Shown piece by piece: positions 1 to 64,000 of a DNA stretch of 64,000 nt; positions within the stretch are counted from its first letter, which is position 1, and each line of letters starts with the position of its first letter. The notes under the pieces are model-generated. The model saw nothing but the letters and a program-made list of their open reading frames with translations. It did not search any database and had not been told where the DNA came from. This stretch comes from G963667145 sp963676515 [NCBI: Candidatus Cloacimonadota bacterium] (GTDB lineage: Bacteria; Cloacimonadota; Cloacimonadia; G963667145), in assembly GCA_963676515.1 (NCBI GenBank), contig OY781061.1, forward strand, positions 124,001 through 188,000, in the 5' to 3' direction. Both the position numbers and the translations under genes were made by a program.

Positions 1-1137
<1,137 letters not shown>

Positions 1138-1154
1138 TAGTTTTTTGCGTTTTT

Positions 1155-1892
1155 TTACAAGTTTTCTAAAACTTCATCAGAAATCTCAAAATTTGCATAC
1201 ACTTTTTGTACATCGTCACAATCTTCCAATTTATCGATTAAGTTTAAAAGTTTCTCGGCAACTTCGTCCGCATTTACAGTATTTTTGGGAATTTTGGTCA
1301 GTTCATATTTTACAACATCGAACCCTTCCGCTTTGAGGGCATCAGCCACAGTGTGTAGTTCTTTGAAATCTGTGTAAACCAAAATTTCGCCATCTTCTAT
1401 TTCTATATCTTCCGCGCCACATTCCAAAGCTTGCAGCATAAACTCCTCTTCTTCCAAGTCACTTTTGACGGTAATCTCCCCTTTGGAATCGAAAACCCAA
1501 GCAACAGCACCATTCTCAGCCAAGTTTCCTCCATATTTGGAAAACATATGACGCACATCTGCTACCGTACGGTTACGATTGTCCGTAAGGCATTCTACTA
1601 TTATCGCCACTCCCGCTTGACCATAGCCTTCGTAAACAATTTCTTCATAATTGACTCCGTTCGTATCGCCTGTGCCTCGCTTGATAGCTTTATCCACATT
1701 ACTAATGGGCATATTCGCAGCTTTGGCTGTCATCACAGCTGTCCGCAGGCGAGGATTAGAGGTTTCATCTCCACCACCTTGACGAGCAGCAACCGTAATC
1801 TCCTTTATCAATTTTGTGAAAAGTTTGGCTCTTTTTTTGTCTGCGGCTCCCTTTTTGTGCTTAATGGAGCTCCATTTATTGTGTCCTGACAT
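1155..1892 (-). CDS. yebC: YebC/PmpR (TACO1) family protein
   Basis: The 245-residue protein starts MSGHNKWSSIKHKKGA, the hallmark N-terminus of the YebC/TACO1 family, and has the family's usual length. Members have been described as transcription regulators (PmpR) and as translation factors that relieve stalling at proline runs. The Lys/Arg-rich N-terminal domain and the acidic C-terminal domain are both intact. The ATG at 1892 has AAGGAG upstream. It ends 75 bases before atpD and probably has its own promoter. Identity is very secure; which role applies here cannot be read from sequence. Confidence 0.95.
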   Translation of the reverse strand: MSGHNKWSSIKHKKGAADKKRAKLFTKLIKEITVAARQGGGDETSNPRLRTAVMTAKAANMPISNVDKAIKRGTGDTNGVNYEEIVYEGYGQAGVAIIVECLTDNRNRTVADVRHMFSKYGGNLAENGAVAWVFDSKGEITVKSDLEEEEFMLQALECGAEDIEIEDGEILVYTDFKELHTVADALKAEGFDVVKYELTKIPKNTVNADEVAEKLLNLIDKLEDCDDVQKVYANFEISDEVLENL

Positions 1893-2015
1893 AGTTCGTT
1901 ATTTTTCTCCTTACAATATTTCTCTCGCACTCCGAATCAAACCAAGAAAGGAAGAGCGGCAACTAGCTGTCAAATATTTTCTCCGAAAGAGATGATTTCT
2001 AACTTTAAAATGCAG

Positions 2016-2050
2016 TCTGCCCAAACTCTTTTTTGGAGAATTCAGGCAGA
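2016..2050 (-). terminator. hairpin downstream of tnaA, likely terminator
   Basis: Just after the tnaA stop the minus strand forms TCTGCC/GGCAGA arms, with additional pairing between the inner AATTCTC and GAGTTT, around an A-rich loop. Only a short T run (TTTT) follows a few bases later, so it is a plausible but not textbook rho-independent terminator. Confidence 0.45.
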
Positions 2051-2066
2051 TAATTTACTTTCATTA

Positions 2067-3446
2067 CTATTTTATCGGTCTTAACTTTGCTGTGAAGTGT
2101 CGCAAAACGGGTGGTTCGTAATCGAACTCAAACCCTTTTAGATTTTTGGCATTATTTGCCACGGCTATCACCGTTTGAGCGATGTATCTCATATGGTTAT
2201 CAGTGTACACTCTACGCGGTATAGTCAGTCGCATCAACTCCAAATCAGAGCGAAGGTTCTCTCCTGTGAGTGGGTCTCGACCTAGCAAAAAAGAACCAAT
2301 CTCAACTGCTCTTACTCCGCCTTCCAAATAAACGGCGTTACAGACAGCTTGAGCTGGGAACTGGTCAAAAGGAATGTGCGGGCAAATTTTGGCACAATCC
2401 ACAAAAACAGCGTGCCCACCTGTAGGATATTGAATCGGCACTCCAGCGTCTTTTAGCAAATCTCCCAAAAATTTCACCTGCCCGACACGAGATCGCAGAT
2501 AGTCGTAATCGATTCCCTCTTTTAGTCCGATAGCTACAGCTTCCATATCCCTACCGTTAAGCCCACCATAAGTGGGAAATCCTTCCATCGGCACCAAATA
2601 AGATCTGCAAGCGTCGTAAAGTTTGCTGTCCTTTTTGATTCCGATAAATCCGCCCATATTCACGATAGCGTCTTTTTTCGCCGAGCAAGTCAAACAATCG
2701 CCGTAAGAATACATCTCTTTCACTATCTCAGCAATAGTTTTGTTTTTATATTTAGGGTCTCTTTCTTTGATGAAATAAGCGTTCTCAGCAAATCTCGCCG
2801 AATCGAATACGACTGGGACTTTACTCTTCTTTGCGAGTTTACTCACCGCTTTGATGTTATCCATCGACACTGGCTGCCCACCGCTAGAGTTACAAGTGAT
2901 CGTAATAATAACAGCCGCTATATTTTCTGCACCTTTTTCTACAAAAAGCTTTTCCAACTTCACCAAATCAAAATTCCCTTTCCAGTCATCATAAGTAGCT
3001 GTGTCTAGTGCTTTGGGTGTGATAGCGTTAAGTGCCACTCCTCCGCAAATTTCTACATGAGCTTTGGTCGTATCGAAGTGCATATTACTGATGAAGTAGT
3101 CGCCTTTTTTCTTGAGAAGTTGTGGGAAAAGCACTTGCTCAGCACCTCTACCCTGATGAGTGGGGATTATGTACTCATAACCAAAAACATCGCGAGCGGA
3201 CTCTTGCAGATGGTAAAAGTTGCGACTACCAGCATAAGACTCATCGCCAAGCATCATCCCAGCCCATTGTCTATCACTCATAGCTCCCGTGCCACTATCT
3301 GTCAGCAAGTCGATAAATACATCTTCCGCCTTCAACGAAAAAGGATTATAACCAGCTTCCACCAGAGCTTTTTCTCTGGCTTTGCGGTCTATTATATGTA
3401 ATGGTTCTACCATTTTTATTTTAAACGGTTCAGGTATAATTTTCAT
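2067..3446 (-). CDS. tnaA: tryptophanase
   Basis: A PLP beta-eliminating lyase of 459 residues, the family's usual length. It splits L-tryptophan into indole, pyruvate and ammonia. The PLP lysine is in SAKKDA (Lys258). Two positions separate tryptophanase from tyrosine phenol-lyase: HFDTT (Asp125 where the phenol-lyase has Thr) and [12 protein letters not shown] (Ile383 where the phenol-lyase has the phenol-recognising Arg). Both favour tryptophanase. The frame stays open for 41 codons upstream, but ATG at 3446 has TATTAGGAGA directly before it, matches the family's N-terminus (PEPFKIK), and lies downstream of a candidate promoter, so this start is chosen. It suggests amino-acid fermentation. 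Confidence 0.93.
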
Positions 3447-3468
3447 TTTTTCTCCTAATAAATCTAAA

Positions 3469-3497
3469 AATATATTTTCAAACAATCGTTCCAACAA
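3469..3497 (-). promoter_or_regulatory. candidate tnaA promoter
   Basis: The minus strand has TTGTTG (3497-3492), a 17-base spacer, then TATATT (3474-3469). Transcription would begin around 3462, leaving a short leader with the GGAGA ribosome site. No long tnaC-like leader would then be transcribed. Confidence 0.4.
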
Positions 3498-3655
3498 CCA
3501 AAATAAATTTCTTAAAAAACCAAAAAAGCTGAAAAGATCGCTTACACCTTTTGTGTGGAATTTGTTCACACAAAATTAAACCGCACTTAGATATAATCAG
3601 GGATAACCCTATATGTCTCCTTTTCATATTTACTAAAATAAAAACTTTTCATAAC

Positions 3656-4615
3656 TTATTTTTGCAAGTAACCTTTTACATAATCTTTTACCGCCTCTTG
3701 CAAAGGTGTAAATTTAAAGTCAGGCAACACTTTGGAGAGTTTTTTCATTTGGGCTTTGGTGTAATATTGATAAGACCCCCTGAGCTTTTCGGGCATCGGG
3801 AAATACTCAATCTGCTTTTTTTTGCCAGTGGCGATAAATAAAGCTTCCGCTAAGTCGTTCCAAGAATGAGCAAAGCCTGTTCCCAAATTATACAAACCGC
3901 CAGCATGTTTAAGCTCCACTAAATCACACACCGCTTTAGCACAATCTTTCACATAAACAAAATCTCTTTTTTGTTCGCCATCTGCATAGTCGGGCTGGTC
4001 TGACGCAAAAAGTTGTATCTTACCTGTTTTTTCTATTTGCTGGTAACCTCGATACACCATAGATACCATTGAATCTTTGTGAGCTTCTCTTGGTCCAAAA
4101 ACATTGAAAAACTTTAGCCCAATAGCTTTTGACCAAAAGTTATTTCTGTCTATCCAAGTATCGAAAAGTTGTTTAGAATAGCCATAACGATTAATGGGAC
4201 GCAATCGAAAAATATCTTTTTTATCGTCAAAGCCCATAGTGCCATCGCCATAAGTCGCAGCCGAAGATGCATACACAAAAGGCACGCCATGCTCACTGGC
4301 TAGGTTGAACATTAATTGTGAGTAGTGCAAATTGTTGTGCATCAAATAGTCCATATTTTCTTCCGTCGTTGCCGAACAAGCTCCCATATGGATTACAGAT
4401 TTCACCTTGCCAAAATAGTGAAAATCTTTGTTAATCAATTCATAAAACTCTTGCTTGTTAAAGTAATTCTCAAACTTACAGCCCAGCAAATTTTTCCACT
4501 TTTGGCTAGTGCCCAGATTGTCCACCACTATAATGTCCGAAAATCCTCTATCGTTTAGCTCTCTGAGGATATTTGCCCCTATAAATCCGGCTCCTCCAGT
4601 CAAAATCGTGTACAT
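3656..4615 (-). CDS. hldD: ADP-L-glycero-D-manno-heptose 6-epimerase
   Basis: A short-chain dehydrogenase/reductase fold epimerase of 319 residues that finishes ADP-heptose, the building block of the LPS inner core. The NADP-binding GGAGFIGAN is at residues 7-15 and the catalytic YxxxK is YGYSK. The pattern HMGACSATTE and the C-terminal GTGFAHSWNDLA are typical of HldD/RfaD rather than of UDP-galactose epimerases. It indicates a heptose-containing LPS, and so an outer membrane. It lies in a same-strand series with tnaA, but the 200-base gap between them suggests separate control. Confidence 0.93.
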   Translation of the reverse strand: MYTILTGGAGFIGANILRELNDRGFSDIIVVDNLGTSQKWKNLLGCKFENYFNKQEFYELINKDFHYFGKVKSVIHMGACSATTEENMDYLMHNNLHYSQLMFNLASEHGVPFVYASSAATYGDGTMGFDDKKDIFRLRPINRYGYSKQLFDTWIDRNNFWSKAIGLKFFNVFGPREAHKDSMVSMVYRGYQQIEKTGKIQLFASDQPDYADGEQKRDFVYVKDCAKAVCDLVELKHAGGLYNLGTGFAHSWNDLAEALFIATGKKKQIEYFPMPEKLRGSYQYYTKAQMKKLSKVLPDFKFTPLQEAVKDYVKGYLQK

Positions 4616-4639
4616 TTTTTACTACTCCATTTTGTTAGA

Positions 4640-5233
4640 TTAAGTTAACTTTTGTAAAATCTCTTTTTGAATTTTGCCACTTATTTGCAAAGCTTTGTCG
4701 TAACAATCTTTGGCTTTACCTTTCCAAAATTTACAAAACTCCTCATCTTTTATGTATTTTATGTTTACCAACACATTAAAATAACAACTCTTCGCCGCTG
4801 CCTCTAGACCAATTACAGACACCGCCAAATCGCTAACTAGGTTAGTATTCGTAGTACCAAATAAACCTTGCACTATCTCTAAAGCACGCAAAGATATTTC
4901 CAACCCCGAGTATGGTGGTTGTAGTGCTGTTTGCAGAGCTTTCTGTAGCTCTTGGCTTTTCATATCGCCTTTGGGTAAAGCGTAAATATTGCTCACCATC
5001 TGAAAAACTTGCTCATCTTTCTCTTTTAGATAAAGAAATTCGTCTGCCAAACATTTCAGTTCTTGCCCAGCTTCTTGGTTAGCCTGCTCGTATTGAAAAT
5101 ATTTTTTTTTGCCCTCTGTAAGGCTCAGCACCATCTGGGCTGCTGCCACACCGATAGCTCCCATTACGCATCCAGCAGATCCACCGCCTGGAGTAGGAGC
5201 TTTACTTGCCAACCGAGTAATAAATTCTTTCAC
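4640..5233 (-). CDS. fchA: cyclodeaminase/methenyl-THF cyclohydrolase family protein
   Basis: The 197-residue protein starts with KAPTPGGGSAG, the signature of the formimidoyl-THF cyclodeaminase/cyclohydrolase (FTCD C-terminal) family. It is all-helical and of the stand-alone length. It should convert formimino-THF to methenyl-THF, or hydrolyse methenyl-THF, feeding one-carbon units into the pool also served by folD at 46.9-47.7 kb. GTG at 5231-5233 is the start, with AAAGGA eight bases before. There is no hutH or glutamate formiminotransferase in the window, so whether histidine breakdown or C1 interconversion is its job is unknown. Confidence 0.85.
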   Translation of the reverse strand: MKEFITRLASKAPTPGGGSAGCVMGAIGVAAAQMVLSLTEGKKKYFQYEQANQEAGQELKCLADEFLYLKEKDEQVFQMVSNIYALPKGDMKSQELQKALQTALQPPYSGLEISLRALEIVQGLFGTTNTNLVSDLAVSVIGLEAAAKSCYFNVLVNIKYIKDEEFCKFWKGKAKDCYDKALQISGKIQKEILQKLT

Positions 5234-5288
5234 TTCAATTTTCCTTTTTTTCTTTCATCATAAATCATCGTATTGATAGTAAACTTTT

Positions 5289-5636
5289 TTAAAAAGTGAT
5301 AAACAAAGATTTTCGCGGTTTACCATCGATAGATTTTGATTTGTGTCCCTTACCAGTAGTGTCCGCCACTATAAAGACATCTCCTTGATAAAATTCTCTA
5401 ATCTCGCCCGACGAGACTTCTATACTAATCGCCCCAGATAGTAGCACGATATATTGCCGTCTAGGAGCTGTATGCCAACTGTAATCGTAGCCTGGACTAT
5501 TTTCTCTAAACACTAGCGATTTAACCGAAAAATCTTGCGATAACCTGCCGATCAGCCCGTGCTCTGCCAAATCGATTTTCACTTCTTCAAAAAAAGATTC
5601 TCCTGCTTGATTGCACGAGACTTGCGTAATTTCCAT
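5289..5636 (-). CDS. small cupin-domain protein
   Basis: A 115-residue single-domain beta-barrel protein. Cupin features visible are the segment YDYSWHTAPRRQYIVLLSG (motif 1-like, with one His) and GDVFIVADTTGKGHKS (motif 2-like, with a late His). The usual His-rich metal site is only partly present, so enzymatic activity is uncertain; it could be a small-molecule binding or isomerase-like protein. It sits 13 bases downstream of lnt and is probably cotranscribed. No specific function can be assigned. Confidence 0.7.
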   Translation of the reverse strand: MEITQVSCNQAGESFFEEVKIDLAEHGLIGRLSQDFSVKSLVFRENSPGYDYSWHTAPRRQYIVLLSGAISIEVSSGEIREFYQGDVFIVADTTGKGHKSKSIDGKPRKSLFITF

Positions 5637-5649
5637 AAAACCTTTTAAA

Positions 5650-7143
5650 TTAATTATTTATCTTTTTACTTTTCAGATTTTTATGCATAGTTCTACTTTT
5701 ATACAAAATAACTCCAGCAAAAAATAGTGCCAAAACCATAAAAATCCATTCGTAGTTTATTCTCGAATACAAAGAGTCTGTGTCACTAAGATACAAGTTG
5801 TCAACGATTATTTTTTCCTCAAACAATTTAGATTTTTGCAAAATTTCACCATTGGGCAAAACTATGAGCGAATAGCCAGTATTAGCACATCTGTAAATAG
5901 TGCGTCTAAGCTCAATGGCTCTAAAAATCGCCATTTCCATATGTTGCACAGCACCTACCGACCTGCCAAACCAAGCGTCGTTGGTGATATTGATCACAAA
6001 ATCAGCTCTAGAGAGTTTGCGCAAGTGTCTAGGAAAAGCTATCTCGTAGCAAATCACGGGCGAATAGGTATACTTGCCCAAATTGTAAAACTGCGTTTTC
6101 TTGCCATGTTCCCAGTTCGCTTGTCCGAGTTTCAAGTTCCACAAGAAAGGGAAAATATCCAAAAACGGAACTCGCTCCCCCAAAGGAACCAAGATATTTT
6201 TACTGTATTTTTCGTATATTTTGCCTGAGGTATCTACTTTAGAGCAAGAGTTGGTGTACTCCACCCGCTTGGCAGAAAAACGATAATCCAAAAATCCCAA
6301 GAAAATATCGCCTTTTAATTTTTGGCTCATACTAATGATTTTGCTAGCTATATTCTCGTTGTGCAGAGGAAACTCCATAATCGCACTCTCAGGAAGCAAT
6401 GCCAAATCTACACTATCACCTGCCAGACTATCTATCTGGCGATTATAAATTCTCAGCATTTTAGCGTTGCTATTTATACTGTGCTTTATCTTCAGCGGAA
6501 TATTGGGCTGCAAGATTGCCACTCTTTCATCGGTGGTCTTTATCTGCACAGACTGATACAAGTATAGTCCCACGAAAGACCAAATCAGCAATAATAAAAA
6601 CAAAATCCCCAAGTTTTTATATTTTTTCGTCTCAATGTAAGAAAACACACAATAATTAACAAAGATAATCCCCAAAGACAAGATGCTCATCCCACCCAAA
6701 GAAACCAACTGGATCAAATAAATATAATCTGCTAAAGAGTAACCCAAAGATATCCAAGGAAAGGCTAACTCCGTGTAGTTCATATAAAGTTCCAAAGATA
6801 TCCAAAAAGCAAGAAATGAGAGCAAGCGAAGTTTAGGAAATTTTTGCCAACTTTTTTGGATTAAGAAAAATATTAGTACGAAATAAAGAACAAAAAACAA
6901 GATAATACCCACATAACCCCAAAAAGTCACATAAGCTATCCAATAAAGGTAAACGCCATTAAAACAAACACTAAAAAGAAAAGAGCCTTTCCAAAGATTG
7001 TGCCTATCTAATGAAAGCCAAAAAAACAACGGAACTAACCCCACAAAAACCAAGAATCCTAGCCCAATATCCATCCTAGTCAGAGCCAAAAGCAATCCTG
7101 AAACCACAGGAAGCCAAGTCGTTCGATAAGTTTTAGTAAACAT
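5650..7143 (-). CDS. lnt: apolipoprotein N-acyltransferase
   Basis: An inner-membrane enzyme that adds the third acyl chain to lipoproteins before sorting to the outer membrane. The first ~200 residues are hydrophobic with about six membrane segments. A nitrilase-fold domain follows, with the catalytic triad recognisable as Glu in LLPESA, Lys in YSKNILVPLGERVPF and Cys in VICYEIAFP. A final membrane helix ends the protein. At 497 residues the length is normal. The start overlaps the recJ stop by eleven bases, indicating translational coupling. It fits with the large lipoprotein at 55.7-60.6 kb. Confidence 0.92.
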   Translation of the reverse strand: MFTKTYRTTWLPVVSGLLLALTRMDIGLGFLVFVGLVPLFFWLSLDRHNLWKGSFLFSVCFNGVYLYWIAYVTFWGYVGIILFFVLYFVLIFFLIQKSWQKFPKLRLLSFLAFWISLELYMNYTELAFPWISLGYSLADYIYLIQLVSLGGMSILSLGIIFVNYCVFSYIETKKYKNLGILFLLLLIWSFVGLYLYQSVQIKTTDERVAILQPNIPLKIKHSINSNAKMLRIYNRQIDSLAGDSVDLALLPESAIMEFPLHNENIASKIISMSQKLKGDIFLGFLDYRFSAKRVEYTNSCSKVDTSGKIYEKYSKNILVPLGERVPFLDIFPFLWNLKLGQANWEHGKKTQFYNLGKYTYSPVICYEIAFPRHLRKLSRADFVINITNDAWFGRSVGAVQHMEMAIFRAIELRRTIYRCANTGYSLIVLPNGEILQKSKLFEEKIIVDNLYLSDTDSLYSRINYEWIFMVLALFFAGVILYKSRTMHKNLKSKKINN

Positions 7144-8842
7144 CCAGATCCTTCAAATACCCTTGTATCGAGACCTTGTCTTGCCAATAGTTAAAATCCA
7201 ACGCATAAACGATATCCACTTTAGAGTTGTAATTAAGTTTTTTTTGAAAATTTCCTAGACCAAAGCCGATGAAACTTAGCTCTTTTCGTCCATCTGTTAG
7301 CCTTACCTGCAAATGATTTTGCCCCACTACGCGTGCACTGCCAGCTATCGATAAACCTTTGCTACAAAATACAGGCTTGTGATTGCCTGGTCCATAAGGT
7401 GACAATCTAGAAAGAAGCTGCACGAAATTATTATCTATCTGTGCCAATTTTAGCTCGGAGTCCACCTTAAAAATAGGCTTCACCATTTCGTTTGTCAAGT
7501 TAGCACTAGTATACTCCTGCAACCTTTCCTCAAACTCTGGCAAGAACTCTTTGAGCATACTCAGACCAGCAGCATATTTGTGCCCGCCAAATCCTTGCAA
7601 AAGTTCAGAACCCCCTTCGATAGCTTGGGCAATGTTGAATCCTGTCACACTACGCGCCGATCCTCTGAGCACACCGTTCTCTTCACCCAGGACAATCACA
7701 GGACGACGATAGTTCTCCACCAGCTTTGACGCCACTATCCCGATAATCCCCACATGCCAACCTGGATCACTCACTACCAGGACTCTAAGGCTTTCCGCAT
7801 CAGGATATTTCTCTTGTATCTGCAAACAAGACGCCTCATAAATCTCATCTTGCTCATTTCTGCGGACGGTGTTCAACTCTTCCAAATCTCCCACAACTTT
7901 ACTTATTTCATCTTTATCTTCGCTCAAAAAAAGTTCCACAGCTTGCAAAACATTGCCCATCCTACCAGCAACATTGATACGAGGAGCGATATTGAAGACA
8001 ACATTAGCAGAACTCAGATTATCTGGGTTCATCCCACAAGCCTCTATCAAAGCAGTAAGCCCTTTATTAAAACGATTTTTTATAGATAGCAAACCAACTC
8101 TCGCCATAGTTCTATTCTCTTCCACCAAAGGTACGATGTCGGCAATCGTGCCCAAACAAACAAAAATCAAGTAAGGATAAAGATGTTTGACCAAGTCAAC
8201 TTTTAACAAAAGGCACACTCCACCCAGTAATTTGAAAGCAACTCCGACTCCAGCTAAATATTTGCAGGGATAACCGCTACCTTCCAGCTGAGGATTCAAA
8301 ATCGCCCCTGCTGGCGGCAAATCTCCCTGCGGAAGATGATGATCTGTAACTATTACCTCGATACCAGCGTCCACTAAGCGACTAACCTGCTCAACTGCCG
8401 AGACTCCACAATCCACTGTAATCAAAAGATGCGGGGGATTTTTTAAAATCTTGTCCACACAGCCTTTGCTAACACCATAACCATCTTGCAAACGATCAGG
8501 GATAAAAAAATCAACTTTGGCTCCCAAGCTCAAAAGTCCTTTGTAAAGCACCGTAACGGAAGTAACTCCGTCAACATCAAAATCTCCATAAATCAAGATT
8601 TTTTTTTGGGCATTTATGGCTTGAATTACCATTTGAGCAGCTTTTTCCATCTGCACGAAGAGGAAAGGATCCAAAAGGTCTTTAACTTTCGGAGACAAGA
8701 AAGATTTCGCTTCAGCTAAGGATTTCACCCCAAGGTTCAGCAATATTTGGGCAAACTCTCGCCCACAAAGAAGCTCACACTCCAGCTCTTTGCACAATTT
8801 CTTATTCTTTTTGTTTGGAGACATTATCCAAGAAGAGTTCAT
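7133..8842 (-). CDS. recJ: single-stranded-DNA-specific exonuclease RecJ
   Basis: The 569-residue protein has the DHH phosphoesterase motifs: YGDFDVDGVTS (motif I), TVDCGVS (motif II), VTDHHLP (motif III) and a later CLGTIADIVPL. The DHHA1 domain (LRGSARSV, GGHKYAAGLS) and the C-terminal OB-like domain follow. It is a 5'-3' exonuclease acting in recombination and mismatch repair. The ATG at 8842 has GAGGAA immediately upstream; an internal ATG at 8824 is a less likely start. It overlaps lnt downstream. Confidence 0.95.
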   Translation of the reverse strand: MNSSWIMSPNKKNKKLCKELECELLCGREFAQILLNLGVKSLAEAKSFLSPKVKDLLDPFLFVQMEKAAQMVIQAINAQKKILIYGDFDVDGVTSVTVLYKGLLSLGAKVDFFIPDRLQDGYGVSKGCVDKILKNPPHLLITVDCGVSAVEQVSRLVDAGIEVIVTDHHLPQGDLPPAGAILNPQLEGSGYPCKYLAGVGVAFKLLGGVCLLLKVDLVKHLYPYLIFVCLGTIADIVPLVEENRTMARVGLLSIKNRFNKGLTALIEACGMNPDNLSSANVVFNIAPRINVAGRMGNVLQAVELFLSEDKDEISKVVGDLEELNTVRRNEQDEIYEASCLQIQEKYPDAESLRVLVVSDPGWHVGIIGIVASKLVENYRRPVIVLGEENGVLRGSARSVTGFNIAQAIEGGSELLQGFGGHKYAAGLSMLKEFLPEFEERLQEYTSANLTNEMVKPIFKVDSELKLAQIDNNFVQLLSRLSPYGPGNHKPVFCSKGLSIAGSARVVGQNHLQVRLTDGRKELSFIGFGLGNFQKKLNYNSKVDIVYALDFNYWQDKVSIQGYLKDLDVY

Positions 8843-8917
8843 TTCCTCACCATAAGTTTATTTTTACCTTTTTCAAATTACGCTACAAACTCAATCAACA
8901 ATATAGAAAAACTTCAA

Positions 8918-9320
8918 GGAGAAGATATTAAGCCGAATTTTGTATTTGACCTAACTGATCAAACTATCTCTATTTATCTAGAACAAACATCGCTGCTTGC
9001 TTCCAGCTGCCTACCCAAGACCTTATGCAAGGCGAGCCACCTCTCAGTCTCCTATTTGGCATTGCACCGATTAAAGCTTCCCTGTCCAAAAGGTTCACAC
9101 CATTTGCCGGTGGTCTCTTACACCGCCATTTCACCCTTACCGACTAGTTCCTTGTTTTTCAGGAAAAAGTAATGAAAAAACTAATCAGCGGTATCTTTCT
9201 GTGGGGCTAGTTCCTCGTCGCCAAGACTTCGTTTTAAGAAGTAATCTGCTCTATGGTGTTCGGACTTTCCTTCGTAGCTACTCCAAAAGCAGCAACTACG
9301 GCAGAGATATTATCTTCTCC
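8918..9320 (-). ncRNA. rnpB: RNase P RNA (bacterial type A)
   Basis: The catalytic RNA of the tRNA 5'-maturation ribozyme, about 403 nt. The ends pair as helix P1: GGAGAAGATA (9320-9311) with TATCTTCTCC (8927-8918). Conserved regions appear in the right order: GAAGGAAAGTCCG (9273-9261), CCCCACAGAAA (near 9200), GGTAAGGGTGAAATGGCGGT (near 9140-9120), and ACAAAATTCGGCTTA just before the 3' end. It lies between the zinc-ribbon gene and recJ. Any open frames across this stretch are chance. Confidence 0.95.
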
Positions 9321-9331
9321 TCAAAATAAGA

Positions 9332-10045
9332 TTATTCACTGTTTGCTTGCGAACCTATCAAAAATCTTCCACAATTTTCACAAACTTTCGGCTCTGTAGC
9401 TGACTTTAATTCCAAAAGGAGTTGAGGTCTAAGGCGAAAACCACATTCGCTACAAGCGTCTTTTTGAGCAAAAGCTACAGCTTTACGATTTTTTTTCTTA
9501 ATAAGCAAAACATATTGCTTCACAATGCTTAAAGGCAAATCCTTAGCTATTGCATTTCTTTCTGCCCTTTTTGCCTCAATCTGCTTTTTTACGGTTCCGA
9601 TTTTGGAGTTTATCTCCGACTCACCATCTTGTAAAGCCTGCTGAGTTTTCTCACACTGTGCCTGCACCTCTTCCTTTTTCTCTTGCAATACCTTCTCTTG
9701 CTCCATAAACTTCAAATCTTTCTCTTCGATTTCGCTATTTTTACCAGTGAGGAGTGATATCTCGCTATTCAAAGCCTTATACTCTTTGTTGTTCGTCACG
9801 CTATTCAGTTGCTTTTTGTATTTTTCGATGAGCTCGTTGTTAGACTTTACACTTAGTTCCATCTTCTTTTGAGTCTCTTTGCAACTTTTTAGCTCATCCT
9901 GTACTTTTTGCAAACTCTCTTCATCCTGAGCTACTGCTTGCCTTAACCCTTTTAACTGTTCTGGCAAATGACCAGACTCTTTTAAGAAAACACTAATCTC
10001 ATCATCAATAGCCTGCATCTCATCCAATTTTCGCGATAGGTTCAT
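9332..10045 (-). CDS. C4-type zinc-ribbon coiled-coil protein (CdsZ/DUF164 family)
   Basis: A 237-residue protein with a long antiparallel coiled coil (about residues 1-170, rich in Glu, Lys and Gln) and a C-terminal zinc ribbon with two Cys pairs, CSECGFRL and CENCGRFL. This is the domain order of the DUF164/CdsZ family, reported in chlamydiae as a nucleic-acid binding, division-associated factor. The function is not settled in general. It ends 12 bases before the 5' end of rnpB, so it may be cotranscribed with or processed from the RNase P RNA transcript. Confidence 0.85.
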   Translation of the reverse strand: MNLSRKLDEMQAIDDEISVFLKESGHLPEQLKGLRQAVAQDEESLQKVQDELKSCKETQKKMELSVKSNNELIEKYKKQLNSVTNNKEYKALNSEISLLTGKNSEIEEKDLKFMEQEKVLQEKKEEVQAQCEKTQQALQDGESEINSKIGTVKKQIEAKRAERNAIAKDLPLSIVKQYVLLIKKKNRKAVAFAQKDACSECGFRLRPQLLLELKSATEPKVCENCGRFLIGSQANSE

Positions 10046-10279
10046 CCAAATATCCCTCTATAAATAATATTAAAATTCATTTCTATAAAAAATATAACAA
10101 CAAAGTTGCAAAGATTTCAAAATGGAAATTTGTTTGTCGGTAGTTAATGTCAACACATTTAAGATACTTTTTACAAAAATCGACAAAATTAAACATTTCT
10201 TTATATTTTCTGCCAAGCACGCTGTAAACAAGATTTTTACCGCTTTTAAAAGTTTGACAAATATGACCTTTTAAGAACA

Positions 10280-10308
10280 TTGACAATCAAGAAAATCAAA
10301 TTTCTAAA
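10280..10308 (+). promoter_or_regulatory. candidate putP promoter
   Basis: A perfect -35 TTGACA (10280-10285) is followed after 17 bases by TCTAAA (10303-10308), a four-of-six -10 match, about 25 bases before the putP start. The 287-base gap between the divergent zinc-ribbon and putP genes shows nothing else clear. Confidence 0.4.
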
Positions 10309-10332
10309 AGTTTTACATTTTAAGGAGAGATT

Positions 10333-11796
10333 ATGTTTACAGACAATGGAAGTATCTATTTTACTTTTAGCCTCTATTTTGTAGCTATGCTTTTTATTGG
10401 TCTGCATTTTTACCGCAAAACAGCAAGTTTATCAGACTATGTGTTGGGTGGCAGGTCTCTGGGACCCTGGGTCGGTGCTCTATCGGCGTGCGCATCAGAT
10501 ATGAGTGGCTGGCTCTTAATGGGATTGCCTGGATCTGTCTATCGCTATGGGCTAGGCAACGCCTTTTGGATGGCACTGGGTCTTGCTCTGGGTACTTGGT
10601 GCAACTGGCAATTTGTCGCAAGAAGACTTCGTCGCTTTACTGAGTTCGCCGACGACTCCCTTACTATCTCCGAATACTTAGAAGTCAGATTTCAAGACAA
10701 GACCAAGATACTGCGTTTCCTCTCGGGAGCTTTTATAATTATATTTTTTATCTTTTACACCGCCTCTGGCTTTGTGGCTGGTGCCAAACTTTTTACCACC
10801 GTTTTCAATATTTCCTACTTCTACTCTCTGCTTATTTCGGTCGTAGTAATAATTAGCTACACTTTTCTAGGCGGATTTTTAGCTGTTTCGTGGACAGATT
10901 TTTTCCAAGGTCTAATGATGTTTTTTGCAATTTGCTTTGTCTGCATATTTGGCTACACGCTCATAAAAAACAATCCTGCAATTATACAAGGTCACTTACC
11001 GTTATTCAGCATTTTCAATACGAACGAAAAGGTTGGCTTTTTGGCTATTCTCTCCTCTATGGCTTGGGGTCTTGGCTATTTCGGACAACCTCACATCCTC
11101 ACACGCTTTATGGGACTAAAGTCAGAAGAAGATATTCGTCCCGCACGAATTATCGCCGTGAGTTGGACAGTGATTTGCCTTTGTGCAGCCATCTTAGTGG
11201 GACTCATCGGCTACGCCCAGACCCAAGTTGCAGGTGTGCCAGCTGGATTTGACCCCGAGAAAATCTTTATGCTCCTTATTGAAGTATTTTTTCATCCGCT
11301 TATCGCCGGCATTATGCTTGCGGCTATTTTGGCAGCAGTTATGAGTACCGCCGATTCTCAGCTTATAGTAGTAGCATCCTCTTTTACCGAAGATTTTTAT
11401 AAATTCTTTACCAAACGCAAGATAAACGAAAAAGAACTTGTCTACATCAGTAGGTCTACTGTGGTTGCGGTAGCTATTTTAGCAGGAGTTTTAGCCTCAG
11501 ACCAAAACTCAAGCGTTCTCGATTTAGTTTCTTATGCTTGGGCAGGTTTTGGTGCTGCTTTTGGACCAGTAATACTTTTTAGCCTCTTTTGGAAAAGGAT
11601 GACCCGCATTTCAGCTATCAGCGGGATGATCAGCGGTGGCATCACGATCATCGTCTGGAAAAACTGGCTACACGGTGGAATTTTTGACCTTTACGAATTA
11701 TTCCCTGGATTTATTATCGCAAGTTTAGTAATTGTATTCGTTTCGTTACGAGGAAAAATGCCTGAGAAAGAAGTTACCGCTATATTTTACAAATAA
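10333..11796 (+). CDS. putP: sodium/proline symporter
   Basis: A sodium:solute symporter of 487 residues with about thirteen membrane segments. The N-terminal part (DYVLGGRSLGPWVGALSA, SDMSGWLLMGLPG) and the sodium-site region MSTADSQLIVVASSF match PutP more closely than pantothenate or glucose members. It imports proline with Na+, both a nutrient and a compatible solute. It has an AAGGAG ribosome site and starts the plus-strand run, with exbB following after 23 bases. Ligand assignment is by family resemblance only. Confidence 0.87.
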   Translation: MFTDNGSIYFTFSLYFVAMLFIGLHFYRKTASLSDYVLGGRSLGPWVGALSACASDMSGWLLMGLPGSVYRYGLGNAFWMALGLALGTWCNWQFVARRLRRFTEFADDSLTISEYLEVRFQDKTKILRFLSGAFIIIFFIFYTASGFVAGAKLFTTVFNISYFYSLLISVVVIISYTFLGGFLAVSWTDFFQGLMMFFAICFVCIFGYTLIKNNPAIIQGHLPLFSIFNTNEKVGFLAILSSMAWGLGYFGQPHILTRFMGLKSEEDIRPARIIAVSWTVICLCAAILVGLIGYAQTQVAGVPAGFDPEKIFMLLIEVFFHPLIAGIMLAAILAAVMSTADSQLIVVASSFTEDFYKFFTKRKINEKELVYISRSTVVAVAILAGVLASDQNSSVLDLVSYAWAGFGAAFGPVILFSLFWKRMTRISAISGMISGGITIIVWKNWLHGGIFDLYELFPGFIIASLVIVFVSLRGKMPEKEVTAIFYK

Positions 11797-11819
11797 ATTT
11801 TAAATAAGGAGTTGATAGA

Positions 11820-12425
11820 ATGAACTATTTTACGATCGCCGTGAAAGGCGGATATATTATGATAATTTTGGCTATTTTATCTATTATAGCTTTAGCGATA
11901 ATTATCGAAAAATTTTTGCACCTAAAAAAAATTAAAAGAGAGAAAAAGGATTTTTTGATTGAGTTCGAAAAAGCAGCTCAAGAAAAAGATGCCCAAAGAG
12001 CGGAGCAACTTTGTCAAGCGGTGGACACCATACCTATAGCTAGAGTTTATGCTACTATCTTGAAATCCAAGCAAAAAGAGCAAGAAAATCTAGAACAAGC
12101 TATCTCTTATGGAGTCCAAAAAGAACTGCATTTTATGGAAAAAGGGCTAGGCACGCTTTCCACCATCGCGGCTGTTGGTCCACTTTTCGGATTTATGGGA
12201 ACGGTACTGGGAATGATCAAAGTTTTTATGAAAATCCAACAAACTGCAGGCGGCGTGGATATAGCACTTTTGGCAGGAGGTATCTGGGAAGCTCTGATTA
12301 CAACTGTAGCTGGACTTGTCGTAGGCATTTTAGCTCTTAGCTTTTACAACCTGCTCATTGACAAGTTAGATTACGAAGCTGTCGACTTGCAAGAAAAAGC
12401 AAATCAAATAATTGGGGAGTTTTAA
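11820..12425 (+). CDS. exbB: ExbB/TolQ-type proton channel subunit
   Basis: A 201-residue MotA/TolQ/ExbB family protein with three membrane helices (about residues 10-30, 110-140 and 155-180). The conserved stretches GTLSTIAAVGPLFGFMGTV and ALITTVAGLVVGI form the proton pathway. With ExbD and TonB it energises outer-membrane import or, as TolQRA, envelope constriction. A TonB-type rather than a long TolA-type third protein follows, so the ExbB name is preferred. Confidence 0.88.
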   Translation: MNYFTIAVKGGYIMIILAILSIIALAIIIEKFLHLKKIKREKKDFLIEFEKAAQEKDAQRAEQLCQAVDTIPIARVYATILKSKQKEQENLEQAISYGVQKELHFMEKGLGTLSTIAAVGPLFGFMGTVLGMIKVFMKIQQTAGGVDIALLAGGIWEALITTVAGLVVGILALSFYNLLIDKLDYEAVDLQEKANQIIGEF

Positions 12426-12431
12426 AGATTT

Positions 12432-12836
12432 ATGACTCTAAAGAAAAAAAGAATTACCTCTGTAGCTCTGATCTCTTTTACAGACATCATTATGCTTCTT
12501 TTAATCTTCATCTTAGTATCTTCCAGCTTCATCACTTATTCAGGCATCAAAGTCAACTTACCAGACGCTTCTGGTAATCAAAGCGATTACACAGACAACA
12601 TCTTTATCAGCATCAACCAAAAAGGAGATGTGTATCTCGACCAATACGAGATTGACTTGGACGACCTACCAGGACTCTTACGCGAAAAACTAGATAAGTT
12701 GCATTCTGGAAAAACTATCGTGGTGCAAGCAGATAAGAATCTGGAGTTCCAAAGAATAGTGCAAGTAATGGATATCGCGAAACTCTCAGGTGCTACCAAA
12801 TTTTGTCTGGCGACCCGCAACATAGGGATTAATTAA
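12432..12836 (+). CDS. exbD: ExbD/TolR-type biopolymer transport protein
   Basis: 134 residues: a short cytoplasmic N-terminus, one membrane helix (SFTDIIMLLLIFILVSSSF) that carries the essential Asp of the family, and a periplasmic domain. It lies six bases after exbB and thirteen before tonB, so the three form one unit. It couples the proton flow through ExbB to TonB motion. Confidence 0.88.
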   Translation: MTLKKKRITSVALISFTDIIMLLLIFILVSSSFITYSGIKVNLPDASGNQSDYTDNIFISINQKGDVYLDQYEIDLDDLPGLLREKLDKLHSGKTIVVQADKNLEFQRIVQVMDIAKLSGATKFCLATRNIGIN

Positions 12837-12848
12837 CTTGGCAATCAT

Positions 12849-13547
12849 ATGAACGACAAAAGATTAAGCTACCTAATATCGTGGGCGTTACACCTTTTTG
12901 TGGTTGCTCTATTTTTATTTTTTAGCTACGATACGCCATTACATAATATACCTCGCAAATACCAAATCGTGGGAATCTATTCTGGCAATGTAGGTGGCAA
13001 AAAAAGCATCAAGAAAGGACTTGCAAACAACTATATTCCCAAAAAAATTGCGTTGCCCAAAAGCATAAGTAAATCTTTGTCCAAGAAAATAAACAGCTCT
13101 GAAAAAAAAATCATTGCCAAAAACAAAGTAATAACCCAAGAAAAAGTTGGTAACACTATCAGCAATCTAAATCCCAAACCTACCGCTCCCATACTCAGCC
13201 AAAGCGATAAAAAAATAAATGACCAAGAGTTTTTTGAACAGTTTGCTAATGAGTTAAAAAAGAACGAAAGCAATCAAAATTACCAATTGGAAGGCGAAGT
13301 TACCAATCGAAAGATTCTCTCCCAAGTTTTGCCTAAATATCCTCAAGGACTCAGAAGAAACGCCAAGGTAAAACTCCGCTTCACGCTCTCTCCGCAAGGA
13401 GTTGTTTCAAATATTGTCATCGTAAAAAGAGCCGACCCCCTTCTAGAAAAAGCGAGTAAACAATCTCTGCTGAAGTGGAAATTTAACCCCGTCTTGTCCA
13501 AGAAAAATCAAATAGGGTTTATAACTTTTGTCTATCAAATCAAATAA
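12849..13547 (+). CDS. tonB: TonB family energy-transducing protein
   Basis: 232 residues with an N-terminal membrane anchor (WALHLFVVALFLFF, about 12-25), a Lys/Pro/Ser-rich linker, and a C-terminal TonB fold containing YPQGLRRNAKVKLRFTLSP and a closing WKFNPV segment. It spans the periplasm and engages the TonB box of outer-membrane receptors. No receptor is encoded in the window. The next coding frame begins with TTG inside its last codons. Confidence 0.82.
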   Translation: MNDKRLSYLISWALHLFVVALFLFFSYDTPLHNIPRKYQIVGIYSGNVGGKKSIKKGLANNYIPKKIALPKSISKSLSKKINSSEKKIIAKNKVITQEKVGNTISNLNPKPTAPILSQSDKKINDQEFFEQFANELKKNESNQNYQLEGEVTNRKILSQVLPKYPQGLRRNAKVKLRFTLSPQGVVSNIVIVKRADPLLEKASKQSLLKWKFNPVLSKKNQIGFITFVYQIK

Positions 13548-13884
13548 AGTACACCCAAAAAATCTAGCGGAAGCTAGACAAATCCTTACCCAACTCGGCT
13601 GCAGTCCGCAAGGAGTGGAAATTATGGCTAGGAAAATGTTGCCACTAAATATCGAACTAAGCAACCTCTTGGCTGGCAGCGTGAATATCCTCAAGCAAGA
13701 GGCTCTAGCTATCGGAATCGATGTGGCGACGCACAAATCGGTGGTAACAGGGCAAATCAAAAAAAGTGATGTGATCATCATTGGAAATCAGCAAAAAATT
13801 TTACAACTGTTGAAAAATTTAGAGTCACAAAAAGGTTTTTTGGAGTTTGCTCAAATCATCTCACAAATTAAACTTTGTCTATGA
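13528..13884 (+). CDS. stand-alone dihydropteroate-synthase N-terminal-like domain
   Basis: 118 residues. The pattern SPQGVEIMARKMLP, then NILKQEALAIGIDVATHK, then DVIIIGN resembles the extra N-terminal domain found on roughly 400-residue dihydropteroate synthases of clostridia and some other bacteria (there with NILKQEML and a DVLLMGT strand). The TIM-barrel that makes dihydropteroate is absent. The TTG at 13528 is the only in-frame start that keeps the whole domain; the first internal ATG (13624) would remove about a third. The stop overlaps the next ATG as ATGA. Function is unknown; resemblance is from memory of the family, not a search. Confidence 0.6.
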   Translation: MSIKSNKVHPKNLAEARQILTQLGCSPQGVEIMARKMLPLNIELSNLLAGSVNILKQEALAIGIDVATHKSVVTGQIKKSDVIIIGNQQKILQLLKNLESQKGFLEFAQIISQIKLCL

Positions 13885-15911
13885 AAAATAAAACCATTGT
13901 CGCCATCACAGGAACAATAGGAAGCGGCAAATCAACTTTATGTAATATTTTAGAAAAACTACAGTGCAAAATAATCTCCGCTGATAAAATCGGACATCAA
14001 ATTTTACCCGAAATTAAACAAAAACTTGTCGAGACTTTTGGGGAAAGCATACTCTCCCCAAATAATAAAGAAATAGACAAAAAGAAACTGGCAAATTTAA
14101 TCTTTTCCAACAAAGATTACTTAGAAAAACTCAACGAAATTACTCATCCTAAAATATTAAAAAAGTTAGAAAAATTAATCACTGAAAGCAAAAAGAGTTT
14201 AGTTTTTGTAGAGATTCCACCCGTTTTCTCCGTAGATATTAGCCGATGTTTTGATTTGGTTGTACAAATCAAATCTTGCCCAGAATTACTCAAAAAACGA
14301 CTAATAGCTAAAGATAAAAGCTACCTAGAGAGAATAAAATCCCAACTCAGCAATAAACTTCTCAAAAAAAGCAACTACAATATCAATAACGACGGTACTA
14401 TCGAAAGCTTAAAAAATGATGCTAAACACTTACTTGACTATTGCCAAAAAATAAAACCCACTTCTAAAAGACCGCTCACTTTTGCTTACCTTTCCAAAGT
14501 TTGCGTGTGTGTCTCCGAAACAGACCTAGACATTTGTAAAGAGAAAATTGATTACATCCTAAAACAACAACACTTAGCAGAATTTCGTTTAGATTTTTTG
14601 CCAAAGCTACCCTCTAATCTAGAAAATTGGAAGAAGAAAGGAGTTGTCGCTACTTTGCGAACCAAAAATCAAGGTGGTCACAGTGAACTTTGCGGAAAAA
14701 AATACGCCGAAGCTCTCTATAAAATCGACAATCTAGATTTTGAGTTTATCGATATCGAATTTGAAAATGCAAAAGAAGTAGATTTAGAAAAGATAAAATC
14801 GAAGATTATCCTCTCTTATCACAATTTCGATAGTACACCACAAGATTTAGAAAAAATCGTCGTAAAGATGACAGAACATACTCCTTACTGCATAAAAGTC
14901 GCCACGATGATACAAGATATCAACGACAATTTCATGATTTTCCGCTTACTGCAAAAGTTTCCCAATCTCATAGCTTTTGGAATGGGTGAAAAAGGCGAAT
15001 TGTCCAGAGTCTTATGCCTAAAATACGGCTCACCTTTTACATACACCTACTTACCAGAAAAATCAGCCGTCGCCCCTGGACAAATAGATTTAGAGACCCT
15101 AAGCACTCTTTACAATATCAAGAGCGTAAACAGCCAAACCGCTGTCTATGGACTTATCGGGCAAAATATAGCCAAAAGCTCTTCTCGAGCTTATCATAAT
15201 AAACAATTCTCCTCCAAAAAAATTAACGCTTGTTTCGTTAATTTTCCTATCGATTGCCAAGCTGAACTGACAACTTTCTTGAAAAATTTTCTCCTTTTCG
15301 AGTGGAAAGGAGCTGCCATCACTATGCCTTACAAACAAGATGTTTTTTCCCTCGTAAATAGTATCGATAACACCGCAAGCGAAATAGGAGCTATTAACAC
15401 TCTTTGCAACGACAACGGAAAGCTAAACGCCTACAATACAGACTGGATTGGAGCTATTGAACCTCTTTTAAGTAGGATTTCACTGCTAAACAAGAAAGTG
15501 CTTCTCCTAGGCAATGGGGGTGCAGCTAAAGCTATATTGTTCGGACTTTTCCGCGAAAAAGCACAAGTCACCGTCGCCGCTCGCAGTTTAGAGAAAAGTA
15601 AACCTCTTGTCACTATGGGAAATTTTACTTCTATTTCTTTGCAAGAAGCGAAAAATTCAAGCCAAAATTTTGATGTTATCATCAACGCCAGCAAAGTCGG
15701 TATGAACGAAGATATTAGCTTGCTCTCAACTTTCAAGCTTGAACAAATAGTGATGGATATCGTATACCAACCCCTAAAAACTAAAATGCTACAACTAGCT
15801 GAAAAACAAAAGGCTCAGATAATTTTTGGCGATGAGATGCTCTACAGCCAAGCAGAAGAACAAGAAAAAATTTGGCTTAAAAAACAACAGTTCAAAGGTT
15901 ATTTTTCTTGA
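13881..15911 (+). CDS. tri-domain fusion: dephospho-CoA kinase, 3-dehydroquinate dehydratase (type I), shikimate dehydrogenase
   Basis: One 676-residue frame. Residues 1-190 are a CoaE kinase with P-loop GTIGSGKST (11-19) and EIPP. Residues ~200-415 are a type I dehydroquinase: Schiff-base Lys339 in CIKVAT, general-base His314 in LSYHNF, substrate Arg376 and the APGQ loop are present, but the usual RTxxEGG reads RTKNQGG (Gln264 for Glu). Residues ~420-676 are AroE: shikimate-site SSSRAYHN, Lys485 in MPYK, NTD (519-521), and the NADP loop GNGGAA. ATG at 13881 overlaps the upstream stop; an in-frame TTG two codons earlier is less likely. AroD-AroE fusions are known in plants and chlamydiae; the CoaE addition is unusual. 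Confidence 0.9.
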   Translation: MKNKTIVAITGTIGSGKSTLCNILEKLQCKIISADKIGHQILPEIKQKLVETFGESILSPNNKEIDKKKLANLIFSNKDYLEKLNEITHPKILKKLEKLITESKKSLVFVEIPPVFSVDISRCFDLVVQIKSCPELLKKRLIAKDKSYLERIKSQLSNKLLKKSNYNINNDGTIESLKNDAKHLLDYCQKIKPTSKRPLTFAYLSKVCVCVSETDLDICKEKIDYILKQQHLAEFRLDFLPKLPSNLENWKKKGVVATLRTKNQGGHSELCGKKYAEALYKIDNLDFEFIDIEFENAKEVDLEKIKSKIILSYHNFDSTPQDLEKIVVKMTEHTPYCIKVATMIQDINDNFMIFRLLQKFPNLIAFGMGEKGELSRVLCLKYGSPFTYTYLPEKSAVAPGQIDLETLSTLYNIKSVNSQTAVYGLIGQNIAKSSSRAYHNKQFSSKKINACFVNFPIDCQAELTTFLKNFLLFEWKGAAITMPYKQDVFSLVNSIDNTASEIGAINTLCNDNGKLNAYNTDWIGAIEPLLSRISLLNKKVLLLGNGGAAKAILFGLFREKAQVTVAARSLEKSKPLVTMGNFTSISLQEAKNSSQNFDVIINASKVGMNEDISLLSTFKLEQIVMDIVYQPLKTKMLQLAEKQKAQIIFGDEMLYSQAEEQEKIWLKKQQFKGYFS

Positions 15912-15973
15912 CAAAAACAGCTTAAATTGAAGAAATTTCTGAATAGAATAAAGCTCTTTATAAGAAGGATGTT

Positions 15974-16252
15974 ATGAAAAAAAGCGACAATTTCTTTCCC
16001 ATTCTTACGGTGTTTGACAATTTGGCTAAAGTTATCTCTGAAGGTGTACAAAATCCTTTTGGATTTTCCAATCAAACTCCTTTGGATATCGTTGAAAAAG
16101 AAAACCACTACTTAGTAAGATTAAGTCTGGCAGGATTTTCCAAAGAGGAAGTCAAAATCAAAAAATCTGGTGAACAACTACTTATCACTGCAGAAAAACA
16201 AAGCAAAAAAGAAGAAGATAAAGAAAAGTTTTATTACAAAGAAAGAGTCTGG
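15974..16252 (+). pseudogene. hsp20: Hsp20/alpha-crystallin small heat-shock protein, 5' part, split by IS
   Basis: The first 93 codons encode the N-terminal arm and most of the alpha-crystallin domain (TPLDIVEKENHYLVRLSLAG, then KEEVKIKKSGEQLLITAE and YYKERVW). A GAAGGA ribosome site precedes the ATG. At codon TGG the sequence enters an IS1182-type element, and translation would run on into IS sequence to 16339. The C-terminal half resumes at 17965. It was a holdase chaperone before the insertion. Confidence 0.88.
16249..16252. repeat. left target-site duplication CTGG of the IS1182-type element
   Basis: CTGG at 16249-16252 recurs at 17965-17968 on the other side of the element. The bases just inside are TCTAA at both ends in inverted orientation. 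A four-base duplication fits the IS1182 family. Confidence 0.6.
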
Positions 16253-17964
16253 TCTAAAAATCTCTATCTCTTTACAAATAAGCAGAATGTATTTCTTTGG
16301 CATAAAATATTGTTGTTGAGGTGGTTATGTTTAAATTAGGTAAAAGCTCTAGCCAAGGTAAAATCTTTTTTGATCCCGAAAGTGAATATTTTCTGAATAG
16401 AGTGAAAGGTACGGAACAAGATTATTTTCGAAAACTTATTTTTGAGAATATTGATCAAAATATTTTCAAAGTGCTTTTTGCTGAGAGTGGTGGCCGCCCT
16501 AACGCTCCAATAAATTGTCTGGTTTCTGCTTTGATTTTGCGTGAAAAGAACAATTGGTCTTATAGAGAGCTACTGGATGAACTTAACTTCAACATCGCCA
16601 ATCGTTACGCTGTCGGGATTGATAACTTCGAGAAAGTCCCTTTTAACAAAGCTACAATTTTTAATTTTCTGAATCGTTTATCTTCCTACCAAAGCAAAAC
16701 TGAGATAAATCTTTTTGAAAAAGTTTTCACCGCTCTTACCAAGAATCAACTCACAAAACTAAAGGTAAAGACAAATATAGCACGCACCGACTCGACTATG
16801 ATTTGCTCCAATATCAGAAAAACCACCCGACTTCAACTGATTTTGGAAGTGTTTTTGAGGCTGCATCGTATTCTAGAAGAAGGAGATAAAGCAAAGATAA
16901 AAGTCAAATTTCCTGACTATATTAAGACCAGCTCTGACAGATTTGTGTTTAATTTAAAGAGAGCCGAGATAACACACGAATTGGATAAAATCGGCAATTT
17001 ATACCTCTGGATTGTGAAAAATTTGCATGAAAAATATCATCATACGCTTGAATATAAAACTTTTTTTAGAGTGTTCAAAGAGCAATTTTTTATAGAAAAT
17101 AATCAGCCAAACTTAAAGGATCCCAAAGATGTGGGTTCAGGCTCTGTACAGTCTCCAGACGATTTGGATGCGACTTTTCGTAATAAAAATGGAAAGAGCT
17201 ATCAGGGATTTGTGGTAAGTGCAGTAGAGACGGCAAATCCTAAAAATAAGTTTAACCTCATCACAGATGTGGTAGTCACAAAAAACAATATCAACGATGC
17301 GGATATTTTGCACTCTCGCTTGGATAAAGTACTAGGAATCCATAAAGACTTGATCCTTTTTTCTCAAGATAATGGTTATTCCAAACCTAGTAATGATGAA
17401 ATATTTGAAAAAAATCGCGTAAAAGTCGTGCAGAAAGTTCCTCCTAAAAAGCTTTCATTTATTAATATTAAAAACGAAAATGGTGATTACAAAGCAGAGT
17501 GTAAAGGCGGCCAAATAGTACCACTGGTTAAAGGTAAGAGTAAATTTAGAGGTGAGTTTGATAAAAAAATTTGTAAAAATTGTCAGTGTAAAAGTGATTG
17601 CCCTACTTTTTTTGGAAAGCTTAAAACAGCTTACTATTTTAAAAACAAGCCGAGTAGAAGTTTTTTAAAGGGAGTATTTTACAATACTCTACCAGATAAA
17701 ATAAAAAATCTTCGCAACAATGTGGAAGCCACCATGAACGAGCTTACTTGCCGCACAAAGGCACACAAATTGAAAGTCAGAGGTCTATTTTCAGCGTCTA
17801 ATTTTGCTTTTTTAACTACTATGGGAATCAATTTTGGGAAAATATATCGAAGTATTGGCAAGAATGAGTCTCAAATTTTTAATTATTTTAAAAAATTTTT
17901 ATTTTATCGTTTTGAATTTCAATTTTCCTTATAATAAGCTGTAATTAAATTTTAGGTAGTTAGA
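16253..17964 (+). mobile_element. IS1182-family insertion sequence (intact, 1712 bp)
   Basis: Bounded by imperfect inverted ends, TCTAAAAATC on the left and TCTAACTACC read inward from the right, with CTGG on both sides. It holds one transposase gene in the same direction as the hsp20 it interrupts. Element and transposase look intact, so it may still be active. The right end was placed by matching inverted ends and could be off by a base or two. Confidence 0.75.
16327..17934 (+). CDS. IS1182 family transposase
   Basis: 535 residues. An N-terminal DUF772-type domain (FAESGGRPNAPINCLVSALI, NNWSYRELLDELNFN) precedes a DDE domain: Asp in ARTDSTM, Asp in LILFSQDNGY, and a likely Glu in NNVEATMNELT. 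A Cys cluster CKNCQCKSDCP lies between the second Asp and the Glu, as is usual for this family. ATG at 16327 has GAGGTGG before it, and a GTG two codons earlier is less likely. No internal stops are present. Confidence 0.9.
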   Translation: MFKLGKSSSQGKIFFDPESEYFLNRVKGTEQDYFRKLIFENIDQNIFKVLFAESGGRPNAPINCLVSALILREKNNWSYRELLDELNFNIANRYAVGIDNFEKVPFNKATIFNFLNRLSSYQSKTEINLFEKVFTALTKNQLTKLKVKTNIARTDSTMICSNIRKTTRLQLILEVFLRLHRILEEGDKAKIKVKFPDYIKTSSDRFVFNLKRAEITHELDKIGNLYLWIVKNLHEKYHHTLEYKTFFRVFKEQFFIENNQPNLKDPKDVGSGSVQSPDDLDATFRNKNGKSYQGFVVSAVETANPKNKFNLITDVVVTKNNINDADILHSRLDKVLGIHKDLILFSQDNGYSKPSNDEIFEKNRVKVVQKVPPKKLSFINIKNENGDYKAECKGGQIVPLVKGKSKFRGEFDKKICKNCQCKSDCPTFFGKLKTAYYFKNKPSRSFLKGVFYNTLPDKIKNLRNNVEATMNELTCRTKAHKLKVRGLFSASNFAFLTTMGINFGKIYRSIGKNESQIFNYFKKFLFYRFEFQFSL

Positions 17965-18125
17965 CTGGGCTCAAAGAAAGCAACGAAGAAAAAGTGATGC
18001 GAAAAATAAATCTTCCGATAGATGCCGACACTTGCACCATCAAAGCCAAAATGGAAGACGGAATCTTGAAAATAACTTTGCAAAAATTAAAAGAAAAACC
18101 AGAAGAAGAAGTAGTGGTAGAGTGA
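17965..18125 (+). pseudogene. hsp20: Hsp20 3' part, separated by IS
   Basis: The frame beginning at 17967 encodes the end of the alpha-crystallin domain: MRKINLPIDADTC, then IKAKMEDGILKITLQ, then an acidic tail, stopping at TGA 18123-18125. Removing the element and one CTGG copy joins the halves one base out of frame, so either a base was lost, the gene decayed further, or the element boundary is slightly different. Confidence 0.85.
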
Positions 18126-18712
18126 TGATAGCTAAGAAAATAAACACACCTCAAAGCTACCAAGAATACTTAGATATCTGGACGAAAATATATGAGAAAA
18201 CAAATTACGACAGCGGTCTAACTGGATATTTTCTAAAAAAAAGTCATCAATGGTCTGAAAAAAAAATTAACAATAGTATAAAGTTCTCCAAAGTCCTTGA
18301 AGTTGGTGCAGGTTCTGGGATGCATATAAATTATATACAACACCAATTTGATGAATACTACATTACAGATATAAATGATTCTTTCATTAATCAAGCTAAA
18401 TTAAAAACTACTAGCAAAGTTTTTTTAAAAAAAGAAGATGCTACTAAATTATCTTTTAGCGATAATTCCTTTGATAGAGTTATTGCTGCTCATATATTAG
18501 AACATTTGCAAAATCCTCACGAATCTTTATTAGAATGGGCTAGAGTATTAAAACCTGGTGGAATTTTGACAATAATTTTACCTTGTGATCCTGGGATAGC
18601 TTGGAGATTAGGACGAAAGCTTAGTGCTAGAAAAAAATTCATCAAAAAAGGTCTTGATTATGACTATTGGATGGCCAGAGAGCATATCAATCCCATTAAT
18701 AACTTAATATCA
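18125..18712 (+). pseudogene. class I SAM-dependent methyltransferase, 3' truncated by IS256-type remnant
   Basis: ATG overlaps the hsp20 stop. About 196 native residues include the SAM-binding motif VLEVGAGSG, the acidic strand YYITDIND, motif DNSFDRVIAAHILEHL and WARVLKPGG, a Methyltransf_11 pattern. At 18713 native sequence gives way to GGGACTGTAATAAAAATTG, a typical IS256-family end. The reading frame then closes after eight foreign codons at 18736. The C-terminal part was not found on the far side of the IS pile-up. Substrate unknown; a possibly functional shortened product cannot be excluded. Confidence 0.72.
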
Positions 18713-18919
18713 GGGACTGTAATAAAAATTGTGTAAATTTCTAAAATATGCATGTTGGCATTAAAAAGAAAAGGAGATTTACAATGTTTAGTGAGAAGCA
18801 AATTGAAGAGATTCTCAAGAGTCATAAACCGAAAAATAAGGACGATTTGAACGAACTTATTAAGAAGTTTAGTAAGCAATTAATCGAGAGCATGCTAGAG
18901 TCCGAGAGAGCAGAGTCAA
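18713..18919 (+). mobile_element. remnant of an IS256-family element (5' end)
   Basis: Begins with an IS256-type terminus, then AAAGGAGATTTACA and an ATG at 18784. The encoded start, MFSEKQIEEILKSHKPKNK followed by KKFSKQLIESMLESE, resembles the N-terminus of Mutator/IS256 transposases. It stops abruptly at 18919 where the second element begins. Only about 45 codons of the transposase remain, so it is dead. Confidence 0.7.
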
Positions 18920-20253
18920 GTCCCATTTGTGGTGTAAATTCTCTCATGCTCTAAATTATTACTAAAAATTCTCTGCTATCTTCAATTTAATAAGCAGGTT
19001 CTGTTTTTTTTCTTTTTCGACATTTAGATAGATTTTACCTTCAGTCCAATCCTCATTTTGTTGAATCAAAATTGCCCCAATCAAAAGATTGCAGCTCGCT
19101 TGATTTGGAAAAATTCTAATGCTTTTTTCCCTTCTTCTAATCTCTTCATTTAGCCTTTCAATCGGATTCGTACTTTTAATTTTTGACCAATGTTTCCCCG
19201 ATAAACTTATAAAATTGCTCACCTCTGGCAAACTTTCTTCAAGCCAATCAAACAACTGCATTTTCCCTTTAGATTCTACAGCCTCTAACAGCTTTTCTTT
19301 ATGATATTTAAACTCTTCCAGTGTGGTTGATTTAACAAAGTTGCTACTCAAAGGAACCAGCCAAGACAAATCTTTTTTGGAGACTTTATCCAAAAGATTT
19401 CTTTGCCAATGAACTATGCACCTTTGTTGAGTTTGGCAAGGGAAACACTCATTTAAAGCAGCCTTGAGTCCATCGTGATCATCCCTTATCCAAAGCTCTG
19501 TTTCTTTCAGTCCTCTGTTTTTTAAATTCATAAAAAACTCTTTCCAAGTGGTTTTAGCCTCTCTATTTCCCATTACAAATCCCAAAATTTCTCGTCTACC
19601 ATCTTCCCTTAACCCTATCGCAGTCATAATCGTTTGTGGCTTTACTTGCCCATCTTCACGCACTTTGCTATGGATAGCATCAACCCAAATATAAATATAT
19701 TTTGAAAGCAATTTGCGAGATTTCCATTTATTTACCTCGTGTTGAATTGGCTGGATATAGCGACTAACCGTACTTTTATCAAGATTTTTAATACCCATTT
19801 TTTCAAACAATCTATGCATTTTCCTAGTTGAGACTCCATTAATATAAGCGTTCTGAATGGTACTTATCATCGCTCTATCGACCCTTTGATATCTTTCCAT
19901 AACGGAAGATGTAAACGAACCACTCCTAACTTTCGGAAAATCAATCTCCAGATTACCAATACTTGTTTTAAGTCCCCTTTTTCTAGTGCCACTTCTATAA
20001 GTCGTTCTCGCCTCGTTTCTTTCATATTTTTTAGCATTCAAATGCCGATCTAATTCTGCCTGAACGGTTTGATTTACAGCTATTTTTAATAATTCTGCTA
20101 AATTATTCCCCGTTTCTTGCTTGACAAGTTGGGTAAGCTCTTTCAATTTATTATTGCTTGTTTTGGTCATTTTTGTCTCCTTGTTCTTTTTATTTAGAAC
20201 ATAAGAACGAAAGTGACCATTTTCATTTTCTAAATTTACACCAACTTTGAGAC
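18920..20253 (-). mobile_element. IS256-family insertion sequence (complete, 1334 bp)
   Basis: The ends are GTCCCATTTGTGGTGTAAATT on the left and, read inward from 20253, GTCTCAAAGTTGGTGTAAATT, about 16 of 21 positions matching. One intact transposase is inside. No matching 8-9 bp target duplication flanks it; the bases outside are AGAGTCAA on the left and GTTACCCA on the right. The locus has therefore been rearranged since insertion. Confidence 0.82.
18962..20170 (-). CDS. IS256 (Mutator) family transposase
   Basis: 402 residues, complete. The DDE residues are recognisable: Asp in YIWVDAIHSK, Asp in LWIRDDHDGLKAAL and Glu in NPIERLNEEIRRRE. The family's CIVHWQRN motif and FPN...NLLIGAI C-terminal segment are present. 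ATG at 20170 has AAGGAG upstream. The last ~45 codons are duplicated in inverted orientation at 20260-20400. Confidence 0.93.
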   Translation of the reverse strand: MTKTSNNKLKELTQLVKQETGNNLAELLKIAVNQTVQAELDRHLNAKKYERNEARTTYRSGTRKRGLKTSIGNLEIDFPKVRSGSFTSSVMERYQRVDRAMISTIQNAYINGVSTRKMHRLFEKMGIKNLDKSTVSRYIQPIQHEVNKWKSRKLLSKYIYIWVDAIHSKVREDGQVKPQTIMTAIGLREDGRREILGFVMGNREAKTTWKEFFMNLKNRGLKETELWIRDDHDGLKAALNECFPCQTQQRCIVHWQRNLLDKVSKKDLSWLVPLSSNFVKSTTLEEFKYHKEKLLEAVESKGKMQLFDWLEESLPEVSNFISLSGKHWSKIKSTNPIERLNEEIRRREKSIRIFPNQASCNLLIGAILIQQNEDWTEGKIYLNVEKEKKQNLLIKLKIAENF

Positions 20254-20259
20254 GTTACC

Positions 20260-20442
20260 CAAGCGAGCTGCAATCTTTTGATTGGGGCAATTTTAATTCA
20301 ACAAAATGAGGATTGGACTGAAGGTAAAATCTATCTAAATGTCGAAAAAGAAAAAAAACAGAACCTGCTTATTAAATTGAAGATAGCAGAGAATTTTTAG
20401 TAATAATTTAGAGCATGAGAGAATTTACACCACAAATGGGAC
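20260..20442 (+). repeat. 183-bp inverted duplicate of the IS256 3' end
   Basis: This segment is the reverse complement of 18920-19102 with a single difference by eye (A for G near 20296). It includes the coding sequence for the transposase C-terminus, its stop, and the terminal inverted repeat. The match continues six bases beyond the IS end (TTGACT). It starts seven bases after the other end of the intact element, so the block has identical outward-facing ends. It is a recent partial copy. Confidence 0.9.
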
Positions 20443-20628
20443 TTGACTTTGCTGCGACAGTATTTTCCGAAGAAAATGGAGCTTGACAATATTGAGGACG
20501 AACAAGTTATAGAAGCTGTTAACAAGCTTAATGATAGACCGAGGAAATACCTTAGTTATATGACTCCAAGAGAAGTTTTTGAAAGCCAAACAGGAATAAA
20601 TTTAAGAGAATACGGGATTATGCACTAA
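20443..20628 (+). pseudogene. IS30-family transposase C-terminal remnant
   Basis: Sixty-one codons in an open frame. LLRQYFPKKMELDNIEDEQV, then KLNDRPRKYLSYMTPREVF, is the conserved C-terminal end of IS30 family integrases. The catalytic domain is missing, cut off by the IS256 block. The sequence after the stop (GAGTCGAATTCAGC) looks like the IS30 outer end, placing the border near 20645. Confidence 0.82.
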
Positions 20629-20672
20629 TGAGTCGAATTCAGCAAATTACTCCTATCTCTAAATATTAAAAA

Positions 20673-21341
20673 TCAAACTTTTGCTATTGTAACTATCGAA
20701 AATCCAAAATTTTTCATAAAAGTTTTATTTACTAATTTACCTGCAAAAATTAATCTATTTGGTGTTACATTAGGTAAAAGCCAATTATCAACATAAGACT
20801 CACTTACTTTTAGTTCAGACTGCATAAAAATATTTAGCATATATTCCTTAGAAAATTTTAAAGCCATTCTTTCTTGTTTTTTAAGCAAAGCAAATAAATA
20901 CATAAGCAAATTATTTCTGTTCGGTTCAATTGAAACAACGTATTTTTTTGCTACTCTTTTCATCTCTTGCAAAGCAAGAATTCTATCTTTCTCTATTAAA
21001 TGATGCAATAAACCTGAGGCAACTACAATATCAAAACTATTTTTGTCAAAAGAAAGCTTGGTGGCTAAACCAAAATATTTTTCTTTACAAGGGTTAACTG
21101 CTAACATTTTTTGAGAGTAATCTACACCAACAACCTTAATAAATTCTTTTTCCAAGCTATATTGGAAAAAACCATTTCCACAACCAACATCCAAAACAGA
21201 ACTATTTTTACTTTCAGCAAGCAAAGAGCTCACCTTCTTTGCAAAAGGTTCAAAAACGCCTCTCACCGTGGGATGGTGTGCAGACCTTCTGCTTTTTTTA
21301 GAAGAAAACCAATAATGCTCTTGTTGTTGTTTTTTATTCAT
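20673..21341 (-). CDS. class I SAM-dependent methyltransferase
   Basis: 222 residues, with SAM-binding VLDVGCGNGFF, the acidic-loop VVGVDYSQKML, NSFDIVVASGLLHHL and an EMKRVAKKYVVSIEPN strand. The N-terminus HYWFSSKKSRRSAHHPTV is distinctive. It is the last gene of the minus-strand membrane cluster that begins at 26127, 25 bases after the flippase-like gene. The substrate is probably a lipid or sugar made by the neighbours, but nothing in the sequence identifies it. Confidence 0.8.
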   Translation of the reverse strand: MNKKQQQEHYWFSSKKSRRSAHHPTVRGVFEPFAKKVSSLLAESKNSSVLDVGCGNGFFQYSLEKEFIKVVGVDYSQKMLAVNPCKEKYFGLATKLSFDKNSFDIVVASGLLHHLIEKDRILALQEMKRVAKKYVVSIEPNRNNLLMYLFALLKKQERMALKFSKEYMLNIFMQSELKVSESYVDNWLLPNVTPNRLIFAGKLVNKTFMKNFGFSIVTIAKV

Positions 21342-21366
21342 CGTATAAAATCCTATTAATTTCTAA

Positions 21367-22251
21367 TTATTTTTTAACATATTCAATCAAATTTTTATTA
21401 CCCCAAAAACAACTATAAAAATAAGAACTTATCGCTGGTATAATAATCACCAATAAATAAACAAGCAAAGAGTAAGAAAGAATCTCTTCCATAGAAACTC
21501 CTAATGGAGATAGAAAATAAAACATTACAAACTCTCGCAAACCAATTCCTGAGACAGTTAATGGCATTAAAGAAACTAACTCAGTCAATGCAAATAATCC
21601 TAAAATTTCAAAGTAAGAAAGATTTAATTCAACAAAAGAAAAAAGAAAAAACAACCTATTAAGACAAAGAAAGCCAATAAATATGCTGACAAAAAATAAA
21701 AATATTAAAACCCCCTTTTTTTTTAGGGAAAAAAACAAAAAATATTTAACTTTTTTAAAGCAAAAGTAAAACAACAATGAAAGAAATAAAGAAAAAAATA
21801 AACTAACTAAAAAAACTAATTTTAATTTTAAAAAATTTATTATAAAAATAATAAAAAAAGAATACGCAAATAAATCTAAAAATTTATCAATTATAATGGA
21901 TAAAACTCCTTTAAAATAAGGAACATTTTTTTTTTTTATCATCAAAGCCTTTGCAAACTCTCCCAATTTCCCTGGAGAAAAAAAACTAAAAACAGCACAC
22001 GCATTCCAAACGCCAAAACAGTATTTAAAATTAAAACTATACCCTAATATCTTTAAAATTAATTTCCACCTATATGTTTTAAGAAAGACAATAAAGGGAT
22101 ATATAATTAAAACCAAAATCAAAAAAGCTAAATTTATCCTAGAAAAAATTGCCCAAAATTCACTCCAATTCAATCTATATAATATATAACAAAAAAAAGG
22201 AAAGCCTATAAACTTTAAACAGTAAAATAAAAAATATTTAGACCCTTTCAA
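21367..22251 (-). CDS. LPG-synthase-type/AglD-like integral membrane protein (possible flippase)
   Basis: About 294 residues with eight or so membrane helices. The patterns WSEFWAIFSRINLAFL, FSPGKLGEFAKALMIKK and LTVSGIGLREFVMFYF match the lysylphosphatidylglycerol-synthase transmembrane (UPF0104) family. Members without the synthase domain occur in glycolipid clusters and may move lipids across the membrane. The chosen start is TTG overlapping the upstream TGA (TTGA) with GGAAAGG before it; another TTG at 22266 is possible. The coding sequence is extremely AT-rich. Confidence 0.72.
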   Translation of the reverse strand: MKGSKYFLFYCLKFIGFPFFCYILYRLNWSEFWAIFSRINLAFLILVLIIYPFIVFLKTYRWKLILKILGYSFNFKYCFGVWNACAVFSFFSPGKLGEFAKALMIKKKNVPYFKGVLSIIIDKFLDLFAYSFFIIFIINFLKLKLVFLVSLFFSLFLSLLFYFCFKKVKYFLFFSLKKKGVLIFLFFVSIFIGFLCLNRLFFLFSFVELNLSYFEILGLFALTELVSLMPLTVSGIGLREFVMFYFLSPLGVSMEEILSYSLLVYLLVIIIPAISSYFYSCFWGNKNLIEYVKK

Positions 22252-23315
22252 AATAAGCCTTTCCAAAAATCTCCCGAATAAATTGAATTAACCCCAACTT
22301 CACAGCCTTGCCAACACCCTGGGCACTTTTTTACCCATTTTCTCTGGGAAATAGCTTTTTCAGAAAACCAAATATCCTTAAGACTAGTTTCGTTTAAATT
22401 CCCTACAATTTTCGAATTATATATACAAACAGGAATATCTCCATTAGGGAGCAAACGCAAGTGGTTATTCAAAGCAACGCAACTAGGATTAGGCTTGCTT
22501 ACATTATTAACAAACCTATTATACATTCCCTTAAATCTATATCTATTAATAATTCTTTCTTGCCAATTACTGCTTTTCCTAATATCAACTTCAAAAAGTT
22601 TAATTATTTTTTGTAAATTTCTTTTGGTAAATTTACCAAAAGTTTTGAAAGAATTTGAAGGATTAACAACTTTTTCATTACTATATAATGCGTTAGAAGA
22701 ATCGAAAGCTATAGAAGGATAGACTGGTATTTTATAATTTTTTAAAACATTTTTCACATTATAATATGCACTTATTTCATCTTCAGAAACAATAACTTGA
22801 TTTACACCCAAATGAAAATTTGTTCCACTTTCATTTCTATATTCCACAAGTTCTCTAATAGAATTAATAGCTTTATTATAAGCTCCTTCATGATTTCTTA
22901 CCTTATCATGAAGATTTCCTATATTATCTATAGATATTTTCAAATGTATTTTTTTTTTGTTAACAATTTTTTCAACTACCGACAATATTTTTTTAGGTAA
23001 AGTCCCATTAGTTGTAATATGAATTACTTTGGGGTTACATATTTTATCAATAGAATTTATAATTTCATCCAAATCAGATCGCAAAAAAGGCTCTCCTCCA
23101 GTTATCCTTAATACATCTAACTTGCCAATTTTTCTAAAAACTTTTTTAATTTGGGAAATATCCATTTCGTTTAAAAATTTATTTCTTTTTCTCCAAACAT
23201 CACAAAAAACACACTTACAGTTACATCTCCAAGTAGGAATAAAAGTAACAAAAGAAGGCTTTTGAACTATCATAAACTTATTATAAACAATTGATTTTAT
23301 TATATTTAATATCAT
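22248..23315 (-). CDS. radical SAM protein with SPASM-like C-terminus
   Basis: 355 residues. The SAM-cluster motif is CNCKCVFC (CxxxCxxC) near residue 30, followed by LRITGGEPFLR. A C-terminal Cys group (NPSC, PVCIYN, CPGCWQGCEVG) suggests an auxiliary iron-sulfur cluster as in SPASM/Twitch proteins. Such enzymes modify peptides, lipids or sugars; the neighbours (GT2, membrane GT, methyltransferase) suggest surface glycan or glycolipid modification. Start at ATG 23315 has AAGGGA upstream, although a later ATG at 23273 would still retain the whole domain. Confidence 0.8.
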   Translation of the reverse strand: MILNIIKSIVYNKFMIVQKPSFVTFIPTWRCNCKCVFCDVWRKRNKFLNEMDISQIKKVFRKIGKLDVLRITGGEPFLRSDLDEIINSIDKICNPKVIHITTNGTLPKKILSVVEKIVNKKKIHLKISIDNIGNLHDKVRNHEGAYNKAINSIRELVEYRNESGTNFHLGVNQVIVSEDEISAYYNVKNVLKNYKIPVYPSIAFDSSNALYSNEKVVNPSNSFKTFGKFTKRNLQKIIKLFEVDIRKSSNWQERIINRYRFKGMYNRFVNNVSKPNPSCVALNNHLRLLPNGDIPVCIYNSKIVGNLNETSLKDIWFSEKAISQRKWVKKCPGCWQGCEVGVNSIYSGDFWKGLF

Positions 23316-23331
23316 AATATTCTAAATTCCC

Positions 23332-24204
23332 TTAAAACTGATTTTTTCTCAATTCACTAATTTGATCAACGACTAATCCTATTAAAAAAGTCATCATAGC
23401 TGAAAGAATAAGTAAAAGAGTCGAAGTAGTAATATTTATCCAAAAAGGATTAAAGTGCAAATCGTTAATTCCAAAATTTATCATTGCTAATACAAAAAAT
23501 AAGGTGCTAAATTGTATGAATATTTTCAGCGGATTAAATAAAACTATCAATCTGAGCATTAACATAACCGTTTGCATACCATGTTTTACTTGTTTTACTG
23601 AACTTTTACCCTCTCTTTTTGACACTTTTATTGGCAAATACTTAACATCATAACCCATATTTATAAAAGCAATCGTAGAAGTAGTAGAATAAGAAAATCC
23701 ATCACAAAACAAATTTTCTAGTTTCAACAAAATATCTCGTTGCACAATCCTAAGACCAGAATTTATATCTGGTATTTTAGAACCCGTCAAATAGTTAGCG
23801 ATTTTTTTCAAAACCCACTTTCCAGGTTTCCTTATTAAAGATTGATGAGAATCTTTACCCCTACTACCCACTAGCATATCTGCATCATCAAAACTATTAT
23901 ACAAATTTAAAAGATCTTGTGGGTGATGCTGACCATCAGCGTCATAAAAAGCAATAATATCTGTTTTTGCTCTTCTAACACCTAACTTCAAAGATGCCCC
24001 ATAACCTCTATTAGTTTTTCTATTTATTGATTGAATACTTGCATAATTTGATATGAGTTCCCCTGTAGAATCGTTTGAACCATCATTAATTACCAATATT
24101 TGCCAACTCATTTGTTTAGCTATTGGTACAAGTTCATCTAGAGTCTTACCAATACCCGCTTCTTCATTATATGCAGGAATAATTATAGTTATTTTTTTTT
24201 TCAT
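23332..24204 (-). CDS. family 2 glycosyltransferase with C-terminal membrane helices
   Basis: 290 residues. The GT-A domain starts with ITIIIPAYNEEAGIG and has the DGSNDST and DADGQHHPQDL (DxD) motifs. Two hydrophobic helices end the protein. This is the dolichyl/undecaprenyl-phosphate mannose or glucose synthase arrangement, making a lipid-linked sugar for a GT-C enzyme such as its upstream neighbour. It lies ten bases after that gene. Confidence 0.85.
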   Translation of the reverse strand: MKKKITIIIPAYNEEAGIGKTLDELVPIAKQMSWQILVINDGSNDSTGELISNYASIQSINRKTNRGYGASLKLGVRRAKTDIIAFYDADGQHHPQDLLNLYNSFDDADMLVGSRGKDSHQSLIRKPGKWVLKKIANYLTGSKIPDINSGLRIVQRDILLKLENLFCDGFSYSTTSTIAFINMGYDVKYLPIKVSKREGKSSVKQVKHGMQTVMLMLRLIVLFNPLKIFIQFSTLFFVLAMINFGINDLHFNPFWINITTSTLLLILSAMMTFLIGLVVDQISELRKNQF

Positions 24205-24214
24205 TATTTTAAAT

Positions 24215-25597
24215 TTATCCTAAATGACAACATTTTTTTTCAAAATAGTCACACATTTTTTTTACATAAAAACTATTAAAAATATAAAACCAAAATAAAG
24301 GTATAAAGATAAAAACAATACGCTTATAAGAAGAAAATCTAATTGTTCTTAACATAGACTCTAAAGACCTTCCATAGCCTGAAAAAGAAAAATAAAAAAT
24401 AACTCCATAAAAAAACCACATCAAAGCAATTATTTCTAGAAATCTCCATTCGTATAACTGATTTTTTTTTATATTAATACCCAGAAATAGAGTAAAAAAC
24501 CAAAAAGATAAACCAAACAGGTTTAGGGAAAAATTAGTTTCTAACATTGTTTTGAAAATCAAAAAAATATCATGAAAATTTATAGTCAATGAATCAAAAA
24601 TTTTAGATCTAATCTGCTCTTTACCAAAGAGAAATAAGCAGATTTGCCACAAAATAAAAATAAAAGTAGGAGGCAATAAATAAAGAAAAGCCCTCTTTAC
24701 TCTCTTTTTTCTCCATTCACAATATAAAAGGATACAAAAAATACCTCCCACAAAAGCTATGGCTTCATTTCTTATCCAAACTGAACCACATAACATCAAA
24801 CAAGATAAAATTAAATCATCTTTTTTATTGTCCCTAAAATAAATTAAACAATACAAGACAGATAATGAAGTATAAAATGCAAGGGGCATATTGGTTGAAG
24901 TCAAACTAGAGAAAGCATACATTTCAGGAGTAATAATAACAAACAACACAGTCAAAATTGATACAAGTCTGTTTTTACTATATCTAAAAATAAAATTATA
25001 CAAAACAAAAATGAAATTAATATAAAGTAAGGAAACCACTATTTTAACCGTAGATAATCCACAAAAATAAGCTAAACTAAAAGCATACATAGGTAACAGC
25101 GGATAAAGAAAAAGATTTTCAGTAAATGCAGAAAGATTAACAAACCTATTCAAACAAGTACCTTCAAAAACAATTAATTTTGCTGTTAGTACATAATTAT
25201 GCACAGCATCAAAATTAAAAGTAGGCCAAAATAAAGATTTACGCACAGAAGCATAAATAAAAAATAGAACTATGCTCAATAAAAAAAGCCAAACAAAATT
25301 ATAATTTTTGATGCCAAAATTTCCCCAAAATAATTTAATTTTTAGACAATCTTTTTTTAAATTACCTTTTACAAATAAAAAGAATAACATGGAAAATATA
25401 GAAGGTAAAATGTAAATAATAAACAAATTCAGCTTAATCTGAAAAACATTTAAAAAAAACATTCCCAAAGTTTGAAGCAGTAGACCCACTAAAAAAGATA
25501 ACCCTAACTTTTCCAAAATATTTTCCATTCCCAAAAAGCTTAAAGCAAGATAGCCAAAGAAAGTGATTAATAAAATCAATAAAATAAATGCCATCAT
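24215..25597 (-). CDS. polytopic membrane protein, GT-C-like glycosyltransferase
   Basis: 460 residues with at least ten membrane helices. The loop WPTFNFDAVHNYVLTAK after the third or fourth helix, then RFVNLSAFTENLFLYPLLP, looks like the acidic first lumenal loop of GT-C enzymes. CGSVWIRNEAIAF is also typical. It would use the polyprenyl-phosphate sugar made by the GT2 next door. No named family could be assigned with certainty. ATG overlaps the stop of the upstream gene. Confidence 0.62.
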   Translation of the reverse strand: MMAFILLILLITFFGYLALSFLGMENILEKLGLSFLVGLLLQTLGMFFLNVFQIKLNLFIIYILPSIFSMLFFLFVKGNLKKDCLKIKLFWGNFGIKNYNFVWLFLLSIVLFFIYASVRKSLFWPTFNFDAVHNYVLTAKLIVFEGTCLNRFVNLSAFTENLFLYPLLPMYAFSLAYFCGLSTVKIVVSLLYINFIFVLYNFIFRYSKNRLVSILTVLFVIITPEMYAFSSLTSTNMPLAFYTSLSVLYCLIYFRDNKKDDLILSCLMLCGSVWIRNEAIAFVGGIFCILLYCEWRKKRVKRAFLYLLPPTFIFILWQICLFLFGKEQIRSKIFDSLTINFHDIFLIFKTMLETNFSLNLFGLSFWFFTLFLGINIKKNQLYEWRFLEIIALMWFFYGVIFYFSFSGYGRSLESMLRTIRFSSYKRIVFIFIPLFWFYIFNSFYVKKMCDYFEKKCCHLG

Positions 25598-26127
25598 TTC
25601 CCCTCTCTTATAGAATACACACCAAATTTAGAAACTTTTAGGTTTGGAATTAATTCTTTGTGACCCTTACCGTCAATTATAGCAACATGAGTTACATCCA
25701 TGTTAAGTTCAGCAATATCTTTTTCTGTTCTAACTGGTACTCTAGGATAAAGAAAAAATAGTTCCCACTCTCCTGAACCTAAACGCTTTGATCCATTAAA
25801 CTTGGAATTTTTGGGGAAAAGAATAACAGCATCGTCAGGTGTACTCGCATTCAAAAAGTTTAAGAATTTGTAATCTTCCTGGCATTTAATATACCATTTA
25901 TTTTCAAGAGTAAGATTAGAATTATTTTTAATAAGCTCCAAATTCCCTTTTGCTAAAGAATGATAGACCCACTTGTATGAAGGAACAAAGTTTGAAATTA
26001 ATGTCCATAAAATAACCATGAAAAAAATCACCGCAACATTAAAAAAAAAATGCTTGAAAAAAATATTTTCCTTCATCTTTGGCGAATGATTAGATTTGTT
26101 CTTTTTTTTCTTTTTTTTCTTCCCCAT
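25594..26127 (-). CDS. hypothetical membrane-anchored protein with poly-Lys N-terminus
   Basis: 177 residues: a Lys/Asn-rich cytoplasmic start encoded by two A8 tracts, one membrane helix (about residues 27-47), and an outside domain with NASTPDDAVILFP, FFLYPRVPVR and VTHVAIID. The latter strand pattern is often seen in extracytoplasmic domains associated with polytopic glycosyltransferases. No function recognised. Start has AAGGGTGAG directly before ATG. The A-tracts near the start make slippage possible. Confidence 0.6.
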   Translation of the reverse strand: MGKKKKKKKNKSNHSPKMKENIFFKHFFFNVAVIFFMVILWTLISNFVPSYKWVYHSLAKGNLELIKNNSNLTLENKWYIKCQEDYKFLNFLNASTPDDAVILFPKNSKFNGSKRLGSGEWELFFLYPRVPVRTEKDIAELNMDVTHVAIIDGKGHKELIPNLKVSKFGVYSIREGK

Positions 26128-26128
26128 C

Positions 26129-27082
26129 TCACCCTTCCATTTTTTGGTGCAAGTCTAAGCTGCAAGCACCCTCAGTGATAGCAGATGTAGAAACAACATC
26201 CACACCCGATGCTCCGTAATCAACCAGATTGTTGAGCGTTATTCCACCTGATGCTTCCAACAAAACCTTATCCCTAAGCGATCTTTCTTCCAGCATATCA
26301 CAAAAAGTAGAGATATTACTTGGTAATATATTATCCAGCATAATTATCGGCACACCTTCGTAGCGACTCCTCGCAAAAATCTGTGCAGCCAAAAGCCCAT
26401 CTTCCAGCGTCTCGACCTCTATTTCGACAGGAACTTTAACCTCTTCACAAGCTGTGATGACAGACTCTATCGCCTCTTTCCCTTGAAACTTCTTAATAAT
26501 GTCCAAATGACAATCTTTGATCATTATATGCTTATCCAAACCTATTCTATGGGTAAGTCCACCCCCTACATACACAGCTCTTTTCTCCATCAGCTCACAA
26601 GTTACCACTTTCCGTGTAGCAGCCACCTGTGCTCCTGAACCTTGCAAAAGCTGAGCATAACTTCTCGTAGCAGTGGCTATTCCAGACATTCTTCGTACGA
26701 TGTTCAGCCCCACTCTTTCCAAAGTTAAAAGTGTTTGTGCCGACCCTGTAATTTCTACCAGTCTCTGATTTTTTATTATCTCTTGACCGTCGGCTATTAA
26801 AAATTTTAAACTCACATTTTGCGACTTATACAAGAAGTTTAACTCCTGCTGACCACAAAATACGCCGCTCTCTTTGCTCTTGATGACAGCACTCATTTCC
26901 AAGCCCATAGGTATTACAGTCTGAGTGGTGATGTCTCCAGTACCGACATCCTCACGCAAAGCTGTAGAAATAAACTCTCCTACTTGCCTTGAATATTCTT
27001 GATTTTCAAAGTTAAGATTTTTACCTTGCTGATAAACTTGCTCCACTCTTTCTTTTCTTCTCATTTGATTTATATCTCTCAT
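26129..27082 (-). CDS. nadC: nicotinate-nucleotide pyrophosphorylase (quinolinate phosphoribosyltransferase)
   Basis: 317 residues. It converts quinolinate and PRPP to nicotinate mononucleotide. Visible family features are ALREDVGTGDIT, LNIVRRMSGIATAT, ATRKVV, GGGLTHRIGL, IEVEVETLEDG and ASGGITLNNL. About 25 residues extend beyond the usual N-terminus. It follows the nadA stop by two bases, so is translationally coupled; the order nadB-nadA-nadC forms a full aspartate-to-NaMN operon. Confidence 0.94.
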   Translation of the reverse strand: MRDINQMRRKERVEQVYQQGKNLNFENQEYSRQVGEFISTALREDVGTGDITTQTVIPMGLEMSAVIKSKESGVFCGQQELNFLYKSQNVSLKFLIADGQEIIKNQRLVEITGSAQTLLTLERVGLNIVRRMSGIATATRSYAQLLQGSGAQVAATRKVVTCELMEKRAVYVGGGLTHRIGLDKHIMIKDCHLDIIKKFQGKEAIESVITACEEVKVPVEIEVETLEDGLLAAQIFARSRYEGVPIIMLDNILPSNISTFCDMLEERSLRDKVLLEASGGITLNNLVDYGASGVDVVSTSAITEGACSLDLHQKMEG

Positions 27083-27084
27083 AT

Positions 27085-27984
27085 CTAACTCAAAGCCAAC
27101 ATCTTATCAATACATCCTTTCGCTTTGTCCATAACATCTTTTTCTAAGACAATCTCATTGCTACCTAACTGCAAGCAATCTTTAACCATTTGTAATTCTG
27201 TCAACTTCATATCCTGACAAACAGCATCTGCTTTGAGCGGGAAAAATTTTTTGTCGGGACACTCTTGTCTTAATTTGGCGATCATTCCAATTTCTGTACC
27301 CACTACGAAGCTGCTCGCACCATTTGATTTTGCCACCGAAATCATCTGTGAGGTAGAACAAACATGATCGCAAAGCTCGACCACTTCGGGGCAAGATTCT
27401 GGATGAATCATAATTGGAGCTTGCGGATAAAGGGCTCTAGCTCTTTGCACATCCTTCACACGGATGTCATTATGCACATAGCAATAGCCATCCACCAAAA
27501 TAACCTCTTTTTTACTATTTGCCGCCACATTAGCACCAAGATTTTTATCTGGAACAAAGATTACCTGTTCTTGAGGCAAAGAGTTAACCACTTTCGCAGC
27601 GTTGGCACTAGTAACGCACACATCGCATTCCGTCTTGGTTTCAGCGGTGGTATTCACATAGCAAGCCACTACAGCTTGGGGGTATTTCTTTTTCATAGCC
27701 CGCACCATTCCAGCATCGACCATCTCAGCCATTCGGCAACCAGCTTGTTTTGCTGCCAATAAAACTTTTTTGCTAGGATTCAAAATTTTTGCGGTCTCCG
27801 CCATAAATTTTACTCCGCAAAACACGATGATATCCGCCTGCACATCTTTTGCTTTTTTTGCCAATTCCAAGCTATCACCTACAAAATCTGCCACCTGATA
27901 AATCTCAGAGGGTTGATAATTGTGAGCCAAAATCACAGCTTTTTTCTCTTCTTTTAGTCGCTTAATCTCTTCTAAAATAGACAT
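27085..27984 (-). CDS. nadA: quinolinate synthase
   Basis: 299 residues. It condenses iminoaspartate with dihydroxyacetone phosphate using a [4Fe-4S] cluster. Cluster-ligand candidates are Cys in VFCGVKFMAET, Cys in CDVCVTSANA and Cys in HPESCPEV. Start LAHNYQ-type segment (VILAHNYQPSEIYQVAD) is diagnostic. ATG 27984 has AGAGAAG upstream. It lies 19 bases after nadB. Confidence 0.95.
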   Translation of the reverse strand: MSILEEIKRLKEEKKAVILAHNYQPSEIYQVADFVGDSLELAKKAKDVQADIIVFCGVKFMAETAKILNPSKKVLLAAKQAGCRMAEMVDAGMVRAMKKKYPQAVVACYVNTTAETKTECDVCVTSANAAKVVNSLPQEQVIFVPDKNLGANVAANSKKEVILVDGYCYVHNDIRVKDVQRARALYPQAPIMIHPESCPEVVELCDHVCSTSQMISVAKSNGASSFVVGTEIGMIAKLRQECPDKKFFPLKADAVCQDMKLTELQMVKDCLQLGSNEIVLEKDVMDKAKGCIDKMLALS

Positions 27985-28003
27985 ATTTCTTCTCTATAAT
28001 TTT

Positions 28004-29677
28004 TTAAATTTGGGGAAAAATTTCTTTTTTAATTACCGTAGGCATTTTAAACTTTTCATCTTTTTGCTGATAATCTTCTCTGTAATGACAACCTCGCGAC
28101 TCCTTGCGAGACAAAGCACAAGAAGTTATCATTTTGGCTACTAGAGTCAAATTTCTTAGCTCCAAAGTTTGTAAAGAAGCAGGAATTTTCTCATAAATAT
28201 CATGAGCTGCAGAAGCCAAAGAATCTGTAATTTTGGTCGCCAAGTATAACCGCTGGTAGTTCCGCTCTATTCCACAAAGATTTGTCATAGACTCTCTGGT
28301 AATGTCCCAAAACTGGTTCATCGTAGCCTTATCCACCTTTTGAGTTTGTCCCACAGTTTCCCAATCGGGAATTTTCAGTTGAGAGACACCTTCTTCTTTG
28401 CTATGCAAAGCGTGATTTGCAGCCCTTTCGGCAAAGTAGCAACCTTCTGGCAAAGAGTTAGAAGCAAGACGGTTAGCTCCCATCAAACCTGTATAGGCAG
28501 ACTCTCCCACCACATACAAGTTGCTCACATCGCTAAGCCCATCCTCGTTAACCATCACACCACCACAAATGTAATGTGCCGCCGGCACCACAGGAATCGG
28601 ATCTTTCTCCAGACAGTAGCCATTCTCGAGACATTTCTCATAAATGCTGGGATAGTGTTTTTGGAAAAAGTCTTTACTTTTACCAGTAACACTTTTAGTA
28701 AGATTCAGCCAAACATGTTGTAATCCAAGCTCTTTAATCTTAATATCGATAGCTCTAGAAACTACATCCCTTGTAGCATGAGAGCCTCTTTCGTCAAAAG
28801 CCAAAACAAAATCTTCCTTACTTTCTCTCTGCAAAGTCAAGATTCCACCAAGATTTTCGCCCCGCAAAGCTTCGGTTATCAAAAATCGACGCTCTTTTAC
28901 CTCTATCTCGGGCTGATAAAGCACCGTGGGATGAAATTGTACAAACTCCATATTGGCTATCCTCGCCCCCGCTCTATACGCCATAGCTATCCCATCACCC
29001 GTGGCTACTACTGGATTGCTGGTGTATTTGAAAACTTTACCAGCTCCACCTGTAGCCAAAATAGTTTTTTTGGATCTAATGGTTCTAACTTCATCAGTTT
29101 TAATATTTAGCACATAAGCACCCAAACATTTATCTTTAAAATTGGTACTAGACAAAAGATAATTCTGTGTAATGAGATTGATAGCCATATGGTTCGCAAA
29201 ACAAGCAATATTTTTCGTTTCTTTCACCCTCTGAACAAGGGTCTGGATAATGTTATGACCAGTATGATCTTCTACACAGTAGATACGCTCATGACTATGT
29301 CCACCCTCTTGATGCAAAATAAATTCGCCATTTTCCTGATTGCTAAAATTTACACCAAATTCCAAAAGAGATTTTATAGACGAAGTGTAGAAACCTTTAA
29401 TGCAATCACTTACAACTTTTTCGTTGCACATTCCATCACCCGAAACACAAGTATCTTGGAAATGGAAAGCATAATCATCTAACCCCAAGCGGACCTTCTC
29501 TTTATCTACGGCAGCTATCCCACCTTGAGCATAATAAGAGTTATTCTCATGCAATTCGTTTTTAGAAATAAGAACCACAGAACTTTGCTCATTTTTAGAC
29601 AAGTGCAAAGAGGTCATAAGACCCGCTATTCCAGAGCCCACCACCAAAAAATCACAATCAATGTTTAAGTTCATCAT
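28004..29677 (-). CDS. nadB: L-aspartate oxidase
   Basis: 557 residues, FAD-dependent. It oxidises aspartate to iminoaspartate; in anaerobes fumarate is the acceptor. The FAD motif VVGSGIAGLMTSLHLS, the NSYYAQGG segment, HTGHNI, EFVQFHPT, and AAHYICGGVMV with the catalytic Arg-rich region are all present. The C-terminal helical domain is complete. First gene of nadBAC. The aspartate made by the ectoine locus at 33.7-44.5 kb would be a direct substrate. Confidence 0.95.
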   Translation of the reverse strand: MMNLNIDCDFLVVGSGIAGLMTSLHLSKNEQSSVVLISKNELHENNSYYAQGGIAAVDKEKVRLGLDDYAFHFQDTCVSGDGMCNEKVVSDCIKGFYTSSIKSLLEFGVNFSNQENGEFILHQEGGHSHERIYCVEDHTGHNIIQTLVQRVKETKNIACFANHMAINLITQNYLLSSTNFKDKCLGAYVLNIKTDEVRTIRSKKTILATGGAGKVFKYTSNPVVATGDGIAMAYRAGARIANMEFVQFHPTVLYQPEIEVKERRFLITEALRGENLGGILTLQRESKEDFVLAFDERGSHATRDVVSRAIDIKIKELGLQHVWLNLTKSVTGKSKDFFQKHYPSIYEKCLENGYCLEKDPIPVVPAAHYICGGVMVNEDGLSDVSNLYVVGESAYTGLMGANRLASNSLPEGCYFAERAANHALHSKEEGVSQLKIPDWETVGQTQKVDKATMNQFWDITRESMTNLCGIERNYQRLYLATKITDSLASAAHDIYEKIPASLQTLELRNLTLVAKMITSCALSRKESRGCHYREDYQQKDEKFKMPTVIKKEIFPQI

Positions 29678-29746
29678 TCATCTTCCCCAAAACAAAACCA
29701 AACCCAGAACTAAACATTTGTTTATTCTGCAGAGATTTTGTAATTC

Positions 29747-31033
29747 TCAGCTCTTGGCTGCCATCTCCTCTAACATCTCACTTGTTACACTTTTGGGTCT
29801 TATGATAGAAGAGTTCACGCCGCGGGCGATGACAAGCTGAGCACAGAAACCTAAAATCCGAGAAACACCAAAAATCACCGTGTAATAGTCGAAACGCTCT
29901 AAGCCCAAAGCGTAAAGAACAGTTCCCGAGATAGCATCCACATTCGGATACACAGAACTCGCCTTACCTTGCTCTTTGAGAACCACTGGTGCTACTTCGC
30001 TCATCAAGCTCACGATTTTGATCAATTTGTTGTCTGGCAAGTGCTTATTGGCAAACTTCTTGATCTCGGTAAATCTAGGATCTGTCTTTCTCAACACAGC
30101 GTGTCCATAGCCTGGGATCACTTTGCCTGTCTCCAACCAACTACGCAAATATTTTTCCATCTGCTCTTTGTTTGGGCAACCGTCGAACTTATCTTTGATT
30201 GCCAAAACAAATTTTAAAGAATTCTGATTAGCAAGGCCGTGCAAAGGACCTGCCAAAGCGTTCAACCCAGAAGAAACAGCTCTATAAACATCAGACAAAG
30301 TTGAGCTAACAACTCTAGAAGTAAAAGCACTCGCATTGCAACCCTCATGGTCACAATGTAGCACCAAATAAAGCCTCATCAAATCTGCAAACACATCTTC
30401 ATCGGGAGTATCAATTCCAAGCATGTTGGCAAAATTTGCCGACCAATCAAGGTCTGGATCGTAGCTTTGGATAAGGTCATCTTTTTCGTAACGAATGCGA
30501 TAGATAGCCGCTGCGATGCTCGGCACCTTAGCTATCAGCTCCAAACAATCTTCCAAAGTGGATTTCCAAAAATCTTTTTTCCGCAAACCTTGTTCATATT
30601 TGTCTCTAAACACAGACTCTCTCTCCAAAACCAAAATAGCAATACTAAACATCGTCATCGGGTGAGTATTGTCAGGCAATGCAAAAAGAATGTTCCAAAC
30701 TTCTCTCGGCACACTAGAACGAAGAGCCAAGTTTTTTTGCAAACAGCGGAGCTCATCTTTTTGTGGCAAACTTCCAGCACAAAGAAGATAAAAAATTTCT
30801 TCCGCCTTTTTATCAGAAAGTTCACTCAAAGGATATCCTTTTATAATCAGCCCTTTATCGGCATCGACATAGGAAGTGTTGCACACCACCTCTACTATAC
30901 CCCTCATTCCAGCAAAAATATTTTTAGGAGTGACTTTACAAATCTCTTTATCTCCATATTTTTCTATAATTTGAGCATTCTTTTCCCTAATTCTCAGTAT
31001 CTCTTCAGAAATTCTTTTTCTTAAAGTTGTCAT
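29747..31033 (-). CDS. gltA: citrate synthase (eukaryote-like type)
   Basis: 428 residues. Catalytic residues: His in LAGPLHGLANQ, His in VIPGYGHAVLRKTDPR and Asp in YPNVDAISGTVL. The motif PGYGHAVLRKTDPRF and general layout resemble the mitochondrial-type branch found in some FCB bacteria and deltaproteobacteria more than E. coli GltA. The frame extends 28 codons upstream, but ATG 31033 has AAAGGAGTATTT directly before it and suits the family, so it is used. No other TCA-cycle genes lie in the window. Confidence 0.9.
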   Translation of the reverse strand: MTTLRKRISEEILRIREKNAQIIEKYGDKEICKVTPKNIFAGMRGIVEVVCNTSYVDADKGLIIKGYPLSELSDKKAEEIFYLLCAGSLPQKDELRCLQKNLALRSSVPREVWNILFALPDNTHPMTMFSIAILVLERESVFRDKYEQGLRKKDFWKSTLEDCLELIAKVPSIAAAIYRIRYEKDDLIQSYDPDLDWSANFANMLGIDTPDEDVFADLMRLYLVLHCDHEGCNASAFTSRVVSSTLSDVYRAVSSGLNALAGPLHGLANQNSLKFVLAIKDKFDGCPNKEQMEKYLRSWLETGKVIPGYGHAVLRKTDPRFTEIKKFANKHLPDNKLIKIVSLMSEVAPVVLKEQGKASSVYPNVDAISGTVLYALGLERFDYYTVIFGVSRILGFCAQLVIARGVNSSIIRPKSVTSEMLEEMAAKS

Positions 31034-31049
31034 AAATACTCCTTTGGAA

Positions 31050-31487
31050 TTAAACATTGGTGTGACCAAATCCACCACTACCTCTTTCGGTAGCATCCAA
31101 TTGGTCAACACACTCAAAACTTACTTGTGGCACTTTCGCTATCACCATCTGTGCTATCCTATCACTATTTTCTATAATAAAATCTTTCTTACCAAAATTT
31201 GCTAAAATCACTTTAACCTCTCCTCTATAATCTGCATCTATAGTACCAGGAGAGTTTAGAACTCCAATACCGCACTTAATTGCTAGCCCGCTTCTTGGTC
31301 TTATCTGAGCCTCATACCCTACAGGAATAGCCATAGCAAAACCACACGGCACCAAAGCTATTTCCCCTGCAGAAATTTTTAAACTGCTCTCCAAACAAGC
31401 ACTAATATCTGCTCCAGCTGCGTGTTCGCTCATCTTTTGTGGCAAACATGCTTTCTGCGACAACTTCTTGAATTTAACTCTTACCAT
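31050..31487 (-). CDS. dut: dUTP diphosphatase
   Basis: 145 residues, trimeric dUTPase. All five motifs can be read: AGADISA, RPRSGLA, NSPGTIDADYRGEV, SDRIAQMVI and the C-terminal RGSGGFGHT. It removes dUTP and supplies dUMP for thymidylate. It overlaps the end of ispA and precedes gltA by 16 bases. Confidence 0.96.
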   Translation of the reverse strand: MVRVKFKKLSQKACLPQKMSEHAAGADISACLESSLKISAGEIALVPCGFAMAIPVGYEAQIRPRSGLAIKCGIGVLNSPGTIDADYRGEVKVILANFGKKDFIIENSDRIAQMVIAKVPQVSFECVDQLDATERGSGGFGHTNV

Positions 31488-32365
31488 CTACTCAGATAAA
31501 GATAGTCGGTAAATCTCTGCAACATAAGAGCTTTATCGTGGTATTTATTCAAAATGTCTTTCGCTCTTTGCATCAGTTGCTCCACCTGGTTCTTCGACTC
31601 TTGCAACCCATATAAAGCAGGATAAGTAACCTTTTGAGCTTCCTCATCTTTGCCGATAGTTTTGCCTCTTTCCTGAAAAGTTCCTTCAATGTCCAAAATA
31701 TCATCCACTATCTGAAAAGAAAGCCCAACATTTCCAGCATACTCCTCCAGCAATTCCGTTTCTTCGGCTGAAACATCTGCCATTATACACGCCATCGTAG
31801 CTGTAGATTGGATAAATCCAGCAGTTTTATTTGTGTGAATATAAGCCAATTTTGCTTTGTCAACTTTCTTGCCTTGGTTATTCACATCTTCCCACTGACC
31901 TCCCACCAATCCACAAGGTCCTGCCATCTTGGACATCTTTTCCAAAATCTTTGCCTTCAACTTATCAGAAATCTCCATCTGGGAAACAATGTCATACGCA
32001 TAAATCAGCAATGTGTCACCCGACAACAAAGCTATATCTTCACCAAAAAGTTTATGGCAAGTTGGTTTGCCCCTTCTAAAATCATCATTGTCTAGATACG
32101 GCAAATCGTCGTGAATCAAAGTGTATGTATGAAGCATCTCCAAGGCTGCACCCAACGGCAAAATAGGTTGAATATCTTTCTCAAAAATCGAGTAAATCTT
32201 GATCAACATATAACTACGAATCCCCTTCCCTCCAGCGAAAAGCGAATGTCTGATAGCTTTGTGAATATTTTTGGGATACTCATCTTTGCGTGGCAAGAAT
32301 CTATCAATTTGAATATTCACGGTTTCTCTAATTTTTTTGAGATCTTTTTTTAAAGCTTTATACAC
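31481..32365 (-). CDS. ispA: geranyl/farnesyl diphosphate synthase
   Basis: 294 residues, trans-prenyltransferase. First Asp-rich motif HDDLPYLDNDDFRRGKPT, second QIVDDILDIEG, and GGKGIRS are the substrate-binding sites. The long DDxxxxD form suggests the bacterial short-chain FPP synthase. GTG at 32365 is the start, overlapping the last codons of xseB with AAGGAG upstream. This xseB-ispA linkage is widespread. Confidence 0.92.
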   Translation of the reverse strand: MYKALKKDLKKIRETVNIQIDRFLPRKDEYPKNIHKAIRHSLFAGGKGIRSYMLIKIYSIFEKDIQPILPLGAALEMLHTYTLIHDDLPYLDNDDFRRGKPTCHKLFGEDIALLSGDTLLIYAYDIVSQMEISDKLKAKILEKMSKMAGPCGLVGGQWEDVNNQGKKVDKAKLAYIHTNKTAGFIQSTATMACIMADVSAEETELLEEYAGNVGLSFQIVDDILDIEGTFQERGKTIGKDEEAQKVTYPALYGLQESKNQVEQLMQRAKDILNKYHDKALMLQRFTDYLYLSRW

Positions 32366-32555
32366 TCTCGTTTTGCTCCTTATCTAGCTCTATCAATTTG
32401 TTTTCGACAACTTTTAACTTCTTTTTGCAATATTTCACCAAATCTTGACCCTCTTTGTAAAGTTCCAAAACTTGATCAAACTCTAAATCGCTATTTTCCA
32501 ACTTATCTACAATTTCATCGATCTGTTTCATGCTTTCTTCAAAACTTTTTTTCAT
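32358..32555 (-). CDS. xseB: exodeoxyribonuclease VII small subunit
   Basis: 65 residues, two-helix protein: FEESMKQIDEIVDKLEN then LELYKEGQDLVKYCKKKL is characteristic. It joins XseA, not in the window, to form exonuclease VII. ATG 32555 begins just downstream of a strong terminator that isolates it from the M23 gene. Confidence 0.92.
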   Translation of the reverse strand: MKKSFEESMKQIDEIVDKLENSDLEFDQVLELYKEGQDLVKYCKKKLKVVENKLIELDKEQNESV

Positions 32556-32570
32556 AAAATTGCCCTATAT

Positions 32571-32617
32571 AAAAAATTTACTTCAAACCTTTTCCACTGG
32601 AGAATATTTGAAGTAAA
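32571..32617 (-). terminator. rho-independent terminator of the M23 peptidase gene
   Basis: On the minus strand TTTGAAGTAAA-type arms (32617-32607 and 32587-32577) form an 11-bp perfect stem with further pairing inside the loop, followed by TTTTTT at 32576-32571. Placed 15-60 bases after the M23 stop. Confidence 0.78.
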
Positions 32618-32631
32618 ACAGTTAAAAAATG

Positions 32632-33567
32632 CTATTTAGCGGCTAAATTCAAATCGGTAGATTTACTAAGATAAGGTTCGGGGTTTCTATAACTTCCATA
32701 TCTACGCACTTCGTAATGCAAATGGGAACCTGTAGACCTGCCAGTAGATCCCATATAGCCGATTATTTCACCTTTATTAATTCTTTGCCCTCTTTCCACT
32801 AGTACTTCTGACAAGTGAGCATAACGCGTGGAAAAACCATACTTGTGTCTAATTATTATATTTTTCCCAAAACTTCCCGAACTGGCACTTTTAGACATAA
32901 TTACCACACCGTTGGCAGTAGCGTGAACGGAAGTTCCCTTTCTGTTGGCTATATCGATGCCTTCGTGAAATATTTTCCTGCCCAAAATCGGGTGAACTCT
33001 ATAACCGTAAGGACTAGTAACATAACCATACACTGGATAAATAGTCGGTGTATTTTCGTACATATCTTGACGAAACTCACTATTTTTTTTCAACTCAGAC
33101 ATCAATTCAGTTTCTAGTTCCACTCTAACTATAAGTTGTTCCAATTGTAATTTCAAAAAAGCACAATCTAACCTAAGATCAGAAGGAAGCTTCGAGGTAG
33201 CACTATCCAAAGAAGGAACACCACCAATACCCATCTGACGAATCTGTGGATCGACTGGCTTGAAATTTCTTTGCTTGCGGATTTGACTTTCCCAAGAACG
33301 AACAGCACCTAGCTTAGCCTTTACAGAATCTATAGCTTGATTAAACTCACTGAGCTGATTTCTAAGTATTTTATTCTCTTCTTCTAACATTTCTTGTTGA
33401 TCTATCTTGTCAAAATAAGAGCCGACAGTGCTCATCTTCCACAAAAAAATGCACAATGTCAAGCTAAAAAGGAAAAGGAAAGATAGAAAAGTTTTGTTGG
33501 AGAAAGAGAAAGTATAGCTTCTCACCCACTCTATATGTCCAAAACTAAAAAACCATCTTTTTTTCAA
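32632..33567 (-). CDS. membrane-anchored M23 (LytM-type) metallopeptidase
   Basis: 311 residues: a membrane helix (about 22-43), a coiled coil (about 55-90), then an M23 domain. Zinc ligands are the HEGID pair and the HLHYE His; YAHLSEV and GSTGRSTGSHLHYEV are typical. It should cut peptidoglycan cross-links in the periplasm or regulate such enzymes. The start is TTG at 33567 with GGAGAGG before it; no in-frame ATG could replace it. A TTGACA box at 33652-33647 may belong to its promoter. Confidence 0.87.
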   Translation of the reverse strand: MKKRWFFSFGHIEWVRSYTFSFSNKTFLSFLFLFSLTLCIFLWKMSTVGSYFDKIDQQEMLEEENKILRNQLSEFNQAIDSVKAKLGAVRSWESQIRKQRNFKPVDPQIRQMGIGGVPSLDSATSKLPSDLRLDCAFLKLQLEQLIVRVELETELMSELKKNSEFRQDMYENTPTIYPVYGYVTSPYGYRVHPILGRKIFHEGIDIANRKGTSVHATANGVVIMSKSASSGSFGKNIIIRHKYGFSTRYAHLSEVLVERGQRINKGEIIGYMGSTGRSTGSHLHYEVRRYGSYRNPEPYLSKSTDLNLAAK

Positions 33568-33717
33568 TTTTGACCTCTCCTTTTATTCTTTTGTTATTAG
33601 ATAAAACCTTTCTATTAAAGACATAAAGCAAATTTGTTATAGCTGTGTCAATTTCTTTTTACAACTTTTTGTTTTTCAAGGCGTTTTGCGTTTTTCCCCG
33701 ATTATCTTTCTTAACGA

Positions 33718-34974
33718 TTATCTTATCTTATCGGATATTATTTGTATGACCTCTTGGTAATGGCTGTCTTCTACGACTATCACAGCTGTAGCGGAGATTT
33801 GCTCAAAACTAAAATCGATAATAGGTAAATCTTGCAAATCGGCAACAAAAGACAAAACTTTTGCCCAGTCTAATCCTTGCCCAACTAAGCCCAAAACGGT
33901 GTATTTCTCTTTGTACAATACAAGTTTACATTCCAGCTCTTCGGGTAATTTGTCGGTCTCGTACTTACCATAAATATATGCGTAGTCTGCCGTAAATCTG
34001 CTAAAAATTGATTTGAAGCCTAAGTTTTTCAACGCAGATATATCTTTAGCCAACTCTCTCTGATCTAAATTTTCTTTGTTTATGCTTATCTTAGAAAGGT
34101 TTTTAACACCCGAAACTGCAACCACAGGCATTTTTTTTACTTCTCTTTGGCAAGAGATAGTTGTTCCCTTGTCTTCTGGTCTCAAAGTATTTTTTATTTG
34201 AATAGGAATACCCGCTGCTGCCACAGGTGATATCGCCTCACTGTGGAAAACATTCGTCCCAAAGCAAGCCATCTGCCGAAGCTCGGCGTAAGTTATCTCG
34301 GGTACAAAAGAGGGGTTATCTACAATTCGCGGATCAGCAGTTAACACTCCTGAAACATCCGTCCAATTTTGATAAACATCAGCTTGAGCACAAACAGCCA
34401 AGATGGCACCAGTAATATCCGATCCTCCTCGTGAAAAAGTTTTAATTTTACCATCTTTATCCAAACCATAAAATCCCGGCACTATGGTCGAAATATTTCT
34501 ATCCAAAATTTTTGCCCCTAACTCATAAGTAAGAGAATCGATACTCCCATCATCTCTCAAACGAACAAATTCTGCAGCATCTACAAAGCGAAACCCCAAA
34601 TATTCACTAATGAGTAAGGCGTTAAGATATTCTCCCCTAGAGGCTACAAAATCCTGACTAACTCCCTGCAATATCTCTTTTGCAATAGCATCCAAAGCTT
34701 CCAAAACCGCCTTACCTTCTACTGCAAGCCCCTTTATCATCAACTCAAATCTAGATTTTATCTCTAAAAAAATGTTACCAAATTTTGATTCTTGAGAAGT
34801 ATTAGCAGCCAAAGAATAAAGCAAATCGGTTACTTTAATGTCTTGGTCAAATCTTTTTCCAGGAGCAGAAACCACTACCATAGAAACTTCAGTGACACTT
34901 TTGATTATTTTCGCTACCGCTTTAATTTTGGTAGCTTCTGCTAAAGATGTGCCACCAAACTTATAAACTATCAT
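33718..34974 (-). CDS. lysC: aspartate kinase, linked to ectoine catabolism locus
   Basis: 418 residues. Kinase motifs: YKFGGTSLA (N-terminal), SAPGKR, SRGEYLNA, FSRGGSDITG and WTDVSGVLTADPR. A C-terminal ACT-type regulatory part of about 130 residues follows. It phosphorylates aspartate for lysine, threonine and methionine synthesis. Here it is the last gene of an ectoine-degradation locus, 26 bases after iclR. Together with Asd of the same locus it could run in reverse, turning aspartyl phosphate and ADP into aspartate and ATP. Ectoine biosynthesis clusters are known to contain a special aspartokinase, but no ectA, ectB or ectC pair is present here. Confidence 0.9.
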   Translation of the reverse strand: MIVYKFGGTSLAEATKIKAVAKIIKSVTEVSMVVVSAPGKRFDQDIKVTDLLYSLAANTSQESKFGNIFLEIKSRFELMIKGLAVEGKAVLEALDAIAKEILQGVSQDFVASRGEYLNALLISEYLGFRFVDAAEFVRLRDDGSIDSLTYELGAKILDRNISTIVPGFYGLDKDGKIKTFSRGGSDITGAILAVCAQADVYQNWTDVSGVLTADPRIVDNPSFVPEITYAELRQMACFGTNVFHSEAISPVAAAGIPIQIKNTLRPEDKGTTISCQREVKKMPVVAVSGVKNLSKISINKENLDQRELAKDISALKNLGFKSIFSRFTADYAYIYGKYETDKLPEELECKLVLYKEKYTVLGLVGQGLDWAKVLSFVADLQDLPIIDFSFEQISATAVIVVEDSHYQEVIQIISDKIR

Positions 34975-35000
34975 CTATTTCTCCTTAAAAATTCACTTCC

Positions 35001-35759
35001 TTAAGTTTTTCTAATTTGCTTCGTTATCTCAAAAGCTGCCTTAATCACATCATCAACATGAGCAGTAACTTTTTTTGAGGAAATCCTTATGCTAGGTCCA
35101 GAAAAAGACAAGCATGCCAAAACCTCATCCTCAACTCCAAAAATAGGAGCACTCACAGAGACAAGCTCATCCGAAAACTCTTTATCTTCTACGGCATAAC
35201 CTTGGTTTTTGCATTTTTCCAGCTCTTTTTCCAACTCTTTTCGATCGGTGATAGTATACTTACTCAGCTGGATAAATTCCATCTTGTCCAACAACTTCTC
35301 GCGTCTGGTTTTAGTCATATACGCCAAAAACAATTTGCCAGAAGAGCAAGAATAAAGGGGGAAAACTGATGTTTTTTCAGGATTAAGCATTAGATGGTGT
35401 TCGGGTGATTTAATGCTGTGAATAGCAAAAACTTTGCTCTCTACCATCGTAGTTAGGTAAACATTTTCGTGAACAATATTCATAAGTTTTTCCATCTCTG
35501 GCTCTGCCACACTTTTTAAAACTTTGGTAACAGGAGCGGTACGCCCCAAAGATAAAAGCTTAAAAGTCAGATTATATCCATTTTCACCTTTGTAAATATA
35601 GCCCACCTCTATAAGAGTGGCCAAAAGTCGATAAGTATTTGTCTTATTGAACCTTAATTTTTTGGTAATCTCTGGTGCAGTAATAGGCTGGTTGGCAGCG
35701 ATACACTCCAAGAGACGAAAGGCTTTTCCCACCGAAGAAGACACATTATATTTTGCCAT
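35001..35759 (-). CDS. IclR family transcription regulator
   Basis: 252 residues. An N-terminal winged helix (VGKAFRLLECIAANQPITAP, then LRFNKTNTYRLLATL as recognition helix) is joined to an IclR effector domain with YSCSSGKLFLAYM and VSVSAPIFG. IclR proteins bind palindromic DNA as tetramers and answer to small acids. It sits inside the ectoine locus and is the obvious candidate to read an intermediate such as acetyl-diaminobutyrate. In proteobacteria this job is done by the unrelated EnuR (MocR/GntR). Confidence 0.9.
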   Translation of the reverse strand: MAKYNVSSSVGKAFRLLECIAANQPITAPEITKKLRFNKTNTYRLLATLIEVGYIYKGENGYNLTFKLLSLGRTAPVTKVLKSVAEPEMEKLMNIVHENVYLTTMVESKVFAIHSIKSPEHHLMLNPEKTSVFPLYSCSSGKLFLAYMTKTRREKLLDKMEFIQLSKYTITDRKELEKELEKCKNQGYAVEDKEFSDELVSVSAPIFGVEDEVLACLSFSGPSIRISSKKVTAHVDDVIKAAFEITKQIRKT

Positions 35760-35886
35760 AGCAATCCTTTTTTGTTTTCAAATTTCAAGTAAACAGTTAA
35801 ATTATGAAAAATATGTCAATAATTATTAATTTAGAAAAGTAAAAAAATCTATCAAGCTTTCATTTAAGAAAAAAACTCTCAAAGTC

Positions 35887-36609
35887 TTAGAATTCTTTCT
35901 TGTTCAAACTACTATAAACATAATCTATCATGGTAAGAAAATCAAACACTGGAAGCCCTGTTGCTCTTTGTACAACAGCCCCATAAGGGGGCAGCATACT
36001 GCATTCTAAAAGAATAGCTCCGATGCTTTTATCTTTTTTTTGAAGTAACAACGCTGCGTCTATTACTTCTTTTTCTATGGTAGCCTTATCTAAAAAACCA
36101 GATTCCGCTATCACGGTTTGTTTAAAAGCAGGTGATTCTTCCAATCCCACAATTATCAGCTTATCGTCTTTTTCCAATCCTATCTTCTGGAAAACCTTTT
36201 CCGTGAGCACTTCAGCATTTGCGGTGATAATACCTAATTTTTCTTTGCTTTTTAGCATCGACCTGATAAACGGAATTTGTAGCAAACTAGACAAAAAAAC
36301 TGGCAAATTTAGTTGCTCTTTGAGTTCCTCTTGATAGATAGCCATAAATCCACAATCACCTGTGATTGCCCTTACACCTTCTCTTTGTAGCTCCTTGGCT
36401 GCCTCTATCATCGCAAAAAGGTATTTTGAATCCAATTCAAAAATTTTTTGAACAGTCAATCCTTGCACTTTTTTGAAGCGAACAGGATAATCATAACTAG
36501 TAGCATTTCCCACATCTCCAGGGATAAAAGGACAAAAAGTGTCCAGCAAAAGTATCCCAATAGATTCTCCATAGCTAGTTTGTCCTTTTTTCGCTTTATA
36601 AATCAACAT
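35887..36609 (-). CDS. aspartate/glutamate racemase-superfamily protein
   Basis: 240 residues with the two half-domain pattern of the Asp/Glu/hydantoin racemase fold. Candidate catalytic cysteines lie in ITGDCGFMA (about residue 103) and ILLECSMLPPY (about residue 203). Both being present argues for a cofactor-independent racemase or related activity, not the single-Cys decarboxylase type. Proteobacterial ectoine loci also have a racemase-fold protein (EutA), but the motifs differ and eutB and eutC are missing here. It may convert a D-form intermediate or aspartate. Function not established. Confidence 0.75.
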   Translation of the reverse strand: MLIYKAKKGQTSYGESIGILLLDTFCPFIPGDVGNATSYDYPVRFKKVQGLTVQKIFELDSKYLFAMIEAAKELQREGVRAITGDCGFMAIYQEELKEQLNLPVFLSSLLQIPFIRSMLKSKEKLGIITANAEVLTEKVFQKIGLEKDDKLIIVGLEESPAFKQTVIAESGFLDKATIEKEVIDAALLLQKKDKSIGAILLECSMLPPYGAVVQRATGLPVFDFLTMIDYVYSSLNKKEF

Positions 36610-36658
36610 ACCTCCTTATAAGTAATACAAAAGAACAATTCTGTTTATACAAAAGAAA

Positions 36659-37825
36659 CTAATCTACATCAAAAGGGTAGTCAAAAAGATGCTCAATCCC
36701 ATCATCGGTTACCCTAATACTGGCGTCCAACTCATATCCTACATCTTCCTGCCATATACCTGGAATGAGGTGCAAAGTCATATTTTTTTGTACTATGGTC
36801 TTGTCACCTTCTCGCACGCTGATGGTTTGCTCTCCCCAATCTGGTGGATAATTTACTCCTATCGAATAACCTAGTCGTGCCTTTTTTTCCACTCCGTGGC
36901 GTGCAATATAATCTCGCCAAATCTTTTCTATAGACTCTATACTCACCCCTGGCTTGATGCTATCTAAAGTAGTTTGCAAGCCATCTTTTACCACCTGAGA
37001 GACTTTTTTCATCTTTTTGGGCATCTGTGTTCCTAAGAAAATCGTCCGAGCGATAGGACAATGGTAGTGTCTATATGTACCGCAGAGCTCCAGAAGCACT
37101 GGCTCGTTTGCCTGATAGACTGCCTCCGTCCAAGTAAGATGAGGAGTCTTGATTGCCTCACCGCTCATCATCAAAGGCACAATAGCAGGATAGTCGCCAG
37201 CATACTCGCCCACCCCTTCATACTCTGCTCTCACAATCTGCGCTGCAACATCACACTCTCTTGCTCCAACTTTTATGTATTTTACCGCTGTTTCCATCAC
37301 CTTTTCCGCTATTTTTCCAGCTATTTTCATAAACCTAATTTCAGCTTCCGACTTTATCACTCTCACCCAATTTACCAAAATATTCGCATCGACAAAAATA
37401 GCTTCGGGCAAACCTTTATGCAACACTTGAAAAGATTTGTGAGTGAAATAGAACTGATCAGACTCCACCCCTATTCTTTTTTTTTGCCAACCTTTTGCTT
37501 TTATAATATCGACGACAAAATCCATCGGATGACAAATAATCGAATGAACATAATCATCGGCATACTGATATATATTTTCTTTCGCCAGATATGAGGTTAT
37601 CCTTGCACCATTGGCATCCATCCCTCTGCCTATCCAAGTGGGCTCTTCTTGATCCAAACTAACTAGAACGCATTGGTGAACATAAAAACTCCACCCATCA
37701 TAGCCTGTCAAATAGTTCATATTGGCAGGATGCGACACTATCAAAAGCTCTATGCCATTTGCTACCATACTTTTTTTGGTATTCTCTACACGCTTACGAT
37801 ACTCACTTTTTTCAAAGAGTAACAT
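36659..37825 (-). CDS. doeA: ectoine hydrolase
   Basis: 388 residues, M24 (pita-bread) family. GYDGWSFYVHQCVL, GRGMDANGARIT, HPMDF, VNWVRVIKSEAE, GDYPAIVP, PHLTW and SIGVNYPPDWGEQTIS follow the DoeA/EutD pattern almost word for word, and the length is right. DoeA opens the ectoine ring to acetyl-2,4-diaminobutyrate. It is a cytoplasmic enzyme, placed after the TRAP importer. The ribosome site is AAGGAGGAA. This is the diagnostic gene of the locus. Confidence 0.88.
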   Translation of the reverse strand: MLLFEKSEYRKRVENTKKSMVANGIELLIVSHPANMNYLTGYDGWSFYVHQCVLVSLDQEEPTWIGRGMDANGARITSYLAKENIYQYADDYVHSIICHPMDFVVDIIKAKGWQKKRIGVESDQFYFTHKSFQVLHKGLPEAIFVDANILVNWVRVIKSEAEIRFMKIAGKIAEKVMETAVKYIKVGARECDVAAQIVRAEYEGVGEYAGDYPAIVPLMMSGEAIKTPHLTWTEAVYQANEPVLLELCGTYRHYHCPIARTIFLGTQMPKKMKKVSQVVKDGLQTTLDSIKPGVSIESIEKIWRDYIARHGVEKKARLGYSIGVNYPPDWGEQTISVREGDKTIVQKNMTLHLIPGIWQEDVGYELDASIRVTDDGIEHLFDYPFDVD

Positions 37826-37947
37826 TTTATTCCTCCTTCAAATTGCAAAACACAAAATAAAGCAACAAAAAAGCAATTCTCAATTATCTCTATATTTCTT
37901 AATTTAAATAAATTTCCCTAGCTTGTTATAAGCTATACAGTAGCAAT

Positions 37948-39228
37948 TTACCCAGCCATAGAAATGCTAGGTAGGAATGTAGCAATCTGAGGAAAAACTA
38001 TGATTAAAACAGTTACCAAGATTAAAATTAAAATGAACGGTGGCGTCTCTCGGATTACTTCCAGATATGGTCGTTTGAAGATCAATTGCGCTGTAAAAAT
38101 ATCACAACCAAAAGGTGGTGTAGCAGAGCCAATGGCAGCTTGCAAAGTGACCAAAGTTCCCAAGAAAATCGGGTCTATACCAGTAGAAGCTACATAAGGA
38201 GAAAAGATAGGAGACAACACATAAATTGCCACGATAGGATCCACGAACATGCATGCAATAAAATAAGAGATGACAACTACCACAATAACTTTCAACTGAG
38301 TAACATCTTGACCCATAATAAGAGGCATAAACTCTTGGGGAAGTCGCAAAAAGCTAATCAGCCAAGAAAAAGCTTGCCCCGCACCGACCAAGATAAAAAC
38401 AACAGCCGTGATGACACCTGTGTCCATGGCTATGCTTACCAGTTTTTTGAAATTCAAAGTTTTAAAAAGTACGCCTTCCAAAAAGATAGCATAAAGTACC
38501 GCTACAGCAGCAGCCTCTGTTGGACTAAAGAATCCAGCATAGATACCACCCACAATAATCAGCGGAAAACCTAAAACAGGATAACCCTCTCTAAAAGATT
38601 GTTTTTTCTCTTCCCAAGTAGCTTTTGGCAACATTCCTACCTTCTTTTTTTTGGAATAAAAATAGCAATAAATAGAAAATAGAAGAAAAATAAGCAAACC
38701 TGGTAATATCCCTGCCAAGAAAAGTTTTCCCACCGATGTACTCGTAACAACTCCATACACAATAAACCCAATACTAGGCGGAATCAAAAAAGCTATATCA
38801 CTGGAGTTGATGATAAGCCCCAAAGTAAATGGGCTAGAGTATCCAGCCTTCAAAAGCATAGGTCTCATAGTGCCACCTATGGCTGCCACAGTTGCTTGTG
38901 TAGAGCCAGAGACAGCTCCAAACATCGTACAACTAGCGTTAGTAGTGATGGCAAGACCTCCAGGCAAGTGTCCTACCATTGCCTTAATCATATTAATAAG
39001 CCTCTTGGCAGCTTGCCCTGAAGTGATGATATTCGCACCCAAAATAAACATCGGAACGCATACCAAAGCCTGTGGCGTAAGACCAGTTATCACCTGTTGC
39101 ACAAAAATGACAGGCGAGAGATCAGGCATATTCACTCCTACAAACATCAACAAAGAGCCCAGTATGACCACCATAAAGGGCACAGCCATAAAAAGCATCA
39201 AAATCATACTAATCCATAATAAACTCAT
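37948..39228 (-). CDS. TRAP transporter large permease (UehC/TeaC-like)
   Basis: 426 residues, DctM family, with about twelve membrane segments. Typical stretches are LLMFVGVNMPDLSPVIFVQQ, PMFILGANIITSGQAAKRL and SATPPFGCDIFTAQ. It forms the sodium-driven channel that takes up the solute delivered by the DctP protein. It follows dctQ after 13 bases. A short perfect hairpin (37919-37935) lies just after its stop, before doeA. Confidence 0.9.
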   Translation of the reverse strand: MSLLWISMILMLFMAVPFMVVILGSLLMFVGVNMPDLSPVIFVQQVITGLTPQALVCVPMFILGANIITSGQAAKRLINMIKAMVGHLPGGLAITTNASCTMFGAVSGSTQATVAAIGGTMRPMLLKAGYSSPFTLGLIINSSDIAFLIPPSIGFIVYGVVTSTSVGKLFLAGILPGLLIFLLFSIYCYFYSKKKKVGMLPKATWEEKKQSFREGYPVLGFPLIIVGGIYAGFFSPTEAAAVAVLYAIFLEGVLFKTLNFKKLVSIAMDTGVITAVVFILVGAGQAFSWLISFLRLPQEFMPLIMGQDVTQLKVIVVVVISYFIACMFVDPIVAIYVLSPIFSPYVASTGIDPIFLGTLVTLQAAIGSATPPFGCDIFTAQLIFKRPYLEVIRETPPFILILILVTVLIIVFPQIATFLPSISMAG

Positions 39229-39241
39229 AAAACATCCTTAT

Positions 39242-39781
39242 CTAATATTCGATAACATCGTCTGAATACTCGGAAGTAACCTCTGGAGATATCCAAATAT
39301 CATCACCTTTCTCCTTGATGTTTTTGATAATCGTCAGCGTATACTGTATGCCTGCTGAAAAGAAACCCAGCGGGATGATAATCACAAAAATCCAAAATGG
39401 CAACCGAAGGGCTGAACTTGATTGTGCTCGAGTAAAAACCATAAGAACATACTCAGCAGAAAAGTAAGCCATGGTAAACATCGTAATAGCACTAGCTACG
39501 CAGATAAAATATTCAATGCACTTCTCTACAGATTTAGGAGCTAAATCTATGAGTGCTCCCATTCTGATATGACGACCTTTTCTCGCGGCATAACTCACAC
39601 CCACAAAAGTGATAAAGATAGTCAAAAATTCGCTGACCTCCTCAGCAAAGTAGATGCTGGTAAAAAAAGTCCTAGCAATGACATTTATGATAAGCGTAAT
39701 GAAGAGTGCAAAAATGCAAAAGGTGATACAGCTTGTTTCAAAAAAATTCAAAACTTTTACAACTTTGTTTTCTCCTTCCAT
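39242..39781 (-). CDS. TRAP transporter small permease (UehB/TeaB-like)
   Basis: 179 residues, DctQ family, four membrane helices. FFTSIYFAEEVSEFLTIFITFVG-type segment and AARKGRHIRMGALID are characteristic. It partners the large permease. The 75-base gap after dctP holds a stable hairpin, which can set a higher level of binding protein than permease. Confidence 0.87.
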   Translation of the reverse strand: MEGENKVVKVLNFFETSCITFCIFALFITLIINVIARTFFTSIYFAEEVSEFLTIFITFVGVSYAARKGRHIRMGALIDLAPKSVEKCIEYFICVASAITMFTMAYFSAEYVLMVFTRAQSSSALRLPFWIFVIIIPLGFFSAGIQYTLTIIKNIKEKGDDIWISPEVTSEYSDDVIEY

Positions 39782-39803
39782 AATTCCTCCTTAATGGGAA
39801 AAG

Positions 39804-39845
39804 TTTTGCACAGCCTTTCTTTTTTCAAGAAAAAACTGTGCAAAA
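39804..39845 (-). promoter_or_regulatory. intercistronic hairpin between dctP and dctQ
   Basis: TTTTGCACAG (39804-39813) pairs perfectly with CTGTGCAAAA (39836-39845) and the loop contains a T6/A6 inner pairing. On the minus strand no U-run follows, so it is more likely a 3'-end stabiliser of the binding-protein mRNA than a terminator. Confidence 0.6.
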
Positions 39846-39856
39846 AATCACAATTT

Positions 39857-40903
39857 TTACTTAACTCCCAAAGCTTTCTTAGCATCAGCTATGTCTTTGA
39901 GTAGTGCTTTGAGCATAACATCTGCATCATCGCCTCCCACTTTCTCAAATTTTGCAAAAACTTTTTCAGCCTTGACTTTCATCTTCTTGACTTGATTATC
40001 GTTGTATTCATAGAATTTAACTTTTGGTCTTTCTTTAGCTATTTTAGCTTTGTCATCGGCGTTTCTTTGCTTGATCCATTTACCAGCTGGTATGATAGAT
40101 TCTACCCAAAACTCTTTCATCATTTCTTGTTTTTCTGAGCTTAGAGAGTTATAAAAATCCAAATTTACTGTGGGGATGCTGACGAAAACTTCAGCCCAAA
40201 ACTGAGTAAAATAGTCGGTTACTTCATAGAATTTCATACTATAATCGGCGAACATCGGGTTAATTTGAGCATCCAATAATCCTGTTTGTAGCCCACTATA
40301 GATTTCACCATAAGACATAGGTGTAGAGGTCATCCCATAAGACAACAAGTTTTCTACCAAAAGCTTAGATCCCATAACTCTTGTTTTCATTCCTTGAATT
40401 TTACTGATTTTGTCGGTAGGTTTTTTGGAGGTAACCCATTGCCAGCCTTCGAACATCATCGCAAGAGGAAGGAGTCCTTTCTCTTTAAACTTTTCCTCTA
40501 ACATAGGGAAAAACTTGCCGTTGCGAGTAACCCAATCGATTACCTCTATTGTTTTCTCTCTTGGCCAAATATAGTTCAAACACAAAACTTGAGCTTGCGG
40601 TACAAAGGCACTTATCCATGCATAATCTGAAAAGACAAACTTAGCCACGCCCATTTGACACAACTCGTTGATATCACGATTGTCTCCAATGGTTCCATAT
40701 GGATAGACGATTATTTGCATATCACCGTCTGTTTGTTTTTTCATACTTTCAGCAAAATTGTTTGCCCACACAGTCATAAAATCGCCCTCGATCTCTTCGG
40801 AGGCGAATTTTGCCTTCACTTCAGAACTTTTCCCCCAAAATGCATACAAACCAGTAGTAAAAAGTCCCATTATTAAAACTAGACTTAAAATTCTCTTGCT
40901 CAT
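39857..40903 (-). CDS. TRAP transporter substrate-binding protein, ectoine type
   Basis: 348 residues. A signal peptide (RILSLVLIMGLFTTGLYA, cut near residue 19) leads into a DctP fold. KTRVMGSKLLVENLLSYGM, then TPMSYGEIYSGLQTGLLDAQ and INPMF, resembles UehA/TeaA, which have RVM, TPLPWGEVYGALQT and ENPMF in the same places. It would capture ectoine or hydroxyectoine in the periplasm. ATG 40903 (AAGGAG upstream) is preferred to an in-frame codon at 40921 overlapping the previous gene. Ligand is inferred from these motifs and from doeA next door. Confidence 0.82.
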   Translation of the reverse strand: MSKRILSLVLIMGLFTTGLYAFWGKSSEVKAKFASEEIEGDFMTVWANNFAESMKKQTDGDMQIIVYPYGTIGDNRDINELCQMGVAKFVFSDYAWISAFVPQAQVLCLNYIWPREKTIEVIDWVTRNGKFFPMLEEKFKEKGLLPLAMMFEGWQWVTSKKPTDKISKIQGMKTRVMGSKLLVENLLSYGMTSTPMSYGEIYSGLQTGLLDAQINPMFADYSMKFYEVTDYFTQFWAEVFVSIPTVNLDFYNSLSSEKQEMMKEFWVESIIPAGKWIKQRNADDKAKIAKERPKVKFYEYNDNQVKKMKVKAEKVFAKFEKVGGDDADVMLKALLKDIADAKKALGVK

Positions 40904-40917
40904 TTTTTCTCCTTTTT

Positions 40918-42105
40918 TCAATTTTCTCCATCTTCCAAATACTGACTTACAATCTCTACAAAAAATTTCACTCCGTTTTTCATCACCTCCTCATCTACAT
41001 TAAATTTTGAGTTATGATGGGCATAATCAGAGCCTTTTTGGCTATTCTTACAACCCAGATGAATAAATACAGAAGGTACTCGATCGGCAAAAGCAGAAAA
41101 ATCTTCACTCGCCAAAGAAGCGTATTCACGAAGATTTTTTTCGCCTACTATATTACCCAAGACCTTCCTCGCCATATTAACCATAGCGCTATCGTTCACT
41201 ACTACATCATTTTCCCGCTGCATTTGGATTTGCACCTTACATCCATGAAGTTGACAAACCTGCTCAACTTTTTCTCGGAAGAGGATGGCAGGATCATCGC
41301 TTCTATCTTCTTTAGGTTGGAAAAGATAACGAATAGTCCCTTCCAAATAAGCATTTTCAGGAATAACATTGTTTTTTTGCGAGCCCCCTTTAATTTTGGT
41401 AAACATTATGACAGTGGGTTTGAGAGCACCGAGTTTCCGTGTCTGGATCGCTTGCATAGACAAAATAACATCCGCAGCAGCAATGATAGGATCTATAGCA
41501 TTCTCGGGGGCTCCCGTGTGTCCATCTTTCCCAATAATCTTAATCTTAAACACATCCATATTGGACATAATCGCACCACTTTTCACGCCAACTGTGCCAC
41601 TAGGCAAAAGCGACCAAATATGAGTAGCTACACACGCGTCCACCTTGGGATTGTCCAACACACCTTCCAATATCATCTGTTCTGCCCCTGCTGTCTCTTC
41701 GTTGGGCTGAAAGATAAATTTAACATTGCCTTTAAATTTATGTTTGTTTTCAGACAAAACTTTTGCTGCTACCAAAAGCATAGCCATATGAGCATCGTGC
41801 CCACAGGCGTGCATCAGTCCAGGATTGAGAGATTTATACTCTACCTGCGTCTCCTCTTCGATAGGCAAAGCATCCATATCTGCACGCAAGGCGATGGTTT
41901 TGCCTGCCCTCTTTCCGATAAGAGTAGCTACCACTCCTGTGGTAGCTACTCTCTTTGTCTGTAAACCAAGATTTTGTAAATACGCTTCTATCTTCTTAGC
42001 TGTCTCAAATTCGTGAAAACCAAGCTCGGGATATCTGTGAAAATCACGACGCAACTCAACCAACTCTGGCTCTAAAGATAAAATAGTTCTATCACATTCA
42101 TCCAT
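40918..42105 (-). CDS. M20D amidohydrolase, candidate acetyl-diaminobutyrate deacetylase
   Basis: 395 residues, zinc/manganese amidohydrolase. Metal ligands: LMHACGHDAHMAML, then NEETAGAEQM, and a late YAHHNSKFNVDE. The family includes N-acetyl-diaminopimelate deacetylase, hippurate hydrolase and IAA-amino-acid hydrolases. Within this locus the missing step is removal of acetate from acetyl-2,4-diaminobutyrate, done by the unrelated DoeB in Halomonas. The enzyme fits that step chemically. It is packed one base after asd and overlaps the dctP leader. Confidence 0.85.
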   Translation of the reverse strand: MDECDRTILSLEPELVELRRDFHRYPELGFHEFETAKKIEAYLQNLGLQTKRVATTGVVATLIGKRAGKTIALRADMDALPIEEETQVEYKSLNPGLMHACGHDAHMAMLLVAAKVLSENKHKFKGNVKFIFQPNEETAGAEQMILEGVLDNPKVDACVATHIWSLLPSGTVGVKSGAIMSNMDVFKIKIIGKDGHTGAPENAIDPIIAAADVILSMQAIQTRKLGALKPTVIMFTKIKGGSQKNNVIPENAYLEGTIRYLFQPKEDRSDDPAILFREKVEQVCQLHGCKVQIQMQRENDVVVNDSAMVNMARKVLGNIVGEKNLREYASLASEDFSAFADRVPSVFIHLGCKNSQKGSDYAHHNSKFNVDEEVMKNGVKFFVEIVSQYLEDGEN

Positions 42106-42106
42106 T

Positions 42107-43129
42107 TTAGATCAAATCTCTTTTAATCAATGTTTCGGCAATCTGGACAGAATTAAGTGCTGCCCCTTTACGAATATTGTTCGAAACTACCCACAAATTA
42201 AGACCATTTTCTATGCTCATATCTTTACGAATCCTACCTACGAAAGTGTCATCCTCTTTGTTTGTCATAAGAGGTGTCGGATATATCTCTTGCGAAGGAT
42301 CGTCCATCACCTGTACGCTTTCGGCGGCAGCCAATAGTTCTCTAGCCTTTTCTACGGAGATATTTTTCTCTGTCTCTACATTGACCGACTCGCTGTGTCC
42401 ATACCAGACGGGAACTCTAACACAAGTAACTGAAGTTTCGATGCTCTTATCCAGAATCTTTTTTGTTTCATTCACCATCTTCCACTCTTCTTTGGTATAC
42501 CCTTCCTCTTGGAAAACATCTATGTGAGCAAGGCAGTTAAAAGCTATTTGCTTTGAGTAAGCTATAGGCTTTGTAATCTTTCCTTTTTCCAAATACTCCT
42601 TGCTCTCAGTTGCCAAACCTTGGAAAGCTTTTATGCCTGAACCTGATACAGATTGGTAGGTAGAGACTACCACCCTCTTTATTTTCGCGTAATCGTGCAA
42701 AGGCTTGAGCACAACCATCAACTGAATGGTGGAGCAGTTTGGATTGGCGATAATTCCTTTGTGCCAGTCCAAGTCTTGCGGATTGACCTCTGGCACCACC
42801 AGCGGACAGTCTGGATTCATTCTCCATTGAGCACTGTTATCCACCACCACAGCACCTGCTTTGGCTGCTATAGGAGCCAAAACAAGACTAGCTTCCCCTC
42901 CTGCTGAGAAGATAGCTATATCAACGCCTTGAAAATTCTTGGCATTAGCCTCTACACAAGCAAACTCTTGCCCGTTAAACTTAACTTTTTCGCCTTCTTT
43001 TTCTTTCACATCCATAGGAACGAAAGTATACATCGGAAAATTTCTTCTTTCCAAAGTCCTGATCATCTCGCTACCGACTATCCCCAAAGCTCCCACAACC
43101 GCTACCGTATATTTTTCTTTTTTACCCAT
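42107..43129 (-). CDS. asd: aspartate-semialdehyde dehydrogenase (phosphorylating)
   Basis: 340 residues. NADP loop VGALGIVGSEMIR, catalytic Cys in IANPNCSTIQ, active-site His in VPVWYGHSESV and the C-terminal SNNIRKGAALNS are the Asd set. The usual biosynthetic reaction reduces aspartyl phosphate to the semialdehyde. Here it lies between the aminotransferase that makes aspartate semialdehyde and the deacylase, so a catabolic direction (semialdehyde + Pi + NADP to aspartyl phosphate) is suggested. DoeC, the non-phosphorylating enzyme of known ectoine degraders, is absent. Confidence 0.93.
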   Translation of the reverse strand: MGKKEKYTVAVVGALGIVGSEMIRTLERRNFPMYTFVPMDVKEKEGEKVKFNGQEFACVEANAKNFQGVDIAIFSAGGEASLVLAPIAAKAGAVVVDNSAQWRMNPDCPLVVPEVNPQDLDWHKGIIANPNCSTIQLMVVLKPLHDYAKIKRVVVSTYQSVSGSGIKAFQGLATESKEYLEKGKITKPIAYSKQIAFNCLAHIDVFQEEGYTKEEWKMVNETKKILDKSIETSVTCVRVPVWYGHSESVNVETEKNISVEKARELLAAAESVQVMDDPSQEIYPTPLMTNKEDDTFVGRIRKDMSIENGLNLWVVSNNIRKGAALNSVQIAETLIKRDLI

Positions 43130-43155
43130 TTTAATTCACCCCTTAAAAAAAACTA

Positions 43156-44526
43156 TCACTCTTTAATTTTCCCAGACTCTATATCTTTGATCACATCGAT
43201 TATAATCTCAACACCTTTACTCAATAGTTCTTTTGTGATAACCAAAGGAGGTAAAAGGCGAGCTACATTGTTATAGTGCCCTCCCACCTCTATCATCACT
43301 CCTCTTTGATGAGCGTGCTTTCTAATCAATTTGCCTAGAACAGAAGCTGGTTCTTTCGATTTTTTGTCTTTAACCATCTCGATGGCAATCATAAGACCGA
43401 TGCCTCGCACCTCTCCTACGATGGAGGAAGTTTTAGCAAACTCTTGCAATCTTTTGGTAGCCATATCACCTACTAAATTTACATGCTCCAGCAAGTTTAC
43501 CTCTTTCATCCAGTCCAGAGCAGCCTTACCTGCAGCGAAGGCGATCATGTTCCCTCTAAAAGTACCGATAGATTTTCCAGCAGGCATCGTGTTTAATTTT
43601 TCTTTGTAAGCAATCGCCGAGATAGGAAGACCAATGCCTCCCAAAGCTTTGCTAATAGTTACAATGTCTGGGACTATATCAAAATGTTCAAAAGCGAACA
43701 TTTTCCCTGTTCTGCCTAATCCTGCTTGGATCTCATCGCAAATCATCAAAACATCGTGCTTATCACAAATCTCTCGAACTCTTTTCATAAACCTAGTAGT
43801 CGGGATTATAGTACCCCCTTCTCCTTGCACAGACTCCAAGATCACAGCCGCTGGTTTGGCAAAGCCAGAATGGCTATCGCTCAAAACTCTTTCCAAATTC
43901 TCAGCCGCTTGCAAATCCACATCTTCGTCGGGACAACCAAAAGGGTTTCTATATTTATAAGGAAAAGGAATAAAAGATACACCTGGTACAGTAGAACCCA
44001 CACCATGGTGGGAATCATCACAAGTCAACGCCAGAGCAACACCAGTCATCCCGTGATAAGCTCCTTCAAAAGCTATTATAGTATCTCTGCCTGTGTTGTA
44101 TTTTGCCAGCTTTATAGCTTGCTCCACAGCGTCACTGCCTGTTGGTCCACCAAAAAATAAACGAGTTAGCTCTTTGGGTAGTAACGATTTGAGCGTAGCC
44201 ACCATTCCTTCTCTCTCGACAGTGGGTATATCAAGTGTGTGAGTTATTTTGTCCAATTGCTTGTGAGCTGCTGCCAAAACCACAGGGTGAGAATGCCCTA
44301 AAGCCATCACTCCCGCTCCAGAAAACATATCAATGTAAACATTGTCGTCCTCATCGACCAAAGTTGCTCCTTTTCCAGTTTTCAAACTCATCGGCATCCC
44401 TTTGGAATATGAAACTGCCGAACCTTCATTGCCGGCTTGAAAATCTAATATCTTTTTAGATTTTGGTCCCGGTGGCACCACATTGATAATTGGTGCTTCG
44501 TTGATAGATAATTGTTCCAACTTCAT
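43156..44526 (-). CDS. doeD: L-2,4-diaminobutyrate aminotransferase
   Basis: 456 residues, class III PLP aminotransferase. YIDMFSGAGVMALGHSHP, FFGGPTGSDAVEQAIKLAK, AFEGAYHGMTG, ILESVQGEGG, ICDEIQAGLGRTGKMFAFE and the PLP lysine in TISKALGG are present. The FFGGPTGSDAVEQA stretch marks the diaminobutyrate/EctB-DoeD group. It transfers the gamma-amino group to 2-oxoglutarate, yielding aspartate semialdehyde for the Asd downstream. First gene of the operon, AAGGAG before ATG. The same family works in ectoine synthesis (EctB), but ectA and ectC are not present. Confidence 0.87.
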   Translation of the reverse strand: MKLEQLSINEAPIINVVPPGPKSKKILDFQAGNEGSAVSYSKGMPMSLKTGKGATLVDEDDNVYIDMFSGAGVMALGHSHPVVLAAAHKQLDKITHTLDIPTVEREGMVATLKSLLPKELTRLFFGGPTGSDAVEQAIKLAKYNTGRDTIIAFEGAYHGMTGVALALTCDDSHHGVGSTVPGVSFIPFPYKYRNPFGCPDEDVDLQAAENLERVLSDSHSGFAKPAAVILESVQGEGGTIIPTTRFMKRVREICDKHDVLMICDEIQAGLGRTGKMFAFEHFDIVPDIVTISKALGGIGLPISAIAYKEKLNTMPAGKSIGTFRGNMIAFAAGKAALDWMKEVNLLEHVNLVGDMATKRLQEFAKTSSIVGEVRGIGLMIAIEMVKDKKSKEPASVLGKLIRKHAHQRGVMIEVGGHYNNVARLLPPLVITKELLSKGVEIIIDVIKDIESGKIKE

Positions 44527-44628
44527 TTTTTTTACTCCTTGCTCTTTAATTTAGAAGTAAACCCCTTTATATGGAAACAGTCCATGCAGCGAGTCACACT
44601 TTCTTTATGATTCTTAACAGCCTTTAGT

Positions 44629-44661
44629 TTCACTATATGAACCAAAAACCACTATGTGAAC
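44629..44661 (-). promoter_or_regulatory. tandem operator-like repeats at the doeD promoter
   Basis: Two copies of CACTATrTGAAC occur at 44631-44642 and 44650-44661, 19 bases apart. The first lies in a near-palindrome, TTCAcTATATGAA-like. They cover and follow the presumed transcription start, so binding would block transcription. The IclR protein at 35.0 kb is the best candidate. Inferred from pattern only. Confidence 0.55.
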
Positions 44662-44663
44662 TA

Positions 44664-44692
44664 AAATGATTTCATTATTCTCAATCTGTCAA
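44664..44692 (-). promoter_or_regulatory. candidate promoter of the ectoine operon
   Basis: TTGACA (44692-44687) with a 17-base spacer and TCATTT (44669-44664) on the minus strand, about 140 bases before the doeD start. The -35 is perfect and the -10 poor, as is common for regulated promoters. Confidence 0.42.
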
Positions 44693-44780
44693 CTTAAAAG
44701 TTATATTTTTTATAAATATGAACTCAAAATATGATAACGAAAGGCTTTTTAAAGAATCTAAACAAAAAAATAAAAGGAAA

Positions 44781-45512
44781 TTATGAGAAAATTTTTAGCT
44801 CTGCTTTACCAGATTGTAACTCAAGATACGAATTGTGCACTAGCCAATCGCCACAATTAGCGTAAAGACCGGAAGACACAGACTGCAAAAGAGGATGGTG
44901 CGTATGCCCCATCACGACAAGGTCATAGCCTTCTTTGCTTATTTTGGTTTGAGCAAATTGTAAAAGTTCTGCCTCTTTTTTCGTAAGTTTTTTTTCGTCC
45001 ACTTTGCGAGAACGAGAACTTCTTGATGCCAAAGAACCAATCCTAATGGCTAACGCTGGATGAACTATTCCAAAAAATAACTCGAAAATTTTGGAGCGAA
45101 TAAGAAGTTTGTAAAATTTGTAACGAAAATCGTTTTCCCCATGACTATCACCGTGAGTGACAAAAATTTTACGATTGTCTATTTGCAAGACACACTCAGA
45201 TTTGAAAATCTCGATCCCCAACTGATTTTGCAAAAAATACCGAAAATAGAAGTCGTGGTTACCTGCAATCATCTTGATTTTACAACCGCTATCTCGCAAA
45301 GATTTCAAGGCGTAATATACAGGAAAAAACTCAGAAAGCACGATGTTTTTCCAGTCGTACCAAAGGTCGAAAAAATCTCCCGCAATAACTAAAATATCGG
45401 CTTTACCTGTGATACTTTCCAAAAATTGTACCACTGTTTTTTGCCTTGCTATATCTTCTGCCGTTTTGGGTACAGGCTTCAGATGAGTATCGGAAATAAA
45501 GTACGCCTTCAT
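44781..45512 (-). CDS. lpxH: UDP-2,3-diacylglucosamine diphosphatase-like metallophosphoesterase
   Basis: 243 residues. Calcineurin-like motifs: FISDTHL, IAGDFFDLWYD, AGNHDFYF, VTHGDSHGE and VMGHTHHP. The GDFFDLWYDW stretch and C-terminal CGDWLVHNSY favour LpxH over generic phosphoesterases. LpxH releases lipid X in lipid A assembly at the inner membrane. It starts directly after the MATE stop codon. The longer LpxH-like paralogues of uncertain function cannot be excluded. Confidence 0.78.
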   Translation of the reverse strand: MKAYFISDTHLKPVPKTAEDIARQKTVVQFLESITGKADILVIAGDFFDLWYDWKNIVLSEFFPVYYALKSLRDSGCKIKMIAGNHDFYFRYFLQNQLGIEIFKSECVLQIDNRKIFVTHGDSHGENDFRYKFYKLLIRSKIFELFFGIVHPALAIRIGSLASRSSRSRKVDEKKLTKKEAELLQFAQTKISKEGYDLVVMGHTHHPLLQSVSSGLYANCGDWLVHNSYLELQSGKAELKIFS

Positions 45513-46850
45513 TTACGCAAAATCTTTTTCCACTTGGCGAATATAACGATGATACAAAATAAGGGTTACCACAAAAGCCAAAATATCTGAGATAGGAAAA
45601 GATATCCAAATCCCGGTAATGCCAAAAATGGGCGATAAAATATAAACAAAAGGTATCAAAAAAACAAGTTGCCTCAATGTGTTCAAGATTAACGCTGGAC
45701 GATACTTACCGATAGACATAAAGCCCATCGAACCTATCATCTGAAAGCCCACCAAAGGGTAAGCCAGACTGAGTAAAACCAAAGCTGATTTGCCTGCAGG
45801 CAATATTTCCAAATCACTGGTAAAAATCCTGATCACCAAGGATGGGAAAAAGCACATCGCCACAAATCCCAAAGTGGTAACCACCGTCGCCCAGATGGTC
45901 GCTTTGTGGAAAACCTCTTTTACCTTACCAAAAGTGCGAGAACCGAAATGATAACCAGCTATAGGTTGCATACCTTGTGCCAAACCATAAACTGGCATAC
46001 AGATGAGCATCGCCATCCTGTGGTAAATACTAAAGATGCTGATAGCCACTCCACCTCCATAGGTGGACAAACGGTTGTTGAGTACCACTATGAGTATGGA
46101 GGAACTGACCTGATTGATAAAAGAAGAAAATCCCAATACCACCGTCTGCTTGAATATTCTCCAGTCAAAAATCAATCTCTCGAAATGAACTCTGCTGCCA
46201 TGGTTGGAAAAGTGAAAAACGACATAGCAACTTGCCACTACCTGAGCTATCACTGTGGCTAGAGCTGCTCCAAAAGTACCCATTTTAAAAAGATAAATCA
46301 TAAAAAAATCTAGCACAATATTTAAGCCACCGCCCAAAACCAAAATCCACATAGCCGCATTACTACGACCTTCGGCACGCAAAAGAGAATTGGTGACCAA
46401 AGATCCCATAAAAAATACTGTCCCCAAAATCATCACCACCAAATAGCGTTTGGCATAAAGATACACTAGTCCCTCAGCACCCGACAAGCGAAGGAAAATG
46501 GGCAAGCCCAAAATAGAAACCACAGTAATAATCACGCCTGTAGCCAAAGTCCCAAACACCACGGTACTCAGAGTGGAATAAGCCCTGCTGACTCTGCCCT
46601 CTCCCAAAGCTCTGGAAATGATAGATCCTCCGCCCACACCAAACATCATTGCGACAGACATAATAAACAACTGGAAAGGAAATCCGATAAAAACGCCCGC
46701 AATGCCGATAGGACCGATACAATGACCAACAAAAATAGTATCCACCAAACTGTAAGTGGCTACCACGCTCATCCCCACTATCGCAGGCAAAGACATATTC
46801 AAAAGAGATCTGTTTATGTTTTGGTCTCCCAATACTTCGTTGTGTATCAT
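45513..46850 (-). CDS. MATE family efflux transporter
   Basis: 445 residues with twelve membrane helices in two homologous halves. The start (INRSLLNMSLPAIVGMSVVA) and VDTIFVGHCIG are typical of the NorM/DinF-type MATE family, as is GLAQGMQPIAGYHFG in the second half. It exports cationic compounds against Na+ or H+. Substrate not predictable. It is one base from folD and adjoins lpxH. Confidence 0.9.
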   Translation of the reverse strand: MIHNEVLGDQNINRSLLNMSLPAIVGMSVVATYSLVDTIFVGHCIGPIGIAGVFIGFPFQLFIMSVAMMFGVGGGSIISRALGEGRVSRAYSTLSTVVFGTLATGVIITVVSILGLPIFLRLSGAEGLVYLYAKRYLVVMILGTVFFMGSLVTNSLLRAEGRSNAAMWILVLGGGLNIVLDFFMIYLFKMGTFGAALATVIAQVVASCYVVFHFSNHGSRVHFERLIFDWRIFKQTVVLGFSSFINQVSSSILIVVLNNRLSTYGGGVAISIFSIYHRMAMLICMPVYGLAQGMQPIAGYHFGSRTFGKVKEVFHKATIWATVVTTLGFVAMCFFPSLVIRIFTSDLEILPAGKSALVLLSLAYPLVGFQMIGSMGFMSIGKYRPALILNTLRQLVFLIPFVYILSPIFGITGIWISFPISDILAFVVTLILYHRYIRQVEKDFA

Positions 46851-46851
46851 T

Positions 46852-47712
46852 CTATTTCCTTAGGTTGCTATTTTTCTGATTGCACAAAAATAAAAGATTT
46901 TTAAAAATACAGTAAGTAGTAACCCTACCAACTCCACCTGGCACCACGCTGATGGCACTAGCTACCGACTTACAATCTGCAAAATCGACATCACCCACCA
47001 CTTGCTCATGTCCATCCACAGTTATCTGATTGATGCCCACATCTATCACCACCACGCCAGGCTTCAGATAGTCAGCCTTTATTTTTTCGGGGCAACCAAT
47101 AGCCACCACCAAGACATCCGCCTGCTGGGTGTAATCTTTAGGATTAGGAGTGTTAATATCTATCATCGTAACCTGCACACCACCATGGTAAGCTATCCAA
47201 TTTAACAAAGGTTTGCCCACTAGCGTGGAGATTCCCATTATCACTACTTTTTTTCCAAACTGCAAAAGATTATGCTTTTTGATAAGAGCAAATACCGCCC
47301 TAGCTGTACAAGGTACAGGAGCTTCATTTCCAGAGATAATTTTCCCTAGATTCTCATCCACCACACCTTCCACATCTTTATCCGCTGGGATTATCTTCAG
47401 CAATTCGTCTAAATCTATTCCTTGTGGCAAAGGTCTTTGGAGCATTATCCCATCTACAGCACTGTCATCTGCTAAAGTTTGCATTTTCTCTTTTAGCTCT
47501 TTAGAAGTGACTGACGAGGGAAAACTCTCAATCTGGCAAACTATCCCCAGCTGCTTAGCTTTTTGCTGAATATTTTTTACATAAATAAAAGAAGCTGGAT
47601 TTTCTCCCACAACCACTACCATCAAGGTAGGTTTTTGCAAGAAATTTCCAACCTCTGCTTTAATCTCAGCTTTTAATTCTTTCAAAAGCGGGACTACTTT
47701 TAGTTTGCTCAT
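46852..47712 (-). CDS. folD: methylene-THF dehydrogenase/methenyl-THF cyclohydrolase
   Basis: 286 residues. Substrate lysine in SFIYVKNIQQKAKQLGI, QRPLPQG, PCTARAV, the NADP region GISTLVGKPLLNW and VPGGVGRVTTY. The last motif usually reads PGGVGPMT, so Pro-Met is replaced by Arg-Val here. It interconverts C1-folates and would supply formyl-THF. Its 5' end overlaps ymdB by 47 bases, an unusually long overlap for two well-conserved genes. Confidence 0.93.
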   Translation of the reverse strand: MSKLKVVPLLKELKAEIKAEVGNFLQKPTLMVVVVGENPASFIYVKNIQQKAKQLGIVCQIESFPSSVTSKELKEKMQTLADDSAVDGIMLQRPLPQGIDLDELLKIIPADKDVEGVVDENLGKIISGNEAPVPCTARAVFALIKKHNLLQFGKKVVIMGISTLVGKPLLNWIAYHGGVQVTMIDINTPNPKDYTQQADVLVVAIGCPEKIKADYLKPGVVVIDVGINQITVDGHEQVVGDVDFADCKSVASAISVVPGGVGRVTTYCIFKNLLFLCNQKNSNLRK

Positions 47713-48481
47713 ATCCCCTTTTTATTCTCTCAATCTTAACAGTTTTACCTTTTTGTAACTCGACAAACACGGCGTTTATCTCTAGCCCTTCCCACGATGG
47801 GTGGTATCTTGCGGGCATACCACTAACATTTTTTCTCACCACTATCTCACGCTTCACACCGATGCCCGAGAGGTGTCCACCACTCATTCCCACATCCGTG
47901 ATATAGCCACAGCCCGACGGCAATATTTGCTCGTCTGCTGTTTGGATGTGTGTGTGCGTCCCCACTAAGCAGGAGATTTTACCATCAAAGTACAAAGACA
48001 ACATCCTCTTCTCGCCTGTGGCTTCAGCATGAAAATCGACAAAAACATTTTCCACGCCTGCTAAATCTCCTTGCAACATCTCGTCCAAAATTTCGATGGG
48101 AAAATTTGCTGGAGGCATAAAAGTTTGCCCAATAAGACACACCACGGCACACTCTTGACCATCTGCAGCTTTAAAGCGATAATATTCACCACCTAAAGCC
48201 TGTTTCTGTACATTCACCGGTTTCAATATCTCAGGGCTGTTGGCAAGAAAATCCAAGCTCTGTCTATTGTCCCAAAGGTGATTGCCCGAAGTGAAAACAT
48301 CTACGCCTGCTCTTTTCATCTGCAAGATAGATTTTTCACTAACCCCTCGACCATGATTTAGATTTTCACAATTGGCTATACACAAGTCAATTGCATACTC
48401 TTGCCTAAGATTAGCTAAATGCTCTTCTAGTAAATATCGACCAGGACCACCATAGATATCGCCAATAAACAAAATCTTCAT
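47666..48481 (-). CDS. ymdB: YmdB-type metallophosphoesterase
   Basis: 271 residues, family TIGR00282. FIGDIYGGPGRY, ANCENLNHGRG, TSGNHLWDNR, VDFHAEATGEK and GTHTHIQTADE are the metal and substrate motifs. Bacillus YmdB is a 2',3'-cyclic nucleotide phosphodiesterase. Adjacent to rny, as in many genomes; the ATG overlaps the rny stop (TAATG). Confidence 0.93.
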   Translation of the reverse strand: MKILFIGDIYGGPGRYLLEEHLANLRQEYAIDLCIANCENLNHGRGVSEKSILQMKRAGVDVFTSGNHLWDNRQSLDFLANSPEILKPVNVQKQALGGEYYRFKAADGQECAVVCLIGQTFMPPANFPIEILDEMLQGDLAGVENVFVDFHAEATGEKRMLSLYFDGKISCLVGTHTHIQTADEQILPSGCGYITDVGMSGGHLSGIGVKREIVVRKNVSGMPARYHPSWEGLEINAVFVELQKGKTVKIERIKRGYEQTKSSPAFERIKS

Positions 48482-50025
48482 TATTTGGCTATACCAGACA
48501 TCCTGTTTTCTCTGATGACCGTAACTTTTATTTGTCCTGGATACTGCATCTCTGCCTCAATCCTACCGACAATATCTTCCACCAAAAAGGCACAATTATC
48601 CTCTTTAATTTTCTCGGGATTCACTATCACTCTCAGCTCTCTTCCGGCTTGCACAGCAAAGACCTGCTTCACACCATCCATAGAGCTTGCGATCTCTTCC
48701 AGCTTGTCCAGTCTCTCTACATAAGACTCCAACACCTCGCGTCTAGCTCCTGGTCTTGCTCCTGATATAGAATCGCCAGCTTGCACTATCGGGCAATAAA
48801 CATTCGTAGATTCGATCTCTTCATGGTGAGCCTTGATAGCATCCACTATCACCTGTTTCTCGCCGTTCTTCTTGGCAAAGTTGCCACCAATGATAGCGTG
48901 AGTGCCTTCCACTTCGTAATCTATAGCTTTACCGATATCGTGTAAAAATCCCGCTCTTCTAGCTAAGCGTTGGTTCAATCCAAGTTCCGAAGCTATCATC
49001 CCTGATATCCAGCCCACTTCCATACTGTGCTTGAGCACATTCTGTCCATAGCTCGTCCTGTAATGCAGACGCCCAATCAGATTGACAATATTTCTGGGAA
49101 TTGTGCCCACATTCATCTTCAAACAAGCTTTCTTCCCGTAATTCTCTATTCTTTTGTCTATTTCAGCTTTAGATTTTTTCACAACCTCTTCGATTCTAGC
49201 TGGATGTATTCTGCCATCTTCGATCAACTTCTTCATAGCGTGCGAGGCGACCTCTCTCCTGACTGCCGAGAAGCACGAGAGCACAATAGCACCCGGAGTG
49301 TCATCCACTATTACATCCACACCAGTCTCTTTTTCAAAAGTCCTAATGTTTCTCCCTTCCCTACCTATTACCCTGCCTTTCATCTCGTCCGAGGACAAAG
49401 TTATCACGCTCACCACGGAGTCGGAAGCGTAATCAACTGCCAATTTCTGTACACTATCTGCCAAAATTTTAGCAGACTTTTCTTTGGCGTTCTCTTTCAC
49501 CTCTTGCTCTATATCGTTGATTTTACGAGCTACGCCCTCTCTTGCTTTTTCCAAAAGATTATTCATCAACACATCAAGTGCCTCATCTTTAGAATAGCCA
49601 GCTATTTGAGACAACTTATCAGTTTGCTCAGCTACAAGCTCATCTACTTTTTCGGTTTTCTCTTCGATGGTTTTTGTCTTCTCTTGCAAGTTGCTTTCTA
49701 AACTTTTGATATTTTCTTCTTTCTTATCCAGAGTTTCTAAGCGAGCATCTAATTTGCTAATTCTTTTGTTGTAAGCATTTTCTTGTCGTCTTAGTTCTTC
49801 TTCTCGTGTAGAAAGTTTTCTCAATCGGTGTTTTTCTTTCTTAGCAATTGAACTTTCTGCTTCTCTCATTTTTTGATTTATCAAGTTGTCAGCTTTTTTT
49901 TGTGCGTCTTTGATGGTTTTCTGAGCCTTTTTGTAATTCCCCGAAAGCCGAACTTTGAGGAAAAAAGACAAAGCAAACACCAAAAGGGTCGCCCCCATAA
50001 AAGTATAATTTAATGTATTTAACAT
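48481..50025 (-). CDS. rny: ribonuclease Y
   Basis: 514 residues. An N-terminal membrane helix, a long coiled coil (about 30-150), a KH domain (GRVIGREGRNIRTFEKETGVD) and an HD domain (RRAGFLHDIGKAIDYE, AIKAHHEEIES). It is the membrane-bound endonuclease that initiates mRNA decay in many bacteria without RNase E. AAGGAG lies before the ATG. The gene begins just after the 6S RNA terminator. Confidence 0.95.
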   Translation of the reverse strand: MLNTLNYTFMGATLLVFALSFFLKVRLSGNYKKAQKTIKDAQKKADNLINQKMREAESSIAKKEKHRLRKLSTREEELRRQENAYNKRISKLDARLETLDKKEENIKSLESNLQEKTKTIEEKTEKVDELVAEQTDKLSQIAGYSKDEALDVLMNNLLEKAREGVARKINDIEQEVKENAKEKSAKILADSVQKLAVDYASDSVVSVITLSSDEMKGRVIGREGRNIRTFEKETGVDVIVDDTPGAIVLSCFSAVRREVASHAMKKLIEDGRIHPARIEEVVKKSKAEIDKRIENYGKKACLKMNVGTIPRNIVNLIGRLHYRTSYGQNVLKHSMEVGWISGMIASELGLNQRLARRAGFLHDIGKAIDYEVEGTHAIIGGNFAKKNGEKQVIVDAIKAHHEEIESTNVYCPIVQAGDSISGARPGARREVLESYVERLDKLEEIASSMDGVKQVFAVQAGRELRVIVNPEKIKEDNCAFLVEDIVGRIEAEMQYPGQIKVTVIRENRMSGIAK

Positions 50026-50043
50026 TATATCTCCTTAGTATAA

Positions 50044-50213
50044 TAAAAAAACCCGTAATACCGTGTAGCACGGCTTATCTTGAACTTAACTTCAAGGTGG
50101 GATATTCATCAAGCTACTCCGCAAATCCGAGTACAATCACGGCTCAAGCTAAGAGCAGAAGCTTACATCCCTTATTATAACTAGTTCAAATGATATAACT
50201 AGCCGTCTATCAC
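50044..50213 (-). ncRNA. ssrS: 6S RNA (candidate)
   Basis: A structured RNA starting five bases after zapA, the usual neighbour of ssrS. The ends pair (GTGATAGACGGCT, 50213-50201, with AGCCGTGCTACAC near 50074-50062). The 3' part, ACCTTGAAGTTAAGTTCAAG followed by ATAAGCC, closely resembles E. coli 6S (CACCUUGAACCAAGGGUUCAAGG, then UUACAGCC), and CTTGAGCCG echoes its CUGAGCCG. A CCGTG/TACGG hairpin and T7 run (50044-50050) end it. 6S RNA binds housekeeping RNA polymerase in slow growth. Length about 155-170 nt, slightly short. Not tested with a covariance model. Confidence 0.7.
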
Positions 50214-50218
50214 TAATA

Positions 50219-50485
50219 TTACAGGCTTTTATCCAATAAAATTTCTATTTTGCCAATAGTTTCTTCACTATCTATCTGATCTGACAAAAAATCCAAACAC
50301 AGCAAGGTCAATATCTTTATCTGCGAGGTCGAATCTCCCATTTTCCTTGATTTTTGACCTATCAATCTGTTTAATTTTTTGACACATTCTTCCAACTTGT
50401 CTTTACTTTCGGCATTTACTTTGAACTCATAAGGAAGACCGAAAATATTAACTTGAACTGAAACTTTCTCATCAGGAGTTATCAT
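50219..50485 (-). CDS. zapA: cell division protein ZapA
   Basis: 88 residues: VSVQVNIFGLPYEFKV is the usual start, followed by a coiled-coil helix with LNRLIGQKSRKM and ILTLLCLDFL. ZapA cross-links FtsZ filaments at the division ring. It overlaps the small coiled-coil gene upstream by four bases (ATGA) and directly precedes the 6S RNA. Confidence 0.87.
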   Translation of the reverse strand: MITPDEKVSVQVNIFGLPYEFKVNAESKDKLEECVKKLNRLIGQKSRKMGDSTSQIKILTLLCLDFLSDQIDSEETIGKIEILLDKSL

Positions 50486-50715
50486 AAACTTTTTACAAGG
50501 CTTTGCAACTTTTCCATCTTAGTGGCAATTTGCTCTAGTTTACTTTCTTTGGCTACCAACTTCCCTTTTAACACGAGTATCTCTTCTTCTTCTGTTTGTT
50601 TGTCTGACTCCGCTTTGCTAAAATCCAACACACCCTGATCAAGCTCAGCTTCCAATCTTTTACACTTATCTACCAGCCTGTTTATTTTCTCTTCTATTTT
50701 AGATAGTTTACTCAT
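50482..50715 (-). CDS. small coiled-coil protein between pheT and zapA (ZapB-like position)
   Basis: 77 residues, predicted to be one continuous heptad-repeat helix rich in Lys, Glu and Leu, starting MSKLSKIEEKINRLVDKCK. Four-base overlaps at both ends tie it to pheT and zapA. In other bacteria small coiled-coil proteins next to zapA help form the Z ring, so a ZapB-like role is possible. Low-complexity sequence makes homology uncertain. Confidence 0.65.
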   Translation of the reverse strand: MSKLSKIEEKINRLVDKCKRLEAELDQGVLDFSKAESDKQTEEEEILVLKGKLVAKESKLEQIATKMEKLQSLVKSL

Positions 50716-53090
50716 CTGAGCTTTGCACCAAACTCACTTTGCATCACTTTTACTATCTTTTCAAACTCTTTTCCTGCCATATCATCGGTCAAGGTTTTTT
50801 CACTTGAAAAAAAATCGAGAGCAAAAGTCAAACTTCTCTTATCAGCTTCAATTCCTTTGCCTGTATATTTATCATAAAGTTTTATATTTTGCAAAAATTT
50901 GGAGCTACTTTTTATTTTTCTTTTTATCTTATCGTAGCTATATTCCAGAGGCACGATAATGGATAAATCTCTTTTTACACTAGGATATTTTTGCGGAGCT
51001 ATGAACTCAAAACCTTTTTGGGTAAGCAAAGAAAGTACCTTTTCAAAATCAAACACCAAAGCAAAAACCTCTTTTTTTACGCCAAAATTTTTAGCTATTA
51101 CTCTATCGACTCTGCCCAAAACCGCTACTTGCTTTCCCTTAATCTTCAACTCTAATTCACAAGTCGAATCGAATAAAACTTGCTCGCCAGAATAAGAGAA
51201 CTCATAATCTTTCACCCCTAAGACTGCCAAGTAATCTTTCAGCACACCTTTTAAATCGTAAATATCATAATCTCTGTCTAGCATAGACCAGTGCAACTTC
51301 TTCGCTTTGCCACACACCACCAATGCTAGTTGTAAGGGCTCATGAGCAAATCCGTCATCTTTTGCAAAATATATTTTATTTAGCTCGAAAAGTTTCACCG
51401 CTTCTTGACCTTTGTTGAGATTGTATTCCATATTTTTCAGGAGCTGAGGAATAAGCTCTTTTCGCAAGTAAGCCATATCTGCACCTAACGGATTGGTAAG
51501 CTCCACAGCCTGTTTTTCATCCACCATACCCGTTTTTTGCTCTTCACTCACAAAGCTGGTATTCAATGCTTGATAAAACCCTTGTAAAACCAAAAAATCT
51601 TCCGTTTTCCTTTTGATTTCCCTCTTGAATTTATCTCCGATGACCTGCTCCCCACTAGAAGACGGCACATTGTTGTACCCGTGCAATCTAATAATCTCCT
51701 CTATAAGATCTATCTCGCGATAAATATCTTGTCTAAAATAAGGAACTCTGAATTTCAATAAATCTTGCTCTTGTGCGACCAACTCCAAATCCAAAGCTGT
51801 AAGATAAGAGATGATGCTCTTTTCTGGAATGCTCACATTGAGCAATCTTTTCACTCTAGATAGGCGAACGCCCACTATTTTTTCTTCTTCCGATTGTGGA
51901 TTTGAATCCGCATAAACTGTTTGTAACTCACCTTCACTCACAGTTGCCATCATCTTGGCAGCTCTAGGAACGACATAATCTAAAGCTTTGGGCGACAACC
52001 CTCTTTCGTAACGATAAGAAGCATCGGTGAAAATTTTATGAAAATGGGAAGTTTTGTGCACACAAGGGTAAGAAAAATTAGCAACCTCCAGCAAAACATT
52101 TTTCGTGTCTTCGCTCACTGCGGACGATTTACCGCCAATGACACCTGCTATTCCCAAAATTTTCACTGCGTCTGCTACCACCAAATCGGAACTCCGCAAC
52201 TGATAGGTCTTGCCGTTTAACGCCTCAAGTGTCTCGCCATCACGAGCGAAACGCACCTCTACTTTGCCACCTTCTATTTTGTCCAAATCGTAAGCGTGCA
52301 TAGGCTGACCTTGCTCCAAAAGCAAATAGTTGGTCACTCCCACCAGATCGTTGACCTTGTTTACTCCGTTGGCATCCAAAGCAGATGCCATCCAGTCGGG
52401 CATATCACCACTAACAGACAGATTATTTATTTGAGTAAGGGTAAAACGAGGACATGCCTCAGAAACATTGTTTATTAGCTTTATCCCACATGGCAAATCC
52501 CCAGGCGTAAGACCCAAATCGGCTGTCTTGGGCTGTGTGTAAGGTTTACCCAAAATAGCTGCGACATCTCTGGCGAGACCCACCATACCTAGCAGATCTG
52601 GACGGTTCGGCGTAATTTCCACATCCACCACCACATCACCATAGCCAAGTGTAGCCAAGGACGCACCCAATTCGGCATCTTGCTCTAGCTCCATAATGCC
52701 ACTATGGTCGTTGTCCAGACAGAGCTCTTTCCCACTGCAAAGCATACCATTTGATTCCACACCACGAAGTTTTGCTTTCTTGATCTTGAAATTCCCTATT
52801 ACAGCACCCACAGGAGCAAAAGCTGTAAGCATACCTTCTTTGCAGTTAGGAGCTCCACACACTACCTGATACTCGGCTTTCCCATCGGACACGGTGCAAA
52901 GTTTCAAGCGATCAGCGTTCGGATGTGGCTCAGCCTTTAGCACTTTCGCCACTACGATGTCTTTGATAGCCGTCAAGGAATCTATCACCTCTTCTACCTC
53001 TATGCCGGCAAAAGTTATCTTATCCGTAAAATCGTCTATCGATAGGTCAAACTCCACAAATTGTTTTAACCATTTTAAAGATATTTTCAT
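50712..53090 (-). CDS. pheT: phenylalanine-tRNA ligase beta subunit
   Basis: 792 residues, complete. An N-terminal EMAP/tRNA-binding domain (VVAKVLKAEPHPNADRLKLC) is followed by B3/B4 editing, B5 DNA-binding-like, the catalytic-like core (GFYQALNTSFVSEEQ) and a C-terminal anticodon-binding FDX-ACB domain (YPSVKRDLSIIVP). It charges tRNA-Phe with PheS as an alpha2-beta2 enzyme. Confidence 0.97.
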   Translation of the reverse strand: MKISLKWLKQFVEFDLSIDDFTDKITFAGIEVEEVIDSLTAIKDIVVAKVLKAEPHPNADRLKLCTVSDGKAEYQVVCGAPNCKEGMLTAFAPVGAVIGNFKIKKAKLRGVESNGMLCSGKELCLDNDHSGIMELEQDAELGASLATLGYGDVVVDVEITPNRPDLLGMVGLARDVAAILGKPYTQPKTADLGLTPGDLPCGIKLINNVSEACPRFTLTQINNLSVSGDMPDWMASALDANGVNKVNDLVGVTNYLLLEQGQPMHAYDLDKIEGGKVEVRFARDGETLEALNGKTYQLRSSDLVVADAVKILGIAGVIGGKSSAVSEDTKNVLLEVANFSYPCVHKTSHFHKIFTDASYRYERGLSPKALDYVVPRAAKMMATVSEGELQTVYADSNPQSEEEKIVGVRLSRVKRLLNVSIPEKSIISYLTALDLELVAQEQDLLKFRVPYFRQDIYREIDLIEEIIRLHGYNNVPSSSGEQVIGDKFKREIKRKTEDFLVLQGFYQALNTSFVSEEQKTGMVDEKQAVELTNPLGADMAYLRKELIPQLLKNMEYNLNKGQEAVKLFELNKIYFAKDDGFAHEPLQLALVVCGKAKKLHWSMLDRDYDIYDLKGVLKDYLAVLGVKDYEFSYSGEQVLFDSTCELELKIKGKQVAVLGRVDRVIAKNFGVKKEVFALVFDFEKVLSLLTQKGFEFIAPQKYPSVKRDLSIIVPLEYSYDKIKRKIKSSSKFLQNIKLYDKYTGKGIEADKRSLTFALDFFSSEKTLTDDMAGKEFEKIVKVMQSEFGAKLR

Positions 53091-53211
53091 CTATTCTCCT
53101 CAACCATGATAATCTTCTCTCAAAATTTATTTTATAAAAAAGCGGAAATGGGAATCCTGCCGATACTACTAAAAACTTACATTTTCAAAGACAGAACTCA
53201 GCTTTTTTTAC

Positions 53212-54219
53212 TTAACTTAATTGTTGCAAAAACTCTATGTCATTTTCAAAAAGTAGCCGAATATCGGGGATTTTGTATTTGAGCATCGTGATACGATCTA
53301 TACCCAAACCGAAAGCAAACCCTGTGTATTTTTCGGAATCGATACCGACATTGTCCAGGACATTGGGATCAACCATACCACATCCACCCATCTCCAACCA
53401 CCCACTGTTTTTGCAGACAGGGCAACCTTGCCCGCCACAAGACACGCAAGAGATGTCTATCTCTCCGCTAGGCTCTGTGAAGGGGAAAAAATGAGGACGG
53501 AAGCGAGAACGAACAGCGGCACCAAACATCTTGGTGGTGAACATCTGCAAAGTGTCCCTAAGGTCTGTAAAAGAGGTATGCTCGGTCACGACCAAAGCCT
53601 CCACTTGATGAAACACGGGTGAATGAGAAGCATCGGGGCTATCTTTGCGATAACATCTGCCCAGCGAGATAATCTTAATCGGAGGTTGAAAATTTTCCAT
53701 CACCCTGATTTGCTCAGTCGAGGTTTGAGATCGCAAAAGCTTGCCACCTTTGGTGTAAAAAGTGTCCGTGATATTTCTGGAAGAATGGTCTGCAGGTGTA
53801 TTCAAAGCATCGAAATTATGATAATCGTCCTCCACCTCACCATACGAAGATATCTCGAAACCCATAGAGATAAAGACATCTTCAATTTGGCGGGAGACGA
53901 TACTCAGAGGGTGCAATTTCCCTAAAGCTCTACTTCTGGCAGGCATAGTCAAATCAACATTCTTATCGCCTTGCTTAGAATCCAAAAAATCAACTGCCGA
54001 TTTTATCTTAGACAAAATCTTGGTTTTGAACACATTCACAAGTTTCCCAAATTCTGGTCTTTTTTCTTGGGGAAGCTCTTTCATCTTGATCAGTAAAGAT
54101 GAAATTTCACTTTTTTTCCCCACGAAAGCGGACTTTATGTTGTTTATCTCGTGACTGGTTTTGGCACTCTCCAACTTTTCTTTCAGCTCAGAGTATATTT
54201 GCTCCAACTTCGCCTGCAT
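53212..54219 (-). CDS. pheS: phenylalanine-tRNA ligase alpha subunit
   Basis: 335 residues. An N-terminal coiled coil is followed by class II motifs: HPLSIVSRQIEDVFISMGF, NFDALNTPADHSSRN, motif 2 (RCYRKDSPDASHSPVFHQVE) and motif 3 (GFAFGLGIDRITML). A Cys4 cluster CVSCGGQGCPVC lies before motif 3, seen in some bacterial PheS. 121 bases separate it from pheT. Confidence 0.97.
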   Translation of the reverse strand: MQAKLEQIYSELKEKLESAKTSHEINNIKSAFVGKKSEISSLLIKMKELPQEKRPEFGKLVNVFKTKILSKIKSAVDFLDSKQGDKNVDLTMPARSRALGKLHPLSIVSRQIEDVFISMGFEISSYGEVEDDYHNFDALNTPADHSSRNITDTFYTKGGKLLRSQTSTEQIRVMENFQPPIKIISLGRCYRKDSPDASHSPVFHQVEALVVTEHTSFTDLRDTLQMFTTKMFGAAVRSRFRPHFFPFTEPSGEIDISCVSCGGQGCPVCKNSGWLEMGGCGMVDPNVLDNVGIDSEKYTGFAFGLGIDRITMLKYKIPDIRLLFENDIEFLQQLS

Positions 54220-54247
54220 AATTCGATCCTTCCTGTTTAATCTTCTT

Positions 54248-54607
54248 TTAGTTAGCTAGGCTGGATTTTACTTGCTCACAAATCTTGTCGAAAGCCTCTT
54301 TGTCGTGCATAGCTAGGTAGGCAAGAGTCTTTCTGTTCAATTGGATGTTGCTCTTGGCAAGTCCATCTATAAATTTGCTATAGCTCAGCCCATTTACTCT
54401 GGCAGCAGCATTTATTCTCACGATCCACAATTTCCTGAACTCTCTTTTGCGTACTTTACGGTCACGATAAGCGTACAAGTTACTTTTTTCCACAGCCAAT
54501 TTGGCAGTACGATAAAGTTTACTTTTTCCTCCAAAATATCCTTTGGCGGAGTCTAAAACTTTTTTTCTTCTTTTCTTAGCAGCTACATTATTTGTACTTC
54601 TTGACAT
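54248..54607 (-). CDS. rplT: 50S ribosomal protein L20
   Basis: 119 residues. [24 protein letters not shown], then [20 protein letters not shown] and [21 protein letters not shown] are the classic L20 sequence. It is an early assembly protein and known autoregulator of infC-rpmI-rplT in other bacteria. It follows rpmI by ten bases. Confidence 0.98.
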
Positions 54608-54617
54608 TTTATTCTCC

Positions 54618-54809
54618 TTAGCCCAACATTCTCTTTATTCTAGGTGCATCTGCTTTACTCACTAGAGTAGCACCTCTCAAATTTCTTTCTCTTTTGGGGC
54701 TTTTTTTGGTCATAATATGACCAGCATTAGCTTGATTTCTTTTCACTTTTCCATTAGCGGTTAACTTAAATCTTTTTACCGCTCCCTTGCGAGTTTTCAT
54801 TTTCGGCAT
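54618..54809 (-). CDS. rpmI: 50S ribosomal protein L35
   Basis: 63 residues. [20 protein letters not shown] and [16 protein letters not shown] identify L35. It lies between infC and rplT in the conserved order, 13 bases after infC. Confidence 0.98.
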
Positions 54810-54822
54810 AACAAACTCCTGT

Positions 54823-55380
54823 TTAACTATTCTTTTGTGTTAATGGCGACATAACCATATAGACCACTCTTCCTTCGTTGGAAGGAGCTTGATCCAGTTT
54901 GGCATAATCCACCATGTCTTGTTTAATCTTCTCTAACAAATCAAAGCCCAATTGCTTATTCGCCAATTGACGACCTTTGAACCTTACTGTAAATCTTACT
55001 TTATCTTTGGATTGGAGGAATCTTATTGCATTTTTTATTTTAAACTGATAATCGTGTTCATCTGTAAGAGGTCCAAACTTTATCTCTTTTGTTAAAACAA
55101 TATGCTGTTTTTTCCTAGATTCTCGCAAAGATCTTTCTTTTTGATAATGATATTTTCCAAAATCCAAAATCTTGCAAACTGGAGGGCTAGCTTTTGGCGA
55201 TACCTCCACCAAATCCATTCCTGCAGACTTGGCTCTGGTGATCCCATCAGATAGAGAGACGACCCCCACTTGCTCACCAACCTCGTCTATGAGCCTTATC
55301 TGCTCGACTCTAATTTCTCTGTTTATCCTCTCTTTGGATACAGTGGGTTTCAGCTTAGCTTTACCCTTTCTTATTCGAAT
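54823..55380 (-). CDS. infC: translation initiation factor IF-3, AUU start
   Basis: About 185 residues. The conserved core starts [14 protein letters not shown] and includes DLVEVSP and [12 protein letters not shown], then the C-terminal domain ([20 protein letters not shown]). No ATG, GTG or TTG in frame would give a full-length protein: the first is a GTG at 55269, inside the conserved N-domain. Two tandem ATT codons (55383-55381 and 55380-55378) follow the strong ribosome site GGGAGGT by five and eight bases. AUU starts are the known autoregulatory device of infC: IF-3 rejects its own non-standard start codon. The second ATT has the better spacing. Confidence 0.92.
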
Positions 55381-55390
55381 AATAATTGAC

Positions 55391-55719
55391 CTCCCTTAAT
55401 AATAGACTATTGTCTTAATTCTTATATAAATTAATTGCCAAAAAAAAAGGCAAATTGTAAAAAAATACAACCTGCCTATCTAAATAAAATAGCCTATCAC
55501 AACTGCTTCCCTTCGATAAATCGCGGGAGCAATAAAAATACTCTATAATAAGACCTTAATCGATGTCTCTAAAGTTCCAACAGCTGTCAAAACCCGCACC
55601 ATAAGGTAGGAAGCAAATTCCATTTCTCTTATTCTCAAAATTTTAGACCCCGCAAAAGAGTCAAGCTTTTTCGCAGAACTGCTTTGTTTTACCACTTTAA
55701 CCTGTAAGAGGTAAAAAAA
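55391..55719 (-). promoter_or_regulatory. structured 5' leader of infC (possible L20/attenuation leader or separate small RNA)
   Basis: This 329-base gene-free stretch folds on the minus strand into a rod of nested helices: 55609-55615 with 55504-55510, 55593-55597 with 55523-55527, 55570-55575 with 55540-55545, and 55565-55568 with 55551-55554. A strong terminator (55440-55476) follows, then the infC ribosome site. A TTGACT box at 55664-55659 could be a -35 element. Such layouts suit an attenuator sensing L20 or IF-3; an independent small RNA is the alternative. Confidence 0.55.
55440..55476 (-). terminator. intrinsic terminator upstream of infC
   Basis: GGCAGGTTGTA (55476-55466) pairs with TACAATTTGCC (55459-55449), using two G-U pairs, around a T6 loop. 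Nine T residues (55448-55440) follow. It either ends a leader or small RNA, or acts as an attenuator for the infC operon, which begins about 60 bases downstream. Confidence 0.85.
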
Positions 55720-58700
55720 TTACCAATTTGGTTTTTTATCTGATGTCCATTCAGAAGAAGTGGATGAATCGAAAGAGCTATAATTAGTTACAGACGAAAC
55801 ATCCCAGCCACTGATGTCTTGCTTGAAAACAGATGCACCATAAAACATAGCAAACATATTGGTAACATTACTCACATCCCAGCCACTGATGTCTTGATTG
55901 AAAACTTTTGCATAGTAAAACATAGAGCTCATATCGGTAACTTTGCTTACGACCCAATTATTAAGGGAGCCATTAAATGCAGATGCACCAGAAAACATCC
56001 TACTCATATTGGTAACACTACTAACATCCCAATTATTAAGGGAGTCATTAAATGTGGGCACATTGTAAAACATCCAACTCATATCTGTAACTTTGCTTAC
56101 GACCCAATTATCAAGAGGTTTATTGAATACTGTCGCACCAGTAAACATCTTACTCATATTGGTAACATTACTCACATCCCAGTCATTAAGAGGTTTGTCA
56201 TATGCAGATGCCATTTTAAACATACTACTCATATTGGTAACATTACTCACGACCCAATTATTGATGTTTTGATTAAAAGCGGTTGCAACATAAAACATAC
56301 AACCCATATCGGTGACATTGCTCACATCCCAATCATTAAGCGGCTTATTGAATACAGATGCCTGATAAAACATAGCAAACATATTGGTAACACTACTCAC
56401 GACCCAATTATTGAGTGAGTCATTAAATGCAGATGCACCATAAAACATATTTCTCATATTGATTACATTACTCACATCCCAGTCATTGAGACTTTGATGG
56501 AAAGTTGCTGCCTCTGCAAACATAAAACTCATATCGTTTACACTACTAACATCCCAACCACTAATGTCTTGATTGAAAACTTCTGCTTTTCTAAACATAA
56601 AATTCATATCAGTTACATTGCTCACATCCCAATTATTGATGTTTTGGTTAAAAGCTTCTGCACCATAAAACATAGAGCTCATATCTGTGACATTGCTCAC
56701 ATCCCAGCCGCTGATGTCTTGATTGAAAGTGGTATTTTCTTTAAAAAGCTCGCTCATATCGGTAATACCAGCAACATTTATCTTAGTAACATCTTCACCA
56801 TCGGCAATCATCTGTAATAACTCTTCTCTAGACATCATAATATTCGGTTTCTTGTCGTCTGTCCACTCACTCGAAGTGCCAAAATTGTAAAAACTGTAAT
56901 TAGTCAAAGCAGAAAAAATATCCCAACTACTAATATCTTGTTTGAACGCGGTTGCATTACAAAACATGTAACTCATATTAGTAACATTACCCACATTCCA
57001 ATCATTGAGGGAATCATTAAATGCACTTGCATCTCTAAACATATTACTCATATTAGTAACATTAATCACATCCCAGCCACTGATGTCTTGGTTAAAAGCA
57101 GATGCACCAGAGAACATAGAACTCATATCGGTAACATTGCTTACATCCCAATCATTAAGAGGTTTGCTAAATGCTGATGCACTACAAAACATCATACTCA
57201 TATCTGTAATCTTGCTCACGAACCAACCATTAATGTCTTGATTAAAAGTTCTTGCACCGTAAAACATCCCACTCATATCGCTAACATTGTTCACATCCCA
57301 ATCATTAAGAGGCTTATCAAATGAAGATGCATAACAAAACATATAGCTCATATCGGTAACATTACTTACGACCCAATTATTGAGTGGCTTATCGAATACA
57401 AATGCATGATAAAACATATAGCTCATATCAGTAACATTGCTTACATCCCAAGTACTAAGTGAGTCATTAAATGCAAATGCATTATAAAACATAGAGCTCA
57501 TATTGGTAACATTGCTTACATCCCAGCCACTGATGTCTTGATTGAAGGTGGTATTGTTTTTAAAAAGCTCGCTCATATCTGTAATACGAATAGTATTTGC
57601 CTTAGTGACATCATCACCTTTTTCTATTTTGCTCACAAGTTCTGCCTTAGTTAGTGGAAAATTTGGTTCGTTTATACTTTTCAATGCACTATAAAATGAA
57701 GTAAAAGCATCATATTTGCTAACCTTATCAACATTCCAATTACTTATATCTTTATTAAATCTAAATGCCTGGTTAAACATACCACTCATATCAGTAACAT
57801 TGCTCACATCCCAGCCGCTGATGTCTTGATTAAAAATTTTTGAATAGTTAAACATATTACTCATATCGGTAACTTTGCTCACAATCCAATTATTGAGTGA
57901 GTCATTAAATACATATGTTCTACTAAACATATCACTCATGTCGGTAACATTGCTTACGACCCAGCCGCTGATGTCTTTATTAAACTTCGTTGCATAATAA
58001 AACATCCCACTCATATTGGTTACATTGCTCACATCCCAGTTACTGATGTCTTGATTAAAGTTTCTAACTATTGAGCAAGAAGAAATAGTTTCGCCTCTTT
58101 CATCGGCAACTGCCTGCATCAAATCTGACATATCTGTAATGCCAGAAACATTCACTCGAGTTACATACGCATTTAAACTCAACAAATACACAAGTATTTG
58201 CTTATTTATTTTTGGTTTCTCAGCATTTAACCAAAGAGATGAAGTATTACCATCAAAACCATAAAAAGAGTACTTAGAAGTTAGACCCACTATGTCCCAT
58301 TTGCTGAGATCTTGGTCAAAAGAGCTTGCATTAGAAAACATACAATACATACTAATAACTTTACTCACATCCCAACTACTTATGTCTTGATTGAAAGCAG
58401 ACGCACCAGAGAACATCGAAATCATATGAGTAACTTTACTCACATCCCAGTCACTGATATCCTGGTTAAAAGCAGAGGCACCAGAGAACATAGAAATCAT
58501 ATTGGTAACATTGCTTACATCCCAGTCACTGATGTCTTGATTGAAAGTGGCATTATTTATAAAAAGGTCTTTCATAGCAATAATGCTAGAAACATTTGCT
58601 TGAGTTACATCCAAATTTTTTGCTATTCTATCCACTAACTCTGCTTTGGTCACCATGTTTGTTGTAAACTCTCTGACCTCAGTCTCTTTGCTCGTCCTGC

Positions 58701-60630
58701 CATCTGTCGCTACTACTTTCCAATAGCAAGTTGTATTGTAAACCTGAGTAGGCAAAGAGCAGCTCGTATCGACAGTATCTGCTGCAATGATAGCCAAATC
58801 CTGAGCGGATGTCCCAAAATAAACATCATAGCTATCAGCGTTCCCACTCCAAGTTAGTTTGATATTACTTACAAATGTGCTCACTGAATCCACTGGAGAG
58901 ACCAAACTAACAGCCACATCATCTCTTGTGGTAAAGGTACTTACAGCACTCTGGGTTTCTTCTTCCCCATCTTTACCCACGATTCCCCAGTAATATTTTT
59001 GCCCATAATCTAGATTATTGAAAGCATAACTGGTATCTTTCAAATCGGAAGCTACTACACTTAAACTATTTTCGGATGTCCCCAAATAAAGGTCGTATTT
59101 TTTTACATTCTCTCCGCTCCAGCTCAAGGTGAGGTCTGTGTATTGCCAAGATGCACCTTCTGCAGGAGAAGACAAAGTCACCAGCGGTTGTTCCTTGGTG
59201 GTGAAACTGTAGACAGAGCTAGCAGTGTCCAGCTGTCCATAGCTTGCTACTACTTGCCAGTAGTAAGTTTGCCCATACTCGATTCCCTCTGGAGTGTAGC
59301 TGGTAGTTGTCAAATCTGAGGCTACTTCGAGCAAACTACCTTCGGCTGTACCCAGAAATACATCGTAGTTGTCAACATTGCTTCCGTTCCAACTAATCTC
59401 TAAATTAGTAAACTGTTCGGTTGCTTGATCGGTGGGAGAGTTCAAACTCAAACTCGTCATCCCCTTGGTGGTAAAGCTCTGTACCTCACTAGCAACATCT
59501 AACTCTTCACTTTTCCCCACGACTTTCCAATAGTAAGTTGTATTATAACCCAAAGTAGACAAAGAGTAGCTTGTATCGACAGTATCTACTGCAATGACAG
59601 CCAAATCCTGAGCAGATGTCCCAAAATAAACATCATAACTATCAGCGTTCCCACTCCAAGTTAGTTTGATATTACTTACAAATGTGCTCACTGAATCCAC
59701 TGGAGATACCAAGCTAACAGCCACATCATCCCTAGTAGTAAAGGTGTTTGTAACACTCTGGGTTTCTTCTTCTCCATCTTTACCCATGACTTTCCAATAG
59801 TATTTTTGCCCATAATCCAGATTATTGAGAGCGTAACTGGTATCTGCCAAATCGGAAGCTACTACACTTAAACTATTTTCGGATGTTCCCAAATAGAGAT
59901 CGTATGTTTTTACATTCTCTCCGCTCCAACTCAGGGTGAGGTCTGTGTATTGCCAAGATGCACCTTCTGTAGGAGAAGCCAAAGTCACCAGCGGTTGTTC
60001 CTTGGTGGTGAAGCTGTAAATGTCGCTGGACATCTGTGAGTACTCATCGCTGGCGATCACTTGCCAATGGTAGGTTTGCCCATATTCCAAAGAATCTAAT
60101 GCATAAACTGTATCTGCTATATCTGTCGTGATTTGATGCAAAGAATCTTCAGAAATGCCCAAATAGAATTCGTATTTCTCAGCGTTACTACTCCAGCCAA
60201 AATCAATGCGATTTGTGTATTTCGCAGTATCACTGTTTTGGGGAGATAAGAGATTTATAAAAAGTTCCTTTTTCTTAGTTTTAAAACTCCGAACTTCACT
60301 TTTTTTGCTAGAAACGCCATTTTTGCTCACTACTTGCCAATAGTAGGTAGTAAAATATTTTAAATCTTCTAACTTATAGGTTACTACTGCTAAACTCTTG
60401 AGGAGCTTCAAATCCAAAGGCGATTCTGAAAAGTATAGATCAAAGCTACTAGCTTCTCCACTCCAACTCAAAACGACATCTAAATCTTGCTCTTCGGCTT
60501 GATCAGCAGGAGAGCTCAAATTTATAGAAACGGCTGGTATCTCTTCGCTACTAGTCGTTCCTTCGGAGCTATTACAAGAAAAGAAAACAACAACTAGCGA
60601 CAAAAATAAAAATATCCGAAAAAGTTTCAC
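55720..60630 (-). CDS. giant repeat lipoprotein: seven Fn3-like repeats plus DUF285/BspA repeats
   Basis: 1636 residues. A type II signal peptide ends in the lipobox VVFFSC (Cys19). Residues about 37-665 hold seven ~90-residue fibronectin-like repeats (each with SPxxxA...LTLSWSG, YDLYLGTS, YYWKVVG). The remainder consists of dozens of ~25-residue DUF285 repeats built on FNQDISGWDVSNVTNMSSMF, split into four blocks by linkers such as AELVSKIEKGDDVTKAN. GTG start at 60630 with GGAGG upstream. Likely a surface-exposed adhesin or binding scaffold. Fn3 repeats 3-4 and 6-7 are nearly identical pairs, showing recent duplication. Confidence 0.88.
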   Translation of the reverse strand: MKLFRIFLFLSLVVVFFSCNSSEGTTSSEEIPAVSINLSSPADQAEEQDLDVVLSWSGEASSFDLYFSESPLDLKLLKSLAVVTYKLEDLKYFTTYYWQVVSKNGVSSKKSEVRSFKTKKKELFINLLSPQNSDTAKYTNRIDFGWSSNAEKYEFYLGISEDSLHQITTDIADTVYALDSLEYGQTYHWQVIASDEYSQMSSDIYSFTTKEQPLVTLASPTEGASWQYTDLTLSWSGENVKTYDLYLGTSENSLSVVASDLADTSYALNNLDYGQKYYWKVMGKDGEEETQSVTNTFTTRDDVAVSLVSPVDSVSTFVSNIKLTWSGNADSYDVYFGTSAQDLAVIAVDTVDTSYSLSTLGYNTTYYWKVVGKSEELDVASEVQSFTTKGMTSLSLNSPTDQATEQFTNLEISWNGSNVDNYDVFLGTAEGSLLEVASDLTTTSYTPEGIEYGQTYYWQVVASYGQLDTASSVYSFTTKEQPLVTLSSPAEGASWQYTDLTLSWSGENVKKYDLYLGTSENSLSVVASDLKDTSYAFNNLDYGQKYYWGIVGKDGEEETQSAVSTFTTRDDVAVSLVSPVDSVSTFVSNIKLTWSGNADSYDVYFGTSAQDLAIIAADTVDTSCSLPTQVYNTTCYWKVVATDGRTSKETEVREFTTNMVTKAELVDRIAKNLDVTQANVSSIIAMKDLFINNATFNQDISDWDVSNVTNMISMFSGASAFNQDISDWDVSKVTHMISMFSGASAFNQDISSWDVSKVISMYCMFSNASSFDQDLSKWDIVGLTSKYSFYGFDGNTSSLWLNAEKPKINKQILVYLLSLNAYVTRVNVSGITDMSDLMQAVADERGETISSCSIVRNFNQDISNWDVSNVTNMSGMFYYATKFNKDISGWVVSNVTDMSDMFSRTYVFNDSLNNWIVSKVTDMSNMFNYSKIFNQDISGWDVSNVTDMSGMFNQAFRFNKDISNWNVDKVSKYDAFTSFYSALKSINEPNFPLTKAELVSKIEKGDDVTKANTIRITDMSELFKNNTTFNQDISGWDVSNVTNMSSMFYNAFAFNDSLSTWDVSNVTDMSYMFYHAFVFDKPLNNWVVSNVTDMSYMFCYASSFDKPLNDWDVNNVSDMSGMFYGARTFNQDINGWFVSKITDMSMMFCSASAFSKPLNDWDVSNVTDMSSMFSGASAFNQDISGWDVINVTNMSNMFRDASAFNDSLNDWNVGNVTNMSYMFCNATAFKQDISSWDIFSALTNYSFYNFGTSSEWTDDKKPNIMMSREELLQMIADGEDVTKINVAGITDMSELFKENTTFNQDISGWDVSNVTDMSSMFYGAEAFNQNINNWDVSNVTDMNFMFRKAEVFNQDISGWDVSSVNDMSFMFAEAATFHQSLNDWDVSNVINMRNMFYGASAFNDSLNNWVVSSVTNMFAMFYQASVFNKPLNDWDVSNVTDMGCMFYVATAFNQNINNWVVSNVTNMSSMFKMASAYDKPLNDWDVSNVTNMSKMFTGATVFNKPLDNWVVSKVTDMSWMFYNVPTFNDSLNNWDVSSVTNMSRMFSGASAFNGSLNNWVVSKVTDMSSMFYYAKVFNQDISGWDVSNVTNMFAMFYGASVFKQDISGWDVSSVTNYSSFDSSTSSEWTSDKKPNW

Positions 60631-60798
60631 AATTTAAACCTCCAAAATTTATTTAGAAAAAATAGTGTAAAAATAAAACTAAACCATAAATTGCAATACT
60701 TCCATATTCGTCAAAAACTTTTTATGTGTTTTAGAACTTTTTACAAAAAAAAAGATTGACTCAAAACCACACTAATAAAATTTGCCAGAATACATAGT

Positions 60799-60875
60799 GC
60801 GCCCGTGGCTCAATTGGATAGAGTATCTGACTACGGATCAGAAGGTTTGGGGTTCGAATCCCTTCGGGCGTACCA
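60799..60875 (+). tRNA. tRNA-Arg (anticodon ACG)
   Basis: 77 nt with GCGCCCG/CGGGCGT acceptor arms, TCTGACTACGGATCAGA anticodon arm, GGTTCGAATCC T-arm and encoded CCA. The wobble A is normally edited to inosine by TadA, reading CGU, CGC and CGA. Confidence 0.97.
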
Positions 60876-60899
60876 TTTTTTTTCTTTGGGAGTAGATTG

Positions 60900-61277
60900 A
60901 TGATTTATGGTATTGGGATAGACATCGTCAAAGTAGCTCGCCTAGATAATACTATAAACAAATTGGGTGAAAAGTTTTTACAGAAAGTTTTTTTGCCAGA
61001 AGAAGTATCCTACTGCCAAAGCAAACCTTATCCCGCTATACACTTTGCCGCTCGCTTTGCAGCCAAAGAAGCCCTAAGTAAAGCTATCAAGACTGGATTT
61101 ACCCAAGGCGTGTGTCCGAAGCAGATCGAGATAGTCAAAGCAAAAAATGGCAATGTATCTCTCAAATTACACGGAATTACAAAGAAAATATGTGCTGAGC
61201 TGGCTATTAAACATCTACACCTGAGCATCTCTCACGAAAAAGAGATGGCTATAGCACAAGTTTTAGCAGAAATTTAA
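60900..61277 (+). CDS. acpS: holo-[acyl-carrier-protein] synthase
   Basis: 125 residues. GIGIDIVKVARLD carries the Mg-binding Asp, and FAARFAAKEALSKAI with its Glu-Ala-Leu is the second motif. It transfers phosphopantetheine from CoA to apo-ACP, with CoA supplied by the CoaE domain of the fusion at 13.9 kb. ATG 60900 is preferred to the TTG one codon before. It lies between two tRNA genes, a setting that may share a transcript. Confidence 0.94.
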   Translation: MIYGIGIDIVKVARLDNTINKLGEKFLQKVFLPEEVSYCQSKPYPAIHFAARFAAKEALSKAIKTGFTQGVCPKQIEIVKAKNGNVSLKLHGITKKICAELAIKHLHLSISHEKEMAIAQVLAEI

Positions 61278-61294
61278 TCGCAACCTATATTCAA

Positions 61295-61385
61295 GGAGAT
61301 GTGTCCGAGTGGTTGAAGGAGCACGCTTGGAAAGCGTGTGTATGCTCAGCGCGTACCTAGGGTTCGAATCCCTACATCTCCGCCA
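61295..61385 (+). tRNA. tRNA-Ser (anticodon GGA)
   Basis: 91 nt, class II. GGAGATG/CATCTCC acceptor arms, CACGCTTGGAAAGCGTG anticodon arm, a long variable arm (TGTATGCTCAGCGCGTACC region), GGTTCGAATCC and encoded CCA after discriminator G. Reads UCC and UCU. Confidence 0.97.
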
Positions 61386-61390
61386 TTTTT

Positions 61391-61627
61391 CTATGCCAAC
61401 CAAGAGTTTAGCTCTTTATCACTGGGAATTCTACCCGAGCACTTAACTTGTCCATCGATGACCAAACCAGGAACGCTCATCACTCCATATTTCATCACTT
61501 CCACAATATCTGTTACCTTAGACACCTCTGCAGGAATATTTTTATCACTGACCATTTTTGCTATTTTATCTTTCAGATTGGTGCAAGTCACACAATTTTC
61601 AGAACCTAGAACTACTACTTTTTTCAT
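61391..61627 (-). CDS. small thioredoxin-like redox protein
   Basis: 78 residues. CVTCTNLKDKIAKMV holds a CxxC motif, and YGVMSVPGLVIDGQVKCSG has the cis-Pro loop and a further Cys. It belongs to the small redox-active disulfide protein group often placed beside ArsG/ArsP-type permeases. It probably passes electrons in the cytoplasm or guards metal-binding thiols. Last gene of the ars-like operon, 17 bases after the permease. It could be an ArsE-type partner of the ArsF-like protein, but that is only inferred from position. Confidence 0.83.
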   Translation of the reverse strand: MKKVVVLGSENCVTCTNLKDKIAKMVSDKNIPAEVSKVTDIVEVMKYGVMSVPGLVIDGQVKCSGRIPSDKELNSWLA

Positions 61628-61644
61628 TATTTCTCCTTATAATA

Positions 61645-63282
61645 TTAAAAAATCAAATTATACAAATATCCAACTACAACAAACGAGATGAACAGAAATA
61701 TTGTAAAATATGCCAGCAAGCGAACCTTCAACACCTTGCGAAGGATAATCATCTCGGGTAAACTAATGGCAACCACACTCATCATCATCGCTAGCACAGT
61801 TCCTATCGGCACGCCTTTACCCAGCAGAGCCTCGGCAATAGGTATGACACCCGTGGCGTTGGAATATAGAGGAATGCCCATTATCACCGCCAAAGGCACG
61901 GCAAAAAAGTTGTCTGCACTCGCGTATTTTGCAAAGAACTCCTCGGGAACATAGCCGTGCAAAAAAGCACCTACACCAATACCGATAATAATATAAAGCC
62001 AGATTTTTTTGATGATTCCCTTGGCGTAGCTCCACGCATAGGCAAGACGCTCGTCGAAAGTTGAAATGCCGTTTTCAGCTATATTCTGCTTGCCCATGCG
62101 AATATCGTAAACATAGCCTTCCACATATTTTTCCATTCCCAGTTTTTCCAGCAATATCCCCCCGATAAGTCCGATGCTCATCCCTGTGATGACATAAACA
62201 AATGCCAGCTGTCCACCTACGGCGGAAGCAAAAACGAGAATAGCTATTTCGTTAATCATCGGCGAGGTAATAAGAAAAGCCATCGTGACTCCAAAAGGGA
62301 TGCCAGCTTCGACAAAACCGATGAAAAGCGGGATGGAAGAACAAGAGCAAAAGGGAGTAATCGCTCCCAAAAGCACCGCCATAATGTAAGCCAGCCACTT
62401 AGGTTTTCCTTCCAGATATTGGCGAACCTTCTCAGGGTTTAGTTTGGAGCGGAAAAAAGAGACTGCCGTCGTCATCGCTGTCAAAAGAAAGAAAATTTTG
62501 CTAACATCTTCGATGAAAAAATGCAAAGCCTCTGCCAAATGCGTGCCACTTTCCAGAGCGAAAATATTGTAAACAATAAAATCTGCCAGCAAAGTAAACC
62601 ACGAGAGAATATTTAGACCAAAACCAAGCGTGGTTACTAAATAGTAAACACCTCCTATTACGAAAACCCAACCTGTTATCTTTCTAGCCCATTTCTCGAA
62701 TAAAACAATCTTGCTGTAAACTTTCACAATGTTTTTAATACTAAACGCCAGAATAAAAGCCAAAACCAAAACTGGCAAACCCGTACCTATTCCGTACAAA
62801 ATCAGCGAAAACACATTTCCTTTGGTTTGGATAAGATTGCCTAAAAACAAAGCCGCAGAGACAGGGCATAAAGCAAGTGCAAAGAAAATTCCCAGCAGAA
62901 AAGCTCCTATCAAACCTTGTTTTTCCATATTTTTTTGCGAATCTTCTTTTAAGCCGAATTTAGGAAGTTTTATCTTGATAATATCCAAAATCATCAACCC
63001 AACTAAAATTAACGCTGGAGCAACGACATAGGGCATATTATTTTGCAGAAATTGCGAAACAAGCGGTATAGATGAAAAACTGAGCGACAAAGCAAGACCT
63101 AAAATAGTATAGAGTGCTGTTCGCCCCAAAGTATAAAAAATCCCTGAGAGCAAAACATAGTAAGGCTTGCCAACTTTTTGCCCAATATAAGAGATGGCAG
63201 TTATATTTGTCGTGAGCGGACACGGACTGATTGAAGTCAATATCCCTAGCCAGAGTGAAGTTAAAAGTAATCCCATTTCCAT
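61645..63282 (-). CDS. fused ArsG-type (CcdA-like) and ArsP/UPF0718-type permease
   Basis: 545 residues. The first ~235 form a DsbD/CcdA-like membrane domain that begins MEMGLLLTSLWLGILTSISPCPLTTNI, here cited in part as SLWLGILTSISPCP, a signature of the ArsG group of aromatic-arsenical exporters. From about 255 to the end is an ArsP-like permease (TPFCSCSSIPLFIGF, LITSPMINEIAILVFA). Cysteines in CSCSS may bind soft metals or trivalent organoarsenicals. The two parts are often separate genes. AAGGAG precedes ATG. Expected to export a metalloid or metal, under ArsR control. Confidence 0.8.
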   Translation of the reverse strand: MEMGLLLTSLWLGILTSISPCPLTTNITAISYIGQKVGKPYYVLLSGIFYTLGRTALYTILGLALSLSFSSIPLVSQFLQNNMPYVVAPALILVGLMILDIIKIKLPKFGLKEDSQKNMEKQGLIGAFLLGIFFALALCPVSAALFLGNLIQTKGNVFSLILYGIGTGLPVLVLAFILAFSIKNIVKVYSKIVLFEKWARKITGWVFVIGGVYYLVTTLGFGLNILSWFTLLADFIVYNIFALESGTHLAEALHFFIEDVSKIFFLLTAMTTAVSFFRSKLNPEKVRQYLEGKPKWLAYIMAVLLGAITPFCSCSSIPLFIGFVEAGIPFGVTMAFLITSPMINEIAILVFASAVGGQLAFVYVITGMSIGLIGGILLEKLGMEKYVEGYVYDIRMGKQNIAENGISTFDERLAYAWSYAKGIIKKIWLYIIIGIGVGAFLHGYVPEEFFAKYASADNFFAVPLAVIMGIPLYSNATGVIPIAEALLGKGVPIGTVLAMMMSVVAISLPEMIILRKVLKVRLLAYFTIFLFISFVVVGYLYNLIF

Positions 63283-63283
63283 T

Positions 63284-63709
63284 TTATTCTCCTTGATCCA
63301 TTAAAAAAGTGTCTATTTCATTTTTCACATAAATTTTGAATTTATTCTCGTCTCTCAAATAATTCCAGATTTTATCCAAATTTTTATAACTCACTTCTTT
63401 GCCATCTTTTATCTTTACGATAACTACAGATTTTGCATAAAGTTCATAATCGGTGATAAAATGCTTATTTTCCGACTTCTGCACATCTACAATTCTCAAC
63501 TCCAGCTTATCCTTAAAGTTTTCTTCAAAAACTTCTTTCGTGTATTTTTCTATTTTCAGGCACGAGGTGCATCTCACATTGCTGTGGAAATAATAAATCA
63601 CCGATTTTGCAGGTGATTTAGCACTTAAATTCAGCTCATTCTCTTTCCCTTTACAGCTCGTCACAAAAAAGAGTATCGCTATTAAAAGCAAAGAATACTT
63701 TCTAATCAT
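63284..63709 (-). CDS. ArsF-like thioredoxin-fold lipoprotein
   Basis: 141 residues from ATG 63709, which has GGAGCGAAAA upstream and overlaps the arsR stop. Signal peptide SLLLIAILFFVTSC gives a lipid-anchored Cys at about 18. The mature part has YYFHSNVRCTSCLKIEKYT, a CxxC redox centre in the arrangement of the ArsF family, said to act in nitroaromatic-arsenical reduction in Shewanella. It probably works in the periplasm with the CcdA-like domain of the neighbouring permease feeding it electrons. Confidence 0.78.
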   Translation of the reverse strand: MIRKYSLLLIAILFFVTSCKGKENELNLSAKSPAKSVIYYFHSNVRCTSCLKIEKYTKEVFEENFKDKLELRIVDVQKSENKHFITDYELYAKSVVIVKIKDGKEVSYKNLDKIWNYLRDENKFKIYVKNEIDTFLMDQGE

Positions 63710-64000
63710 TTTTCGCTCCTTGTTGGCAACTGCAGTTGAATTTGCGACAATCATCTATCAAAAAATCACCCAGCGATTTGATAAAATCACAATTTGCATA
63801 ATAATGAATGAACTTGCCTTGTTTCTCTTTTCTTATTAGTTTCGCATTTCCCAGCTCTTTTAGATGAAAAGAGAGATTGGAGTTCGTCATATCAAGCTTT
63901 TTCACCAGATTGCAAGGACAAAGTCCCTCTTGTCCAAACTTTACCAGTTCTTTGAGAATTTTCACTCTGCTCTCTTGTGCTAAAGCACTAAAAGCTTTCA
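63702..64000 (-). CDS. arsR: ArsR/SmtB family repressor (5' end beyond window)
   Basis: The frame stays open to the right edge: KAFSALAQESRVKILKELV precedes the winged helix MTNSNLSFHLKELGNAKLI. A GTG inside this stretch could pass as a start but would remove the first helix, so the gene is taken as partial. Metal-sensing Cys candidates are EGLCPCNLV and the tail DDCRKFNCSC. It should repress its own operon until a thiophilic metal or metalloid binds. The stop overlaps the next ATG. Confidence 0.88.
   Translation of the reverse strand, partial: KAFSALAQESRVKILKELVKFGQEGLCPCNLVKKLDMTNSNLSFHLKELGNAKLIRKEKQGKFIHYYANCDFIKSLGDFLIDDCRKFNCSCQQGAKND

What the first reader, a model, noticed from the sequence alone, without database searches (positions are those of the whole stretch)
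33718..44526. Ectoine-degradation locus that appears to use Asd plus aspartokinase in reverse, giving ATP
The locus holds DoeD, Asd, a deacylase, a UehA-like TRAP system, DoeA, a racemase-fold protein, IclR and aspartate kinase on one strand. Known pathways (Halomonas, Ruegeria) oxidise aspartate semialdehyde with DoeC, which does not conserve energy. DoeC is missing; instead a phosphorylating Asd sits between doeD and the deacylase and an aspartokinase ends the locus. Semialdehyde + Pi + NAD(P) to aspartyl phosphate, then aspartyl phosphate + ADP to aspartate + ATP, mirrors GAPDH/PGK. I know of no described ectoine fermentation that works so. Caveat: lysC and asd may simply be the cell's biosynthetic copies.
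Basis: partly seen in the sequence, partly recalled or inferred. Interest (0 to 1): 0.78.

Follow-up and report, generated by a model that had tools for sequence, protein, structure and literature searches.

The report
Ectoine-eating operon that may make ATP
This gene cluster looks built to take up and break down the salt-stress compound ectoine, and it carries two enzymes normally used to build amino acids that are probably run backwards here so that the breakdown yields ATP; the same set recurs in several other bacteria, one of which appears to be a cultured anaerobe in which this can be tested.

Summary
On the minus strand, 33718-44526 is one gene string: DoeD, Asd, M20 deacylase, DctP/Q/M, DoeA, racemase-like protein, IclR, LysC; no DoeC-type aldehyde dehydrogenase was found in the 64 kb. 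Doe genes with a related Asd and a LysC recur in eight further genomes: seven spirochaetes and a 'Deltaproteobacteria' MAG. In four spirochaetes the operon is unbroken and ends in LysC; one is, by its 4,653,970-bp length, Sediminispirochaeta smaragdinae. The nine doe-type Asds form one clade. Six spirochaetes also carry a separate bifunctional (ThrA-type) aspartokinase and four of these a confirmed second Asd, so there the operon copies are extra. Best reading: aspartate semialdehyde + Pi + NAD(P) to aspartyl phosphate, then ADP to ATP, a GAPDH/PGK-like module in the direction a review calls nonphysiological. Direction and ATP yield are inferred, not shown. Two possible signatures (NAD-type loop in Asd, eroded ACT domains in LysC) are real but also occur in spirochaete enzymes not seen beside doe genes, so they do not decide it. 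Generic aldehyde dehydrogenases exist elsewhere in several of these genomes.

The parts
43156..44526 (-). DoeD-like class III aminotransferase (diaminobutyrate to aspartate semialdehyde)
   Evidence: diaminobutyrate--2-oxoglutarate transaminase subfamily NF005393 425 bits (cut-off 671); 71-74% to the DoeD of the relatives, 67% in G003
42107..43129 (-). Asd, phosphorylating aspartate-semialdehyde dehydrogenase, doe-type
   Evidence: TIGR01296 449 bits, over cut-off 324; catalytic and phosphate-binding positions kept; in the doe clade, SH-aLRT 99
40918..42105 (-). M20 amidohydrolase, probable N-acetyl-diaminobutyrate deacetylase in place of DoeB
   Evidence: CpsA 383 bits (cut-off 500), DoeB2 296 bits (cut-off 550); substrate inferred from context
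39857..40921 (-). DctP, TRAP substrate-binding protein of UehA/TeaA type
   Evidence: best PDB matches 3fxb (1.2e-46), 3gyy, 2vpn
39242..39781 (-). DctQ, TRAP small permease subunit
   Evidence: PF04290
37948..39228 (-). DctM, TRAP large permease subunit
   Evidence: TIGR00786 over cut-off
36659..37825 (-). DoeA/EutD-like ectoine hydrolase (M24)
   Evidence: best PDB matches 6twk, 6yo9, 6twj (1.8e-103); TIGR02993 438 bits (cut-off 613)
35887..36609 (-). Asp/Glu racemase-like protein, PRK07475 family; role unknown, recurrent in the related operons
   Evidence: NF005679 298 bits, over cut-off 231
35001..35759 (-). IclR-family regulator
   Evidence: PF01614, PF09339
33718..34974 (-). LysC, aspartokinase with intact kinase motifs and a divergent regulatory region; inferred ATP-forming step
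   Evidence: PF00696 only, no ACT family hit; PRK09034 312 bits over residues 1-305 (cut-off 434); motifs

Best explanation
An operon for ectoine catabolism, probably anaerobic, with an energy-conserving last step. A UehA/TeaA-like TRAP importer brings ectoine in; DoeA opens the ring to N-acetyl-diaminobutyrate; the M20 enzyme frees acetate; DoeD transaminates diaminobutyrate to aspartate semialdehyde. Then, in place of DoeC, the operon's own Asd works in the oxidative, phosphorylating direction (semialdehyde + Pi + NAD(P)+ to aspartyl phosphate + NAD(P)H) and its own LysC passes the phosphate to ADP (aspartate + ATP), the logic of GAPDH and phosphoglycerate kinase. Shown here: the gene set, its conservation in other genomes, extra gene copies in most checked relatives, intact residues. 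Inferred: substrates, direction, ATP yield, coenzyme, anaerobic life of the window's organism.
For: Unbroken operon IclR-DoeD-Asd-M20-DctP-DctQ-DctM-racemase-DoeA-EutB-EutC-DoeA2-LysC in G248, G351, G394, G400; same genes, split or rearranged, in G004, G017, G003, and without a neighbouring LysC in G005. Nine doe Asds form one clade, SH-aLRT 99. Separate ThrA-type aspartokinase over the NF006959 cut-off in G394, G005, G017, G248, G351, and in G400 by an 862-aa ORF with both domains; second Asd over cut-off in G394, G005, G017, G351. No aldehyde dehydrogenase in the window or in the 3 of 80 DoeA loci that carry Asd or LysC, against 25 of the other 77. Residues for catalysis and phosphate binding kept in 9 of 9 doe Asds (roles). 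Running both enzymes forward would spend ATP to make what ectoine already delivers.
Against: No biochemical or expression data. The window's genome could not be searched. G003 and G004 show only one aspartokinase and G248 only one Asd. G005's LysC lies among unrelated genes. Doe-associated LysCs are not a clade (AU p 0.001). The NAD-type loop and ACT erosion are shared with enzymes not seen beside doe genes. Generic ALDHs exist elsewhere, e.g. five of 283-596 bits in G394, and could oxidise the semialdehyde.
Confidence: 0.7

Rival explanations
1. Asd and LysC are ordinary biosynthetic copies for the aspartate family that happen to sit beside a doe operon, or serve both roles.
For: Only copies found: LysC in G003 and G004, Asd in G248. 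Gudongella has a LysC-Asd-HomDH operon of the same LysC class away from doe genes. LysC and Asd of the window's genome could not be counted.
Against: Separate ThrA-type aspartokinases in six spirochaetes and a confirmed second Asd in four of them; same operon place kept in distant genomes; feedback motifs lost, though not only here.
Confidence: 0.15
2. Operon Asd oxidises the semialdehyde, but LysC does not make ATP: aspartyl phosphate or the acyl-enzyme is hydrolysed, or a generic ALDH does the oxidation, and LysC has another role.
For: Generic ALDHs in the genomes; G005's LysC is not beside the doe genes.
Against: LysC is the last gene of four unbroken operons and of the window's string; kinase motifs intact; all ALDHs compared (17 loci) are at most 35% identical to the two reference enzymes (two full-length G394 ALDHs were not fetched).
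Confidence: 0.1
3. The string makes diaminobutyrate or ectoine: LysC and Asd run forward and DoeD works as EctB, LysC being an Ask_Ect-like enzyme.
For: ask_ect genes sit in some ectABC clusters, and that group also lacks feedback residues (PMC5924519 passages).
Against: Importer, hydrolase and deacylase are catabolic. The window LysC scores 61 bits to NF006614/PRK09181 (which I recall as the Ask_Ect-like model) against 312 to PRK09034. No ectoine synthase or acetyltransferase family came up among the window proteins scanned.
Confidence: 0.05

Closest known systems
Doe/Eut ectoine catabolism of Halomonas elongata, Ruegeria pomeroyi, Sinorhizobium meliloti (PMC3187862, PMC5924519 passages)
   Same: Ectoine hydrolase, deacetylation, diaminobutyrate transaminase, and a TRAP importer as in Ruegeria
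   Different: M20 enzyme in place of DoeB/EutE; Asd plus LysC in place of DoeC/Ssd; IclR in place of EnuR/AsnC
Thermodesulfobacteriota and Gram-positive putative ectoine clusters of the 2026 EutD survey (PMC13188858, abstract, section 8 and term passages)
   Same: Clusters without eutE and ssd, often two eutD genes; TRAP, EutB, EutC
   Different: The text has no mention of aspartokinase; its one mention of semialdehyde concerns homoserine formation. Figures and supplements not seen.
GAPDH and phosphoglycerate kinase of glycolysis
   Same: Aldehyde oxidised to an acyl phosphate, then phosphate passed to ADP; PMC3276109 likens the reverse Asd reaction to GAPDH
   Different: Other substrate and other kinase family; flow in this direction unproven in cells
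Ask_Ect, the aspartokinase of ectoine biosynthesis clusters (PMC5924519 passages)
   Same: A pathway-dedicated extra aspartokinase without feedback motifs
   Different: Other aspartokinase subfamily by NCBIfam score and the opposite direction proposed

Membership tests
Doe/Eut ectoine catabolic pathway | Ectoine hydrolase DoeA/EutD | tested here: met
   Best PDB matches are solved DoeA; NCBIfam score 438 is under the equivalog cut-off 613, so met by kinship, not by cut-off
Doe/Eut ectoine catabolic pathway | Deacetylase DoeB/EutE of the succinylglutamate-desuccinylase type | tested here: not met
   No DoeB hit in the window; an M20 enzyme, 296 bits to DoeB2 (cut-off 550), stands in
Doe/Eut ectoine catabolic pathway | Diaminobutyrate transaminase DoeD/Atf | tested here: met
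   Best family is diaminobutyrate--2-oxoglutarate transaminase, below its cut-off
Doe/Eut ectoine catabolic pathway | DoeC/Ssd aldehyde dehydrogenase in the cluster | tested here: not met
   None found in 64 kb
Doe/Eut ectoine catabolic pathway | Ectoine importer | tested here: met
   DctP closest to UehA and TeaA among solved structures; binding not tested
Ask_Ect aspartokinases | Membership of the Ask_Ect subfamily | tested here: not met
   NF006614 61 bits against PRK09034 312 bits; that NF006614 stands for Ask_Ect is recalled
Phosphorylating Asd (asd_B) | Catalytic Cys, His, Arg and phosphate-binding Arg and Lys | tested here: met
   9 of 9 doe Asds; roles from PMC3276109 passages, matched by alignment spacing
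ATP-forming Asd/LysC module (GAPDH/PGK-like) | ATP formed from semialdehyde, NAD(P), Pi and ADP | not testable with these tools
   Needs purified enzymes or cultures
ATP-forming Asd/LysC module (GAPDH/PGK-like) | Copies separate from the biosynthetic ones | tested here: inconclusive
   LysC: extra in G394, G005, G017, G248, G351 and, by ORF, G400, but only one aspartokinase in G003 and G004; Asd: extra in G394, G005, G017, G351 and G004, not in G248; window not testable

The most novel reading that the evidence does not exclude
Asd and aspartokinase, taken as anabolic, form a dedicated catabolic pair in anaerobic bacteria that conserves energy by substrate-level phosphorylation at aspartyl phosphate, probably NAD-linked, and so makes ectoine (and, with EutB/EutC, hydroxyectoine) a fermentable substrate in saline sediments and brines; Sediminispirochaeta smaragdinae would be one such organism.
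Probability: 0.6. Interest if true: 0.85.

Novelty: new variant of a known kind. Interest (0 to 1): 0.73.

Why it matters
The ectoine breakdown routes in the papers read here end in DoeC/Ssd, a dehydrogenase that stores no energy at that step. Gaining one ATP there would explain how strict anaerobes can live on ectoine. It would put a two-enzyme module to use in the direction a review calls nonphysiological, and would explain extra asd and lysC genes that annotation calls biosynthetic. If G394 is the cultured Sediminispirochaeta smaragdinae, as its length says, this can be tested at the bench now.

Tried and rejected
Coenzyme switch as proof of catabolism: rejected. All 9 doe Asds have Asp at position 40 and no basic residue at 43, but 10 of 34 other asd_B have Asp40 too and only 11 of 34 have Arg or Lys at 43. 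An earlier count said 10 of 10; the right count is 9 of 9.

ACT-domain erosion as proof: rejected, shared with twelve spirochaete LysCs not seen beside doe genes, and the ten doe-associated LysCs are not a clade (the window LysC is a long branch, which can disturb that test). 'Not seen beside doe genes' rests mostly on stretches of about 4 kb; none of those genomes had a doe-type Asd, if the two draws of 392 are the same, as the handles suggest.

AlphaFold models of Asd and LysC were poor (mean pLDDT 69.9 and 69.0, five and six sequences); no fold search was run with them. Aspartase: full-length relatives in 5 of 8 genomes at 413-484 bits, under the aspA cut-off 681, so aspartase and fumarase are not told apart. 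Taxonomy of the window: its RNase Y matched 21 of 24 genomes, at 39-48% identity apart from 56% over 297 residues in G024 and 33% in G022; no assignment made. Bacillota: the doe-Asd model over 398 genomes of G001's phylum gave one hit at E 1e-155 or better, 521 bits, under the doe group. Phylum of G004: the doe-LysC model over 395 genomes gave G004 at 704 bits and nothing else above 333. Equilibrium constants: not found.

Searches behind the statement that the route was not found in print: (open-licence papers; listings of the best 2-20 papers seen), and passages of PMC13188858, PMC5924519, PMC7192451, PMC3187862. Subscription papers and preprints were not covered.
Full report
Observation. Ten open minus-strand genes fill 33718-44526: DoeD, Asd, M20, DctP, DctQ, DctM, DoeA, a racemase-like PRK07475 protein, IclR, LysC. 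Spacing is operon-like and none of the terminator-like sites found falls in the gaps. G+C of the string (39.4%) is that of its neighbours (38.8 and 40.5%). No aldehyde dehydrogenase, EutB, EutC or second DoeA was found in the 64 kb. Ectoine as substrate rests on two comparisons: the binding protein's best solved relatives are 3fxb, 3gyy and 2vpn, of which PMC5924519 passages name 3FXB as UehA and 2VPN as TeaA with ectoine, and DoeA's best are the solved ectoine hydrolases. Several proteins score below curated NCBIfam cut-offs, so this is a divergent branch and substrates are inferred.

Recurrence in DoeA loci. Of these 80, three carry Asd and/or LysC: L008 both, L009 Asd, L078 LysC. None of the three has an aldehyde dehydrogenase hit, against 25 of the other 77; many loci are cut by contig ends. 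Contigs of the same genomes added to this. G017 has IclR-IclR-DoeD-Asd-M20-DctP-DctQ-DctM-racemase-DoeA-EutB-EutC, cut at the contig end, and EutC-DoeA2-LysC, cut at the start, on another contig. G003 has IclR-DoeD-Asd on a 3.5-kb contig and LysC about 280 bp before EutC on another. G004, the 'Deltaproteobacteria' MAG tcs-42, has all of them on one contig, with LysC about 9.4 kb downstream of DoeA.

Wider survey. A model of five doe Asds over 392 genomes of G005's phylum found five genomes at 626.7 bits or more, namely G005 (itself in the model) and the new G248, G351, G394 and G400, then a gap to 527. In all four new ones the operon is complete and unbroken: IclR (two in G394 and G400)-DoeD-Asd-M20-DctP-DctQ-DctM-racemase-DoeA-EutB-EutC-DoeA2-LysC. 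So of nine loci with a doe-type Asd, LysC is in the same unbroken string in five (window and these four), in doe context but separated in three (G004, G017, G003), and elsewhere, among unrelated genes, in one (G005). G002, a Sediminispirochaeta MAG with a DoeA, has a LysC of the same kind without doe neighbours and no Asd found. The window's set lacks EutB, EutC and DoeA2, which fits ectoine rather than hydroxyectoine.

A culture. G394 is one contig of 4,653,970 bases. The published chromosome of Spirochaeta (now Sediminispirochaeta) smaragdinae is 4,653,970 bp, from a strictly anaerobic, obligately halophilic bacterium (PMC3035371 passages).

Extra copies. A bifunctional aspartokinase/homoserine dehydrogenase scores over the NF006959 cut-off of 726 in G394 (966), G005 (895) and G017 (952), and in G248 (796), G351 (788) and the partial G002 gene (850). 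G400 has an 862-aa ORF with both domains, not scanned. An asd_EA-type Asd is over its cut-off in G394 (two copies), G351, G005 and G017; G351 also has a second asd_B, G004 has one, and G400 and G003 have unscanned candidates. Against: G248 shows only the operon Asd and an ArgC, and G003 and G004 only one aspartokinase, with stand-alone homoserine dehydrogenases. Completeness of these genomes was not given. For the window the caveat stands, since no whole genome is held.

Aldehyde dehydrogenases elsewhere. PF00171 hits are found in 8 of 8 genomes, including ProA- or HisD-like weak ones. G394 has five of 283 bits or more; G248 has one such (281 bits) and G005's best is 128. In the 17 loci compared, identity to the two reference ALDHs was at most 35%. 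A generic enzyme could still oxidise the semialdehyde.

Enzyme features. The window Asd keeps Cys132, Gln159, Arg238, His245, Arg103, Glu214 and Lys217, as do 9 of 9 doe Asds. By alignment and spacing these match the nucleophile, acid-base catalyst, substrate-binding and phosphate-binding residues of PMC3276109 (passages), which speaks for a phosphorylating enzyme. The loop that in S. pneumoniae Asd carries Ser37 and Arg39 at the adenine (section 7; alignment) reads Val41 and Glu43 in the window, after Asp40. 9 of 9 doe Asds have Asp40 and none a basic residue at 43. This suggests NAD use, but 10 of 34 other asd_B share Asp40, and only 11 of 34 have Arg or Lys at 43. The nine doe Asds are one clade in a quick tree of 43 (SH-aLRT 99), with seven other spirochaete Asds as sisters. 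LysC keeps its kinase motifs. It has lost the regulatory motifs that the Gudongella LysC keeps; so have the other doe-associated LysCs, but so have twelve spirochaete LysCs not seen beside doe genes. The ten doe-associated LysCs are nested among these and are not a clade (AU p 0.00125). LysC was thus probably recruited from, or exchanged within, a spirochaete LysC group.

Mechanism. The conserved neighbours deliver aspartate semialdehyde. The known next enzyme, DoeC (PMC3187862 passages), is missing from the string, and the two enzymes that link semialdehyde to aspartate through aspartyl phosphate are there instead. Forward they would spend ATP to make what ectoine already provides; in reverse they store energy. 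From recall only (Black and Wright 1955, not seen here), the kinase equilibrium strongly favours ATP and the dehydrogenase step is near balance at neutral pH, so the pair should be feasible. PMC3276109 calls that Asd direction reverse and nonphysiological, and like GAPDH. The electron sink is open. In G004 the genes between DoeA and LysC include a GDH-like dehydrogenase, a fumarate-reductase-type flavoprotein and an iron-sulfur/CCG protein, which would fit aspartate to fumarate to succinate, but aspartase could not be settled.

Other routes. Bacillaceae loci carry homoserine dehydrogenase, a cystathionine-synthase-like enzyme and an ALDH (also in PMC13188858 section 8). Two clostridial-type loci and several haloarchaeal ones carry relatives of aldehyde ferredoxin oxidoreductase. 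Lineages seem to have solved the semialdehyde step in different ways.

Novelty. Nine searches of the open-licence library showed no paper proposing Asd plus aspartokinase for ectoine breakdown in the listings seen. The 2026 EutD survey (abstract, section 8, term passages) describes clusters without eutE and ssd; its text holds no 'aspartokinase' or 'aspartate kinase'. Its figures and supplements were not seen. Verdict: a new variant of a known pathway, with a specific and testable energy-conserving step. I lowered confidence slightly (0.7) because G003, G004 and G248 leave a dual role open and LysC is not a separate clade.

Noticed in passing
L020 15825-17732; L043 16112-18013; also L066, L068, L072 and L002 8240-9901: Relatives of aldehyde ferredoxin oxidoreductase lie in ectoine loci of Peptoclostridium litorale, a Syntrophomonadaceae MAG and haloarchaea: perhaps another energy-saving way to oxidise the semialdehyde.
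   Followed up: partly
L153 10250-11998 and L151 3-7272 (G004): Between DoeA and LysC of MAG tcs-42: a 583-aa protein without family, a GDH-like dehydrogenase, a proline-racemase relative, a TfrA-like fumarate reductase flavoprotein, a Fer2/CCG iron-sulfur protein and a Zn alcohol dehydrogenase; a possible electron sink.
   Followed up: partly
L001, L014, L017 and other Bacillaceae loci: Ectoine loci with a cystathionine-synthase-like enzyme, homoserine dehydrogenase and ALDH; route unknown.
   Followed up: no
L215-L218, L220-L226, L229: Twelve spirochaete LysCs with lost ACT motifs and no doe neighbours in about 4 kb; their regulation or role is unexplained.
   Followed up: partly
L187, L189, L191, L193, L152, L150: A second DoeA copy (43-48% to the window DoeA) directly after EutC; perhaps specific for a hydroxyectoine intermediate.
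   Followed up: no
window 2067-3569 (-) and 4640-5233 (-): Beta-eliminating lyase (tryptophanase or tyrosine phenol-lyase type) and a formiminotransferase-cyclodeaminase domain protein: hints of amino-acid fermentation.
   Followed up: no
window 55720-60630 (-): 1636-aa PARCEL-repeat surface protein, NF045896 591 bits, over cut-off.
   Followed up: no
window 16321-20170: A DUF772 transposase-domain protein (16321-17934, +) and an IS256 transposase (18962-20170, -) beside a low-G+C stretch (28-34%, 20001-28000) with radical SAM, flippase-like and glycosyltransferase genes.
   Followed up: no
window 61645-63282 (-): 545-aa protein that matches the ArsG permease family in its N-terminal part (over cut-off) and SaoE-type efflux permeases in its C-terminal part.
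   Followed up: no
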